DNA from: Scolanthus callimorphus
Lineage: Eukaryota; Cnidaria; Anthozoa; Actiniaria; Edwardsiidae
Direction of reading: 5' to 3'
Length of the DNA: 64,000 nt
Assembly (NCBI GenBank): GCA_033964015.1
Contig: CM066923.1
Span: 22,059,739 to 22,123,738, forward strand
The number at the start of each line of letters is the position of its first letter. Within the stretch, counting starts at the first letter, position 1. The notes beneath the pieces were generated by a model. That model did not search any database. It worked only from the letters and a program-made list of their open reading frames with translations, and was not told the DNA's origin. The translations under genes and the position numbers were made by a program. Positions 1-64,000 of the stretch are shown here, one piece after another.

Positions 1-580
1 AGTAGTCGAATAAGTAAATAGTCGAATCAGTAAATAGTCGGAGTCGGTCAACGATCAGATTGTTTGTAAATAAACAATAATTAATCATTAATAAAAATTC
101 AGCCGAATCAGAAAACAGTTAATTGTGAATCAAAGCAGTGTCGAATCGGTAACATCGAATAAGTAAATACATTAATTGGTTTAACACATTCAGCCGAATC
201 GGGAAACAGTAGTCGAATAAGTAAATAGTCGAATCAGTAAAGAGTCTAATCGGTCAATGATCAGATTGTTTGTAGATAAACAATAATTAATCATTAATAA
301 AAATTCAGCCGAATCAGAAAACAGTTAATTGTGAATCAAAATAGTATCGAATCGGTAACCGATCGAATAAGTAAATAATCGGTAACAGTTGGGAATCGAG
401 ACGAATCGGTAAACGGCCGAATAAGTAAAAAGCTTAACTGGTTAACATTCCGTTGGATAGGGAAACAATTGCGAGTAAATCAGTAGAGAGTTGAATCGGC
501 AAAACGTCGACTTTCAGTAAAAGGCAGTAAAGCCGAATCGGGAAATAGTTCACAAAAATAGCGATATTGTACGTGACGGA
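1..580. repeat. Degenerate tandem repeat rich in GTCGAATC
   Basis: A short motif, GTCGAATC or GTCGAATAAGTAAA, recurs throughout. A larger unit of roughly 207 bp is present about twice: the block beginning AGTAGTCGAATAAGTAAATA at position 1 begins again at about 208, and both copies contain the same AT-rich stretch around GATTGTTTGTA. Related motifs reappear near 985-1030. No coding potential was seen. The array probably continues beyond the window edge. Confidence 0.8.
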
Positions 581-1620
581 ATGCGGAAACGATCTGTCAC
601 GCAAGGTAAATTGATTTTAACTTGAAAGGTCATGGTGATGACAAGAGATGTGTACTCTGACTACATTTGGTCTTGCACGGAGTATTAAGACTTTATTTCA
701 TCGCGACTTTTTAATTGTGAAATAATACTGAAAACGTTTTGTTATAAGAAGTGATATACTGATTAATAAAACCTTTACAGATCTGAATTGTTTTTGTTTT
801 AATGTTTTGTTTTATGAAGCGAAATGTGATCTGTCTGGCTAACGTTGCGCTTTATGTATTTAGTCAAGGTAAATTTGTTCTTGAATCCTTAAAACTGGAC
901 TTAATAGGGTTCTGTAGTGGAAATAAACTGTTTTCAAGAGTTATTTTGGCTGTCCTATTTTTCATAAGTACCCCCCGGAATTGAATCGGTAAATGGTCGA
1001 ATCAGTAAACATTCGAATCGGGAAACGCGAATAAGTAAGGAGCTTCACCACGGTCCATTCTAGTTTCACTTTCGATACTTTTAGAGACATTTCTCATGTT
1101 GCATCACTTCACTAATTGCTTTGGGGGTTCAGAAATGCCGTCTCACGATGACTGATGTTTATTGGAATTACGATATCTAACTGGTAAGCGATGTTTTAAC
1201 TTTTGAGGACGAAGGCCTGGAAGGCCGACTGTGGTCCGGCGGCCATATTGGACGCGAATCAAGATAAGAGAGCCCGAAGAGAGATTGATTGTGCTGGCCA
1301 GATTTAGAGGCCGCAAACTTTTACGCATGCAACCACGAATCACCAAGAATGAACACCAATAGTGCACAGAGAATACCGAAGAAGGTATAAAAGTAGCATT
1401 CTGCTTCGTTCAGCCCATCGGAATGTGCAATCAAAGCGGTTTTTCAATAATGAAGTTGAAATAAAGTGCAATGACCGTGGACGATATACTGCAAAACGTA
1501 GGATCTGAAAGATCTAATCAGCGTTGAGAACGATATGAAGAATAACATGAGGTAGAAAGGCTGATACTACGCAAAAAATCTTACCAGGACAGTGGCATGA
1601 TAGAGTCCAAACTGAAAGTA
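581..1620. other. No gene recognised
   Basis: Unique-looking AT-rich sequence with short chance open frames only. A TATA-like TATAAAAG occurs near 1,386, with a moderately GC-rich patch before it, but no coding exon follows that I can support. Confidence 0.5.
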
Positions 1621-1626
1621 CATAAG

Positions 1627-1675
1627 CAACCGTTGACAGCTGTTTCGACCTTTTTGGGTCTCTTCAGCACGGTGT
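1627..1675 (-). ncRNA. Hammerhead-ribozyme-like motif (type I, variant core)
   Basis: Read on the minus strand, this has the core CTGAAGA, a stem II GACC/GGTC closing a CAAAAA loop, then GAAA, a very short self-complementary stem III (CAGCTG), then UC as the cleavage dinucleotide. Stem I pairs ACCGT with ACGGT, with one G/A mismatch next to the core. The usual core is CUGAUGA; position 7, changed here, is the most tolerant core position. Animal copies with a tiny stem III are known in Penelope-like and retrozyme elements and usually act as dimers. The folding is my own pairing by eye. It could be an inactive remnant. Confidence 0.6.
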
Positions 1676-1858
1676 AGCTAGAGCAGGACGGTTAGTCGGC
1701 CGCCTAACTAGAGCTTGACACAACACCGACCGCATAAGGTCACATGCAAAGCGCGTGAATCTCAAACTAATAGGTGAAGAACCTCAAGTATCATGTCCAT
1801 GTATCACACAGACTTGAGCTAGAGATGCCGTGCTTAGCTATGGTGCCATAGACACAGC

Positions 1859-2255
1859 CCCAGGGGGGGTACTTGGATATAAAAATGACGGGGGGGTCCG
1901 ACGGAGCTCCTAATATTATACCCAAAAAAATACCTGAGCCATAAATTTTATACCCAAAAAAATACCTGCTCCCAAAATTTGAAACCCAAAAAAATACCCA
2001 ACTTTTTTTAGCCTCAAAAGATACCAGCATACGCATGATGGCCGTCCCATTATGTTTCCGGAAAAAGGCAGTATCTTGATGATCAACTTAACCATTAACG
2101 TTTCAACCCCAAAAAAATACCCACAGATTTATCAACCCCCAAGAAAATACCTGGTAAAATGTTCAACCCCAAAAAATACTTTTACTACAAATTTCATACC
2201 CAAAAAAATACGTCGGACCTCCCCGTCATTTTTATATCCGAGTACCCCCCCTGGG
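1859..2255. mobile_element. Non-autonomous hAT-like MITE with 8-bp TSD
   Basis: The element starts CCCAGGGGGGGTAC and ends in the reverse complement; inverted arms of about 45 bp continue to a GTCCGACG motif. It is flanked on both sides by GACACAGC (1851-1858 and 2256-2263), an 8-bp target-site duplication typical of hAT-type transposition. The interior has repeated ACCCCAAAAAAATACC-like motifs in both orientations and no transposase. A sister family with the same design sits at 56,030-56,452. Confidence 0.85.
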
Positions 2256-2263
2256 GACACAGC

Positions 2264-2714
2264 GCGCTAGAGTCGTGCTAGAAGTCTGACCGGCCTAACA
2301 GATAGCCAGAATTTGTGCTTGATATGATTTGCTAATTTGTCAAAGGGGCCGCAGCGCGTTTGAACCCGAAAACAGGACGCTTGAGCATTGAGCCGTGCTA
2401 GCAAACAAAATTTTGACTTGTCATTCAAAGTGAGCTGAAACATTCACTGCAACATGAGCCTCGGCTCCTTTTCGAGTTCGATCTCTCAGACACTGGCTAG
2501 CTTGTGCGCCCGGCTCTATTCCGACGTCTTGTTCGACTTCTATTTTGCTGCTGCCAGATAAACAGTAGAGTTAGGATGATAATAAAGTCTTCCATGACCA
2601 GTTGTCTGTGTTCTGTAAATCAGGCAAGCTGTAGGTCATGACAGACACATGACATCTCTTTAAGCCAAAGCCAACCAAAGCCGGCACCCCGCAGGTTTCA
2701 CAAACGTCACATGT
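2264..2714. other. No gene recognised
   Basis: Mixed sequence upstream of the first copy of the 72-codon gene. No supported ORF, RNA or repeat was seen. Confidence 0.4.
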
Positions 2715-2718
2715 TCCT

Positions 2719-2753
2719 ATTGGTTACTGTTGGTTTTTGCTAGATATAAAAGG
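2719..2753 (+). promoter_or_regulatory. Possible CCAAT/TATA promoter
   Basis: An inverted CCAAT box (ATTGG at 2719) is followed about 25 bp later by TATAAAAGG (2745-2753). This lies about 270 bp upstream of the first 72-codon membrane-protein ORF. The other paralogue has an ATTGG and a weaker TTTATA in the equivalent place (about 11,205-11,235). The inference rests on motif spacing only. Confidence 0.4.
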
Positions 2754-3025
2754 AAGGAACATTATCAACGAATAAGTGTATTTTAAGAAAATAAGTGTAT
2801 TTCAAGAACAACGAAATGTATTTAAGAACACTGAAATCCAATGTCCCTTCTCGGCTTTCGTACCAGACACACGGTGACTCGTGCCTGTGTGTAGCGCGCC
2901 ACACATAAGAGAGCACAACGCTCGAAAAGGATACTAAAGCTTTTTCCTACCACTCTGTGTTCTTTGTCAAATCCCAAATACGGTTTTAAGGGAAAACTAG
3001 TTGTGATTCTAAAAGTGCAGCAAAT

Positions 3026-3244
3026 ATGGGGAGTTCATCTCACATAGGAGCCAAAATACCTTTGGACAGTTGGCTCATGGCGCTGTCGATTCTCTTAGCT
3101 GTGGTGCTGCTGCTGCGCGTCAAGTTTCACAAGAGATCAGATCAAGTCGCGGTGGAAGATATGGGAAATCGTGTGTCCGTACCAGTGCAAGAGACGCAAA
3201 AGCCCGCATTGGACAAGGGACATCGAATTCAATACTCCGTCTAG
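3026..3244 (+). CDS. Small single-span membrane protein, copy A (72 aa)
   Basis: I do not recognise a family. The ORF has an ATG in the context AAATATGG. The product has a short polar N-terminus (MGSSSHIG), one hydrophobic segment of about 18 residues (WLMALSILLAVVLLLRV, roughly residues 16-32) and a basic and polar tail with HKRSD just after the membrane, so it would be a tiny anchored peptide. The best support is the second copy at 11,457. The first 43 or so residues are identical, and the two base changes within the hydrophobic segment are synonymous (CTG CGC versus CTT CGT). The four amino-acid changes all fall in the tail. A promoter-like CCAAT/TATA pair lies upstream. It could instead be part of a mobile repeat. 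Confidence 0.45.
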   Translation: MGSSSHIGAKIPLDSWLMALSILLAVVLLLRVKFHKRSDQVAVEDMGNRVSVPVQETQKPALDKGHRIQYSV

Positions 3245-3844
3245 TTTGCTATACGGGGAGTAGTGCGTGGAGCCTTACGGGGTGCGTAGCTGTGCTACTA
3301 AGAGACCACGCACAGAACAGGACATACGTCTGGCGACTGTGTTCTTTGTACATGTTGTAAGCAAATCCCAAATACGGTTTTAAGGGAAAAACTAGTTGTG
3401 TTAGTAAAAGTGCCCAGTGGATATGGAGAGTTCATCTGATATAAGAGACAAACTATCCCCCGGTGGTCTAGTTTGCTATAACGGGAAGCGTGCAAAGCCT
3501 TCTGGGAATGCAGACATTGAAATATTACGTACAGCCTGAAGAAATAACGTTTTAACCTATTTTCTTTAATCTTGATTATTATGTCAATTTTATAGTTTCC
3601 TCAATTAGCGTTAAAGCTAAATAATCCTACACTCTTAATAAAGTGATTACTTTTATTATTATTATTATGCCATTTTATAATGCGAGTGATCAGAATGTTA
3701 TTTTAATCACTGATGAACATGCACCAGTACCCGACAAAAAATAACACACTTTTACACGTAAAAACAGCTTTCCAAAATAAATGATTTCGACGTCTAAACT
3801 AACCCAGCTTCCATGGTCTCCCTTTGTCTACGCTGCCATAGTGT

Positions 3845-4046
3845 AATATTCCTCCCTGTGTATTGTTATGATAATTAGAAAGATGGAGGAAATAACATCA
3901 ACCTGATTCAACTCGCAGGGAGGGTGGGTGGGTCGACAACCCTTTCTCTTTCGCTGCTTGACTGAATGACAAGGGGGATTGTTAGGATAATACTTCTTTT
4001 ATATTACAATCCCCAGGGAGTCTATTACCAATGCAAATGGAGTTTG
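3845..4046. mobile_element. 202-bp insertion with 8-bp target duplication
   Basis: Copy A of the paralogous segment has CATAGTGT at 3837-3844 and again at 4047-4054, bracketing 202 bp that are absent from copy B. Copy B has a single CATAGTGT at 12,210-12,217. The inserted DNA lacks obvious terminal inverted repeats, so its class is unknown; a SINE or a solo fragment is possible. Confidence 0.75.
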
Positions 4047-4481
4047 CATAGTGTTGCTGTTTCAGAGGAAAAAGTAAAATGTCTTTACCGATGTTATTAT
4101 TAGGCTTCGTTTCCAGCCGTGGTGGGGTCATTTCTGAGGATCACAGGCTCCGAAAAACGGCAAATTATGACCTTCCTTAAGAGTATGGGGTGCCAAATGT
4201 AAAAGTATTTATATGTAAGTATTTTCATTATATGTATACATTTCCTTTATATGCCGCAAATGCCTTAGGTAATAAAAATTGTTTAGAGATATAAGCAATA
4301 GGGTGTAAAATGGTTTCAATACGGTGTAAAATGGTTTTTGGCATATAACCAAATTAACGAATGTGGTTGTTTGCTAAATAACCAATTCTCTGATATGACT
4401 TACTATCCGCAATGGTTTTATGGTGGTTTATCGTGGAATCGAGGCTGGCAGTACCGAAACGAGGCTGTATAAGAATCCAAG

Positions 4482-4640
4482 ATGGCGAACAACATGGAAG
4501 AAGATAAGGTATTGACGTTATCTATTTTATTTGGTTCTCACGAATTCGACATGTTCTATGTTTTAGTTCCATACTTGAAGGATGTTTTGGCTATTTTTTT
4601 ATGTGTGCTTTTAAATAAAAGTAAATCGAATTTTCAATAG
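4482..4640 (+). CDS. Possible first exon or small ORF (52 codons)
   Basis: An ATG in good context (CAAGATGGCG) opens a frame of 52 codons to a TAG. It begins MANNMEEDKV, and an alternative 5' splice site (GATAAG then GTATTG) lies after codon 9. It sits about 1 kb upstream of two better-supported exons at 5,605 and 5,767 on the same strand and could be their 5' end. The intron phase does not match directly (phase 0 versus 1), so an intermediate exon would be required. No family recognised. Confidence 0.3.
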   Translation: MANNMEEDKVLTLSILFGSHEFDMFYVLVPYLKDVLAIFLCVLLNKSKSNFQ

Positions 4641-4849
4641 AAATAGACGCTGCTACTTTCGCGACGGTGCGGATCTCATTCAGATGAAAAAAAGAAATCG
4701 CTGCAGTTCTTAGTTTGCTGTACCCATCCACAACGCTTTTATGTTTCGTCTCGAATGGCCAAAACGGGCGAGAATAGGAGAAACATGAAATGGAGTTTAT
4801 CGAAGCTTGCGGTAACGTAACGTACAGGTACAGCAAGCTGGGCCCCTCA

Positions 4850-4929
4850 TAGCCTGCGTTGACAGAGCCGAACTAAACCTGGGTTGAGTTGAACTAACCC
4901 AGGTTTAGTTCGGCTGTCAACGCATGCTA
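4850..4929. repeat. 80-bp hairpin repeat
   Basis: Near-perfect inverted arms (GCGTTGACAG...CTGTCAACGC, and AACTAAACCTGGGTT against its complement) flank a short loop of about 10 bp. It is a foldback MITE-type element with no coding content. Confidence 0.8.
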
Positions 4930-5357
4930 GGTCCCTCACAGGAAAAAAAAAATTAAGATTCAAGTGATTACACGGCGCCAGTTACAGCTCCAGGGGCACC
5001 CAACGATCATTTTCGTATAAATGTCTGTACATGGATAGCGCTACGCGCGAGAGCTGAAATTTTCGCTTCAGAATTAAAAGCTTTAATTTTCGTATAGAGC
5101 GGTTTTCATATGACTGTAGTAAACCAATCACAAAGTAATTACACGAATTCTGAACAAAACCTATAGGAGTAGTTACAGTCACCTGAAATCCGCTCTATAG
5201 ATCAGATAGATTATAATTATAACAGATTACTTTAGACACAGAACCAATCCTTTTCTTCTCATTTGAACATTATGGTCGACATTGAATAAATTCACAGCCA
5301 TTCTTGTCAAGCCATAGGCTACGGGAAAAAGTTTTAAAAATAGTTAAATCGCTAAGT

Positions 5358-5508
5358 TATTGTGATTAGATTCTCGGTTTTGAGGGGACGGGGACAATTT
5401 GGGTAGATTTTAGTAGAATGGGAGTGAGTGTACATATTTTTTGAGTGACCAGTGGCTTGAAGTTCAGACCCAAATTGCCCCCTCGAAACCGAGAATGCAA
5501 TCACAATA
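5358..5508. mobile_element. Small inverted-repeat element
   Basis: Arms of about 45 bp run from TATTGTGATT through ATTCTCGGTTT to CAATTTGGGT and are repeated inverted at the right end, around a 50-bp centre. Size and structure fit a MITE. No clear target duplication was found. Confidence 0.7.
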
Positions 5509-5604
5509 TACACACCAATCATAAAATAGCTATTCTTTATTTTGTTTCTTTAAATAATTAAGACATTTTTCAAACAATTCAGCTATTTTTCAAACTTTTT
5601 CCAG

Positions 5605-5855
5605 TAGCCTGTGAGGCCTATGGTCAAGCTTTCATGGGGTGTCGACCATTTAAGGGAGCTGCTTGCAGAGCAGAGGCATCTCTAATTTACAATGCTCATC
5701 TGAAGAGAACAAATAATCTGTTATTAGGTATGCCTTAAAGAATAACTCTGTTTTATTATCATACAGGAACAAATGATGGACAAAGTCTCCTCAACCCCAG
5801 CAGTATTGGTTTAAACATACAGCTCGTACTCGTACAGCCAATCAACTCAACTTAG
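5605..5855 (+). CDS. Predicted two terminal exons of an unrecognised gene
   Basis: Exon one (5605-5727) follows a strong acceptor (pyrimidine tract ending TTTTTCCAG) and is open for 40 codons, including CEAYGQAFMGCRPFKG, then ends phase 1 at TTAG before GTATGC. Exon two (5767-5855) follows ATCATACAG, joins in phase to give GTNDGQSLLNPSSIG and stops at TAG 5853-5855. The intron is only 39 bp, shorter than others in the window, which lowers confidence. I do not recognise the product. The composition (cysteines, no low complexity) looks protein-like, and upstream exons would be needed. The ORF at 4,482 is a candidate. Confidence 0.35.
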
Positions 5856-5859
5856 TGGG

Positions 5860-6660
5860 AAGCAGAAAGAAATCAAAGCTTGGTTTATCTACAAGTCCTA
5901 TGTGTCTAAAAAGGCCAAGGAAGACATGGCAATATTTCCAAGCAAACTCAATAAACCACTGTCTTAGTTCCTTGGAAACTTGTGGTGTCGCAGTGAACCA
6001 TGCTAAGAGGAGTTCGAATGGATGTGACCTATGAAGGATAATTAGGCCTAGGGCAATCGTCAAATTACAGTCGCATTAATGCATTTATAACAATATATTT
6101 TTTGAAAGTGTAATGAGTCGACATCTTAATTAATACCTTAAATGGACACAACTTGAGTTCGATGTACCGGTATGCCCTAGTCCTAAAAATATTAAATTTC
6201 AAACGCTGAATTTGATACAAAAACGATACATGGTACGACAGAACTAACAAGCAAGCCTTGTAATTTACTTGGTTTACATGATAACGTTGCTGCTAAACAC
6301 AGCTTTTTGCAAATCTAACTTTGAAAAAATTGGCGAGTTACTTGACGTAGTAATAAATTTTAACGTAAGACCTAAAGGAAGACATACGGAGTACATTCCG
6401 AAGGAAATTAGCATAACTCTATTATTTTGAAACAATAATGTCACGTCATCTACGTGACCACCGGAAAACGACAAGCGATATTTGACTGAGAATATGAATG
6501 AGTTATTTCGAAATTTATGGGAGAATGCGAGAACCCTAGAAGTCTATGTTGAAATGTTAATTTGGGGCTGAGGCTTAGGGGGACAAAACAATATAAAAGC
6601 ATCATTTCCAAAATTTCATATATCGAAATTGATCATGGGTCTATATGCTAAAGGAGTAAC
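5860..6660. other. No gene recognised
   Basis: Several frames of 60-75 codons occur on the minus strand, but none has a recognisable domain or supported splice structure. No repeat identified. Confidence 0.4.
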
Positions 6661-6675
6661 CACTGGTGATTATTT

Positions 6676-7203
6676 CAATAGCGCTGCGCACAGATTATAA
6701 AATCAGATCACGAAGACTCAGCAACAAACAATTGACCGCTCCCGCTTCATTGTTCTACTCCCTAGTTACTGTTGCTACGTCGGACAAGCCAAAATGTTAC
6801 TTTGGCATAGAGCATGAAAAATTACACCGATTGCAGGAAAGTGTTAGAAGTTTGCTCATAGTATATGGGGTTTATATTTTCGTCACGAAAGCTGAAGAAT
6901 TCATTCAAAATCTTCAAATTTCAAGTTTGTTGCTCGGACATTTTGAATTCCATAGTGAAAACTGCCCATTGTTTGGTAATTAATTAAAGCAAAGACGGGA
7001 TCGGTCTATGCTCTGAAATCCCATTCAGAAGGATCGCGCTCGTATACGAGCCAGGATAGGAGTACATACAAGCTAACTGCTATAATAAGTGGAAGTACCA
7101 GTTTACCAATTCATTTTGTATCATTCTTTAGAGAAAAAACTAAGAAAATGGGAGAAAAGTATATTTGTTTGTCGGAATTTTTAATCTGTGCGCAGCGCTA
7201 TTG
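6676..7203. mobile_element. 528-bp inverted-repeat element
   Basis: CAATAGCGCTGCGCACAGAT at the left is repeated inverted at the right (ATCTGTGCGCAGCGCTATTG). The interior has a 105-codon chance ORF that starts within the left arm, with no recognisable domain. The structure fits a non-autonomous DNA transposon. No target duplication was resolved. Confidence 0.65.
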
Positions 7204-7290
7204 ATTGACGCAAGCGTATCTCTGATCCTTGAACCGCCTCCTCTTTGTTGTGTACGTAGGACTGGGGGATAAAAAACTACAGCCCAAGGA

Positions 7291-7364
7291 CTCACTAACT
7301 AATACCTCGTCCACGCCACCAGAAAACCAGAGGGCAACAACAAGCGTAATAAATAGATGCTAAG
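7291..7364 (+). repeat. 74-bp direct repeat, left copy
   Basis: This block, from CTCACTAACTAATACC to GACGCTAAG or GATGCTAAG, is repeated almost exactly at 8,261-8,334 in the same orientation. The two copies bracket the inverted-repeat element at 7,365-8,119 plus about 140 bp of related 'GCTGAGAAAACGCGACTTAG' tandem sequence. Confidence 0.8.
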
Positions 7365-8119
7365 GTGTAGACCATTAGAAATTGGGGGAGAGGGGTGGCA
7401 ATTCCAAAAAAAAATTCGTGCAAGGCCAATCCTTCCCCCCCCCCCAAAAAAAAAAATCTTACAGAGATTCAATAGAAAAAATAAATCCTACAAGCACATG
7501 GCTTGGGTTATCGTTAAAAAGATGTCTGAAGTAGTTATTCCAGCAACTTCTCTATCATGCATTTTTCTATCTTTTCTACTTCACTTTACTCAATACTTAG
7601 TAAAAATTTCGGCGCGCGAGATGATAAAACCTACAGGCTTTGTTTACTATACACAAAAACGGAATGTTGATCTACCCTTCAGTTTGAGGCTTGATGAAAT
7701 GCGTTTATCAAAATGCGCAACGAAAGAAAAATGCGATACCCTCTATCTGAGAATGTTTTCTACTAGGGGAAAACGTTCAACAGCTTCATATCTTTTTTAA
7801 CTCAACCAATGTAAATATAGCATAAGAAAATTTCTTGTACATATACATTCAGGAATAGGATTTGGCCTGTAGAAAACGCCACGGGAAAAAGGTCTTGCTC
7901 GATGCGCAGTTCTACCCTCTACCCCTCGTGGGTTTACCCTTTCCCACTGTCTATACTTCTCACTCTGACAAGTTTCGGTATGTACGTATAACGTGTATTA
8001 CAAGATATTTTGTGCGTGTGTCTACGAAAAAAAAAAAGATCTTGCACAACCTGATCCCCGAAAAAATCATACGCAAAAAAAATTGCCACCCCACTCCCCC
8101 AATGTCTAATGGTCCACCC
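7365..8119. mobile_element. Inverted-repeat MITE, G-rich arms
   Basis: The left arm GTAGACCATTAGAAATTGGG, continuing to GGGGTGGCAATT, is mirrored at the right end (AATTGCCACCCC, then AATGTCTAATGGTCCAC). Just inside both arms are A-runs with AAAATTCGTGCAAGGCC-like motifs. This family (GGGGCGGACCATTTGAAC-type ends with a G/C run and poly-A) recurs at 15,055, 19,022 and 19,560. A 147-codon open frame inside has no recognisable domain. Confidence 0.65.
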
Positions 8120-8260
8120 TGCAGATGATTAGAAAACGTGTCTTAACAACGACAAGTAGTTAGACGCTGAGAAAAAGTTTCTTAACAACACCATCGTCGA
8201 AAACGCGACTTAGTAAAAACAAGTGTAGTAGATAGAGGCTGAGAAAACGCGACTTAGCAA

Positions 8261-8334
8261 CTCACTAACTAATACCTCGTCCACGCCGCCAGAAAACCAG
8301 AGGGCAACAACAAGCGTAATAAATAGACGCTAAG
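8261..8334 (+). repeat. 74-bp direct repeat, right copy
   Basis: Second copy of the block at 7,291-7,364, differing at about two positions. The spacing suggests either duplication flanking a composite insertion or a broken tandem array. Confidence 0.8.
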
Positions 8335-10720
8335 ATAATGCGGGTTAAATCACTCGTTTCAGAATTATTTCAAGTAGTCTTTCAGAGTCTATAGAAAGTG
8401 GTTATATTGTTCGCTCGAAACACCCATCGTGCAAACATGAAGGTACCTTTCTTGTCTTTCTCTGTTTCTCCAAGTGTGATTGGCTACCGACTGATTCCTC
8501 TTCTGTCCATTTACGGCCACAGCCATTTCGTGATTCCAACCATGTTCCTTGCATGGAAGCACGCCGTGTGCATGTGGACGCTATACAAATCGCTGTCTTC
8601 GCCCAATGAGATATTGCTTTGTCCACGTGGGCAGTACGTGACCGGCTGTAAATACTCAGAAATGTGCAACTCCGCGCATTTTTCTCTTTTGTTGACCGTC
8701 GTCACGCAGTGAACATGATCTTGGCACGTGCTAGACGCATTTTCCGCCAATGGTGTTTGACCTTTTGAGATTTGGTGGAGCGCTTGTTCACGTGGACTAC
8801 CATCAGTGTTTGTATAAATTGGGGAGTGTGTGGACCAATTTATTCAAGCATGCAGGGGTTTCAATATAAAGTTGTGAAGTAAATACAGTCTACTGATAGC
8901 AGCAGCGCTATATTTCTGGAAGTAGGCGGCTTGGTTTTTGGGTCCTGGCGAAGGGCGTAAGGCCTGGCCTTCTAGGAAGTACGGGCGCATGTATTCCCCG
9001 TAGCAGAAAGGGGTTTTTCCTGCGTTTAGAGACTAGGGTTTGCATATCTTTTGATGATACTTACCATATTCATGTATTCTGTTGCTTTAATAATATTGAA
9101 GTAATAATGAAGTTGCCGGCGGTCAGCGATACAGTTACTGTGTTCCCCATTCCAGCTCCTCTCAAACTTTTATAAGGTAGCACGTATACGGGCCTTTATG
9201 TATCAGTCAATTCCAGCGGTGTGACCCCCCCCCCCCCCCCCCCCCCCGGGCATTTGGTCATTTCTAAAAATAAAACTGAAAATTCCCCGCCCCCGGGCTA
9301 GCAAAAATGCAGAATACCCCACGGCGGGGAACACAAAAAGCGGAAAAATGCACCACCCCCGGGACTTGTTTTTACTAAGTCGCGTTTTCGACGATGGTTG
9401 TTGTGGTTCCGGCTACAGTTATTTTCATGTCCCGCTTTGCATTAATTAACTGGCAACACATAATAATTTCTAAATAAAAAGCAAAGATATAAATACGATT
9501 TCAATGAGAATCACTGCAATTGAAATTACATACATATCCACACATAAAAACAACTTATATAAGGAATCGGTGTGTTCTGTAACAGAAGAATGGTACTACG
9601 AGATCTGGAAAGCGCTTTTGTTAGCACGTCGAAAATTAATTCAGTTTCTGTCCCTTTAAAATTCTTTGTGCTTGAATTTCCGTGGAAACACAAGGGATCA
9701 GCTGTCCAATTGCTATAAGTAAATGCTTTTACCCTGTGATCATGAAGAATGTCTTTTATCCTTCTCCTAGTGATCAAGTGGCTATGTGTGAAAATTAGTA
9801 AATTACTTTTTCCTGCTAAATGTGTTAGCAATGGCTAGTAGAGTTATTTTTAGTCTCAGGTTTCATAACGATTTAATTTTTTTCAATAAGAAAAGCGTCA
9901 AAATAGCTCAAACGTGATACGAAATCAAAGTTTGAACATATGATAATAATAATTTTCTTACGTGGTAGCAATCGGGTAAATAATTATGACCTAAAAGTGT
10001 CCACTTTTTCATTTTAAGCTACTCGTTGTTATTTATAAAACTGTTGTCTTAGATAACGAAACAACGAAAGACAGCTCGGTCATAGAACTTTGCATGATTA
10101 TATAGAACTTTATATTGAACTTTGCACTATGGTGTTTATGCAAAACTGGTGTAGATTATTTTGCAATCAAGCCTATCAGTATTTAAATCTGCCAGTGAAA
10201 CTTTGAGCATGTTGTTTGTCCACTTTCCAAAAATTTGCATAAACTGAAGAACCTGAAGTGGTGCAACTATTCAACGAAACTCCTGCGTCTTTAAAGGCTA
10301 CTACTTCGATCGCCTGGCACTACTCAGTTACTGCTTACCATGGGGTTGGTGATATTACAATGCCTGAGGACCTGCATTTAGACATTTTTCTGTTTGATAA
10401 TAATGGAAATTTAGCGACATGAGCAGATGCATCAATATACACACATCAAATGTAGCACAAGAACTAGCGTTTTTTTTTTCTGTACACAGTTCTCACACTG
10501 TGTTAACTACGTTGTCATAAGGGATAACAATGTAATTTCAAATCAAATTGTGAATTTCAAGATCATTTAGTAGCTAAGCGATGTTGTCCTAAACTGGTGC
10601 CCAGGCTTCGCTCGGTCATATAATGTTTTGAGCTATATTTTCCTGTACGAGCAACATTGAAATCAAGAAACAAAATCTGAACTATGGTTCTGTAAAGGAC
10701 TTAAACTTTGGCTTTTCACT
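8335..10720. other. No supported gene; homopolymer C tract
   Basis: A 104-codon plus-strand frame (8398-8712) is open but unrecognised and unsupported. A TATAAAT-like box lies near 8,812. A run of about 20 C's at 9,228-9,247 begins a GC-box repeat with CCCCGCCCCCGGGC, resembling the tips of G/C-tract elements elsewhere. The remainder is AT-rich with no feature that I can support. Confidence 0.4.
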
Positions 10721-10726
10721 AGCAAA

Positions 10727-10790
10727 TCCCCCCCCCCCCCCCCCCCCCCCCCCCTCTAGATAAATAATGACTGGTCGACCCTTAGTCCGT
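10727..10790. mobile_element. End of a poly-C-tipped repeat family
   Basis: A run of about 28 C's is followed by TCTAGATAAATAATGACTGG and then a CCTTAG motif. The same end (C-run, then CAGGCGATAAACAATGACTG) appears at 16,951-17,010, so this is a dispersed repeat end and not a chance homopolymer. Confidence 0.6.
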
Positions 10791-10864
10791 TAGAGAAAGT
10801 TTGCAAATTATAAATGATAAACAATCCGTATATTATTAAACTCTAAAAAAGTAAAGTACAGCCT

Positions 10865-11077
10865 GTGGTTAGTATTGTAAGCCCTGCACCCCGTGGTTCC
10901 GGTTAGTCCTTATCCGAAAAGACGCGAAGGTCTAACCATTTGCAGATGTTAAAGCAAAGGTAGCACCTTCTCCTCGATTATTAGAAAAAGACCCTGAGTG
11001 TTGGCCCGGCCAGGGTTTGAACTCCCAACCTCCCGAACATAAGCCCGGCGCTCTACCACTGCGCTAACCGGTCGTCG
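10865..11077 (-). mobile_element. tRNA-derived SINE
   Basis: On the minus strand there is a polymerase III box A (TTAGCGCAGTGGTAGAGCG) and, about 40 bp on, a box B (GAGTTCAAACCC), as in a tRNA. The acceptor and anticodon stems do not pair, so it is not a functional tRNA. It continues into a body containing GTCTTTTCGGATAAGGAC, which resembles the conserved central block of invertebrate tRNA-SINEs. The 3' boundary is approximate. Confidence 0.75.
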
Positions 11078-11309
11078 GTGACTCTATGAAATATGCTAGG
11101 CATGCATTTGGCGCAGATGGCTTGTTTTTGTGGCTGTCTACTAAAAAATGATTTAGATCCTATAAGGTAAAATGACGTCACAGTCGTACAATAAATACTT
11201 GTTCCCATTGGTTGAGGCCTTAAAACTTTATACGAGTTACCCATGTGCCAGCCGTACGGTCACATTTATAAGAAAGGAAGAAACAATAAGTCTAACCAGA
11301 CTCCAGTGA

Positions 11310-12325
11310 CTCTTGTGTGTGTAGCTGCGCCACATAAGAGAGCACAACGCTCGAAAGGATACTTAAGCTTTTTCCTACCACTCTGTGTTCTTTGTAATCA
11401 AATCCCGAAATACGGTTTAAGGGAAAACTAGTTGTGATTCTAAAAGTGCAGCAAATATGGGGAGTTCATCTCACATAGGAGCCAAAATACCTTTGGACAG
11501 TTGGCTCATGGCGCTGTCGATTCTCTTAGCTGTGGTGCTGCTGCTTCGTGTCAAGTTTCACAAGAGATCAGATCAAGTCGCGGTGGAAGATATTGGAAAA
11601 CGTGTGTCCGTACCAGTGCAAGAGACGCACAAGCCCGCATTGGACCCGGGACATCGAATTCAATACTCCGTCTAGTTGTACGATTGAACTAGCCTTGGGA
11701 GGCCGGTGCGTAGCTGCGCTAGTAAGAGACCACGCACAGAAAAAAAAACGTCTTTTGTGTTCTTTGTAAGCAAATCCCAAATACGGTTTTAAGAGAAAAC
11801 TAGTTGTGTTAGTAAAAGTGCCAGTGGAAATGGGTAGTTCATCTGACATATGAGACAAGCTAAGCTATCCTCTCCTCCGCGGTCTAGTTTGCTATACGGG
11901 GAGCGTGCAAAGCCTTCGGGTACTCTAATTAATAAACTAAATAACTATGGGAGTGCAGACATTCAATTACGTACAGCCTAAAGAAATAGCGTTTTAACCT
12001 ATTAAAATAGGTAGTTTTTCTATAATCTTGATTATTATGTAAATTATTTTATAGTGTCCTCAATTAGCTGCGAGTGATCAGAATGTCATTTTAATCACCA
12101 GTACTTGACAAAAAATAACACACTTTTACACGTAAAACGGCTCTCCAAAATAACTGATTTCGACGTCCAAACTAACCCGGCTTCCATGGTCTCCCTTTGT
12201 CTACGTTGCCATAGTGTTGCTGTTTCAGAGCAAAAAGTAAAATGTCTTTACCATGTTATTATTAGGCTCCGTTTCCAGCCGTGGTGGGGTCATTTCTGAG
12301 GATCACAGGCTCCGAAAAACGGCAC
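11310..12325. repeat. Paralogous segment, copy B
   Basis: Counterpart of 2,880-4,170. It lacks the 202-bp insertion and a shorter AT-rich insertion present in copy A, so it preserves the pre-insertion states. It contains the second 72-codon ORF and its degraded internal leader duplicate (about 11,770-11,860). Confidence 0.85.
11457..11675 (+). CDS. Small single-span membrane protein, copy B (72 aa)
   Basis: Paralogue of the ORF at 3,026. It has the same length, same start context and the same N-terminal 43 residues including the hydrophobic span. Tail differences from copy A are M to I, N to K, Q to H and K to P. The reading frame is intact in both copies while the flanks have accumulated indels, which argues mildly for purifying selection on the first half. 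Function unknown; a membrane-anchored micropeptide is the most I can infer. Confidence 0.45.
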   Translation: MGSSSHIGAKIPLDSWLMALSILLAVVLLLRVKFHKRSDQVAVEDIGKRVSVPVQETHKPALDPGHRIQYSV

Positions 12326-12329
12326 GGCT

Positions 12330-13230
12330 GGAAAACGAGCTGGAAAACGAGCTTAATGCTTTTCATATTCAGCTGCATTTTAATATGCGCCCGCGTGTTT
12401 TCTTAAGGGTGCAGTCATTATTTGTGGGGGCGGGGCGCAGTAGTGTTTTACACTTTATATTTACATATACATGTCGACAAGGTTAGTATGGCTAACAGAC
12501 GGACTCCTCTAGCTTGGTCTCTTGCGTGATCCGCACATTGGCATCACGCTAGCCCAGTCGCAGCTATAAGTCCCACATGGGTCTTTGCTGTGGTTTAAAG
12601 CACTTCGATTTTCGAAGTCGCCTCTGCAGTTGTTTTGCCGATGAAGTTTACTGACAACTATGGCAAGAAGTAGAGAGGATACTAATCCGCTTAACTCTTA
12701 ACACTGATGCGATAACAAGCTTCCCAAGCGTCATAATCAGTAACACGGAGAAACCGACTAACAACAGATTAATCAGATTCATTCTTGATACTGCTTTATC
12801 TTCATTATGGAAATATAGGAACATCATATTTCATGATGATCCAACTAAGCCCAATAACATTATTGATTATTTCCACAAGAACCTCGCAATGTTCATTCAA
12901 AGAGACTTTCAGATTCATACATATAAACATAGTCACAAAAGTACCTTTTTGTGGTCACGCAACGGAACGCTGTGCCATCTCAATGGCGAGAATCTACGCG
13001 TGCATACTCGTCCAAGAATGTAAAGAAAACCTTTTAAAGATCCATCGGTTAGTACTTTATATTTAGAAATATGTACATATAAATTATACCTCTCTCCTCT
13101 CGCTACACCTCAAAATGATTGTACAATTACTGTAGCTTGATTTCGGGATAAATTGTAATAATGATTTCGAGATACATTGCAATAAAGTTAAGTGGAAAGA
13201 AGTAGCCAACGGCTCCCTGGCAAAAAATAG
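12330..13230. other. No gene recognised
   Basis: AT-rich sequence with a GC-box patch near 12,428 and no supported coding or RNA feature. Confidence 0.4.
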
Positions 13231-13237
13231 GTGTTCT

Positions 13238-13430
13238 TAAAGTGCCAGCAAGGAAGGTCCTTATTTCTTCAAAAATGTTTCCCAGGACATCTCCATTTTA
13301 ATTCCCCGTATTTTCCCAGGACGCCAAGTTCTTAAAGTGCCAGCAAGGAAGGTCCTTATTTCTTCAAAAATGTTTCCCAGGACACCTCCATTTTAATTCC
13401 CCCGTATTTTCCCAGGACGCCAATTTTTTA
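13238..13430. repeat. Two-copy 93-bp tandem repeat
   Basis: TTCTTAAAGTGCCAGCAAGG begins at about 13,238 and again at about 13,331. Each copy ends in TTTTCCCAGGACGCCAA. The TTTCCCAGGA motif is also the recurrent word of the degenerate array at 49,880-50,560. Confidence 0.8.
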
Positions 13431-13676
13431 CTGCTCCTCCGTATATCCTTGAGAATTTTTCCCAGGACGATCGAATTTTGCTTACCCTAAAAATTTTTTT
13501 TAGGATGCAAAAAAACTTTGTTTCTGCCTTTTTATTCGTTGATAAGCGATAGGTGGGCCAAATGTCACTCGCTCGCTCATAACTCAAGTGTTAGTATGAT
13601 AGAAACAAGTTAATATCTCTAGAACGGAACATGATGACCAAACTTTGGGTATAGTTCTCTTCGAGGCATGGGAGGA

Positions 13677-14148
13677 CGTCATCGCAACTAGAACCTTGGA
13701 TAAAAGGTATCCAAGATTTCACCAAGGCACTCGCTGCCTTTGAGTCATGATGCCTTGAAAATTGTTGTTCTTTTAAAAAAGCATTTGGGCAGGCCGTCAT
13801 CGCAACTAGAACCTTGGATAAAAGGTATCCAAGATTTCACCAAGGCACTCGCTGCCTTTGATTCATGATGCCTTGAAAATTGTTGTTTTTAAAAAAGCAT
13901 TTGGGCAGGCCGTCATCGCAACTAGAACCTTGGATAAAAGGTATCCAAGATTTCACCAAGGCACTCGCTGCCTTTGATTCATGATGCCTTGAAAATTGTT
14001 CTACTTTTTAAAAAGCATTTGGGCAGGCCGTCATCGCAACTAGAACCTTGGATAAAAGGTATCCAAGATTTCACCAAGGCACTCACTGCCTTTGATTCAT
14101 GATGCCTTGAAAATTATTCTACTTTTTAAAAAGCATTTGGGCAGGCCC
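13677..14148. repeat. Four-copy minisatellite, about 118-bp unit
   Basis: CGTCATCGCAACTAGAACC recurs at about 13,677, 13,796, 13,914 and 14,032. Each unit contains the self-complementary stretch CCTTGGATAAAAGGTATCCAAG and ends in GCATTTGGGCAGGC. The copies are more than 95 percent alike by eye, so the amplification is recent. Confidence 0.9.
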
Positions 14149-14716
14149 CATAGATGTTCGCTCATGTTGAGGATTTTTCCTTGAGAAAGTTTTCCCAGTC
14201 AGAGGAAATGTGCAATTGCTTCTTACCTTTGTTCCGAGTTCTGTGTTCAGTCGAATCCGCTTGCAGTTAGTTGGTCAAGATGGTATCGCGCTTAGTTTTC
14301 GAAGAAAGTTTCGATCTTTTCTACTCCAATGCCCTTAGAAAAAAAGGCATCTGTCCCTTGCGTCTTTACAAAATCACGCTGAGTCACACACTTCTGTTTC
14401 CATCATTTTGCATTATAGATCGGATTTCACATAATCAATCCTACGCGTTTTATTTATAATTGTTGTAATCACGTTGCGGCTGGTTTCACTAAATTCTCAA
14501 CTCCTTTTAACCAACAAAATGGAATGAATTATAACAAATAAGTCATTTTTATATGGTTTGCTGCTGTTTCATTCTAATTTGCCTGATAAGCGAGGGAAAA
14601 AAACAAAGATAAAACAATCCCAGCAACGCCTGCCGTCCTCAGAACTTCATATACCAACAGTTGAAGGTGAGATAAACAGATACTGGAAAAGTGCCAGAAG
14701 TGCTGAACACATAAGT

Positions 14717-15050
14717 CCCTGTCCACACTAACGCGTTTTCAAAAGTATTCGTTTTCAAACTTATACGGATTCGCAGCGTGTTAGTGAGGAAGGGAGATTC
14801 GGAAGATTAGCTCCAAACAAGCGGTCAGGTTTTAATATTTGATGTTGGCGTAAATCTCTCTCAAATGAATGGTACAGTCGACCGTCCACACTAAAATGAT
14901 ATGTATACGGGTTCGTTTTTATTCATTTTCGATAGCGTTGTCAAACTTATACGGATTCGATGAAAACGATCAGCGTGTTAGTGTGGACGGGAGACATAAA
15001 CGTATAAAAAGTATACGGATTCAAACGAAAACGCGTTAGTGTGGACAGGG
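14717..15050. mobile_element. MITE with 24-bp terminal inverted repeats
   Basis: It starts CCCTGTCCACACTAACGCG and ends with the reverse complement (CGCGTTAGTGTGGACAGGG). The interior holds further copies of CCACACTAA and AACTTATACGGATTCG words. No ORF. No unambiguous target duplication. Confidence 0.85.
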
Positions 15051-15054
15051 TCTT

Positions 15055-15298
15055 AGTGAGGGGCCGACCATTTAACTCTTGGGGGGGGGGGGGGGGGGGG
15101 GGCTTTTTTGTAGAAAAAATTCCTGCACGGCCCGAATGGCCGAAAAAATTTCCTGCACAGCTACAAAAAATGATGATGACTAAAACCCTTCTTTCTTATT
15201 GGAAAAAAAATTCTCAACGCATAATAGAGGTATAAAAAAAAACATTGCACCAACAAAAAAGCCCCCCCCCCTCAAAAGTTAAATTGTCAGCCCCTAAG
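15055..15298. mobile_element. MITE with G-tract arms, directly adjacent to the previous one
   Basis: The left end GGGGCCGACCATTTAACTCT runs into a run of about 20 G's, GCTTTTTTG and TTCCTGCACGG. The right end is its inverse (C-run, TCAAAAGTTAAATTGTCAGC). It has the same design as 7,365, 19,022 and 19,560. Confidence 0.75.
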
Positions 15299-15299
15299 T

Positions 15300-16236
15300 C
15301 AACTCCAAAAACAATTGGTTGCCAAGATGATTTTACCGAAACACCAATGGCAGCAATGGCAATAGAAATCCCCATACACTACACCTGCTGTAGAACTCTG
15401 TTTGCAATGGTGTAGCACATTATATTGAGTTTAATACTCTACCACAGAGGTTACTGTACTCGAATCTAACTTACAGTTAATCTAACTCCACTTGTTCTTT
15501 TATGCGGATGTTTACAGTATTCGATTTCTAAAGCCCCTTAGACCTAGAAATCGAATATGGTTCTTTGAACCTGGAAATTGAATTCTAAAAGTAGATGTCC
15601 ACCTTGTATACCATCTGTTTCCTCATAGAACTATCCCGTTCAACAGCTCATGTGCCATCTCTATTCTTATACTCGCCATGTGGTTCTACAACAGGGGCAA
15701 TTAAATTTGTTAATGTTATGCTGAATAAACATATTTAATTTGTTTTTTACTATTCAAAAGTTTTAAAATGATATATAATACATTTGCCTGACTTAAAAGC
15801 AGACGAAATGACAACACTTTTGCCAAAAGACCCCTTGAACCTTTCCCCATCTGTACCTTACATGTAGATTTTAAAGAAATTGGGGTTTTTGGCAACATCG
15901 ATGAAATGCCGAAATGCTCAAAATTCTGCTGTTCATTCTTGCACAATTCATTCCCATGTTTTTTTTATGCAATTAATAACATAAAAAAATGACGCAGGTT
16001 CCTGTTCAATGCAAAAATTATAATTCTGAACTATTCTGTAAATAAATATTAATCCCTCGTTTCAATTTTAGAGCGTTAAGATATTGAGAGTTTGAAGAAG
16101 ACACGGTTCGAAGTCATGCATAAAAAAAAATGCCTAAAACGTTATCAGATTATAATTAAACTAGACTGTGCGATTTGTTTTTTTTTTTACTGTTTTTCTT
16201 TTTCATTTTTTTTTTTCTTGCCTTGGCCCAGCCTAC
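15300..16236. other. Probable 3' end of the large minus-strand gene, exon not resolved
   Basis: The ULP1 module still needs about 20 residues and a stop codon after the exon ending at 16,237. Candidate acceptor-plus-stop segments exist on the minus strand (for example after GTTTTAG near 16,113 and after TTGAACAG near 16,006), but neither gives a recognisable ULP1 tail, so I leave the terminal exon open. Confidence 0.35.
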
Positions 16237-19200
16237 CTCAGTGAAGTTCATGCTTCTGTTTGCAAGAAGATACTTTGTGAACTATAAGACAAACGAAAGA
16301 ATATCCTTAATGTGTCAAGTTTGTTAAGGAACGGAGGAAAAAGGAGCACAATTTCAAAGTTGAAACAATGTCTGGCTGTTTATTACATGACAGTACAAAA
16401 CCTTTTGACATTTGACCTCTTGCAAAGTTCTTGAAGCGGGGGAGGGGGGGCAGAATAATTTTTTTTTGGGGGGGGGGGGGGCATCACTTCATTTTGGGGC
16501 GAGCGAAAGGGGAATCTCTCAGAATAGAATATCATCTATTAAAGGCAACTCGCGCAACGAAGACACTACCTTCGCACCGTTCCCAAGAACAAGTGTATCT
16601 TGGCGAGGAAAAACAAATCTACCAATAATAATAATTTCGTCATTTTGGCGCGCAATTGCGTGTATGAATAATAAAACCTACAGGATTTGTTTTCTTACAT
16701 AAAAAAACGAAATGTTCATCTACCCTTTCTCTAAGGTGATGAAATGCGTTTATCAAAATTCGCGCAACGAAAGAAAAATGCGATCCCACTTATTTGTAAA
16801 TTGTCTTCTACTAGGTCAAATAGGGGGCGGGGGGGGGGGGGGGTCACGAAAGTGTTTAACTGCTCTGAGGGGGGGATCATGTTAATCATGCATTGTACTT
16901 ATAGAGGAGGATCACTGCATTTTGACCCTGTACTACCCAAAATCCTCCGACCCCCCCCCCCCCCCCCCCCCCCCCCCTCAGGCGATAAACAATGACTGGT
17001 CCCTTAGATCCTAATCAACTTATATGCTTTTTTTTTCAAATAAAGATCCATACATACCGCGCAAACAAACACGCCACATTCCCACCCACTCTTTTGTCGG
17101 GGTATCTCCTGATTCATTAATCGAAAAAAAAAAACGAATGGTCAGTTGAGTACAAACACAATGTTTAACCTAGATCCTGAAAATAATGTAAATATCGGCG
17201 AGTAGTCCCTATGCGTTATCCACAATGCTTTCAAATGTTATATTCACCTATAGATAAATACAGCAAAATATGGAGAACGTCTCGAAAATATATCAGCGCG
17301 CTGAATCGCTTGATTAATTATACTAACATATAACTTATATTATCAATGACCATCGTTCCATGTCGTCCCCTTCCAGCATTTGCGTTATTTTGCAAGGGGC
17401 TGTGGATCTCGCTCTCTACGAGGCCTTTCCATGGGAAAAGTTAAAAAATAGAGAGTTGCAGACGATTAAAAAATTTGCTTCGGATGCTAGTTCCTATTAC
17501 CTTACTATTTCATGAAGCTATTTTGTTTATTCATGCACAAGCCTGATTGCATTATAGGTTAACACCCAGCCGCAATTACCTTCTGTGGTTCTGGCTTACA
17601 AAACGCCCAGTTTTCTTTGAGAATCTCTGCCCTCTTCTTCTCTTGGGCCAATTTGAGTATCCAAATCCTAGTAAATAAAAGTTAGTAGTCCATTTTTCCA
17701 TAAAGAGAGTGATGATACACGTACTCTTGACTAACATACTAAAAATCCTCCAAAAGCTGACAAGAACGATTAAATTGACGTGTGTGAAAACGTGTGTGAT
17801 CAAGGTTTTTATGACAATTAAAAAAATATCCAAGCAGTCTGTCTGTCTAAGGCGATAGAGAGGGACAAAAATACAGAAAGTAACGGGGCAGGATCGAGAA
17901 GTCGTCCATAAGCAACATCTATAAATAAATAAATAAGGCCCTAAGGGTGTACCTTACATGGGTTCAAATACACCCCTAGAAGTCGCCAAAAATCAGATTA
18001 GAATGTACTTACCAAATATCATTCAAGCACTCTGTTCCGCTTTCCTGACCATAAAATGCGTCAAAGTGGTAGATTGTTTGCCTGGGAATATCAACAACCT
18101 ATTTAAAATAAAACAGAAAGTCAAGTGGTTAAAAAGTTTTTTTTTAAACATTTCGATTTAAGAATTAGTCGCCGAAGCCGACGTGATTATCGGCGCATAG
18201 TCACCGAGACGTGTTTTAGTAGTATAATTGCCCAAAAATAAGAATGAGCAACACTACAGCTTCCCTCTTCACGCTTAAGTTTTACTGCTTCATGAATGCC
18301 CATCTGGAACTTTCTTTCCTGAATATTTTGAACATGGATAATTTCTTATATTCATTTCCCTTCCTTTTTTCCTCAATAATATTCATTACTCCTACATTTT
18401 TCGGTGATTTTGTGTTTATTTTTTTTCAAATTCTTAATCAAAAGGATTTTAGACCATAATTTATTATTCCTGGTCTTTTTCCTTTACTCAGCATATTTAC
18501 CGGCTTCCACCCGTATAGAAAGACGAAGTTTCAAGACTTCAAAACAATTCAAGACAATTTATTTTTCTTGCTTGTAATAATTGTCAATGTATCTATGGCT
18601 AACTTTTATAACCTTTTCATTTCAAAGTTTTGAAACTTGTATCAAATGCTGAAAGTCAAGATATGATATTAACATATTGAAATTCCTCTTATATTTAAAT
18701 TGTGCCTAACTGCACTTACAGCAAGACTCCAGTGTACTGATGCATCATGGTGCACCGGTATTATGATAAGCTCCTTGGTGAAGATGTCGTCAACCTGTGA
18801 GGAGGAAGGTTTTAAAAGAATGGCTACCACACCTGCCTTTCCTCATATTTATGGTTCATTCCTTTTACTACCCTGACATCTCTAGTGTTCCTTCCGTTTT
18901 GGTCAGAAACTTATAAGTGTGATTTGCGGAGGCGAAGCTTTGTCTATGATGCTGCGCAACAATTAACAGGAATAATCCAAAATATAACGTGACGTTATTA
19001 TACTACTCCGTTTTTGAGGGCAATTTAGGGGCGGACCATCTGAACTTTGAAGGGGGGGGGGGGGGTAGAAGATTTCAACAAAAAAATTCCTACAGCCTCT
19101 CATAAGGTAAAAAAATATCATACACAACAAGCACCAAAGAAAAATATATATTTCATAGGACACTGGCCCGAAAAAAAATTCATACAGGAAGTCAAAGACC

Positions 19201-21134
19201 CCTCCCTAGGTTTGTCAGTTAACCCAGTGTAGACCATCTATCCTATTGAATAACAATAGATGTAGTTGTTAGTCCTCAGTCAAGACTAACAACTACACTT
19301 ATGTATATAACATTATAATATTTTCTATTTGTGGCTTATACAATGGGAAAGTAAATCTAAACATACATCTCTATTTTAAATAAAACCTCTTCCGATACAA
19401 TATATGTAGATTCACTGCTAGCTGATGGCCGGCAACTTCACTATTACTTCAATTTAACACAGTAGACTGTAAACGTTTCTTGCAGTTCCACAAAACACCA
19501 TCTTCTAGATAAAACGAAACTGAGGAGCACTAAAATTGAATCACATATTTTACCTCTGTGTAATTTAAGTAAGTTCCGATTTGGAAAAAAAAATAAAAAA
19601 ATCGTGCCAAGGCTAAGTATGTGAAAACAATTTCCTGCAAAGCTTTTTATAGTTGGAAAAAAAATTATTTGACTATTTGGCTAACGCAGAATTTTTTGTT
19701 TTGACTGATCAGATCTTCCAACCCCCCCCCCCCCCCCCCCCCCCTCCCCCTCTCTCTCCTCCTCAAAGTTCAAATGGTCCGCCCCTTATGGTTTGGGGCC
19801 TACACACCTTCTTTGTCCATCTTGAGACACCATCATACCCCTTTCGTCGTAGGTTGTCGTAAAAGAACACATCCATCCTCTGACATGTGCCCTATCACAA
19901 CACCAAAATTCAACAATTAAATTATGAGTTCGTAGTCTAATTGTTTTAGTAGAACCCCTCTAGCATACTACCTTGCTTGAGGACTATATTTAAAAAAGGA
20001 ATTTGGAATTAACTTTTTTTTTCTTATTGATGTTTGCCAGTCCAAACTTCTATAGGAAAACAATTGCTAGTAAACTTTCCAATGAATCCTACAGGACAAA
20101 GATTTTTTGTGCGAAAAACGGCAGATATTACTTTATCATTTACTTTAGTTATCAAGCAAATTAAAAGTCAGATCAGAGAGGCCAGAGCTTTTAAAAATAT
20201 TTGCTTGATAATAAAAAGCATTTACGTTTGAGCATGGCTCACTAGTAAATTAAATTGATGAATAAATTTGACTGCAAACCCACTAAAACGGTGGCTTCGT
20301 TGACAACAAGAAAACAATTCTAAACGGGCGGATTAAGAGGGGGGCCAAGGAGGCCGCGGCCCCCGCATTCTCGGGAAATTTTCCCATACGTTTCCTTTTG
20401 TGCTGGAGGAAATTTGTTAATTTTCGTCCCATGTTTTCACTATCCGCCCCCCCCCCCCCCCCCCTTTCTGGAATTCCTGGATCTGCCCCTTCTAAGAACA
20501 TCGCAGCATACGATCAAGCCACAATCATTACCTTTTGTGCCACCAACAGGGAAATGTAGGCATTTATAAGCTGCAATTGGCAAGTAAGTCATTGTTAGTG
20601 TATTAACTAAGTTGGCAATGTTAAACTTACAGCTGTTTCAGGTAACACGCGACCCAGCGCGTTCAAAACAAGTTTTGGCAGTTGGGTTTTTCTGTAAAGT
20701 CAATCAAACCACGTAGCAAATCAGGTCCTTGCTCAGTTTCGCCTAGTGCAGTGAATTGGCTTCTGTCGCGACATGTATCGCAAGGGAAGCCAAACAAATG
20801 CACTGGGCAAGGATCTGATTGGCTCACACGGATTGCGTTGATGGACAACGCAAGAAAAACCCAACTGCCAAACTCCACGAATCTGAAAACGTTTTTTATT
20901 AACAATTCCTTACAACTGTTCGAGTCACAAAATATGAGCTTGGGTCCCCTGTGGTTTCTTATGTTCTTTGTTTCCGTTGGTTTCAGAGCTTTTTGAGAAT
21001 AAGAAGGAAAAATATATTACCTCGTCATTCAAGTGCTCTGTTCCTCGCAATTTCTTCATGTCCTTTCCCTTTAACTCAAACTTCTGAACTCTCGCCACAA
21101 TTTCATTGTCGCTCTTGGAAAAAGCTTCTTCAAC
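16237..21134 (-). CDS. ULP1/SENP-type (C48) protease module, eight exons
   Basis: Exons, high to low: 21134-21021, 20570-20532, 19891-19808, 18794-18720, 18098-18013, 17667-17580, 17108-17058, 16281-16237. All have GT-AG borders with matching phases (0,0,0,0,2,0,0) and no internal stop. Motifs in order are GTEHLNDE/LINAYISLL (the ULP1 'LND..I..Y' start), FFYDNLRRKGYDGVSRWTKK, VDDIFTKELIIIPVH, HWSLA with the catalytic His, IYHFDAF with the catalytic Asp, PRQKSG with the oxyanion Gln, and ECGVFVCA with the catalytic Cys, then FTKYLLANRSMNF. ULP1 enzymes process SUMO or NEDD8 or strip them from targets. All catalytic residues are present, so the domain could be active. The Asp usual before the Cys is Glu. 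The C-terminal exon is missing. It lies downstream of, and in phase with, the linker and USP exons. Confidence 0.85.
16412..17000. mobile_element. G/C-tract repeat inserted in a ULP1 intron
   Basis: G-runs of 7-14 near 16,442-16,483 and 16,828-16,842 and a run of about 27 C's (16,951-16,977) ending in GCGATAAACAATGACTGG define a repeat related to 10,727. It sits in the intron between the CGVFVCA exon and the next one. Confidence 0.55.
19022..19235. mobile_element. MITE with G-tract arm in a ULP1 intron
   Basis: GGGGCGGACCATCTGAACTT followed by a G-run and poly-A motifs (AAAAAATTCCTACAGCCTC) matches the ends of the 15,055 element. The right arm is degraded (AAGACCCCTCCCTAGG). Confidence 0.6.
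19560..19795. mobile_element. MITE, opposite orientation, same family
   Basis: A run of about 22 C's then CTCAAAGTTCAAATGGTCCG at the right end is the reverse complement of the 19,022 left end. Internal AATTTCCTGCAAAGC and AAAAAAATCGTGCCAAGG motifs match the family. It ends just before the exon at 19,808. Confidence 0.65.
20316..20493. mobile_element. Poly-C repeat family member
   Basis: TCTCGGGAAATTTTCCCATA, GTTTTCACTATCCGCC, a C-run and GGAATTCCTGGATCTGCC form a module repeated at 57,180-57,378, so this is a dispersed repeat. It lies in a ULP1 intron. Confidence 0.7.
20672..20876. mobile_element. MITE with TTTGGCAGTTGGG inverted ends
   Basis: TTTTGGCAGTTGGGTTTTTC at the left is inverted at the right (GAAAAACCCAACTGCCAAA). 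About 200 bp, with no ORF of its own. It is inserted in the ULP1 intron between exons 21,021 and 20,570. Confidence 0.8.
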
Positions 21135-21505
21135 CTGTTGTAAAAGATTTTGAAAGCACAGTGGAATCAGAGATTATTGTTTTAACCCTTTATTTTATAC
21201 GTGTGTGCACTCTACAAAACCTCAATGTTTCCCCATGATCGAATGATCGTACACGTTTACCGTGGCGCGGGCGCCATGCATATCTGGTCCTCCAACCAGG
21301 GCGATTACTTCTCCACTTCAGTATAGAGCAAAGTAATTACGCCAATTTTGGTCACTAAAACATTCCTTTGTTTCGCGCTATAATTAAAATACCAAACACC
21401 AAAGCAACCCTTTTTGAATTAGGTTTTTGAATTAGGAGAATGCGCGCGATCGCAAAGAAAAAAATCATACCAAATGGTTGGCCCTCTAAGGCTTAAACTA
21501 CTCAC

Positions 21506-22216
21506 CCTGGTCTTTTCTTTCTTAGTCAGTTGTCTCGTTGGCTTTTTGGGTTAAAAGAAATAAAATAACTTCATTAACCTACAGAGCTTAACTGGTTAAT
21601 TATAAGCAATAGTCTAAGAGCCCACGATGCAGTAAAAGAGATCTTTTTCCTCCCGGAAGATCGTTGATGACGTCCCGTTCCGGCGCCGTTGAAACTGGCA
21701 CAAAATTAGTAACAAGCACTATGTTTCATTATATGCTGGAATATAACATGGCTTCACAATTCTTCTTCAGCTAAACGAAAAAAATATATGTGGCACTGAC
21801 TTAGGATTTGTTTGGAAGGTGGAAGTGGATAATGTAGCCCGTAATATAGGAGTTAAAGTCAAAGCAAGTCTATCAGTTTCCAGCAAGAAATTCAAATTTC
21901 CTACTTCTCAAGCAAATGTAGCCAGGAGAGCTAAACTAGTTACAGATAAAGCCACAGGCTCGAAAGTAACTTCAAAAGAAGGTATAGCGTCACCAACGCA
22001 GTTACTGTGAACTCTCTTAGAAACGATTGACCATTTTTGGTCACCCCCAAAACGCTATCACTTTATTTATTAATGAAATGAATAAAATAAAATAATGGTC
22101 CGTTCCATCTCAGCCCGCGCATTTCTGGAGCATTTAATTGCAGAACTTACTGAAGCGATGTCCGCTGTAGAGCAGCATGGATGATCGGCAAATGCCCTCG
22201 TTGGTAGTAGCTCTAC
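21506..22216 (-). CDS. Two linker exons between the USP and ULP1 modules
   Basis: Exon 22216-22151 (acceptor TTTCACCAG, donor TTCA/GTAAGT, 22 codons, VELLPTRAFADHPCC...) and exon 21541-21506 (12 codons, PTRQLTKKEKTR, donor AGG/GTGAGT) are both phase 0 at each end and both on the minus strand. They connect the USP exon ending at 22,650 with the ULP1 exon starting at 21,134 without breaking the frame. They carry no recognisable domain. The second has a weak acceptor. Their support comes from splice signals and phase, not homology. Confidence 0.55.
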
Positions 22217-22649
22217 CTGGTGAAACGATATACATCATGCTTTGGTCATTATTGTGGCATTATGACTGTAAATAAATTCGTTAAAAGACACGCTATATAC
22301 AGGCATTCCATACCTCGATTTCTTCTCTTTCATAGAAGAGTAGATAACAGTTTCTCTGAAAGCATTTTCGCGCGTTAGAAAATATATGGTATTAACGACC
22401 ACAACAACAACAATCATAACTATTTTAATTAATTAACAGTTAACAATTACTCTCCTTATTGATGCAACCAGTGGTCACACAAACAGAAAAGGCATTTTTT
22501 TTAAAGTGGCACTAGCTGTGCGAAATTCGAATGCTTCCTTTCTTTGAGAAATTCATTCCAAATAATTCCCGTTAGCAGTAAAAGTTATATATAGCACCAC
22601 AAAATACATTTATTGTAACTTTTTGCGACTGAATTTGTCCTATGTTTAC

Positions 22650-25600
22650 CTGTACGTCAGGGGATAAGCAGAAATTATTGTTACTGGTCACCACAGATCT
22701 ATCATCGTATCCAACGTGTGTCATTGATGGGGCATCACTTGGCAGGCAAATTGACGTATCTAAAATTTAAGGAAAGATAAATAACAGATCAATTATGATT
22801 TCCCACGGGGGTTGTGCCGCCGAGGTCTCCAAAACCTGACCCTGTCAGAGACAAAAATACCTAAGAGAATATCCCCGGAAACTGAACTGATTGCTCGCAG
22901 CTATTGTATTCCAGCTACAGTTACTCGATAAACTATTATTTATTGTTCTTACTAATAAAAGATCGTTACCAAATCTGTAGATTAATGAAGTTTTCTTGTG
23001 CAAATGTCGGATTGAATCCGGACATCATAAGCCCCCCCCCCCCCCCCCCCCCCATAAGGATTGGAAACATTTGATTGAATGGAGTTCCTCCCTTCATTTG
23101 TATACTTCTTGGTTTTTAAGCATACAAGATGCTAACAGAACGGAACATAATACATACAGTGTCCCTTGCTCATCGAGGTTCCCTTGTGCACCTTACAGAA
23201 ATCAAATAATAAAATAAAGGTGTTTAGAAAGCTACGCCGTTTGTAGCAGTGGCTTTAGATAGATAGATCTATTTAACCACGGTAGATTACTTTATCATAA
23301 GCTGGTTTACAAGTAAGCCGTGCGCTATCTATAATAATAATAAAATATCTATAAACTTTGATGGCTTTGATATGATTTGATGGCTGGTACGGGAAAAAGA
23401 AAAAAAGGGACAAAATAACACAACAAACGAAAGCGTAGTCCGCCACGTTCGGGCGTGCGCGTTACTAGCCTCGACTGAAGACCCATTACTGAGTATACAC
23501 ATCGCCAGACAAAGGCTAGCAGCAGTACGCAGCTGAAAGTCGCTGTCCACCTGTTTTCCTTTCGTGACTTAAACATATTTGTCATAAAAACAACAACAAC
23601 AACAACACTGGTGTTCGGTTTAGTGCATTTTTTTGTATTACATGGTGCAGGACTATAGGCACGTTTCTCTTCTATTGTCAGGGTGCAAAGAGAGAGCTTT
23701 CGGAATATAAGATACATGCAATTAAGGACGTTTTCTTATTTCTTTAAGGCTGGCTTTCATATAGTCGAATCGGTCGTCCGAAAACCAGGCTTTACTTACC
23801 ACAGTTCCGCGTAATAGGTAGTTATTACTAGAACCACCATATGTTAAATTACCCAGACAAATTCGCCTGCAAGAAACACATCACGCACCATTTCATCTAA
23901 TAATGACAAGAACAAAAACAGCAGCAACAACAACAACAATAAAATAATGATCATAACAGCGGTATTTTAGCGCGTTTACACGTGCAGGCGAAGGTAAAAT
24001 AAAGGTTCATAAAAAGTAAACGCCGTCTTCAAACTCTAAACATTTCACAGTCCATTGAAGAGAAGTAGGCGTGTTTCTGTTGGAAAAGATTAATCTGCAA
24101 CGAAGTTCCAATTCAAACAATTTCTTATGCGAGGGACAAAGCCGCCATGTTGAATTCTTCCACAGAAAACTAAGAACTGAGTTCGCATTGCTGAAAACAC
24201 CTTAGACATTTCACTGACATGTCACCATGCGTAATTTTCGCGCCAAAACCAAGGAGACACCACAGAGAGAGCAGTGCATAGTCAGGGCCAAACAACGGCG
24301 AAAATGCGCATGGCGCTTTGTTTCCAAACAATACGGTATTTCCTAGCCATTGCCCAACACCACCAACAACCCGTGAATTTAAAAAGCATAGATAAATAAT
24401 ATAAACGTCTGCAAGAGACAATGACGTCCGTTTCGTTCACGTCACAGAGTGACGGGTCCTTTTCTGGTATTAATAATATAATTCGTTATGCAGATAATTT
24501 TTACTCTTTTTCAAACTATTTATGTGCTTACCTTTGTGGAACAAGACATTCTGAACTTTTTGTACAAGAGCCATCTAGCTCCTGGCGGAACCTCTTCGCC
24601 ACAACAAGAAGCGCACTTCCAAGGCTTACGATTCTGGATTTCATTGTAGTCTTTGTTGTTCGAGTGCATTTATCGCAGTATCTGCAGAGTACAATAAAAG
24701 CCGATTACATTGAATATTACATTAGTTCAGGGCTACTTCAAATCTAAAGATTATATATTCTAATATCCAAGTTGTTCGTTCAAGAAAAATTAATCATTTT
24801 GTCAAGAAAATAAATTAAAAGAACTCAACTCGGTCCCGATTTTCGGTTTGTGTCACTGCGGGTCAAGCAAAACGGTATATAGCATCTAAAAAAAAGCTTT
24901 GGTGTATGATATCATACTTTGCGTCGGCGTGTTCCAAGGTCACGTCTTGCATGTTTGCGGCAATGCACTCTTCTGTGGTAGAGCCAGGGGCTATGACGTC
25001 AATCATGAACTCCCCTACTGCAGTCAAGTTAAAGGAGGACTGCAATTTAACCATAATAACTCGGTTAGTAAAAGATTAGCTGTTTTTAAATTCCAACAGA
25101 ATACAGCCTTCATATTGCACGCAAATTTTGCACGCAAATTTTTTACAGTTCAGCAAGTTAGTAGAAGAGAAAGGAGTAGGGCCTTACTCTTAAAAGGCCC
25201 AATAAGGGCTATAGGCCATTTGTCCTTGGCGTGTGAGAAATATAGTAATTTCATTTTGGTGTCAAGCTTTATAGATGGTAAGAGCTAACTGGGGACACTA
25301 AACAAACCATAAGGAAAGAACAAAACGAAGTGAAAAAAAAAAAATAGCGAGGAGACAAACCAATTGGCTATTTACAAAGAATAGTGGGCCCAGCATGGGA
25401 CTCGGACCCTGCGGATTACAAAGCTGGCGCTCGATCAACTGAAAACTATTCTGTCTTCCCTGAACAAAGGACAATACTGGAGCCATATGTAGCTTCTAGA
25501 GCATGGTGCCCATGGTCGCACAATAAAAAACACCATTCGCATATATTGTAATCTAATTGATATGAAAGAAATCTTATTCACTTTTATGTAGCTCAATTAG

Positions 25601-27779
25601 TAATTACTCACAAGCAAGAACGAAACCTGAATATAGCAAAAATATTATCATACATTTGGTCTCTGCTTCGTTAGGCTTGCGCCTACAGCATTTCGATTAT
25701 TTAAAAAAAGAAAGGGTTCTGTACCTCATCTCCGCACTCTAAGCATTGCCATTGATGTAGGATGCGACTGTTCATAATTTTTTCCACAGGCTAGAGGGAA
25801 ACAATGTTACATGATGTACTTAAATATGTACTTAGCAACAACAACAGCAGAGGGAACATTACTAATGACAACAAAGTACTTATTTCCTCGCTAAAATATA
25901 CATTGAAAATGAGTTAAAAGAAGCGTGCATCATTAATTTTTTTAGAAGACGATGAAACAATTCGATGGCGAATGATTTCATATAATATTTGTGTTTATAA
26001 ATCGCATAATCATATTTTTATCACTGTGATGTTAAAACTATTTACCTTTAAACCAGACTGTTTGTCGCAGTTCCACACCAAAGACATAAATTCATGGGCG
26101 TCCATTTGCATAGACATACAGTTTGGCATGTATCTCTCCATTTTAGCCTGTAATCAAAAATGAAGGATCTGCGAACTCTTCTTTACAAATAGTAACCAGA
26201 GTGCGAAAGACTAGTGAACTCAAAAGTTCTGTATTCTTCCACCTTTTCGAGAAATGTTCTACTTTTTCCACATTTTCAAAGTCAGTACACGGAGAGGGAA
26301 GGGAATTTACAACAGTGAGGGATCCACATTAAAGAGAATCCAATCAAAGATCCAGGGGGTGTAAATCTTAGAACAATCGACGGCCAGTATGTGTCAGCCA
26401 TTCGTTACTCCGGCTTTCAAAATTCTACGAAAATTGGAAGGTTATTTTTAACCCTGAAACCAAGCTCTAGTGATATTACGTCTAGGAAATAAATTATTTA
26501 TAAAATTAAATATTTTGATAAGGTTAACCACACTAAAATATTCATACCAGAAATGGCGTAGGATCTACAGGAGCAATTTCTTTGGAGTGAAGTTTGGCGA
26601 CCAGTTTTGCTAGCTCCGCGAGAATGGGATCAGTCTTTGCATCTAAAGAGGTAAAGAGCAGGCATTGCGTTTTTGTTTCAATGTGTTTTCTCAGCTCTTA
26701 CATTTTTTTTTTCATGTATTAAGAGGTTGCTACGGAGACGATGTTTAAAGTGGTCAATGTTTTTCTTTTATGAATAGGCTAGGGCACAAGGCCGTAGCAG
26801 GGGGAGGGGCTAGGGGGCGCGAGCTTCTCTCCAATAATTGTGACAATATATATCTTTGTTTTTCTCTCTTGGACATCTTGAAGAGCACAAATTCGAGAAA
26901 TGGCGACTGAGTGGATGTAAAGAAGTTTTATACTTTCAATTATGCATAAAAAGGCTGCTCGTAGCTCAATAAATCGTTCTATAGGACTTGTCTAATTTGG
27001 CAAATTCAGCGCAAAAGACAGGCCAAAACGCCTCAACTCAGTATCAAAGTCTACTTAAACGTAAATCGGTAGCTTGGTAGTTAGTAGCCAAATGTTAGTT
27101 ATCGTTTCACTAGTGAACATTGTTAGGCCTTTTCACGTAGGGCCCCCAAATATTTTTGACCTTGCTACGGGCCTGATATGGTACGATAAGGCTAACATCC
27201 AGAGTGCTCAAACTTCATCAAGCCCATCCCCTTGTCCAGTTTTCCACGAACCGCCATTGCACGCGAGGCTTGCTTCGTTAAATACCGTCACGATACTAAT
27301 ATGGTTATTCATTTCTTTGTGCCACCGTGCGATAACCACTTAACTATTTTCAGTGGTAGTGACCATCTCGAAAGCCATGCGCTACTATGGTCACTACGTA
27401 CTTTGCTTTTGTCTTTACATTGTAAATCTTTATTATAGTTGTTTTCTTTTTGTAGTGTATAACCTTGTTTGTAATGTAATATATATGTGCTAATAAACTG
27501 AACTGAACTGAACTGAACTGTACCATGGTCCTCCAGATAAAGATAACTTGTCTGACCGACAAGGGGCTTTCCTATTTTAACCAAACGGTTCTTCAATGCT
27601 GTATATACCTTTGATGCATTTGACGAGCTCTTCTATCTCACACATGCATTGGACAACAGAAGCAAACCAGCAGGAATTTCCGATGTTCGATATGCCTCTC
27701 CTGGTCTCCAAACGTTTGGCGCCTCTCTGAGCTTGCATCAGCACTGAATTAATTGTTTGCTGGCCTGCATTCTTGGTAC
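22650..27779 (-). CDS. Ubiquitin-specific protease (USP, C19) module, nine exons
   Basis: Exons, high to low: 27779-27609, 26642-26548, 26147-26046, 25790-25725, 25039-24918, 24681-24532, 23866-23800, 23191-23137, 22759-22650. Every junction has GT-AG borders and phases that agree (1,0,0,0,2,2,0,1,0), with no stop. In order: Cys box GISNIGNSCWFASVVQ (nucleophile C); D..LAELAKLVAKLHSKEIAP; QQDAHEF equivalent MQMDAHEFMSLVW; zinc finger halves CLECGDE and KYCDKC; LKRF equivalent LLVVAKRF; YLLRGTV; His box HKGTSMSKGHCMYYV (usual GHY is GHC); and GYDDRSV with the third catalytic residue. USPs remove ubiquitin from proteins, including histones. The domain is full length and looks catalytically intact. 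The first exon joins in phase to the chromodomain exon upstream. Confidence 0.88.
22996..23110. mobile_element. Poly-C-tract repeat in a USP intron
   Basis: A run of about 20 C's (23,034-23,053) followed by ATAAGGATTGGAAACATTTG marks a repeat end of the G/C-tract type. Its limits are not resolved. It lies just downstream of the His-box exon. Confidence 0.4.
24165..24460 (-). mobile_element. Unnamed interspersed repeat, copy 1
   Basis: Read on the minus strand, it matches the plus-strand block at 35,565-36,070: CCCGTCACTCTGTGAC, GACGTCATTGTCTCTTGCAG, GGTGTTGGGCAATGGC and CACTGACATGTCACCATG occur in the same order in both. It lies in a USP intron. No enzyme is encoded. Confidence 0.75.
25379..25451 (-). 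tRNA. Degenerate tRNA-like sequence (Thr-UGU-like)
   Basis: A 73-nt minus-strand segment has a perfect 7-bp acceptor pairing (GAATAGT with ACTATTC), a box A (CAGTTGATCGAGCG), a TTTGTAA anticodon-loop-like motif and a box B (GGTCCGAGTCCC). The anticodon stem does not pair, and the T arm is imperfect. It is probably a tRNA pseudogene or SINE head in a USP intron, not a working tRNA. Confidence 0.35.
27210..27525 (+). mobile_element. 3' end of a non-LTR retrotransposon (probable)
   Basis: AT-rich sequence ending in GTGCTAATAAACTGAACTG with four tandem ACTGA units looks like a LINE 3' tail with its short tandem repeat (about 27,490-27,520). No reverse transcriptase is visible, so it is a 5'-truncated copy or tail only. 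It lies in the USP intron after the Cys-box exon. Confidence 0.45.
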
Positions 27780-28241
27780 CTGCCATAACAACGAAATTGG
27801 TTTGATTGGCGCACACGGGTTATTCCAAAGCATACGTACAAGGCACTTTAAATACATCAGTTATGAGGAAGGACACTAATTTGGAAAATGGTAAAAATAT
27901 AACACTTACTCTAGTTAACATTTTTACTGCGAAAAAAATGGATAAGAGATTACTTCTGCCTTTTAAAATCAAAAATAAATCTACTTTGATAGTTACTTAG
28001 CAAAGCGATTTGTTCTTTCCTTAACTTTTAAGAGGAATCGTTAAATCCAAACAGATTCTCAAATTAAGGAGCATTGCTGGCTTTTCTTCTCTTCCACTGT
28101 CGCGTCCGAGTAGTTCGCCAGCATATTCGGAACTTTTATACGTTGTATTTAGACCTGAGTACTTTCTCTTTGGCATTCACATGATGACGTAAGTAAAAAT
28201 AACGTTCTGCTGTATTTGGGCGTGAATGATGGTCAACCTAC

Positions 28242-31200
28242 CTCTTAACTTTTTCTTGTTCCTCTTGTCGCAGTCTGCTTTCTTCTTTTTGGGAGGCGGG
28301 TTTGCGTCAAGGAACTCCGTGGCAAAAGGGTTTGTTTCTTCGGGCTTCGATGTTATGTGCTTTCTCTTGCGCCCAAATCGCGAGCGTGAGTTAAAAGACA
28401 CTTGCTGATTGAATGCAGAGGACGGAAGCCACACATCATCTGCTGGACCATAGCCTTTGAATCGAACCAAATACTCGTACGTTTGCGTGGACTTAATCAG
28501 TCGTTGGTCGATGATATCGTCCACCTCGAACATACCGGGCTCTATGATGTCGACAGGCTTCGATTGTGTAGCACACACTTCATCATCCTTCAAGAGTTTG
28601 TATAACCTGCTGGAGGAATCTCTGGTCAAGTGCAGTTTTCCATCCTTTGATTCCAGTTGAACTTCACAAATAAAGTTGGCAACTGACATCCAAGAGGAGA
28701 CCCGCACCTCATCGCCAGTGACAAAAACGCCTTCTTCCACTTTGATGTATGGCTGGCAGCGAAGGATAGCGTTCTTGGCATCGGAACTGGTGCTTATCAA
28801 ATGCTCCCCGGTGTCTTTTCGCTGGATGATTAATACTCGCCCAACAGCAACCTCTTTTCTAGCCTTACACTTCCAAAAAGCGATATCTCTAAACTGGATA
28901 ACATCATGATCGTGATTGGGTGGAGACATGCCTTTTATGTACTTGGAGGCCCAGTGCCGCTTGCTACGTTCCCTAGAAATATATTCTCGAGGAAGTAGCA
29001 AGGATATGGCTCTTTGATGTGAATGGGCGAGAGACTCCCATTCTCGTTTACTCGGCTGACGAACCACTTCTTGTCTGTAACGTCTTCATATTCATCTCCG
29101 TTGATGACGTCGTCGCCAGTTTTCTCGGTTACGTCTTCTGTTTCTGGATCCCATTCAAGTTCTTCATCGGATTTTAAACTGGCGACGACGTCGTCGGCAA
29201 CCGATTCGCCGTCCTTACCTATCATGTATTTCAACCAACAGTCTTGCGTTGTGGGAAGGTCCTCCACACCATTCACTGTACAAATGTCGTCCGGGAGAGA
29301 AGATTCGTACGGCACTTGCCAAACATCATTCTCCATCATCATTTTAACAAGTTTCTCCGGCCACAGTTTCCTGCACCAGTCTTGAGCTGCCTTAACGCCC
29401 CTCATGTGAGCGTCTCTTTGCTTGTTACAGAATTCGTCATAGGTCACGGGGTAGGAGTACTCTTTCGCTTGCCTTGTCGCTGTAAATTTCCAAACAGATT
29501 TCTTTCTTGTTGATGAAGAGGCAACTTTTCCGCCTGCCAGACTAATACTATGCATGGCACTTTGGTTGAACTGGACATTCGTTAATCGATGAACGATATC
29601 ACCAAATGTTGGCTGCGCGTCTAATGTTTGGATGTGAGTCGTCTTGCCTTGGAGTTCTGCAATTATGCGTTCTGTTGTCTTCGTTCCAGAGAAGTGAGGG
29701 GACTTTGTTTGTGTTTGGTTCGGTTTGCAGTGCAGGAACAACATCAGATGGTGTAAAGTAGCAGCAGCAAACTGAACCTCTGCAGTTCGATAGCAACCAT
29801 AGGTGAGGAAGTTCCCTCGTTTCTTTGGATCGCTGGCTGCTCCCGGCTTTGCGTGGAGTCGAAGTCCCTTCTGTAGCTCGACGGCTTTCCTCCATAGACG
29901 CAAAATCATGATCCCTGTTGAGACAGATTCTTGGACATCTTCTGGGCTTCCGAAGTTGTTATCTTGGAAGGGCTCTGTCAGGAAGTATACGGCGCGGATA
30001 TACAAACTTGTACCATGCGAACCAGGGACAAGACGGTCAAGGAGGTCGGCGATTTCTTGAGTGAATATCGCGTCGCATGCATCCTGATTTTGGTCTAAGT
30101 AGTGCACTAACATCAGATCAGATTCTTTGAGACTGCAGGGAATTGACTGTTCCTTGCACGCAGCCATTAGCGCCTTAAGATGCTGTACAGTTGCTAGTGT
30201 CACCCCATCGCTTCCATTCCACATGATTAGGTCACGGGTTGAATACTTTAGATTCTTGACAAAAAGCCTACGCTCATGAAGATAATCAAGATATGCTATT
30301 GACGGAAACTGCCAGAAGTATGGCGCTGCAAGCTTTTCTCCTTCAATACCAAGCGCCAAGTACTTGATACCATTTGCAACCTTCTCTTTTGTTGGAGTCA
30401 TCAGCGCAACCGCAGCAGACAGTTGATGCCCAGCCGAGTCAGTTGAGAATCCAACTAGCTTCAGGGGGAGCTCTCTTATCATTCCATCTTTGTGGCACCT
30501 GGACATGGCTATCAGCTCTCGCCAGAGAGTTAACTGGTGCTTAGCTCTAAACCCCTTGGATGGTAGAGGCCACACACAGTGTATCAGGGGTGCTTTCTGA
30601 GAGGTGAGGGAACAAAAGTTGTGGATGTTTGTCCCCTTTGCTAGCTTCTCATTCGCAACGAGGCTTTCTATAACTCTCTTCAGAGCTGTAAAATCGTCCG
30701 GATCACCTTTACTTGCGTCCCGTCTTGGCACTGGAAGCGAGTTCCTGTTCCATTTTTGAACATCTTCGCTCCAGGACGATCCTATCAGCTCTATTCGTCC
30801 TTCGCTTGTCAGGCGTGGCTCTAAAAATCGTAAGGTCCTAGCTTCATCGCTGCATTCCGTCACTACGTCGTCGCCATATATTTTGATGGCCTCCTCGATC
30901 ACATTCCAATTGAAGCCCGGTCCAAGCGCGCCTCTCGAGGATTTGACGTGCGTAGTAACGGTAGTAGCACAAGGCAGGCCGAAGATATCTTTGAGTGTGG
31001 TATAGCTTGCCTTGCCCAACTTATTCTTGAATACTCCACTAATCTCCTTGATTATTTCAATGAACCGATGGTTGTTTTTACTCTTCAGTTTGCCGACCAG
31101 GTTTCGCAGGACTTCCACTTGAAGTGGGTTGGTACTAGAAACTTTCTGTTGAAAGAGCAACATCAAATCGGTAACAAGCTTTTCCTCGTCCATAGATTCA

Positions 31201-33610
31201 CAAGAGTTGTAGAGCACCTCCACCCAAGACCTTCTGTTCATAATGAGGCGGCACAACCGAGCTTTATCCCTTTCTGCTCTGATTCTCTCCATTCGTTCCT
31301 TCACCAATGCACTTGAGCACTCTTTCTTCTTCATGTAGGTGTGACGGAAGCCTTTGAGACGGTATCTTTCACCTGTTACATGCGCATAGGAGGCCTTTTT
31401 CCTCTTTGCAATCAGGTTCTCAAGGTAGTGCTTCTGCTGGTTGCAGTTGGCACAAGTGAAAGGCGTTTCGCCAACAGGTAAGGCTTTGCCAAGGCACGGA
31501 GGGAGCAAGCTCTTTATTCCACCCTCAAGGGAAATCTTTTTTTCGTTGAGCACGATTGTCACTCCAGAGTGTGGAACAAACACGGACCGTATTTTCCCAC
31601 TAGCTTCTTCCTTCAGTGTCTTTGCGTCCTTAGGGTGTACAGTCGCCCAGTCTTGGTACCGATTACACTTCTTGTGTTCCATGTTCTTGCAGAGTCTGGA
31701 TCCGCTGGCAATTTTCTGCCTAAATAGTGTCTTTGGCTGCATTCTGCGAATGGCAACGTCGTCTTTATAGCTGGCTACAATCTCGGGATCCCATAGATGA
31801 AAGCAAGGGACAGGTGTTATCATCCCCGATGGCTTGAAAAAATCTCCAATACTAGGTTGCGGAACCGCATCTTTCGTCGGTCGTTGGACTTCTGCACACG
31901 CAGCAGTTTTACCATTCTTTCCTTGCATCCAAACACTAGCAAGCTGATGGGCTTTGGAGATACTGTGCTCATACGTCTGCCTCGTCCCTTCGAAGGACAG
32001 TCTCGCTTTCCCTTTTCTTATAAGATCTTCCGTTGCTGTTCGCTTTTTCAGAAAAGGACGGGGTAAGTTGTTTTCGATGGACCATGACTGAAATGGTATG
32101 CAAATCTCACATCTGAAGTTGCCGTTTTTATATGGGCTTGAGAACTGAGGAAATGGCCTACCAGCTATCGTATTAACAACTTTTGCTGCTACTTTGCCAA
32201 CAGTGATAGGAGGAAAGGCCAAGGAAAGGAACAGCCTGACACTGTTTTCTTTTCGTTTGTTGTGCTCCTTAGCCCATCTTCAGTCCCATCAGAATATGAT
32301 TCCGGAAAGACCTGATCGAGTGCGTCTGCAAATGACACTCCAGTGGGAACAGCGCCTTCAGGAAGACTCTTATGAGTTAGCTGGTAGGGCTTTCTCCAGT
32401 TGTCTTTGTAAAAGAAAATGTTTGGACGAAAGATGTCAGTTTCTTTTTCTTCTTTTCTAAATGTGGGACTTCCTTCTGCCTTTCTCTTTAATGACCTGTT
32501 GCTGGTGTGGCTTCCGGTTTCCTTTTTTGCTCGATCAATTCCGTGGGTCATTATTTTTCCTTTGTCTTCATTTTTCCTACTTTCAGTTTTTTCATGATTA
32601 GACTGTTCGTTTTCCTCTTTCCCCTTCATCCTGTCTTGCTCATCTTCTTCCGGTTTCCAATCTCCCGCCCCTGTCTTCTCTGAGCTACCGTCCTCCGTTT
32701 TTGTGTGATCACTTACATTACTTTGCATTGTTTCTTCTTGATTGAACTGTTCGTTTTCCTCTTTAAACGTCATCCCATTTTGCACATCTTCTTCCCGTTT
32801 CCAGTCTCCTGCCTTTGTCTTCTCTGAGCTATCTGCGGCCTCCCGTTGTGTTTGATCACTTTCATTACTTAATTGCATCGTTTCTTCTTGATCGAACTGT
32901 TCGTTTTCCTCTTTGAACGTCATCCCATTTTGCACATCTTCTTCCCGCTTCCAATCTCCTGCCTTTGTCTTCTCTGAGCTATCTGCGGCCTCCCGTTGTG
33001 CTTGATCACTTTCATTACTTAATTGCATCGTTTCTTCTTGATCGAACTGTTCGTTTTCCTCTATGAACGTCATTCCGTTTTGCACATCTTCTTCCCGCTT
33101 CCAATCTCCTGCCTTTGTCTTCTCTGAGCTATCTTCCGCCTCCCGTTGTGTTTGATCACTTTCATTACTTAATTGCATCGTTTCTTCTTGATCGAACTGT
33201 TCGTTTTCCTCTTTGAACGTCATTCCGTTTTGCACATCTTCTTCCCGCTTCCAATCTTCTGCCTTTGTCTTCTCTGAGCTATCTTCCGTCTCCCGTTGTG
33301 TTTGATCACTTTCATTACTTAATTGCATCGTTTCTTCTTGATTGAACTGTTCGTTTTCCTTCACGCGCAAGCCAACGAAGTGCGACTTCCTTCTTCCAAC
33401 TGTTTTCACCTTCTGGAAGGCAGGGGTTATCTTTAGAATTCTGCCAAGCAAGGTGAAGAAGGCTGATCGGTCTGTTGCTTCCAGGGGGAATCTCTTCACT
33501 GCCGCTTCCCATATTGTGTTTTTGGAAGTAAGATCGCTCTCAGAATTTGTTATGATATAGTGATCATTTAAGAATTGTTTTATAAACAGCTCTTGATGTT
33601 CAGGATCAAC
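28242..33610 (-). CDS. Transposase-like chromodomain protein (large exon of the chimeric gene)
   Basis: It opens after an acceptor (TTGTCCGCAG, 33,620-33,611). In order: a winged-helix-like start (FLNDHYIITNSESDL...LLGRILKITP...GRRKSHFVGLRVK, reminiscent of RFX-type folds); acidic 50-residue repeats; then, in the ORF whose first codon is 32,222, C38/C41 with H86/H92 (zinc-finger-like), PIP box at 122-129, CxxC near residue 270, and a transposase-like core with GFSTDS (D595) and WNGSDG (D672). Next comes a chromodomain (about 28,530-28,400: FEVDDIID, EYLVRFKGYG, VWLPSSAF; cage F, F, Y), then a basic tail, and a donor AGAG/GTAGGT at 28,242 joining in phase 1 to the USP. Similarity to P-element/THAP9-type transposases is my tentative reading of the segment after D672. 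Two frame breaks are listed separately. Chromodomains bind methylated histone tails. Confidence 0.7.
28970..28985 (-). other. Frame break 2 in the large exon
   Basis: The transposase-like frame (...PYPCYFLENIF) runs out here, and the chromodomain frame (SRERSKRHWASKY...) takes over one base out of register. An additional T in the TTT run (plus-strand AAA at 28,977-28,979) would make the frame continuous. This is either an assembly indel or a real disabling deletion. Confidence 0.7.
31836..31859 (-). other. PCNA-interacting (PIP-box) motif
   Basis: QPSIGDFF is a textbook PIP box (Q-x-x-I-x-x-F-F), at residues 122-129 of the transposase-like frame, flanked by proline and lysine. Such peptides dock on the replication clamp PCNA. 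Some transposases are known to use PCNA contacts. The motif is short, so chance is possible. Confidence 0.55.
32271..32280 (-). other. Frame break 1 in the large exon
   Basis: The acidic-repeat frame ends ...YSDGTEDG, and the next frame continues AKEHNKRKENSVRLFLSLAF after a one-base shift. One extra G in the GGG run (plus-strand CCC at 32,273-32,275) restores a single frame. Without it, the first ORF stops about 20 codons later and the second has no ATG at its start. Confidence 0.7.
32590..33365 (-). repeat. Acidic 150-bp in-frame coding repeat
   Basis: Five to six tandem 150-bp units encode a 50-residue repeat with the pattern ENEQFDQEETMQLSNESDQ, SSEKTKAGDWKREED and VQNGMTF. The starts are spaced exactly 150 bp apart (about 32,748, 32,898, 33,048, 33,198, 33,348), with a more diverged unit near 32,600. 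The period is a multiple of three and the frame is unbroken, so this is a coding repeat. It would form an acidic, probably disordered linker. Confidence 0.9.
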
Positions 33611-35016
33611 CTGCGGACAATTGGATTAATAAAGAATAATAATAAGAGTCTAAAAAATATTTTGTGCCATGCTTCTATCTGTTTTACGTTGATCTCACGA
33701 AGTCCGCATACATAAGACTTTTCTGAGAAATGACGTATTTGAATGAAAATAAAAGTATATGATTTATACTTATTATAAATCTTGTAGTTTTATTTTCATT
33801 CGAATAAGGTAGCTTAGGTGAACTTGGGGAAAGTAATTTATGTGAAATCCGATTCCCCATTCGAATTACCATTCGTTAAAGTGTTTGTAAGTGTTCCAGC
33901 TGTAGCAATGTTACTAATATGTCATTTTCTATACCACAGAATCCAGAATTCTTATATAATATATGATTTGTTTATCAAATGAAAAAGTGTCTAATGTCTT
34001 AGAGATCTAGTCTAAAGCCTTACATGTGATGAATTCAGAAACAATTGTCTCAAAAGTTGTGTATTTTTTCATTTTTTATACTTTGCCTTTCTGTGGAGGA
34101 TAGGTATTTAGGAAACTTGCTAGATAAGAAGTTATATAAAATCGGAATTAATTTGAAGATCACACGCCTTTTGCAGCTAACAATCCTGAAAATATGGATG
34201 AATATGAGCGAAAACTTCTTTTCCTGGAGTTCTTGTAGATGTGACTTAAGACTAAAAATGTTCGCGATATTTTTCCAAATAATCAATTTGGCAATCTATA
34301 TATTTCAATGAAAACTACAATTAATTCAAAAGCTTTTACCACTGTATGCATTGCTACACGACCTTCAACATTCACTGTTGCGATTGGCAATTTTATGCAA
34401 GAAAGTTTAAGTATCAATTTTCTTGAACAGAGAGTTAAACATTCTAGGCAAGGGTAGCCAATGGATTGCTTAAAACCATTTTGGTTGATTTTGCAATCAA
34501 TAGTTGATTTTGCAATCAATATCGATCCAATAAAGGAGCCGAATCCAGCCTTTTTGGTTTGATTGACCATTGAATTTTGAGGTCGCGTAGCAATGCATAC
34601 AGTGGTAAAACGAGGCAACAACTACTGGCACATGCAATATAATTATGGCATAGTTATGGGGGTCGCACCTGTCCCTTTTTTATACTGCAATGCAGGTCAC
34701 GAACGTGCGTTTGACATTTATCTTTGTATAGATTATCTTTTCAAGGAATTGAATTGTATGTTGACTGAAATAGCATCAAAACAATTAAAAATTATTATCT
34801 AATGCATACCTTTAGAAGCATCGTTGTTGCAAATTAAATGAATGTCAAGGGTTTTCCTATAAAAGTCAACAACAATAATTGAAGTTATATACTGTCACCA
34901 AAACATGACCCGACATTGACTTTTTTCGTTAGGTCAGGTGGTTCTGCGAACCGAAATATATTATGCATTTTTCAGGCCGAAAAGTGATTACTCTATGTAT
35001 GGGTGTCACCTCCTAC
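33611..35016. other. Candidate first intron, containing an inverted-repeat element
   Basis: No supported exon was seen between the candidate first exon and the large exon. An inverted-repeat element lies at 34,334-34,610. The rest is AT-rich, with chance frames on both strands. Confidence 0.4.
34334..34610. mobile_element. Inverted-repeat element, 277 bp
   Basis: TTTTACCACTGTATGCATTG (continuing to CTACACGACCTTCAA) is inverted at the right end, with one or two mismatches over 40 bp. The interior includes a tandem pair of TTGATTTTGCAATCAAT. The open minus-strand frame across it (112 codons) is a by-product of the repeat. Confidence 0.75.
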
Positions 35017-35050
35017 CTTACTCATGCCTTGCAATCCATTGGTCGACACC
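35017..35050 (-). CDS. Candidate first coding exon of the chimeric gene
   Basis: On the minus strand, a strong acceptor (CCCGTTCTTTTTAG) and donor (AGTAAG/GTAGGA) bound 34 bases that contain ATGAGTAAG (ATG at 35,025-35,023). Splicing to 33,610 would give MSK followed by VDPEHQELFIKQF in phase. If the exon is non-initiating, its frame reads VSTNGLQGMSK. Supported only by splice signals and phase. Confidence 0.35.
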
Positions 35051-35564
35051 CTAAAAAGAACGGGTTGGTGTGTAGCCATGGAATCCGAGCCCTCCCTCTT
35101 CTGCCTCTTTGAAAGAAGAACTACAGTAAACATGGGGAATAGAGCCAAACAATCTCTCACCCCCAAGCTAAAAAATCCTCAGCGTTCATTATTAGCCAAG
35201 TTGGAATACCCATATTGAGTGTACATTTAGTAAGGTAAGCAATTGCCTATATTTCCTACGGTTGGTCTACAGGTATACTGGACCTGGTTACCATTTATGA
35301 CGTAAATAATACGCACTGTTGTCAGCACTGCCAGTAAACAGCTGAATATTATCAAAAAATTATTTTCTATGAAACAATTATTATTATTTCAGACGGGTAA
35401 AACGTGTGACTTGATTAAGTGCTAAGCATTTGTGCTTGAATGGACCGATTAATTCAGAATTTGTCTCAATATAATATAACACAAAGATGCATCTTCTTGT
35501 GTAAACACAGACTCGTGACTCGGAATATCATTATTATTAGACGTTTATAAGTGTGATACCAGAA

Positions 35565-36070
35565 ACAAACCCGTCACTCTGTGACAAGAACGAAAGAAAA
35601 CAGACGTCATTGTCTCTTGCAGACGTTTATACTATCTATACATTTAGATTTATGGGTTGTTGATGGTGTTGGGCAATTGCTAGAAAATACCTTCCCCATG
35701 CCGAAATATCAGCACTGTTTGGAAACAAGGCGTCATGCTCATTTTGCCGTTGTTTGGCCCTGGCTATGCACTGGTCTCCCTGTGGCATCTCCTTGGTTAT
35801 TGCTCACTGGCGCGAATCAGTCGTCGTATGTGCTTGTTCAACAAAGCACCAAATATGCCACATTGAATAACTTATTCAACCTCATCAAAATCAAATCGAT
35901 AGAGTTCACAACATAGAATCTAGCATTGTGGCTAAATGCAAACAACACTGCAGTTTTGATTTATTTTCTATGGCAACGGCGAGTGGGGAACTCGAGTGGG
36001 GAAAGAAAACTACAAAAGGCTAGGCAAAAATGTGCGTCTCACATGTTCCTTCACTGACATGTCACCATGT
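35565..36070 (+). mobile_element. Unnamed interspersed repeat, copy 2
   Basis: It shares ordered blocks with the minus strand of 24,165-24,460 (CCCGTCACTCTGTGAC at the start, ACATGTCACCATG near the end). The right part is longer here. A 111-codon open frame occurs, but the frame is not conserved between the copies, so I do not call a gene. Confidence 0.7.
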
Positions 36071-36114
36071 GAAATCAGCGAGCTCCATAACAGCACAAAT
36101 ACAGAAAACCCATT

Positions 36115-36152
36115 CAAGTTCATTATCCAAGAGATTCAAAAACTAGTTATTC
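36115..36152 (+). repeat. Solo copy of a satellite segment
   Basis: TTCATTATCCAAGAGATTCAAAAACTAGT is identical to part of every unit of the 37,090-39,475 satellite but stands alone about 1 kb upstream. Confidence 0.8.
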
Positions 36153-36189
36153 GGGCTTCCGCAGGACGAGCCCGTGTTATAAATTCGGC

Positions 36190-36655
36190 TCTGCCGCCCG
36201 TTTCTCGAAACGCCCAAGAATTCTCGGGCCCGAGAACTTTGTTTTGAATTTTTTATGGATTTATCAAAACGTTTTTCGTTTTCTTTTCTACCCTGCTGAT
36301 TTGAATAGTCTATAACTCCCTTTTCGTGGTTATTTCTATTCTATGGTATTTATAGAATTACGCCGAACTTTTCGAGCACCCGAAAAACTCGGGTGAAAAA
36401 CAGTGGAAAGTTTTCGGGAGCAACCGACCTCCCGAGACTTTTCGGGTGATTTTTCGTCGATTTGAGGGTTTGAATGAAATCGAAAGTTTCTTTTTTGAGA
36501 CGTAAACTGTATACATATTCACGGACAGGAAGTTGTAGACTATTTAAATCATCAGGGTAGAAAAGAAAACGAAGAACTCGGGGATCAATGTATTAAAATT
36601 TCAAAACAAACTTTTTGGGCCCGAGAATTCTCGGCCGTTTCGAGAAACGGCCCCC
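36190..36655. mobile_element. MITE with GTTTCTCGAAACG ends
   Basis: Inverted arms of about 58 bp: GCCGCCCGTTTCTCGAAACG, AAGAATTCTCGGGCCC and CTTTGTTTTGAA at the left, and their inverse at the right (TTCAAAACAAAC, GGGCCCGAGAATTCTC, CGTTTCGAGAAACGGCCCC). The interior has CGAAAAACTCGGG-type words. No ORF of its own. Confidence 0.8.
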
Positions 36656-37089
36656 TGGTATCACTTTTTTCTGCCAAAAAGCAGTCACGTTGGCTCGGAC
36701 CAATGAGAGCGCGCAATGAGCGCTTCGTGAAAGTGAGGCTTTCGGAGTTGATAATAATTAATCGAATGTAGCCCTGAAATTTTAAGAAAGGGTTTAATAT
36801 TAACATGGCAATTCAAAAGCTATGTTTTGAATTTAAAGCAAACTCACCGGAAATATTTAATTTCGTATTTGTTCTGTGCGTCCAACCCGAAGTCGTTCGA
36901 TTCACGTGTCTATGGTATTGTACACTCCATGCATTGCGTGGCAAACAACGGTCAACTAGATAAATCACCAAAGAACTACGCCTTGAATTTGTCAAATTTT
37001 CACTAAATTCTATACAAAGGTAGAAATAGACAAAAGCCCGAGTTCACGCAGTTATGCTCTAGTTATTTCGTATTTGCACATTGTCGCAA

Positions 37090-39475
37090 GACCGTAACAT
37101 CACGCAGTGTCGCAGGAGGGAATCAGTATCAACCAATAAGCTCTTGATATGTACAGTGAAACTCACTCCAATTCATTATCCAAGAGATTCAAAAACTACT
37201 TTTTTCTTTATGTGCACATTGTCGCAAGACTAATTGTTTGATACTGAAACCCGGCCGTAACATCATTAAGTGTCGCAGGAGGGAATCAGCATCAACCAAT
37301 AAGCTATCGATATGTACAGTGAAACTCACTCCAATTCATTATCCAAGAGATTCAAAAACTAGTATTTTTTTATGTGCACATTGTCGCAAGACTAATTGTT
37401 TGATACAGAAACCCGGCCGTAACATCATTAAGTGTCGCAGGAGGGAATCAGCATCAACCAATAAGCTATCGATATGTACAGTGAAACTCACTCCAATTCA
37501 TTATCCAAGAGATTCAAAAAGTAGTATTTTTTTATGTGCACATTGTCGCAAGACTAATTGTTTGAAACAGAAACCCGGCCGTAACATCATTAAGTGTCGC
37601 AGGAGGGAATCAGCATCAACCAATAAGCTCTTGATATGTACAGTGAAATTCACTCCAATTCATTATCCAAGAGATTCAAAAACTACTTTTTTCTTTATGT
37701 GCACATTGTCGCAAGACTAATTGTTTGAAACAGAAACCCGGCCGTAACATCATTAAGTGTCGCAGGAGGGAATCAGCATCAACCAATAAGCTATCGATAT
37801 GTACTGTGAAACTCACTCCAATTCATTATCCAATATATTCAAAAACTAGTATTTTTTTATGTGCACATTGTCGCAAGACTAATTGTTTGAAACAGAAACC
37901 CGGCCGTAACATCATTAAGTGTCGCAGGAGGGAATCAGCATCAACCAATAAGCTATCGATATGTACAGTGAAACTCACTCCAATTCATTATCCAAGATAT
38001 TCAAAAACTAGTATTTTTTTATGTGCACATTGTCGCAAGACTAATTGTTTGAAACAGAAACCCGGCCGTAACATCATTAAATGTCGCAGGAGGGAATCAG
38101 CATCAACCAATAAGCTATCGATATGTACAGTGAAACTCACTCCAATTCATTATCCAAGATATTCAAAAACTAGTATTTTTTTATGTGCACATTGTCGCAA
38201 GACTAATTGTTTGAAACAGAAACCCGGCCGTAACATCATTAAGTGTCGCAGGAGGGAATCAGCATCAACCAATAAGCTATCGATATGTACAGTGAAACTC
38301 ACTCCAATTCATTATCCAAGAGATTCAAAAACTAGTATTTTTTTATGTGCACATTGTCGCAAGACTAACTGTTTGAAACAGAAACCCGGCCGTAACATCA
38401 TTAAGTGTCGCAGGAGGGAATCAGCATCAACCAATAAGCTATCGATATGTACAGTGAAACTCACTCCAATTCATTATCCAAGATATTCAAAAACTAGTAT
38501 TTTTATGTGCACATTGTCGCAAGACTAATTGTTTGAAACAGAAACCCGGCCGTAACATCATTAAGTGTCGCAGGAGGGAATCAGCATCAACCAATAAGCT
38601 ATCGATATGTACAGTGAAACTCACTCCAATTCATTATCCAAGAGATTCAAAAACTAGTATTTTTTTATGTGCACATTGTCGCAAGACTAATTGTTTGAAA
38701 CAGAAACCCGGCCGTAACATCATTAAGTGTCGCAGGAGGGAATCAGCATCAACCAATAAGCTATCGATATGTACAGTGAAACTCACTCCAATTCATTATC
38801 CAAGAGATTCAAAAACTAGTATTTTTTATGTGCACATTGTCGCAAGACTAATTGTTTGAAACAGAAACCCGGCCGTAACATCATTAAGTGTCGCAGGAGG
38901 GAATCAGCATCAACCAATAAGCTATCGATATGTACAGTGAAACTCACTCCAATTCATTATACAAGAGATTCAAAAACTACTTTTTTCTTTATGTGCACAT
39001 TGTCGCAAGACTAATTGTTTGAAACAGAAACCCGGCCGTAACATCATTAAGTGTCGCAGGAGGGAATCAGCATCAACCAATAAGCTATCGATATGTACAG
39101 TAAAACTCACTCCAATTCATTATCCAAGATATTCAAAAAGTAGTATTTTTTTATGTGCACATTGTCGCAAGACTAATTGTTTGAAACAGAAACCCGGCCG
39201 TTACATCATTAAGTGTCGCAGGAGGGAATCAGCATCAACCAATAAGCTATCGATATGTACAGTGAAACTCACTCCAATTCATTATCCAAGAGATTCAAAA
39301 ACTAGTTTTTTCTTTATGTGCACATTGTCGCAAGACTAACTGTTTGAAACAGAAACCCGGCCGTAACATCATTAAGTGTCGCAGGAGGGAATCAGCATCA
39401 ACCAATAAGCTATCGATATGTACAGTGAAACTCATTCAAATTCATTATCCAAGATATTCAAAAACTAGTATTTTA
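37090..39475 (+). repeat. 162-bp satellite array, about 15 units
   Basis: GTGTCGCAGGAGGGAATC recurs about every 162 bp from 37,109 to 39,376. Units are nearly identical; most variation is in a T-run (6-9 T's), a few single-base changes and the first, more diverged unit. Because 162 is a multiple of three, long open frames appear on the plus strand (37,238-39,339), interrupted only where the T-run changes length. I do not treat these as genes. Confidence 0.95.
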
Positions 39476-39770
39476 GGGGATCAGCACCAATAAGCTCCTA
39501 ATAAAAACTGACAGCTATTTTCTCTCTACTCTGTTGGCTTCTCGAAGTTATCCCCTTAATTCATAGTTAATATCATAAAGTGTCGCAGGAGGGAATCAGC
39601 ATCAACCAATAAGCTATCGATATGTACAGTGAAACTCATTCAAATTCATTATCCAAGAGATTCAAAAACTAGTATTTGAGGGGATCAGCACCAATAAGCT
39701 CCTAATAAAAGCTGACAGCTATTTTCTCTCTACTCTCTGTTGGCTTCTCGAAGTTATCAGAGAATTTTTT
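39476..39770 (+). repeat. Degenerate edge of the satellite with a 200-bp higher-order unit
   Basis: One more satellite core (about 39,575-39,676) is flanked by two copies of GGGATCAGCACCAATAAGCT and GAAGTTATC sequence (39,477-39,556 and 39,679-39,757), so the array's right border is a larger duplicated composite unit. Confidence 0.8.
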
Positions 39771-40500
39771 TAAATGTCACGTTTGAAACTAGAAAACCAT
39801 ATTTATCTCCAGCATAATTGTGTGTCAAAGAATGAAGCTTAAAGAAAATTCTCATACCTTTATGTTGAAAAGGTAAACAACATGAATGTGCTTGGAATGT
39901 GGAGTATGAAAGGTCACGGGGTTAGCAGTATAAATTTGCATATTCCTTCACAAATTTTTTTGCAGTCTGATTTGGCATAATTTGACTTACCTTTCCTTAT
40001 CTTTTTTCTGCGTGTCGCATTGTTATATTACTTGTTATTCTGCAAGTTTGGAAAAAGAAGGTTATTAAAATATTTCAAAAGCTACTATATTAAATGAACA
40101 TATGATCAAAAGGAAAATGGCAAAAAAGTTTGAAAAAAGTGTTCATTCATATTGCAGCCTTCTGCTATTTGGCATTCGAAACATTCGAAAGTTCAGAGTG
40201 CTGTTTTTAATACTGCCAAGACAATGAGTACGCGATTGCTCGAAATACAAAAATGCTTATAATCATGTTGCCATAGGCAATTGACCGATCCCCGCATTTT
40301 AGCAGTTGGAAAATGCCTAGGTTTTCTTTTCAAATCTCTTATCTTCTTATGCTATAGTTGGAATACCTCCAAACTAACATATACTGAAAGTTTGGGAGTA
40401 TTGGCCTTGTCATGGTTTCCGCCGCCATTTCGTTGAGTAGGCAAGAAGTACAAAACCCCACATAAACTCTGCAAATGCGAAGTGAAATCATTGCGAAAAC
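39771..40500. other. No gene recognised
   Basis: AT-rich unique sequence with no exon, repeat or RNA that I can support. Confidence 0.4.
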
Positions 40501-40501
40501 A

Positions 40502-40945
40502 TTACAAATATGTCAACAAAACACTCAGTGTACAATAAATAATAATAATAATAATAATAATAACTTTATTCCATATTACCAAAAGAGATACATAGGAAAC
40601 TAACAACTTTACACTAGCATCAAAAAGCAACCTAAACAACATACCTAAAGTATTTTCATAAGCTGTCAAAATGTCAAAGTTGATTGACAAATGTCTGCGA
40701 TAAGAAAACTTGTAGCGGCACGGCAAGTCTGAAGAAGCATCTGCAAGGACGCTTTTACCAACATGCGGGCATGTGAGCGAATAAAGCGGGGAAAACCGAG
40801 AATTTGCATTTAAAAAAGAATTAGACCCTGAGAAAAAAAAAATGGACCCTCGACATTTTACCCTCGACCCTCGACATTTTACCCTCGACCCTCGACATTT
40901 TACCCTCGACCCTCGACGTCTTACCCTCGACACTCGACCCTCGAC
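40502..40945 (-). mobile_element. LINE 3' tail (probable) with an 18-bp tandem repeat
   Basis: On the minus strand, GGAATAAAGTTATTATTATT with seven or eight TTA units looks like a LINE 3' end. Upstream of it are about 250 bp of AT-rich 3' sequence and then five units of an 18-bp GACCCTCGACATTTTACCCT-type tandem repeat (40,840-40,945). The 148-codon frame across it includes part of this repeat and is not called a gene. Confidence 0.5.
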
Positions 40946-40984
40946 CAAAACCTACACTCACTTTCGACTACAACCGTATGTAAT

Positions 40985-41556
40985 CATTTATAGAACAATC
41001 CCTCTCTCCAGACACTATCATACGCTTTCCTAAAATCAATGACAATGAAACACGCAAACAATGGTTTGCGTTTAGACTTGTAAGAATCAATCAACGTTTT
41101 TAGAACTAAGACATGATCAGAAGTCCGGCAACCTTGCCTAAAACCAATTTGGAACTTATTCAAAATATTATTACTTTTAAAATTAAATGACTTAGGCGCT
41201 CATTTAAGATAAGAGTGAAAAACTTCCCCAAACAACTACTTACGCAAATACCTCTGTAGTTTGCAGGATCAAACTTATCCCCTGACTTAAAGAGAGGTAC
41301 GATAAGACCCTCTGACCATTTTTTTGGAAACTTGCCACAAGACAAAACTGCATTGAAAAGCCTGACGGTAGTAAGGTGTTAAAACATCGATCGATGACTT
41401 AATTATTTCATTACTCACGGAGTCAAAAGCACTAGCTTTCTCTACTTTAAGCTTTTTAGAAATATCACAAACTTCTTCTTTATCAATTGGTGAATCCAAA
41501 ATCTTACTTTCTTTAGTAGCCCAAAGCCAAGGACTCGAGGACTCTGGAAATTCCAA
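40985..41556 (-). pseudogene. Fragment of a non-LTR retrotransposon reverse transcriptase
   Basis: Three overlapping frames together show RT motifs: AFDSVSNEIIK; GKFPKKWSEGLIVPLFKSGD followed by NYRGICVSSCLGKFF; then FRQGCRTSDHV and, for catalytic motif A, FIVIDFRKAYDSVW. The frames shift near 41,310 and 41,170, and the copy is cut off at about 40,985 before the YADD box. It is a dead CR1/jockey-like LINE fragment; the class is inferred from motif style. Confidence 0.85.
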
Positions 41557-41830
41557 GGGGGTGGGGGTCTATCTATAAGCCCTGGAAATCCAAGGGGAGG
41601 GGGGCCTATCAAGACCCTGGAAATTCCTAGGGGAAGGAGTCAAGGACCCCTGGAAATCCTGGAAATTCCAGGGGGGAGGGTTCTGTTTAAGCTGTCGAAA
41701 AGGGCGTGTTTAGGCAACCTAGAAATTCCAAGGGAGGAGGTGCTCAAATTCCAGGGGAGGGGGGTGTCGAAGATCTGTGGAAATTCCAGGGGAGGGGGGT
41801 CTTCAAATGGTAGGGTCCCTGACCCCCGGG
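41530..41830 (+). repeat. GC-rich repeat of CTGGAAATTCCAGGGG
   Basis: The word TGGAAATTCCARGGGAGGGG occurs about eight times at irregular spacing. TGGAAATTCCA is itself palindromic. Single copies of a similar word appear at about 56,800-56,880, so the motif belongs to a dispersed family. Confidence 0.75.
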
Positions 41831-42470
41831 TTTGGAAAAATAATTCGATCAGCCAATGGCGGCGGAAACCGTGAAAGGAGCGAAGCGAAGGTAATATTAA
41901 TAAGGCCTCTAAAGTTGAATATCTATGTGTTTGTATGGAGGTCGGATATATTTTGTCCGAGCCTCATACACGTCTCTATACGAAACTTTAGCGGCCTATA
42001 ACTTTGCTCCCAATTATTGCAATACTCCAAAATTATCAGGATTTCTTAGTTTTGGAGTATTCTAACTAGAGCATAGAAAATTTAGCGGGAATATCAAATC
42101 ATCGCCTAACTGTTAAATTGCGGGACTTGGTCAATTCCGAGTCTCGTCGAGCCTCCAAGCCCCTTGTTTTAATGTTCCCCGCGAGCACAAGCTTTTCTTG
42201 ACTGAAATCCGAGGTGCGACGACGAGCCTCTTAATCTTTTCAACCCACAAAAAATCAAGCCGGCATAAAATTAGAGCAGCCTCGCGCTTTACGTAACGAG
42301 TGAAACATTAGAGAAAACTAACCTGCTAACCCTGGGTTTACGCGGAGAGGATGAAGAAAAGACGCGCGCGGCAAAGTTCAATTGCCCACCAAGGACTGCA
42401 AGTCCCTTCTGATAATTTTGCGTGAACCGATATCAAAAGATCTCTGGATTGGACTCTTTGCCGCCCCGAA

Positions 42471-42959
42471 CACAGGGCGCCCAAGCTCATAACTTGTTTG
42501 CTCAAAATTGCTGAAACAATGCGATGTTTAATAATAAATTCATCTTCTAAAAATGCATAAGTTATCATGATGAGATGGCATCAGAGTGGGACTCTAAGTT
42601 GCTGAAATAGTACGATGTTTTGAATGATAAAATCACCTTCGAAAAATATATTGAGAGAGAATCTACTGAAGGGTGTTCTAATGGCCTTACGAGGCTCAAA
42701 ACTCACCCAATAACCCCCGAAAACACAAATAACGTATGACACAAAGGTAAGTAAACTTTATTTTCAATATCATGATCAATATATTTTTCGAAGGTGATTT
42801 TATTATTCAAAACATCGTACTATTTCAGCAACTTAGAGTCCCACTCTGATGCCATCTCATCATGATAACTTATGCATTTTAAGAAGATGAATTTATTATT
42901 AAACATCGCATTGTTTCAGCAATTTTGAGCAAACAAGTTATGAGCTTGGGCGCCCTGTG
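42471..42959. mobile_element. 489-bp inverted-repeat transposon with 7-bp TSD and empty site
   Basis: It starts CACAGGGCGCCCAAGCTCAT and ends with the inverse. Arms are about 180 bp around a spacer of about 120 bp. It is flanked by CCCCGAA at 42,464-42,470 and 42,960-42,966. The paralogous copy B has one uninterrupted CCCCGAA at 46,269-46,275, which confirms the boundaries. Confidence 0.9.
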
Positions 42960-43406
42960 CCCCGAATGGCAGTATTTTGTCCTTTTTATTGAATAGATAA
43001 TTGGCCTGTCATCACCACGCAAGACCATGGGAATGCCGTCACGCGAAATAAATATCGAGAGAGGCCAGCACACGAGAGTAATTTTAAAGTGTGGCAAGGG
43101 TGAGTTTCACATTTTGAAAGGAGTTGAAAGCATAGGGCTTCTCCGCAAAATTAACGAGACAAGGTATTCTCGCGATCGTAGTGGCTTCTGTTTTCTTATC
43201 GGGTTTGGCATAACAAAACAGTTGGACAAGGAATGCAGGCCGCTAGGATGCATGGCATGTTTCATTTGACATTTGATAAGATAGCGAGATCACGAAATCA
43301 AAGAGAGAAAGTAATCCTTAGGCAAAGAAATTTACAAGCAAAAAGCAAAAAGGTTTCAATTCGTCATACCTGGAGGACTGGAGTGGTTAGTTCCCACACT
43401 CACTAA

Positions 43407-43641
43407 TACCCCATTCACACCAGCGCTTAAACTTGTTTAAAGATGGTTTGATTTAACTGGTTTAAATCCTTATCTCCCAAGAGGAGATTGTTCCAAGGAC
43501 AAAACTGAACAAACGGTACTGTGTTACTAAAGTGATTTAGCCATTTAGCTAATAAGAGTTTATCGCAGTAAGAAACGTCCCGCGCTGTGAGGCGAAGAAA
43601 AACCTTGTTTAACTAAACATTGTTTTGGTGTGAATGGGGTA
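43407..43641. mobile_element. Harbinger-like MITE with TAA target duplication
   Basis: Ends TACCCCATTCACACC and GGTGTGAATGGGGTA, flanked by TAA (43,404-43,406 and 43,642-43,644). Copy B of the duplication reads CACTAAGTATC with no insert (about 46,600). A 3-bp TWA duplication is typical of PIF/Harbinger elements. Confidence 0.85.
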
Positions 43642-44217
43642 TAAGTATCAGTGATGGATAGTGAGTAGCGAAAAGAAGTTACGTGAACAAATACTAAAAA
43701 CTTCTAAAATAACCAAATTCGATCATTCAATGTTCGTGTGAATATATCTAGTAAAACAATTAGACTACCTGTTTTGTTTCTATGAGTCAAGTACTACGGC
43801 GCTACGCGCCTCGTCGACTATCTATGACTCAGAAAACTAGAAGTCGTAATATTATCATTCGACTGATTGTGGGATGTTTACCTCATGGGAGAAATTGTTT
43901 TCTCGTAAGAAATTAGAAAGAACAATATCATGAAATACTGTAATATACGGCTATCGGTTGGCATCAGATGCAATCTGTAAACTACGTGCAGGCGGCATGA
44001 CTACATCGGCCGATAGGAGTGAAAACAACATTTCCGGTACCGCCACTAGGAATGCGCGCAAGCAAAAAAAACCAAGGAACCACGTAGCTGAAATTGAAAG
44101 TTATAAAAGCGCACTATTCTGATAATCATCTCAAATATTTGAAAAACCTTTGAGTCTTTTAGGCTGCAGGCAGCATGCAGGTTGCTTTGTCGCACGTGTA
44201 AGATCGCTGTTTGAGGG

Positions 44218-44376
44218 ATCTCAAAAATAGACTGCTAGCAGCCCCTACTTTGGCGCACCCCCTAAGAAGTGCGCGCCAACCCCCGACGAACGCCAGAGGA
44301 GCGCCGTTCGTCGGGGGTTAGCGCGCACTTCTTTGGGAGTGCGCCAAAGTAGAGGCTGCTAGCAGTCTATCTCAAA
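44218..44376. mobile_element. Foldback hairpin MITE, possible 8-bp TSD
   Basis: Arms of about 65 bp (AGACTGCTAGCAGCC..., then TTTGGCGCAC, and CCCCCGACGAAC) fold on a short loop. ATCTCAAA at 44,218-44,225 and 44,369-44,376 is a candidate target duplication, although three bases on the left side are not mirrored. Confidence 0.75.
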
Positions 44377-44699
44377 TGACGTTTTTCGATTTTTTTTTTT
44401 TCAAAAGGATTCCTTGCTAAAACTCCGAAAACTAGGTGGGCAATTTCTGATAATAAGAAACGCAAGTGACCTATGTACTAGGCCATCTCGGAGAATTTGC
44501 GTATAAAAAGTGTCACTTTAACTTGCACACGGGTAACACATGTCGAAAAACAAACGACTCACAGAACAGCAACGGACCTAGGAAGGACTGCTAGAACGAT
44601 TTTGTTTTGCAGAAGAAAAGAAAATAGTCCTGCTCAATTAGCGCGTTCCTGGCATGCCTGGGTCAGCTAGTGAAAAGGCACCACAAATTAAAGATGAGC

Positions 44700-45379
44700 C
44701 TGACCGGATCGACCGGATTAGTGCCGAATAACACTACAGCATAGGCTTTTTACACAATGCTGCACGTTTTACACACCAACATCTCCAAAGCGGAAATAAT
44801 TGAACAATGTTAATTTAGGCAGATATGACTGATTGATTACGAAGATCACACGAGATAGCCCCCAAAATAAACACCTGAGCTGAGCCCGCTACCCACGAGT
44901 GAGACGTATAATTATTTTAGTCACGAAAATTGAATGAATTCGGTGCTCTTAGAAAGGTTTTTTAGTACCTTTTTCCAAATAAATTAAGAGTATCCGGAGT
45001 TTGTGTGTGCCAATCAGAAATCTTGATAGTTAGCGAAATCACATGACCTTTATGACCATCTACAAATCAAGCGTGACATGGAATGAGACCAGGGATTATT
45101 ATTGCTCACGAACAACCCTAAAACGTATTCCCGCTTAAAAAAAAACTGTTCCCAGTGCGAGTCGGGAGGATTGTCTCGAAAATGGATTGTCTCTTCAAAT
45201 GCAAACGTTAACATATTTCAGTACTACAGCATGTCAACCTTAAAACAAGCTACGACAATGCTTTACCCAATTTATAACCGCACAACAAGCTCAGCTCCTT
45301 ACTTATTCGCGTTCAGAACAGTACATGTTACACCGCCATACAGGCGAAAATACAGAATAAACCGAAATAAACGGAACTT
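44700..45379. other. No gene recognised
   Basis: Unique-looking sequence between the two duplicated segments. It has a 135-codon plus-strand frame from 45,102 without recognisable domains. Confidence 0.35.
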
Positions 45380-45660
45380 GCACGACAGATTTCATTCCGA
45401 TAGGTCCATCTTCTGCATCTTTTTCTGCGCCATAAAATATATTAAGCAAGTACTCGGAGTACTGTACAATTCTCATACTGGTAATTTCCCTCAAAAACGT
45501 TCCCAATAGACCGACTGGTCTTTTTATTCCCCATTCTCTCCATCCTCTCAATCTGGCTGGCACGCCCCACACGGAAATCAGCAAATCCACTTTTTGTAAA
45601 CTTGTGATTTTGTGTTTGTGGCTAGCGTGGGTAAATAAAACTTTATGTATGTATGTATTC
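45380..45660 (+). mobile_element. LINE 3' end (probable)
   Basis: It ends in GGTAAATAAAACTTTATGTATG with three or four TATG units, the usual look of a non-LTR element 3' tail. The upstream limit is uncertain, and no RT is present. Confidence 0.4.
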
Positions 45661-45799
45661 ACACCAAAAGCATGTTTACTTAAACGAGGCTTTTCTTTGC
45701 CCACAACACGGGAAGTTTCTTACTGCGATAAACTCTCAGAACTCTTACTAGCTAAATGCGTAGTTTATTCAGTTCTACTTATTGCAATGTTGCCACAGG

Positions 45800-46930
45800 C
45801 AATACCGAGTCTCGTCGAGCCTCCAAGCCCCTTGTTCCCCGCGAGCCCAAGCTTTTTCCGAGCTGCGACGAGCCTCGCATTTTTTTTTTCAACGAGCCCG
45901 CAGCTTTCAAAGCCACACTGCAGACACTGCTTTGGAGCTACCAAAAAATTCAATTTCGAGTTCTACTCTCTATCAGCTTCGCGTTTTACAAGGGCCATTT
46001 TGTACCCTAACGAGTGAAACATTAGAGAAAACTACCCTTGGGTTTTGATTACAACTTTAGCTTACACTTACACACAAGGTTATCCTGATCCCTACCCCTG
46101 GGTTTACGAAAGGATGAAGAAAAGACGCGCGCGAAGTTCAATTGCCCACCAAGGACTGCAAGTCCCTTCTCATAATTTTGGAACCGTTTCGCAGAAAATT
46201 AGGCTGTTCCCCTCCCCATTGCTTTCGTGAGCCGATATCAAAAGATCTGTGGATTCGACTCTTTGCCGCCCCGAATGGCAGTATTTTGTCCTTTTTATTG
46301 AATAGATAATTGGCCTGTCATCACCACGCAAGGCTATGGGAATGCCGTCACGTGAAATAAATATCGAGAGAGGCCACACGAGATCGGGTTTGGCATAACA
46401 AAAATAAACAGTTGGACAAGGAATGCAGGCCGCTAGGATGCATGGCATGTTTCATTTGACATTTGATAAGATAGCGAGATCACGAAACCATATAAGAGAG
46501 AAAGTAATCCTTAGGCAAAGAAAATTAGAAAAAAAAACAGAAAAGTTTCAATTCAAACAATATTCTAGACGCATATCTGGAGTGATTGGCTCCCACACCC
46601 ACTAAGTATCAGTGATGGATAGTGAGAGCGAAAAGAAGTTACGTGAACAAATACTAAAACCTTCTAAAACCACAAAATTCATTCAATGTTTGTGTGAATC
46701 TTAAGGTACAATGCTAGTTGGATTATACTAAAACAATTAGACTATCCGTTTTGTTTTGTATGGGTCAAATAGTCGACGGGCAACTTGCACACGGGTAACA
46801 CTTGAATGCCAACGAGTAGAAGAAAAACGCAGAAGAAAAGAACATAGTCCAGCTCAATTAGCGCGATCCTAGCGTGCCTGGGTCAGCTAGATAGAGAAAA
46901 GGCACCGTAAATTCAAAAACGCCTCACAGG
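45800..46930. repeat. Segmental duplication, copy B (pre-insertion state)
   Basis: Shorter paralogue of 42,140-44,700. It retains the empty sites for the elements at 42,471 and 43,407. It also carries some sequence missing from A (about 46,030-46,090). Confidence 0.85.
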
Positions 46931-47169
46931 ACTCGTGCCGGAGTTCAAATTATTTCTCTCGGGTTGTGCTTAGGGGATTTTTAGTTTACTATACTAGTTT
47001 ATAAAAGGAATTCAATTCTGAAAAAAAAATTTTTGCCATAATGAAACACCTTGCCCGGTTCTATGGCTAAACGGTCAAACATGATAATCTGCAACGTTAG
47101 TGAGCGGAAATATAGCTAGGAGGGGCATCAACGTTATAAAATGCATACACCCATACAGTAGACACTTAC
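46931..47169. other. No feature recognised
   Basis: Short AT-rich interval downstream of the predicted minus-strand exons. Further exons of that gene could lie here, but none is supported. Confidence 0.35.
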
Positions 47170-48661
47170 CTGAAGCTTTAAGTTGAAATTCTTGCTTGAT
47201 TGCCGATTTCTTCGCTGCCAACTTGATTTGCTTTCCTATGGTAGTTTGATGTGAATATATATAGTTAGATTTCAAGTTACATTAATAGAAGAATAAGCAT
47301 TGAAGAATATACGTACCGTGAGCGCTGACAATCCAAGGAAACTGATTAAACTCGAAAAAAGTACTAGACGGCTCCGCGAATCTCGTAGCTCGATCACGAC
47401 CTGCAACACTGGTTTGCGCGCGTGTATTGTTTGTCAGTTATGTCATGACAGTACACTGCCGCCGATATTCCTTACATGTAGCACTGTGAGATGCCATTGG
47501 CTAAAAGATCATGTTCCAAGATCCAGAGGCGCCCGCGAGCAGCAGCGGGGATCCTCGGGCAGCTCGAGCGAGTATCCAAGCTAATGGTAGCTCGTTTTGC
47601 GTATTTTCATTTCCGAGAGAATCCTATACCATAGTATATTGAAATTGCCAGCTAGGAAGTAAATATTAGGAACGGCTATTTGGTGTAAATAAAACAGTAA
47701 CATACACACATCGATGTGCGTTATGTTAGTATTTTATTTTTACTTATCTTGTGTAACGGCTTCGATGATATACTCTGTGATTTTGTTCGAAAACCGAACT
47801 CACAGCAAAGCTTGTTGCAACGATTAGTGTTCGGTTGATTTTTTGTTCGGACTTATTTGATTGATAACGCCGGGAAAATGTTTCTTAAAACGATTTTTTT
47901 CAAGAAAGGATCCTGAAAGGGGACACTTCCCTATTAAGGGGTGGGGACGGTGGTGCTCGTCGAGAAATTTCGAATTTACCCCTAATAGGTACCAAAAGGG
48001 CGCAACGCGAGGCTACTTTTTATCTCCCTGCATTTTCTTTTACTTTAAATGTTTTCTTGTGTTTTTCAAACGCAAAAGTATCTGCACACAAATGTCATTT
48101 CTCTGTCGCGCATGTGTGAGAAAATGGCGTGAGCTTGGAGAAACTTGTCGATCAAGTTTGTGCGCGAGCAAGAATAGGCAATTTATCTGCTGTACAACTT
48201 ACACAAAATTGACGCCATTCTTGTAAAACCAGCCAAACCAGTCAAGTTCGTCCACGATCCTGGACGAGGTTGTGACATTTGTGTGTACAGAGGCCACTTC
48301 AAGAAGTGGGTTGTGACGTAACACTTGAGCGATTGGCGTTGGCGAGCCGAGCCTGTAGTTTCAAAACTTTTACTTTTAGAAAAAAAGTAACATGTTTTAG
48401 GCAAAATCATTTATTGAGAAGTTAATATTACTTGGATAGACATTTGACAAAGCAAATTGAATTCACACTAAAGCATGAAACTTGTAAAATAACATTGTTT
48501 TCGCTTCTTTACCTGAGCTGATTTCGGCACACACCAGTTCGACAGTCACAAGTGAGTCTCGTTTTGTAAATCTTAACTAATTCTGCCTCTGGATCCTCGA
48601 GTATTAAATGTTTGACAAGCCCAGGAGGTGCAAATAGGTGGCTTCCTTTCTTCTTTGCCAT
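47170..48661 (-). CDS. Predicted three exons of an unrecognised gene
   Basis: Exon 48661-48513 begins with ATG in good context (MAKKKGSHLFAPPGLVKHL), includes CDCRTGVC and ends at AATCAGCTCAG/GTAAAG (phase 2). Exon 47400-47317 (acceptor CAGTGTTGCAG; RDRATRFAEPSSTFFEFNQF...; donor CACG/GTACGT) joins in phase 1 to exon 47235-47170 (acceptor ACTACCATAG; KQIKLAAKKSAIKQEFQLKA; donor TTCAG/GTAAGT). The last two fit each other exactly. The first has the wrong phase to join them directly, so an exon is missing between. No family recognised. The product would be basic. Confidence 0.45.
48100..48330 (+). other. Unassigned short plus-strand frames
   Basis: A frame ending VHDPGRGCDICVYRGHFKKW then stop (to about 48,330) looks protein-like but has a stop just upstream and no clear acceptor. 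Recorded only as a possible degraded coding fragment. Confidence 0.2.
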
Positions 48662-49329
48662 GTTTGCCGTAAATAAAGCGTTCAAATCTGTCAAATTCGC
48701 TCTTCGCTGCTAAAGCATCAACATTACACATGCCATAGTTCCGCTGCCAAATATGCAAGTTCTTGCTCGGGAGAGATTTTGTTTCGGCTTCATAGACGAA
48801 GAAACTCGGCCAACACAAATATGTAAAGCAACGGCTTCTGTACTAAAGTCTGTTGTTCGCCTTCTGTCATAATTATTTTGTGTTTTGAATGGAAGATTAG
48901 GCTCCATTTTAAGCCACAAATGTCATTTTAAAACCATTTCGCTTGCCGCCATCTCAGAAAACTTGCAGTCCAATCAGAGTGATCAGAGATTGACAAATCA
49001 TGCGATAGAAGAAGCGCTCTGATTGGCTGATGCAGCCTTTTCATCCGTATGGAGAATTAAGATTCTCATCTGCTTCAAAAACTTACTATCTATATTCCAA
49101 GCGCATTTTATTTTTGTAGATAATTATTTTATAAAACAAATAAAACACAGTTCCCATGACTGCACAGGAATGCAAACCGAGATGTGGTTGGGAGAATTCG
49201 AGAGCAGATCAGTGGAAACACGAGCCGCAGGCGAGTGTTTGCACCTGCTCCGAGAATTAATTAAGCATTTGGTAGCGAAACACAGCGACCATAGCACAAG
49301 TCTGTTACGAATAGTATCGTGAGCGTTTG

Positions 49330-49880
49330 AGGCCCGCACAGTTACCAACAGGTATCAACCTCACTTGAAGCAATCTCTGGGTAAAAGATTGTAATCTTGA
49401 CAGACCGTGAGCCAATCAGAGATCAGGCTACAATCAAATCATTAAAACATCCTCTACTAGAAACACCAATCACAAATAACCTACCATGTTCCATGTTGTC
49501 CGCGCCGCCCGGAGAGAGCTCCCTTGAGCCGCGTTGTTATCGAACAAACAACAAGTGGATAAAAATTATAGGTAAAGAAACCGAAAATAAAAACTTAGAG
49601 GTACTTTCACAAATGTAATATTGGGTAACAGCTAACCTGTTGCCCATGGTAGGTTTACGGAACATGCGATTTGCCAACTTTGTCACTGTGAAATTTCACA
49701 ATCAATTTGCAGACTTAAATATGAAAATCCGCGAAGTAGGTATTCTGCTAAAGCTGGATCCTGAAAAACGGACCCGTCAACCAGTTTAAATTTCAACAAT
49801 AAGGTCAACACGTACAGCTTATTATTTAATTCCGATATTTCGAATCGGTCATTGTTCGAGTCTTAACAATTTGGGAATGT
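49330..49880. other. No gene recognised
   Basis: No supported exon or repeat. A short patch of GC-richer sequence at about 49,500. Confidence 0.35.
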
Positions 49881-50560
49881 TCCCCCCAGGATACTAATTT
49901 TTCCCAGTAAAAAAAGTATTTACTGAAAGCATTCTAATCAAAAAAACGTTTCCCAACAAAGAAATAAATCTCTGATTATTAAATGCAAATAAACGTTTCC
50001 CAGGATGCTCAATTTTTTCTAACTAAAAAATGAAGTTTCTGAAATCGGAATTTTCTGGCAATGTTTCCCCCATGATACTAATTTTTCCCAGCAGTAAAAG
50101 TGTATTTACTGAAAGCATTCTAATCAAAAAAACGTTTCCCAGGAAAAAAATGAAATCTCTGATTATTATCTGCAAAAAAAAAAAAACGTTTCCCAGGATG
50201 CTCAATTTTTTCTAACTAAAAATGAAATTTTCTGCAAACATTATTCTCTTATTAATAAAATAACGTTCTTGTCAATCAAAAAACGTTTCCCAGGCTCCAA
50301 GGCAACGTTTCTCCCTGGATGCTCAATTTAATATTTTTCTAACACCAAAAACGAAAAAAATATTAACAATTAATATTAGCAATTAACTGAAAATATTACA
50401 TTATTCTCAAAAACAACGTTTCCCAGGATGCTCATTTAAAAAAAAGAAGCTTCCACCATGTTTTCACAAAACAAATGGCTTATTTTACAAAAAATACAAA
50501 AATCCTCTCCCAGGAGGCTCACATTTTTCCAACCAAAAGAAAAGATTCCCTACAGCACAG
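49881..50560 (+). repeat. Degenerate repeat of TTTCCCAGGATGCTCA
   Basis: The word CGTTTCCCAGGATGCTCAAT occurs about nine times at 60-120 bp spacing in A/T-rich spacer. One 140-bp piece (about 49,875-50,020) is closely repeated at 50,065-50,215. Related words occur at 13,270-13,480. It lies directly upstream of the hammerhead ribozyme. Confidence 0.75.
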
Positions 50561-50700
50561 TCCTAATTCTTAAATTCTCAAATTCTAAAAAAAATTTTGC
50601 CAGGAGAAATACCTTCTGAGAACAGATATTTCTGAGAACACATGCCATTGGCTACTTCTGAGTGGAGGCATACTAGCCGCCGCTGACCAAATACCCCTAT

Positions 50701-50746
50701 GCCATGCTGATGAGTCCTAACAAGGACGAAACAGCTGTACATGGTT
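50701..50746 (+). ncRNA. Type I hammerhead ribozyme
   Basis: The core matches the consensus: CTGATGA at 50,707-50,713, stem II GTCC/GGAC with loop TAACAA, GAAA at 50,728-50,731, a tiny stem III CAGCTG, U at 50,738 and the cleavage-site base A at 50,739. Stem I pairs CCATG (50,702-50,706) with CATGG (50,740-50,744). All invariant core bases are present. Such ribozymes with very short stem III are linked to Penelope-like retroelements and retrozymes in animals, where they self-cleave transcripts. Confidence 0.9.
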
Positions 50747-51007
50747 GCCGAACTGCACGGGTAATAGACTGTGCTAGCGTTCCGTCTTGGCCAGACTGGT
50801 GCCGATGTGTGTATGCTAGTGTTTTACACTTTATAAAATTATGACCTTCCCTAAATGGGTGCCCCCAAAATGTGGCACTCCCCCCAAATTTACCCCCCCC
50901 CCCCCAAAAAAAAAATAATAATAATAATGACCACTCACTAAGTGTACTAATAGTACGCCTGATTTTTCCAGATCAATATTGGACCTTATAGGACTTCCTG
51001 GGTTAAC
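50747..51007. other. Sequence downstream of the ribozyme
   Basis: It includes GCTAGTGTTTTACACTTTAT, which is also present at about 12,440-12,460, and a short C/A homopolymer patch. It may be the remainder of the ribozyme-bearing retroelement. No RT was seen. Confidence 0.35.
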
Positions 51008-51061
51008 AGACGCCCACTTAAAATCAAACGATTAAAATCGTTTGATTTTGAGTGGGCGTCT
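51008..51061. repeat. 54-bp perfect-arm hairpin
   Basis: AGACGCCCACTTAAAATCAAACGATT pairs with the following half around the centre of AATCAAACGATT/AATCGTTTGATT, with one mismatch. It could be a foldback element, or a terminator-like structure by chance. Confidence 0.75.
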
Positions 51062-51235
51062 TTGAAACTCAGGCTATATTACACTGAGTCATGGGTCGTG
51101 ATTTAGGGAGTGGATTATTTTGTTTTCCCTGGTGTTTGCCCAAAACCGGAAAACGCGTCACGTGTTAGCGACGCAACACTAAGAAAGTCCTGTATCAAAG
51201 TGCGGCACGTTTGCAGGGGACTTTTGATGGAGCTG

Positions 51236-52865
51236 AGACTTTTCCCCGTTTGCCTGTTTTCCTTGTTTGCCTGTTTTCCTTGTTTGCCCTGTTTGCCTGT
51301 TTTCCCTGTCTCCCCCATTTCCTTGTTTGCCTGTTTTCCCTGTTTGCCCGTTTTCCCTGTTTGCCTGTTTTCCTTGTTTGCCTGTTTTCCTTGTTTGCCC
51401 TGTTTGCCTGTTTTCCCTGTCTCCCCCATTTTCTTGTTTGCCTGTTTTTCCTGTTTGCCCGTTTTCCTTGTTTGCCTGTTTTACCTGTTTGCCCATTTCC
51501 CTGTTTGCCCGTTTTCCCTGTTTGCCCGTTTTCCCTGTCTCCCCGTTTTCCTTGTTTGCCTGTTTTCCTTGTTTGCCTGTTTTCCTTGTTTGCCTGTTTT
51601 CCTTGTTTGCCCTGTTTGCCTGTTTTCCTTGTTTGCCCTGTTTGCCCGTTTGCCCTGTTTGCCCGTTTTCCCTGTTTTCCCTGTTTGCCCGTTTTCCCTG
51701 TTTGCCTGTTTTCCTTGTTTGCCTGTTTTCCTTGGTTGCCCTGTTTGCCTGTTTTCCCTGTCTCCCCCGTTTGCCCTGTTTGCCTGTTTTCCCTGTTTGC
51801 CCGTTTTCCCTGTTTGCCTGTTTGCCCGTTTTCCCTGTTTGCCCGTTTTCCCTGTTTGCCCGTTTTCCTTGTTTGCCCGTTTGCCCGTTTGCCCGTTTGC
51901 CCTGTTTGCCCGTTTTCCCTGTTTGCCCGTTTTCCCTGTTTGCCTGTTTTCCTTGTTTGCCTGTTTTCCTTGGTTGCCCTGTTTGCCTGTTTTCCCTGTC
52001 TCCCCCGTTTGCCCTGTTTGCCTGTTTTCCCTGTCTCCCCCGTTTGCCCTGTTTGCCTGTTTTCCCTGTCTCCCCCGTTTGCCCTGTTTGCCTGTTTTCC
52101 CTGTTTGCCCGTTTTCCCTGTTTGCCTGTTTTCCCTGTCTCCCCCGTTTGCCCTGTTTGCCTGTTTTCCCTGTTTGCCCGTTTTCCCTGTTTGCCTGTTT
52201 TCCTTGTTTGCCTGTTTTCCTTGTTTGCCCTGTTTGCCTGTTTTCCCTGTCTCCCCCGTTTTCCCTGTTTGCCTGTTTGCCCGTTTTCCCTGTTTGCCCG
52301 TTTTCCCTGTTTGCCCGTTTTCCTTGTTTGCCCTGTTTGCCCGTTTTCCCTGTTTGCCTGTTTTCCTTGTTTGCCTGTTTTCCTTGTTTGCCCTGTTTGC
52401 CTGTTTTCCCTGTCTCCCCCATTTCCTTGTTTGCCTGTTTTCCCTGTTTGCCCGTTTTCCCTGTTTTCCTTGTTTGCCTGTTTTCCCTGTTTTCCTTGTT
52501 TGCCTGTTTTCCCTGTTTGCCCGTTTTCCCTGTTTTCCTTGTTTGCCTGTTTTCCTTGTTTGCCCTGTTTGCCTGTTTGCCCTGTCTCCCCCATTTCCTT
52601 GTTTTCCCTGTTTGCCCGTTTTCCCTGTTTGCCTGTTTTCCTTGTTTGCCTGTTTTCCCTGTTTCCCCATTTTCTTGTTTGCCTGTTTTCCCTGTTTGCC
52701 CGTTTTCCTTGTTTGCCTGTTTTCCTTGTTTGCCTGTTTTCCTTGTCTCCTCGTTTGCCTGTTTTCCTTGTTTGCCTGTTTTCCTTGTTTGCCCTGTTTG
52801 CCCGTTTTCTCTGTTTGCCCTGTTTGACCTGTTTGCCCGTTTTCCCTGTTTGCATGTTTTCCTTG
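51236..52865. repeat. 1.6-kb minisatellite of TGTTTGCC and TGTTTTCC
   Basis: The array is built from two 8-bp words, TGTTTGCC and TGTTTTCC, with variants (CTGTCTCCCC, CCCGTTTTCC), mostly alternating in units of 15-17 bp. Because no stop codon can be formed, frames on both strands stay open for over 500 codons. Translations are F/P/C/L-rich or K/Q/G/N-rich gibberish. There is no gene evidence. Confidence 0.95.
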
Positions 52866-53063
52866 CGCTGACTGGAACTTAGTCTGGCACTTCTTACTCT
52901 CGTGAAAAACACGAGCGTGGTCCACACTGAAAGAACACACAATTACTTCATCCCTAAACCGTGACTGGTATATCCCTATGTTGCCTCCTAAGTGCTAAGA
53001 TGTCAAGGAACAAAAATTCAAATAATTAACATAATTTGACTTCCGCCCGGCGCTGTTGCAAAA

Positions 53064-53381
53064 TGTCATCCTCCAGAAGGAGGGATCGAGAGGGACTAGT
53101 TCCGAAGGTAACTTCGGAAATCGTCGGAAAACAACATGGCGGCCTACGGTCCTCTCGCTACTTTACACTATTTTGCTGATTTATATGGAGTGTGTTGGCT
53201 AAGAATCAAGGAGAACCAACTGAGATATTGCATTTATGTCCAATCGTTTATGTGTATAATTAAGATTTGCCAATTTGAGCCAGATTCATCAGCAGAAGGA
53301 TTTTACATGTATAAAGATAAAGCGACATCCGTCAAAAGGAGGTTTGGTAGAAAATGGCATCTTCCACAAGGAGGTTCTCAC
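53064..53381 (+). mobile_element. Left terminal inverted repeat of a 6.2-kb element
   Basis: It matches 58,947-59,275 in inverse orientation over about 320 bp with a few differences. It starts TGTCATCCTCCAGAAGGAGG and contains further copies of the CATCnTnCnnAAGGAGG word (CATCCGTCAAAAGGAGG, CATCTTCCACAAGGAGG). It encodes an open frame of about 80 codons (MAAYGPLATLHYFADLYG...) that is conserved in both arms but simply reflects the shared sequence. Confidence 0.9.
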
Positions 53382-53636
53382 TTCTTTAAATACCACCTTT
53401 CAAGGTAAAGATCCAACTTGAAAACCACGCTTTGCCTGATAAAGGGAGAGAGAGCAACTCTTATTACCGCTTTAAACCTTTGAAATGATTATTTCTACCC
53501 ATAATTTTGAGGAAAACTTTTTGTGCACAAGACTTTGCTTCGTGTTTTCATGAGCTGACAACTTCATAATATAACATCATACTTCATATTCTCAAGGCAA
53601 CAATTCAGGGTTAAAGTGCCTTATAATGTGAAAATC

Positions 53637-53985
53637 GCCGGGGGGGGGGGGGACTCCCATATTTTGGGGCGGGGTGCTTGTCAAACCTTTTAGGGTTTAA
53701 AATCAGGCCTCTGGTACCTTTTAAGGGGTAAAATTAAAAAACTTGCAATAGTTACCTGTTAGAGGTCCGTTCTATAGCAAATCACACTTGTTGGTAGCCT
53801 GAATTTCAGACACATTTTCCCTCGTAAAAAATATGAGAGAAAATTATGAGGGAAAATAATATGTCTTCTTGGTACCTTTTAGGTCAAAATCAACTAAGCG
53901 ATGCCATTTTAGGTACCTTTCAGGGGTAGAATTGAAAGTTCCTGACGAGCACCCCTGCCCCAAAAATTGGGGAGTCTCATCGACA
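53637..53985. mobile_element. Degraded MITE with GGGGTGCTTGTCA arms
   Basis: GGACTCCCATATTTTGGGGC with GGGGTGCTTGTC at the left is inverted at the right (GACGAGCACCCC, then AAAAATTGGGGAGTC). It is related in design to the 56,030 element (GGGGTGCTCGTCG). The outer G-run survives only on the left. Confidence 0.65.
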
Positions 53986-54181
53986 ACTTTTCTCAAAATC
54001 ACACATTCACATGACTAAAAAAAGATCAATTTAATGATCTTTCTTTCATACATAGATGCCATTCAGCCGCTTAACAAATTATTGGCGATTGTTTTAGGAC
54101 TAGGTAAAATAACTAGTTCAAGTTGTGTAGCCGGTTGCATTGAATTTGGTCAAAACAAACTTACTTTTTACTTGTGTGTGT

Positions 54182-54227
<46 letters not shown>

Positions 54228-54245
54228 TGGGGGGGGGGGGGGGGG
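54182..54245 (+). repeat. Poly-G tract of about 60 bases
   Basis: Sixty or so G's interrupted only by AT or a single A. The true length is uncertain because long-read and short-read methods both miscount such runs. It could form G-quadruplex structures. It also produces a glycine or proline run in open frames, which is not evidence of coding. Confidence 0.95.
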
Positions 54246-54459
54246 TAATGGACATTTTCTGAACCACACATTGTATCCCATGGTGCATAAAATCATGTTG
54301 CTTCCATGTTATAGCCACTCAATAGATTCAGTCAGCCTCAACATGTTGTCTATGGATACCAAGTTGGGTGATTTTTAGCCTAGCCTCCGAAAAGATGAAA
54401 CGTTGTTATCGTTCGGCAATGGTGAGAATTTCCATTGAAGAAAAATGTTTTTTTAATCT

Positions 54460-55950
54460 CCTTTTTAGGATGACATGATAAAAACTGTTACAAAACAACA
54501 GCCTCCTTCTGAAGGATGACATGATAAAAATAAAAGCACAGCCCCCTTCTGAAGGATGACACAATAAAAAGTTTTCAATTCACAGCCTCCTTGTGGAGGA
54601 TGACACAATAAAAAGTTTTAAAATCACAGACTCCTTCTGAAAGATGACATGATAAAAAGTTTTAAAATCACAGCTTCCTTCTGAAGGATGACACAATAAA
54701 TATTTTAAAACTATAGCCTTCTGAAGGATGACACAATAAATGTTTTAAAATTATAGCCCCTTATGACACAATCAACGTTTTAAAATCATAGCCTCCTTCT
54801 GAAGGGTGCCACAATAAATGTTTTAAAATCACAGCCTCCTTCTGAAGGATGACATGATAAAAAGTTTTAAAATCACAGCCTCCTGAAGGATGACACAATA
54901 AATGTTTTAAAATCATAGCCTCCTTCTGAAGGATGACACAATAAATGTTTTAAAATCACAGCCTCCTTCTGAAGGATGACACTAAAATGTTTTAAAATCA
55001 CAGCCTCCTTCTGAAGGATGACATGGTAAAAAGTTTTAAAATCACAGCCTCTTCTGAAGGATGACAAAACAAATGTTTTAAAATCACAGCCTCCTTCTGA
55101 AGGATGACACTAAAATGTTTTAATATAAATCACAGCCTCCTTCTGAAGGATGACACTAAAATGTTTTAATATAAATCACAGCCTCCTTCTGAAGGATGAC
55201 ACAATAAATGTTTTAAAATCATAGCCTCCTTCTGAAGGATGACAATAAATATTTTAAAATCATAACCTCCTTCTGATGGATGACACAATAAATGTTCTAA
55301 TTTAAATCGCAGCCTCCTTCTGAAGGATGACATGATAAAAAATTATAAAACCACAGCTTCCTTCTGAAGGATGACCTGATAAAAAGTTTTAAAGTCGCAG
55401 CCTCCTTCTGAAGGATGACATGATAAAAAGTTTTAAAATCACAGCCTCCTGAAGGATGACACAATAAATGTTTAAAATCATAGCCTCCTTCTGAAGGATG
55501 ACACAATAAATGTTTTAAAATCATATCCTCCTTCTGAAGGATGACACTAAAATGTTTTAAAATCACAGCCTCCTTCTGAAGGATGACACTAAAATGTTTT
55601 AAAATCACAGCCTCCTTCTGAAGGATGACACTAAAATGTTTTAATATAAATCACAGCCTCCTTCTGAAGGATGACACTAAAATGTTTTAATATAAATCAC
55701 AGCCTCCTTCTGAAGGATGACACAATAAATGTTTTAAAATCATAGCCTCCTTCTGAAGGATGACACAATAAATATTTTAAAATCATAACCTCCTTCTGAT
55801 GGATGACACAATAAATGTTCTAATTTAAATCGCAGCCTCCTTCTGAAGGATGACCTGATAAAAAGTTTTAAAGTCGCAGCCCCCTTCTGAAGGATGACCT
55901 GATAAAAAGTTTTAAAGTCACAGCCTCCTTCTGAAGGATGAGCTGATAAA
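54460..55950. repeat. Satellite of about 45-50 bp units carrying CCTCCTTCTGAAGGATGACA
   Basis: Roughly thirty units of CAGCCTCCTTCTGAAGGATG followed by ACACAATAAATGTTTTAAAATCA or ACATGATAAAAAGTTTT variants. At least one block of about 500 bp (from about 55,100) is duplicated at about 55,620, so there is higher-order structure. The unit core equals the terminal sequence of the surrounding 6.2-kb element. Confidence 0.95.
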
Positions 55951-56029
55951 AGGGTATTATTTTTATTATTGAACACAACGTTTGCTTGTCTTTGACTCCT
56001 TGGTATGCTCATGTGCTATGTTATCAGCC

Positions 56030-56452
56030 CCGGGGGGGGGGGGGGGGGGGTTCTCCCAAGTAAGAGTGATAGGGGTGCTCGTCGGGACATCGGAAAATAT
56101 ACCCTAAAAAATACCAGGACAAAAAAAATCCACCCCCTAAAAAATACCTTATAAAACAAAATAACCCCTAAAAAATACCAACAATAAACCCTTTTTGTGA
56201 TTGTTTATTGTTTCTTATCTCAAAACAGGCCATTTTGTAGAGCTATAAATGAAGAAAGAAAGCCAGAAAACGTTTTGCTTGGTTTGTGACCCTTTCATTC
56301 ATTTGCGTACCCTAAAAAATACCATTTATTAGTGAAAACCACAACGTTTCTCCGATACACCCTAAAAAATACCGGAGAGTCGATTTTGACCCCTAAAAAA
56401 TACGACGAGCACCCCTATCAGGTCGACATGTGAAGACCCCCCCCCCCCCCGG
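56030..56452. mobile_element. hAT-like MITE with 8-bp TSD
   Basis: Starts CCGGGGGG and ends CCCCCCGG, flanked by TATCAGCC at 56,022-56,029 and 56,453-56,460. Subterminal GATAGGGGTGCTCGTCG is mirrored near the right end. CCCTAAAAAATACC occurs six or more times inside. This organisation parallels 1,859-2,255 (G-run tip, 8-bp TSD, A6-TACC words) despite different sequence. Confidence 0.9.
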
Positions 56453-57179
56453 TATCAGCCACTCAAAATCAACATGAAAAACTTAAAAAGCGCAAAAGCC
56501 TTCAGAATGTGTAGAAACGCCTTAAATAACAAATGTGTGTTTCCAAAAATATCCATACTTACTTTGCATTAATACTACCTACTATTGTACATACACACCC
56601 CCATTGGTGTGTTTTGTGAGAAATAAAGACTATATTTTGTATCTGTATCTGTTATTGACGGGGATCTATAGGGATGTATTTTTTTTTTCATGGCGACGGT
56701 ATTCCTTCCTTTGTGATGGACCTGAGAGGGAAGCAACCGACTGTTTCCTAGAATGCACATTGTTTGGTTCCAGAAATTATCCATACCCCCCCTATGGGAG
56801 GGATTGGAAATTCAGAGGGGTGGGGGGAGGTCAATTTACCTAAATACTGGTGTTTTTTTTGGGAAATTCCATAGAGGTGGAGGGGTCACTTTTCAACACC
56901 CTTCCGTGGAGGGGGTATGGATATTTTTTTGCAACCACACATAAATACAAAAATCAGAACAAAGTGAAAATCCATTTATTATGAAAGTCAAGCTTTAAAA
57001 AAACACTCTTCATATACATGCTGTATGTAATGGTTGTTCCCTCCTTTATATCGAATAATTCTGGGCACAGACCATTAGAATCTAATAGTTTAGATAGTTT
57101 AGGGGGCAGGATACAGCAAACAGTTTAGTTTTCAGGGCATTTTTGTAAGAATGTATTCTGTCCTCACTGCAAGCCTCCT

Positions 57180-57378
57180 CCCCCCCTAAAACTGGTCTGG
57201 GGGGCCCACCCTCCCCCCCCTTTCTCGGAAATTTTCCCATACATTTACTGTATTTGCTGGAGAAAATTTGCGCATTTTCGTCTTATGTTTTCACTATCTG
57301 CCCCCCCCCCCCCCCCCCCTTCAGAAATTCCTGGCTACGCCGCTGCCCCCCCTTTTTTAAATCCTGGATCCACCCCTG
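57180..57378. mobile_element. Poly-C repeat family member, copy 2
   Basis: TTTCTCGGAAATTTTCCCAT, GTTTTCACTATCTGCC, a run of about 20 C's and AAATTCCTGG repeat the module seen at 20,316-20,493. Confidence 0.7.
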
Positions 57379-57479
57379 GGAGGTCACTCCCAGAAAACAA
57401 AATCACCTTCCATGCATTGTTCTCATTCCTAGAAGTTTAGCCCTACTTTAAAAGAAAATGAATGGAACGCATTTTGACA

Positions 57480-57700
57480 TTTGCCATTTCAGACAGACAG
57501 ACAGACAGATTTATTTGGCACCTTATACAAGAACAGTACATAACTGTTGGTCCAAATAATTTGATAAAACACACACTATTTACATATTATAAATATTTAG
57601 AAGCACTTAACCTTTTAGTATCATTTGCCATTTCAATTTGTGCTAGCAATCAGTCATCCCCCCCCCCCCCCCCCCCACCCACACACACACACTGAAGGGA
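57480..57700 (-). mobile_element. LINE 3' tail (probable)
   Basis: On the minus strand, GGTGCCAAATAAATCTGTCT with four CTGT units has the typical form of a LINE 3' end. The plus-strand pair ATCTGTCTGTCTGTCTTACA near 57,820 could be its opposite-strand relative. No coding part is present. Confidence 0.4.
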
Positions 57701-57989
57701 TTGGAAATTAGAAAAGACATTTTACTGGTACATAATTATATCTGTATAATTATGCTTCTCACTTTTTAAATAAGTTATAATTGGACCTGTTTCACCAATG
57801 TACACTTATGCATACAATATCTGTCTGTCTGTCTTACAGGGGAGGGGGTCAATTTACCTGATCAAGGCTCGAGACTCATAGTTTCTGGCTTTTTCCACCA
57901 AAAACATTTCTATTGATTGCAATGCATAGGATTTTATACCAAGCTGTTTGCATTCTAAAATAATAGCATGTTCAATAAGAGCATGTTTA

Positions 57990-58064
57990 CAGCCACCCAG
58001 ACCGGTGTCACACTGTGCTCTCCCCCATCGGGAGAGCTTAGCGTGACACTGGTCTGGGCGGCTG
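57990..58064. repeat. 75-bp hairpin
   Basis: CAGCCACCCAGACCGGTGTC, continuing to GCTCTCCC, pairs with GGGAGAGC through GACACTGGTCTGGGCGGCTG across a 5-bp loop. Confidence 0.8.
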
Positions 58065-58427
58065 CGAGGAGACTAGAACAACTTATGCAGATGAGTTAGA
58101 ATATTGACATCATGAATTATTAAGGACCAAAGTCATGAGCAAATTACCTACTTATTTGCCAGTTCTCCACACACACCTTTTTATCTGTGCAATTAAAATA
58201 ATATTTTTCCTGACAGGCACGCCTCTGAGATAAGTATTTTTGCAGGAGACTGAACATTTATTGACTAATTATATAGCCAGCTCGAAATCCCATTGTGCCG
58301 GCAGATCGATTTTTCTTGAATCGTCCAATTATTTTTTAACTGGATCGCGCGCGCTCTAATTGGACAGTTCGCGCTGAAATTGGACAGTTTGGGTTTGAAC
58401 ATTGATGTTATATAATTAATAAATAAC

Positions 58428-58566
58428 AGGACTCCATGCTTGTCCAATTAAGAAAAAATGGATGATTCCTCGGAACTCCAAATTGGACTCGGCCTGCGGC
58501 CTCGTCCAATTTTGGAGTTCCTCTGAATCATCCAATTTTTTCTTAATTGGACAGCATGGAGTCCTA
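58428..58566. repeat. 139-bp near-perfect palindrome
   Basis: Arms of about 68 bp (AGGACTCCATGC, TTGTCCAATTAAGAAAAAAT, GATGATTC, GGAACTCCAA) mirror each other around GGCCTGCGGCC. The word TCCAATT/AATTGGA recurs just upstream (58,320-58,390). It is a foldback repeat able to extrude a cruciform. Confidence 0.85.
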
Positions 58567-58946
58567 TTATATATACATATTGGTTGCCATTTTTTGTCTA
58601 GAGTTTTTTGATTATGATTGCAAATTCAAGTGCAGAAGTGGGAGGAACTATCAACTATCAAATTTATTAACTTTCAACAGAATTGGCTCAAAATGTATTT
58701 TACAGTAGGGTAAAATAGATTTCTTTCATTCTATCAGAGTAACTTATAAGCTTACCATTTTTTTTAGGAAAAACATTTTGTGAACACTATTTTAAAGCTT
58801 AAGTTTAACAATTATTTCTCCCTTCTTCCCATATTTTGCGCAAAGTATTAGTAATTATAAAAAAATATGGTTCTTGGTATCGCTTGCAAGCCGTCCTACT
58901 CTAGTGCAAGCTTCCAGTAACTTATTTTACTTGTTTTTTGGATAAT

Positions 58947-59275
58947 GTGAGAACCTCCTTGTGGAAGATGCCATTTTCTACCAAACCTCCTTTTGACGGA
59001 TGTCGCTTTATCTTTATACATGTAAAATCCTTCTGCTGATGAATCTGGCTCAAATTGGCACATCTTAATTGTACACATAAACGATTGGACATAAATGCAA
59101 TATCTCAGTTGGTTTTTCTTGATTCTTAGCCAACACACTGCATATAAATCAGCAAAATAGTGGTAAAGTAGCGAGAGGACCGTAGGCCGCCATGTTGTTT
59201 TCCGACGATTTCCGAACCTTTCCGAAGTTACCTCCCGAAGTAGTCCCGAAGATCACCTCCTTCTGAAGGATGACA
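58947..59275 (-). mobile_element. Right terminal inverted repeat of the 6.2-kb element
   Basis: Inverse of 53,064-53,381, ending CCTCCTTCTGAAGGATGACA. The last 50 bp differ more from the left arm (CTTCGGGACTACTTCGGGAG versus GAGAGGGACTAGTTCCGAAG) while the inner part is close to identical. No clear target duplication was found beyond the tips. Confidence 0.9.
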
Positions 59276-60476
59276 TCTAGCCACGACCTACCCAAAAGAC
59301 GGTGAGATACTCGTGAGGGCCTAGCCTCCTCGTCTCCATGCTCCTAGTGTCAGCTCCATGATGCTTTGCGCACCCAAACCATGATTTCCAATATGGCGGC
59401 CGCTCTTCAAGCCCGCCGAGTAGCCTCCATCATCTGAAATACACAGGGGTCGCGGAGGGGGTGGGGCTGTTAGGGCTACTTTACCAGAAACGGTCATACA
59501 TTTCTTGTACTATTTAGCCCTACCACTTTCGTGATAGAGTTTTTGATTCTTCCTTACAGCCCCACCACTTGACGCATGCTCCACGGCCTGTGATACATCG
59601 CTCAAGTTACCTGTCTCCCTAACTCTGCACTCCAGAAGCAAATCCTGTTCCGATCTAACAAAAAGCCATATAGCCGAGATCCCTGGAAAAAATACGAATC
59701 GTTGACAGGCCTTCCCAAGATACAGCATCAACGAGAACTATGCAGGACAAGGAAAGGCTCTATTCAGTTCTTCGCACGCCCCTCATGTCAAGCTGTGCTC
59801 ATCGAGTCTATTTTCACATTCTTGGGTGTTTGGCGAGCTTTGTCTGAACCTTTGGTCCAGAAAAAAAAACGATGTTGGGTGAGCAAAAAGGTGATAAAAA
59901 GATTGCGTGCGGTAGACCATCAGAAATTTGAGTGCAGTGACAACTTTTTGCGTATGATTTTTTTTTTCGGCGATCAGATATGATTTTTTTTTTCGGCGAT
60001 CAGATTGTAAGTATTTTTCTTTCGGACTTTTTTTTCTTTCTTGGATCTGTGCAATAATTTTTTTTTGAAAGATTGGCCTTGCATTAATTATTAAATTAAT
60101 TGGTGCTTACACGCATCGACTAAATGTCCTGGTGTTTTTCCTTTCTTTATGACACAATGCCAAACTTGAATTTGGCAATGACGGAGTCAATTAGCAGAAT
60201 AAGGCTAAACCAATTTCCTGGTTATTGAGGATCTTCGTCAGGTCGCTATTTTTGAGCGATAGTGGTCCTTCGATAGTCCTGCCGAGCGTGGAGCATTTCG
60301 AGGGTCAAAAGCCCGTACATAGCCTGGAGAAAATACATTATTTTTCGCATTCTCTCTTAAAAAATCGTAGTTATAAATTTACGTAGTTGTAATCAAACCA
60401 ACGTACTTACACTGAACAGCAAAACGACCCTAAGCAGGTAAACTCAAATTCCATAGCTCCTGTGTTTCCCCGTGCC
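59276..60476. other. Upstream region of the last gene
   Basis: It contains a GGCGGCCGC patch (59,395), an ACCATCAGAAATTTGAGTGC motif with poly-T words like those of the G-tract MITEs (59,918-60,060), and AT-rich DNA. There is no supported exon, although a minus-strand ATG at 60,454 with a donor-like GTAAGT at 60,411 might start a divergent transcript. Confidence 0.35.
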
Positions 60477-60624
60477 ATGGGAACAAAGTATCAAAGGCTA
60501 GTTCCTATGCCGAGAAAAGAGAATTTCAACGAGAAACCGAAACAGATGGAATGGCGATCCAAAGCTAAAACGAAAGATGTGGCGGCCGCTATAGGTTCGC
60601 GAAACGGGGACACATTTTACCAAG
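60477..60624 (+). CDS. Exon 1 of a two-exon gene for a disordered basic protein
   Basis: ATG at 60,477 in the context GTGCCATGG opens 49 codons (MGTKYQRLVPMPRKENFNEK..., TKDVAAAIGSRNGDTFYQ) and ends in phase 1 at a consensus donor, CCAAG/GTAAGT. It joins exactly in phase to the acceptor at 62,529, creating GGT then ATGTCACCAGCC. The product is basic with no recognisable domain; see the exon 2 entry. Confidence 0.7.
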
Positions 60625-61700
60625 GTAAGTTCATTACGTAACACCCATGCCTTGGTTATAAGATATCATTGTATAATTTTCCATCGTGTGTACTTTTTAT
60701 CAAAAAGGGTATAACAGAGTTCTAGTTGTTTTGAAAGGCGCAATTTTAAATCATAAAATTAATAGAGAATGCGAAAAAAAAAAGAATATGATATCCAAAG
60801 CTAAAACAAAAGATGTGGCGGGAGCTCTCTAGGTTCGCGAAACGGGGGCAAATTTTACCAAGGTAAGTTCATTACGTAACACGAATCCTTTAGTTAAAAT
60901 ATCATTGTATAATTTTCCATCGTATGTACTATTTTTTTTTTTCAAAAAGGGTAACAGAGTTATAGTTTTTTGAAAAGCGCAATTTTGTGGCGGGCGCTTT
61001 CTAGCACTCTAGGTTCGTGAAACGAGGGCAAATATTGCCGAGGTAAAATTGATTACGCAACACGCATCCTTTGGTTAAAACATCATTGTATAAATTTTAT
61101 TTTTTTCAAAAATTGTAACAGAGTTCTAGGTGTTTGAAAGTCATACAATTAATAGAGAACGCGAAACAAATGAATAGGATGTCCAAAGCTAAAACGAAAG
61201 AGGTGGCGGCCGCTATAGGTTCGTGAAACGAGGGCAAATATTGTCGAGATAAGTTCATTACGTATCATTGTATAATTTTCCATCGCGTGTGTACTTTTTT
61301 ATCAAAAAGGGTAACAGAGTTCTAATTGTTGGAAAGGCGCAATTTTAAACCATACAATTAATAGAGAACGCCAAACACATGAGTAGGTCCAAAGCTAAAA
61401 CCAAAGATGTGGCGGGTGCCCTCTAGCACTCTAGGTTCGCGAATCGAGGGCACATTTTGCCGAGGTAGAGTTGATTACGTAACATGCATCATTTGGTTAA
61501 AATGTCATTGTATAATTTTCCATCGTATGAACTTTTTTTTCAAAAGGGTAACAGAGTGCTAGCTGTTTTGAAAGACGCTATTTAAATCATACAATTAGAG
61601 AACGCCAAACACACGAGTAGAAGGAGGTACAAAGCTAAAAACCAAAATATGACGGGCACTCTAGGTTCGCGACAAGATGACAGAGTTTGGCAATGTAATG
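60557..61700 (+). repeat. Tandem duplication of the exon-1 end and its splice site
   Basis: The last 65 bp or so of exon 1 plus about 150 bp of intron recur about six times (starts near 60,557, 60,793, 60,985, 61,181, 61,387 and 61,627) at 190-240 bp intervals. Each later copy keeps recognisable TCCAAAGCTAAAAC, GTGGCGG, GGTTCGCGAAAC and, in most, AGGTAAGTTCATTACG-like donor sequence. Frames in the copies are broken (for example TCG TGA), so they are decoys and not extra exons. Confidence 0.85.
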
Positions 61701-62529
61701 CCAATGCTTTGGTTAGGACATAATTGCTTAATTTTCCATCGTGTGTTCTGCTTTTCAAAAATTGTGTGTTCTGTTTTTCAAAAAGGGTAATAGAGTTGTA
61801 GTCGTTTGAAAGGTGCACGTTTAAATCATACTGCTATTTCGTTCGACCGCCGAGTGTGCTTAAAAAAATACAGCGCAGTTATCCGTTGTGCGCAGCTATG
61901 CAACTATTTTAGCTCTTATTTACTTGTTTTGTGGCATTTTTGACTCCTTATGGCTGTGCACTTTTATCCCTCCTTCAATGCTGGCAAAATTTCCAACTTG
62001 TATTTTCATGGCAAAAAGGAAAGTCAACAAATTACACTCTACTCAATTACCATTATAGAGTTACGTATGTTATGTTCAGTGAATCGCTATGAGATTGGCG
62101 GATTTCAGATGAATGTAGAAAACAAAAATGCAAAGTAAATACAATTTGCCAATCAGTAAACGAAACTTATTCAATAACCAACCAACCAGGAGGCGAAGTA
62201 ATTACGACTTGTGTTAAGTCGTGACCCAAGGAGACACTGACATTGAAGGAAATTAAACGTTAAAATTAAAGTGAGCATTTTTTTTTTGCAATCTCATTGG
62301 CTGGGAGAACAAAGTCACGATGCTCAGCCAATCGCTGGCCATCGTTACGGGACGATACTACTCGTGATTGAGATGCGCAGAACAGCTGCGCAGTTACGTG
62401 ACAGGCTCCATTTAAAACATCAAGAATTCGCCGGTGGCGCTCAACCAATCAGAAGCGGGAAAATATGTTGAATGAATGATAAAGAGAATGATTCATATGT
62501 CAAATGATTCTTCTCTTATTATAATACAG

Positions 62530-63911
62530 GTATGTCACCAGCCACCACCAACAATAGTGATGCAAGGGGATATCGGCAAGAAAGTGGACAAGGCCCTCCG
62601 AAACAGCAACCACACTTTCCTACTTCCAATCAGCAGTCCCATCCGCACCAACAGCACGTAAAAAACAAGCCACAAAAGCAAAGAGAGAATGATAGCAACT
62701 GACCAGCAGAATCACGAAGAAAAACACTATTCAACTAGATCGCCTCTGGGAAAAGATGAACAGATCAATATCAGTTCTTCTGGGAGCTTCCAAGACAGTA
62801 AGGGACGACGTCCAAACACGAAGCTTCCACCGATTGTTCACCCCACCTTGCCTACGTTGCCTGCTCTTAACCAAATCCCTACAGGTTCAAAGAGCAAGAA
62901 GCCGATGAACAGCGATGGCAATAACGCTAGGCGAGTATACAAACCAGGAAATCAGTCGTTGGGATTTGGTGGAATGGAAGGAAAGAGCACGAGTCTTGCA
63001 GTAACGAAGTATTTTCTTCTGCGGAAGACGAATTTCAGGGACCTGTAACAGACGGCCAAGGGGACTACCTTCGCCATATACAGAAATTCCACTTTGAACA
63101 AGAAACACCGGAACAAGAAAACCAAAGATTGCAGTTCCAGTCTGGTAAAATGGCTGCAGTTTCCTCCAAAAAGAGAAGAAGTGGTATTATTAAAGAAGTT
63201 GAAATGATAGGCCCGGCCGAGGAGCGATGTAGTTCGAGGTTCAACGTCAAAAAAGGATTCGGGCGACCGAAGATTCAGTCTTATGCCTCTGGTATACAAC
63301 TACCCCAGCAGGGTGTAGAATCTATCCGAGATTCGGAACAGCAGAAAAACTGCCAAAGGCCCTTATCAATTGATGATTTCGAAAACCTTACTTCTCCCCA
63401 AAACAGAGGTCGCCATCAAACATGGTCAGCAAAAGACAGGAGGTTTCGAAATTCCGACAGGAACCTTCCGCAAACAAGGTCTGTCGGCGAATTTGCTCAC
63501 CAGCTTCCAGCTACAGTAGATAAGCCGTCTACACCAGCGGAGATCGAAACTGACGGAAGAGCCGCTAATGACAGGTCAATGTGGAGCATGGCGAAAGCGG
63601 TGCAGAGAAAACCAGAGCCCAAATACAATGTCTATGATTTTATTCTGGCGGAAAACAAAGCACAGGCGAAGAAGACGAAAAAAGACGGGCAAGACGGAAG
63701 AGCCGCTAATGCTAAGTCAATGCAGAGCATGGGAAAAGCGATGCAGAGAAAACCAGCGCCCAAATACAATGTGTATGATTTTATACTGGCGGAAAACAAA
63801 GTAGATTCGGAGAATAAAGCAGAGGCGGAGACAAGAGCACCAGTAGAGACTCCTAGACAAATGATCAGAAAAGGCATGCAAGACATTCAAAACTTTCTGC
63901 GGCGTTTATAA
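62530..63911 (+). CDS. Exon 2 of the disordered basic protein, with two apparent frame breaks
   Basis: It begins after TTATTATAATACAG (acceptor at 62,529). The frame reads MSPATTNNSDARGYRQESGQ, a Q/P/H-rich stretch to AAAAAAC (62,660-62,666), where one base fewer in the A-run lets it continue as KERMIATDQQNHEEKHYSTR... Near 62,982 an extra A in GGAAAG would join GGMEGK to EHESCSNEVFSSAEDEFQGP, which is open to TAA at 63,909. The total would be about 500 residues with exon 1. The C-terminus carries two 47-residue repeats (63,552-63,692 and 63,693-63,833; DGRAAN..SM.SM.KA, KYNVYDFILAENK) and ends MIRKGMQDIQNFLRRL. No known domain recognised. The homopolymer position of both breaks suggests assembly indels. 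Confidence 0.6.
63552..63833 (+). repeat. In-frame 141-bp coding duplication
   Basis: Two consecutive 47-codon repeats share GACGGAAGAGCCGCTAAT at their starts and KYNVYDFILAENK near their ends. The copies are exactly 141 bp apart and diverge in the charged spacer, so this is a coding duplication. The conserved core YNVYDFILAENK may be a short linear binding motif. Confidence 0.9.
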
Positions 63912-64000
63912 CTATATGATGCGCTTAGAGTCGCATGTGGGATGCATTCTACTTCACGCTCAAAGAGCACAGTACTATATCCTCACTGCATACTATTGTT

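Follow-up and report, generated by a model that had tools for sequence, protein, structure and literature searches.

Several kinds of transposon carry ULP1 or OTU proteases, and the purpose of these enzymes is not settled. In SENP1 and SENP2 the catalytic domain is preceded by a long SENP N-terminus, and USPL1 is not known to carry a ULP1 domain. Excerpts of the report on Ginger1 describe DNA transposons of animals, Hydra included, whose transposases end in an Ulp1 or OTU protease, and its discussion mentions a Trichomonas protein that combines a transposase domain with one of Peptidase C19 (USP) type (PMC2836005). USPL1 is presented in an excerpt of PMC8983731 as a USP-family member that prefers SUMO. 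In the titles and abstract openings of the literature searched, including PMC12730594 and PMC2836005, the order chromodomain-USP-ULP1 was not found.

The window analysed here is a stretch of 64,000 nucleotides from Scolanthus callimorphus (contig CM066923.1), numbered from its first letter. It contains the following features.

23,290-50,663, no strand assigned: segment with a duplicate on contig C12 that is interrupted by gaps and for the most part 91-98% identical
32,189-33,625, minus strand: P0003, open frame, N-terminal part of a transposase-like protein
28,935-32,279, minus strand: P0002, transposase-like core of 1,114 aa, with 14 database relatives and invariant acidic residues
28,242-29,014, minus strand: P0001, C-terminal part with the chromodomain (PF00385), up to the candidate donor
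27,780-28,241, minus strand: candidate intron of 462 nt from the chromodomain exon to the USP; intergenic or promoter DNA if there are two genes
27,609-27,786, minus strand: USP exon 1, with an in-frame ATG at 27,786 and the Cys box (C39)
26,642-26,548, 26,147-26,046 and 25,790-25,725, minus strand: USP exons 2-4
25,039-24,918, 24,681-24,532 and 23,866-23,800, minus strand: USP exons 5-7
23,158-23,191, minus strand: USP exon 8, His box (H271)
22,759-22,650 and 22,355-22,314, minus strand: USP exons 9-10, Asp (D290) and end of UCH
22,216-22,151 and 21,541-21,506, minus strand: linker exons 11-12
21,134-21,021, 20,570-20,532, 19,983-19,972, 19,891-19,808 and 18,794-18,720, minus strand: ULP1 exons 13-17
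18,098-18,013, 17,667-17,580, 17,108-17,058, 16,281-16,237 and 15,685-15,623, minus strand: ULP1 exons 18-22, stop in exon 22

That the USP and ULP1 belong to one gene is supported, at the level of sequence, by 22 minus-strand exons which run from the ATG at 27,786 to a stop in 15,685-15,623 (a little beyond 16,237-35,050) and predict a product of 574 residues with both Pfam domains and both catalytic triads intact. In a 554-residue version of this product, UCH matched residues 30-316 (E 2.4e-27, 96.6 bits against a cut-off of 23.9) and Peptidase_C48 (PF02902) matched with an E of 1.7e-25 (90.6 bits against 20.7). With C39, H271 and D290 the first domain is of the Peptidase C19 (USP) type, and with H460, D477, Q527 and C533, all held by exons 13-22 (15,623-21,134), the second is of the Peptidase C48 (ULP1/SENP) type. 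The ULP1 part matched SENP1 at 1.6e-31, and exon 12 aligns to the SENP1 catalytic domain in its N-terminal part. Zinc-ribbon Cys pairs are found in USP exons 2-7 (23,800-26,642), and the short exons 23,866-23,800 and 23,191-23,158 restore the frame between 24,532 and 22,759 and supply the USP His box. The initial annotation had described this chain as phase-matched, open and on one strand, which is confirmed, and as having 19 exons; the chain found here has 22, among them the two short exons and the stop exon. All three domains that it named were recovered above cut-off by HMM, Chromo in P0001 and the other two in the USP-ULP1 product. A gene with both a full USP and a full SENP-type protease was absent among the matches listed in a word-limited protein search (two, both USP only). 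The C7 copy is a decayed piece covering USP exons 2-8, without exon 4 and exon 1, and in the 9 kb examined there nothing matched the transposase-like parts significantly.

The large exon upstream is present in the assembly as three frames, with one-base breaks near 32,256 and 29,016 that are both absent from the C12 duplicate. Since these one-base shortfalls resemble the four found over 7.2 kb of frame in C41 relative to C1, its near-identical family copy, they may be assembly errors; a true intron as the cause of the two frame changes was rejected, as no suitable GT-AG pair was seen by eye. Joining the chromodomain to the proteases requires that the breaks be treated as errors, and this was counted against the join. 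The N-terminal part has an acceptor-like border at 33,611 (by eye) and five in-frame 150-bp repeats within a tandem array at 32,602-33,360 (5.1 copies). In the C-terminal part, PF00385 (Chromo) matched at 6.8e-6 with 26.4 bits, over the Pfam cut-off of 25.1, and the frame stays open past the donor at 28,242 until a stop at 28,177. The chromodomain and donor that had been assigned to this exon therefore stand, but its single open frame does not.

No Pfam model matched the core at E<=1, so that, by Pfam only, it has neither the Gypsy-type integrase core of Ginger nor a match to KDZ (Kyakuja-Dileera-Zisupton), for which Pfam presumably includes a model. The structure predicted for the core was of low confidence (pLDDT 53.7), with 307 PDB matches at E<=10 and none at E<=0.001; a likeness to RAG1, seen in many of the best 50 of the 307 (best 0.15), was not counted as evidence. 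No relative was found in the viral contigs searched. Around the large exon there were no convincing terminal repeats, and the sole long inverted pair, 24,247-24,470 and 35,556-35,798, was rejected as mobile-element ends, having one arm inside a USP intron and looking like two copies of a short repeat.

Homology of the core extends over most of its length in 14 different database proteins (7 + 10 matches, 37-49% identical, best E for the full query 1.1e-297), and the acidic residues invariant across them include D478, D614, D665 and E870. The family listed comprises P0004, P0005, P0006 (with a sub-threshold N-terminal RFX match, E 0.079), P0013, P0014 and P0017, the Clytia proteins P0018 and P0019, and C1 and C4 from the same genome, both units being flanked by tandem arrays. 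A chromodomain was detected in 7 of the 14 at E<=0.1 and a C-terminal ULP1 or ULP1-like tail in 8, as well as in C1 and C4, where chromodomain and ULP1 share a single open frame. The sequences thus indicate core-chromo-ULP1 as the family's ordinary plan where a tail is present. Since that order is already the family's, only the USP and the SENP-type ULP1 are new, and the novelty claimed by the initial annotation is narrowed to these. No USP domain was seen in any of the 14 relatives, eight of which reach the ULP1 tail, or in C1 and C4, and no orthologue of chromo-USP-ULP1 order was found among them; a query with the full chimera yielded ten relatives of the core, none of them a chimera. The position of the family's ULP1 at the corresponding C-terminal end was counted in favour of a chimera. 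The window ULP1 is nearest to SENP1/2, a type other than that of the family; no ULP1 of the family's own type was found C-terminally in the same frame, and tblastn found no convincing family-type tail behind 28,177. Since that tail was not found and the ULP1 is nearest SENP1/2, we regard the window gene as a variant and not an ordinary member. For these relationships identities and path lengths were used instead of the ULP1 tree (11 rows), in which the window row sat on a weak branch (49/86).

The C12 duplication stops within the intron that separates USP exon 7 from exon 8. Because this segmental duplicate took in both parts together and breaks off before USP exon 8, it is uninformative on whether they are joined. 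It does allow the core to be compared after duplication: 34.2 non-synonymous changes over 2,499.5 sites and 29.8 synonymous changes over 707.5 sites give a dN/dS of 0.32. Since the ratio is this low, it suggests that the transposase-like exon is a working gene under protein-level constraint after duplication, and a dead transposon lying beside a gene is unlikely. Counted against the chimera is a core dN of 1.4%, just moderately under the non-coding divergence of 1.2-3.1%. Six core sites differ between window and C12 and have one of the two residues shared by 7 or more of the 14 relatives; all six favour the window, an asymmetry with p=0.02 (one-sided, allowing for the faster intron change of C12). 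The USP exons carry 7 non-synonymous and 5 synonymous changes, of which 3 and 2 are window-derived, and recent constraint on these exons alone is not clear, which was also counted against the chimera.

The splice signals suggest that the chromodomain, USP and ULP1 can form one protein. The donor at 28,242, previously called strong, scores 10.0 bits, higher than all 21 donors of the USP-ULP1 gene and reached by 8 of 6,838 other GT sites on the two strands of the window. At 10.5 bits the acceptor at 27,780 equals the best of the gene and is reached by 14 of 7,260 other AG sites, counted likewise. Both are in phase 1, as had been proposed, and the match counts for the join, as do the intron length of 462 nt against a gene median of 471 and the signs of constraint on the large exon after duplication. 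We consider the chances about even that the chromodomain exon is in the same polypeptide as the USP-ULP1, and we lean slightly, at an even chance, to a transposase-derived chimeric gene that has a spliced USP-SENP tail and, at 27,786, a second start. Splicing of 28,242 to 27,780 would connect the large exon, with its N-terminal part, core and chromodomain, to the 22 USP-SENP exons, and the second start would probably also yield the 574-residue protease-only form.

Two same-strand neighbours, a chromodomain gene stopping at 28,177 and a USP-ULP1 gene starting at 27,786, are a possible but less probable arrangement, with the strong splice sites arising by chance or serving other exons. The USP-ULP1 frame is complete from ATG to stop without an upstream exon; the ATG, seven bases 5' of the first base of the candidate exon, is in frame and in strong context by the usual start-context rule, with an in-frame stop eleven codons 5' of it, and the TATA-like TATAAAAG at 28,140 lies inside the candidate intron, 354 bases upstream of the ATG; the ATG, the stop and the TATA-like site all count against a join. 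With this separate start, the two frame breaks and no relative with a USP on the negative side, the single polypeptide of the initial annotation is supported for USP-ULP1 and stands at about even odds for the chromodomain. The absence of USP from the core relatives and the differing type of ULP1 likewise favour neighbours. On the other hand, donor and acceptor match in phase and each rank among the best 0.2% of sites, and several further ATGs (by eye) come after the TATA-like site but before 27,786. TATAAAAG has 10 copies on both strands of the window. Read past the donor, the frame resembles the family's next conserved motif no better than 538 of 2,000 shuffles.

It is unlikely that the transposase-like unit is a separate gene within a long first intron, with the acceptor at 27,780 joining a host exon further upstream; the strength of that acceptor and the existence of C1 and C4 as genes without USP would fit, but the donor at 28,242 would then be due to chance. 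Three separate genes, with the USP-ULP1 join a prediction artefact, would accommodate a linker exon 11 without homology support but are very improbable, since exons 10-13 are all joined in phase 0 with no stop, and the ULP1 domain depends on an exon upstream of it: an in-frame stop lies three codons 5' of exon 12, and when the intron before that exon was scanned for exons with an in-frame ATG and a donor of positive score, just a one-codon candidate came up.

Returning to the chimeric gene, we tentatively suggest, at somewhat under an even chance, that a domesticated transposase-chromodomain gene swapped the family ULP1 for a host-derived USP-SENP tail and became a chromatin-targeted remover of both ubiquitin and SUMO. 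The chromodomain and the putatively DNA-binding core would anchor the protein on marked chromatin, where the two proteases would strip ubiquitin and SUMO from proteins. If a transposase-like gene with an exchanged protease tail has indeed been selected, this would suggest that the host keeps the protease rather than transposition. Even with a separate chromodomain exon, a joint gene for a USP and a SENP-type protease would represent a single enzyme for doubly tagged substrates.

Compared with the known systems, the Ginger core is Gypsy-integrase-like, and the word chromodomain is absent from the text of PMC2836005, whereas the window core has no Pfam match at E<=1. With the core-chromo-ULP1 family the window gene has a common core, whereas its USP and its type of ULP1 set it apart. 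The window USP has the Cys, His and Asp boxes and zinc-ribbon Cys pairs of USP2/USP21/USP46-type enzymes and, unlike these and USPL1, is joined to a ULP1 domain. That ULP1 is 31-32% identical to SENP1 and SENP2 in the catalytic domain, with the catalytic residues present, and in the window it is a USP domain that precedes it.

All gene features under discussion lie on the minus strand of the window (C13:22,059,739-22,123,738). The 19-exon chain drawn from homology loses its frame between 24,532 and 22,759; short exons at 23,866-23,800 and 23,191-23,158 restore it and complete the USP His box, and a final exon at 15,685-15,623, which carries the stop codon, finishes the ULP1 domain. The protease gene then consists of 22 exons, whose 1,725 bases (stop codon included) encode 574 residues. 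In a 554-residue version without the last exon, Pfam places UCH at residues 30-316 (E 2.4e-27) and C48 at 389-552 (E 1.7e-25). C39, H271 and D290 of the USP and H460, D477, Q527 and C533 of the ULP1 are all in place, with catalytic roles that we take to be those of their families. Codon preference trained on the upstream core scores the true frame at 0.16 and the other two at -0.14 and -0.12, and G+C is 45% in exons versus 37% in introns. On the minus strand at 20,538-20,503, a different frame holds another stretch resembling the ULP1 Cys box; it overlaps the end of exon 14 and matches the database relative P0019 with a tblastn E of 4.8, possibly by chance.

Upstream, the N-terminal part (P0003), transposase-like core (P0002) and chromodomain part (P0001) make up an exon of about 5.4 kb spread over three frames. 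The initial annotation had spliced this exon from a strong donor at 28,242 into the protease gene. In a matrix built from the gene's own 21 introns, and rough at 21 sites, that donor is indeed strong (10.0 bits versus 3.5-9.8 for the gene's donors), and the acceptor at 27,780 reaches 10.5 bits (gene's acceptors, -5.9 to 10.5). Elsewhere, 8 of 6,838 other GT and 14 of 7,260 other AG sites score equally well or better. The local candidates are 17 GT in the tail of the frame and 13 AG close to the start; counting one phase in three, we put the chance of such a phase-matched donor and acceptor at roughly 2e-4. This tells against two genes. On the other side, a separate start for the protease gene is indicated by the in-frame ATG, which has a -3 purine and a +4 G (by chance about 3%, a rough estimate), and by a TATA-like site. 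Start and acceptor signals can imitate each other because they have bases in common. Nesting of the upstream unit inside an intron of the protease gene would account for the acceptor at 27,780 but not for the donor. Of the single polypeptide first envisaged, the UCH and C48 domains on the joined protease product are upheld by HMM, while fusion of the large exon, with its chromodomain, to both is about evenly balanced.

At E<=1, Pfam finds nothing in P0002; in P0001 it finds a chromodomain, which has aromatics, read by eye, at what we take to be the three positions of the cage in HP1-like domains. We scored the best 8,000 candidates by shared words for P0002, the best 7,999 for the protease product and all 6,112 for the full chimera; since only sequences sharing exact words are detectable, absence from these searches is not proof. 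The P0002 query gave at least seven relatives and the chimera 10, 14 different in all, proteins of the hydrozoan Clytia included, and all 14 can be aligned to the core. At E<=0.1, Pfam finds Chromo in seven of the 14, C48 in five and UCH in none, so that the exact-word searches yielded no relative with the proposed chromodomain-USP-ULP1 order. P0006, P0017 and P0018 (the last a Ulp-type protease protein by UniRef name) lack a C48 match yet align as having a ULP1-like tail, which brings the tail to eight of 14; the other six (P0007-P0010, P0015, P0016) stop short of it. D478, D614, D665 and E870 are invariant in the alignment and retained in the core, making a cutting function possible; which acidic residues would be catalytic is a guess.

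Identity of the window ULP1 is 31-32% with SENP1/2 and 18-22% with the eight family tails, so it does not resemble the family's own tail. These tails split into two groups, and the ULP1 tree places the window row with weak support.

In the own genome (597 Mb, 302 contigs), P0002 matches at least 46 places. An open frame of 1,821 residues on C1 combines core, chromodomain and a ULP1-like tail; the tail has no Pfam match at 0.1, aligns with the window ULP1 (tblastn 1.4e-4), and has a C4 counterpart that is C48 (3e-6). Among the first ten loci (L031-L040, on C12, C1, C4, C41 and C3), only C12 has USP exons. Over 870 codons, C1 and C4 differ by a dN of 0.13 with a saturated dS of 2.5, indicating strong constraint. 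Tandem arrays lie as follows.

Tandem arrays around the family genes and in the window
C1, 34,877,215-34,879,288 and 34,891,850 on: flank the family gene
C4, 15,756,424-15,758,339 and 15,769,638-15,774,032: flank the family gene
Window, 37,092-39,474: 162-bp array, 3.5 kb before the large exon
Window, 13,669-14,147: 118-bp array, 1.5 kb after the protease gene

The upstream arrays of C1 and C4 are about 82% alike, and the downstream units look related by eye. The window also holds a long minisatellite (51,100-53,000; steps of about 8-9 bases, several frames open on both strands) and inverted repeats of about 270 bases (53,113-53,381 and 58,947-59,216), 98-100% complementary with 5.6 kb between them, which may mark a DNA transposon.

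Window 23,290-50,663 is repeated at C12:8,725,384-8,752,277, about 27 kb with internal gaps and mostly 91-98% identical. In C12 the core has three nonsense codons; the copy also shows other breaks, a 27-base deletion removing the stretch with D614 (located by codon count), and an insertion of about 1 kb in the N-terminal part. Both window frame breaks are absent from C12, relative to which they are one-base shortfalls. C41 may be the other haplotype of C1, since the two run alike on both flanks of the gene over the length compared. Their frames, aligned over 7,184 bases, show 24 substitutions and four one-base gaps; each gap is in C41 and shortens a single-base run. Because the window breaks are of this kind, and no nonsense codon interrupts the window core, the breaks are likely assembly errors, judging by this one comparison of sequences.

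Between window and C12, dN/dS is 0.32 for the core, 0.27 for the chromodomain part, 0.70 for the N-terminus and 0.38 for the USP exons (from 12 changes only). Non-coding divergence (USP introns and 28,240-27,790) is 1.2-3.1%, so that the core dN of 1.4% is only moderately lower; dS, at 4.3%, is higher than this non-coding rate. The core shows 33 amino-acid differences over 1,073 codons, three being C12 stops; relatives side with the window in 16 and with C12 in six, 11 being undecided, and well conserved sites favour the window 6 to 0. By hand count, residues 130-1000 give 12 to 1, one undecided and the three stops counted as C12-derived (one-sided p=0.02 against an intron ratio of 26 to 15). 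These comparisons suggest that the window copy still served as a working gene once duplicated.

L048 (C7:515,000-523,999) is a decayed USP-exon copy of window 23,180-27,200, and C254:29,933-32,845, known from search matches only, holds further USP-exon copies; both are without ULP1 of the window type. Against C7, identity is 94.1% in exons (564 positions; exon 4 is missing in C7) and 90.9% in introns (3,055 positions), a hint that the USP exons are constrained. A roughly 240-base repeat forms an inverted pair in the window, in a USP intron (24,247-24,470) and upstream of the large exon (35,556-35,798), and also occurs in the C7 copy.

If the parts are fused, core and chromodomain would target the protein and USP and ULP1 would do the erasing; if separate, the product would be a double protease without such targeting. 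In the titles and abstract openings covered, we found no published description of chromodomain, USP and ULP1 in one protein. The nearest arrangements are in one paper: Ginger1 transposases carry a terminal Ulp1 or OTU (PMC2836005), and a Trichomonas protein mentioned there joins a transposase to a USP-type domain.
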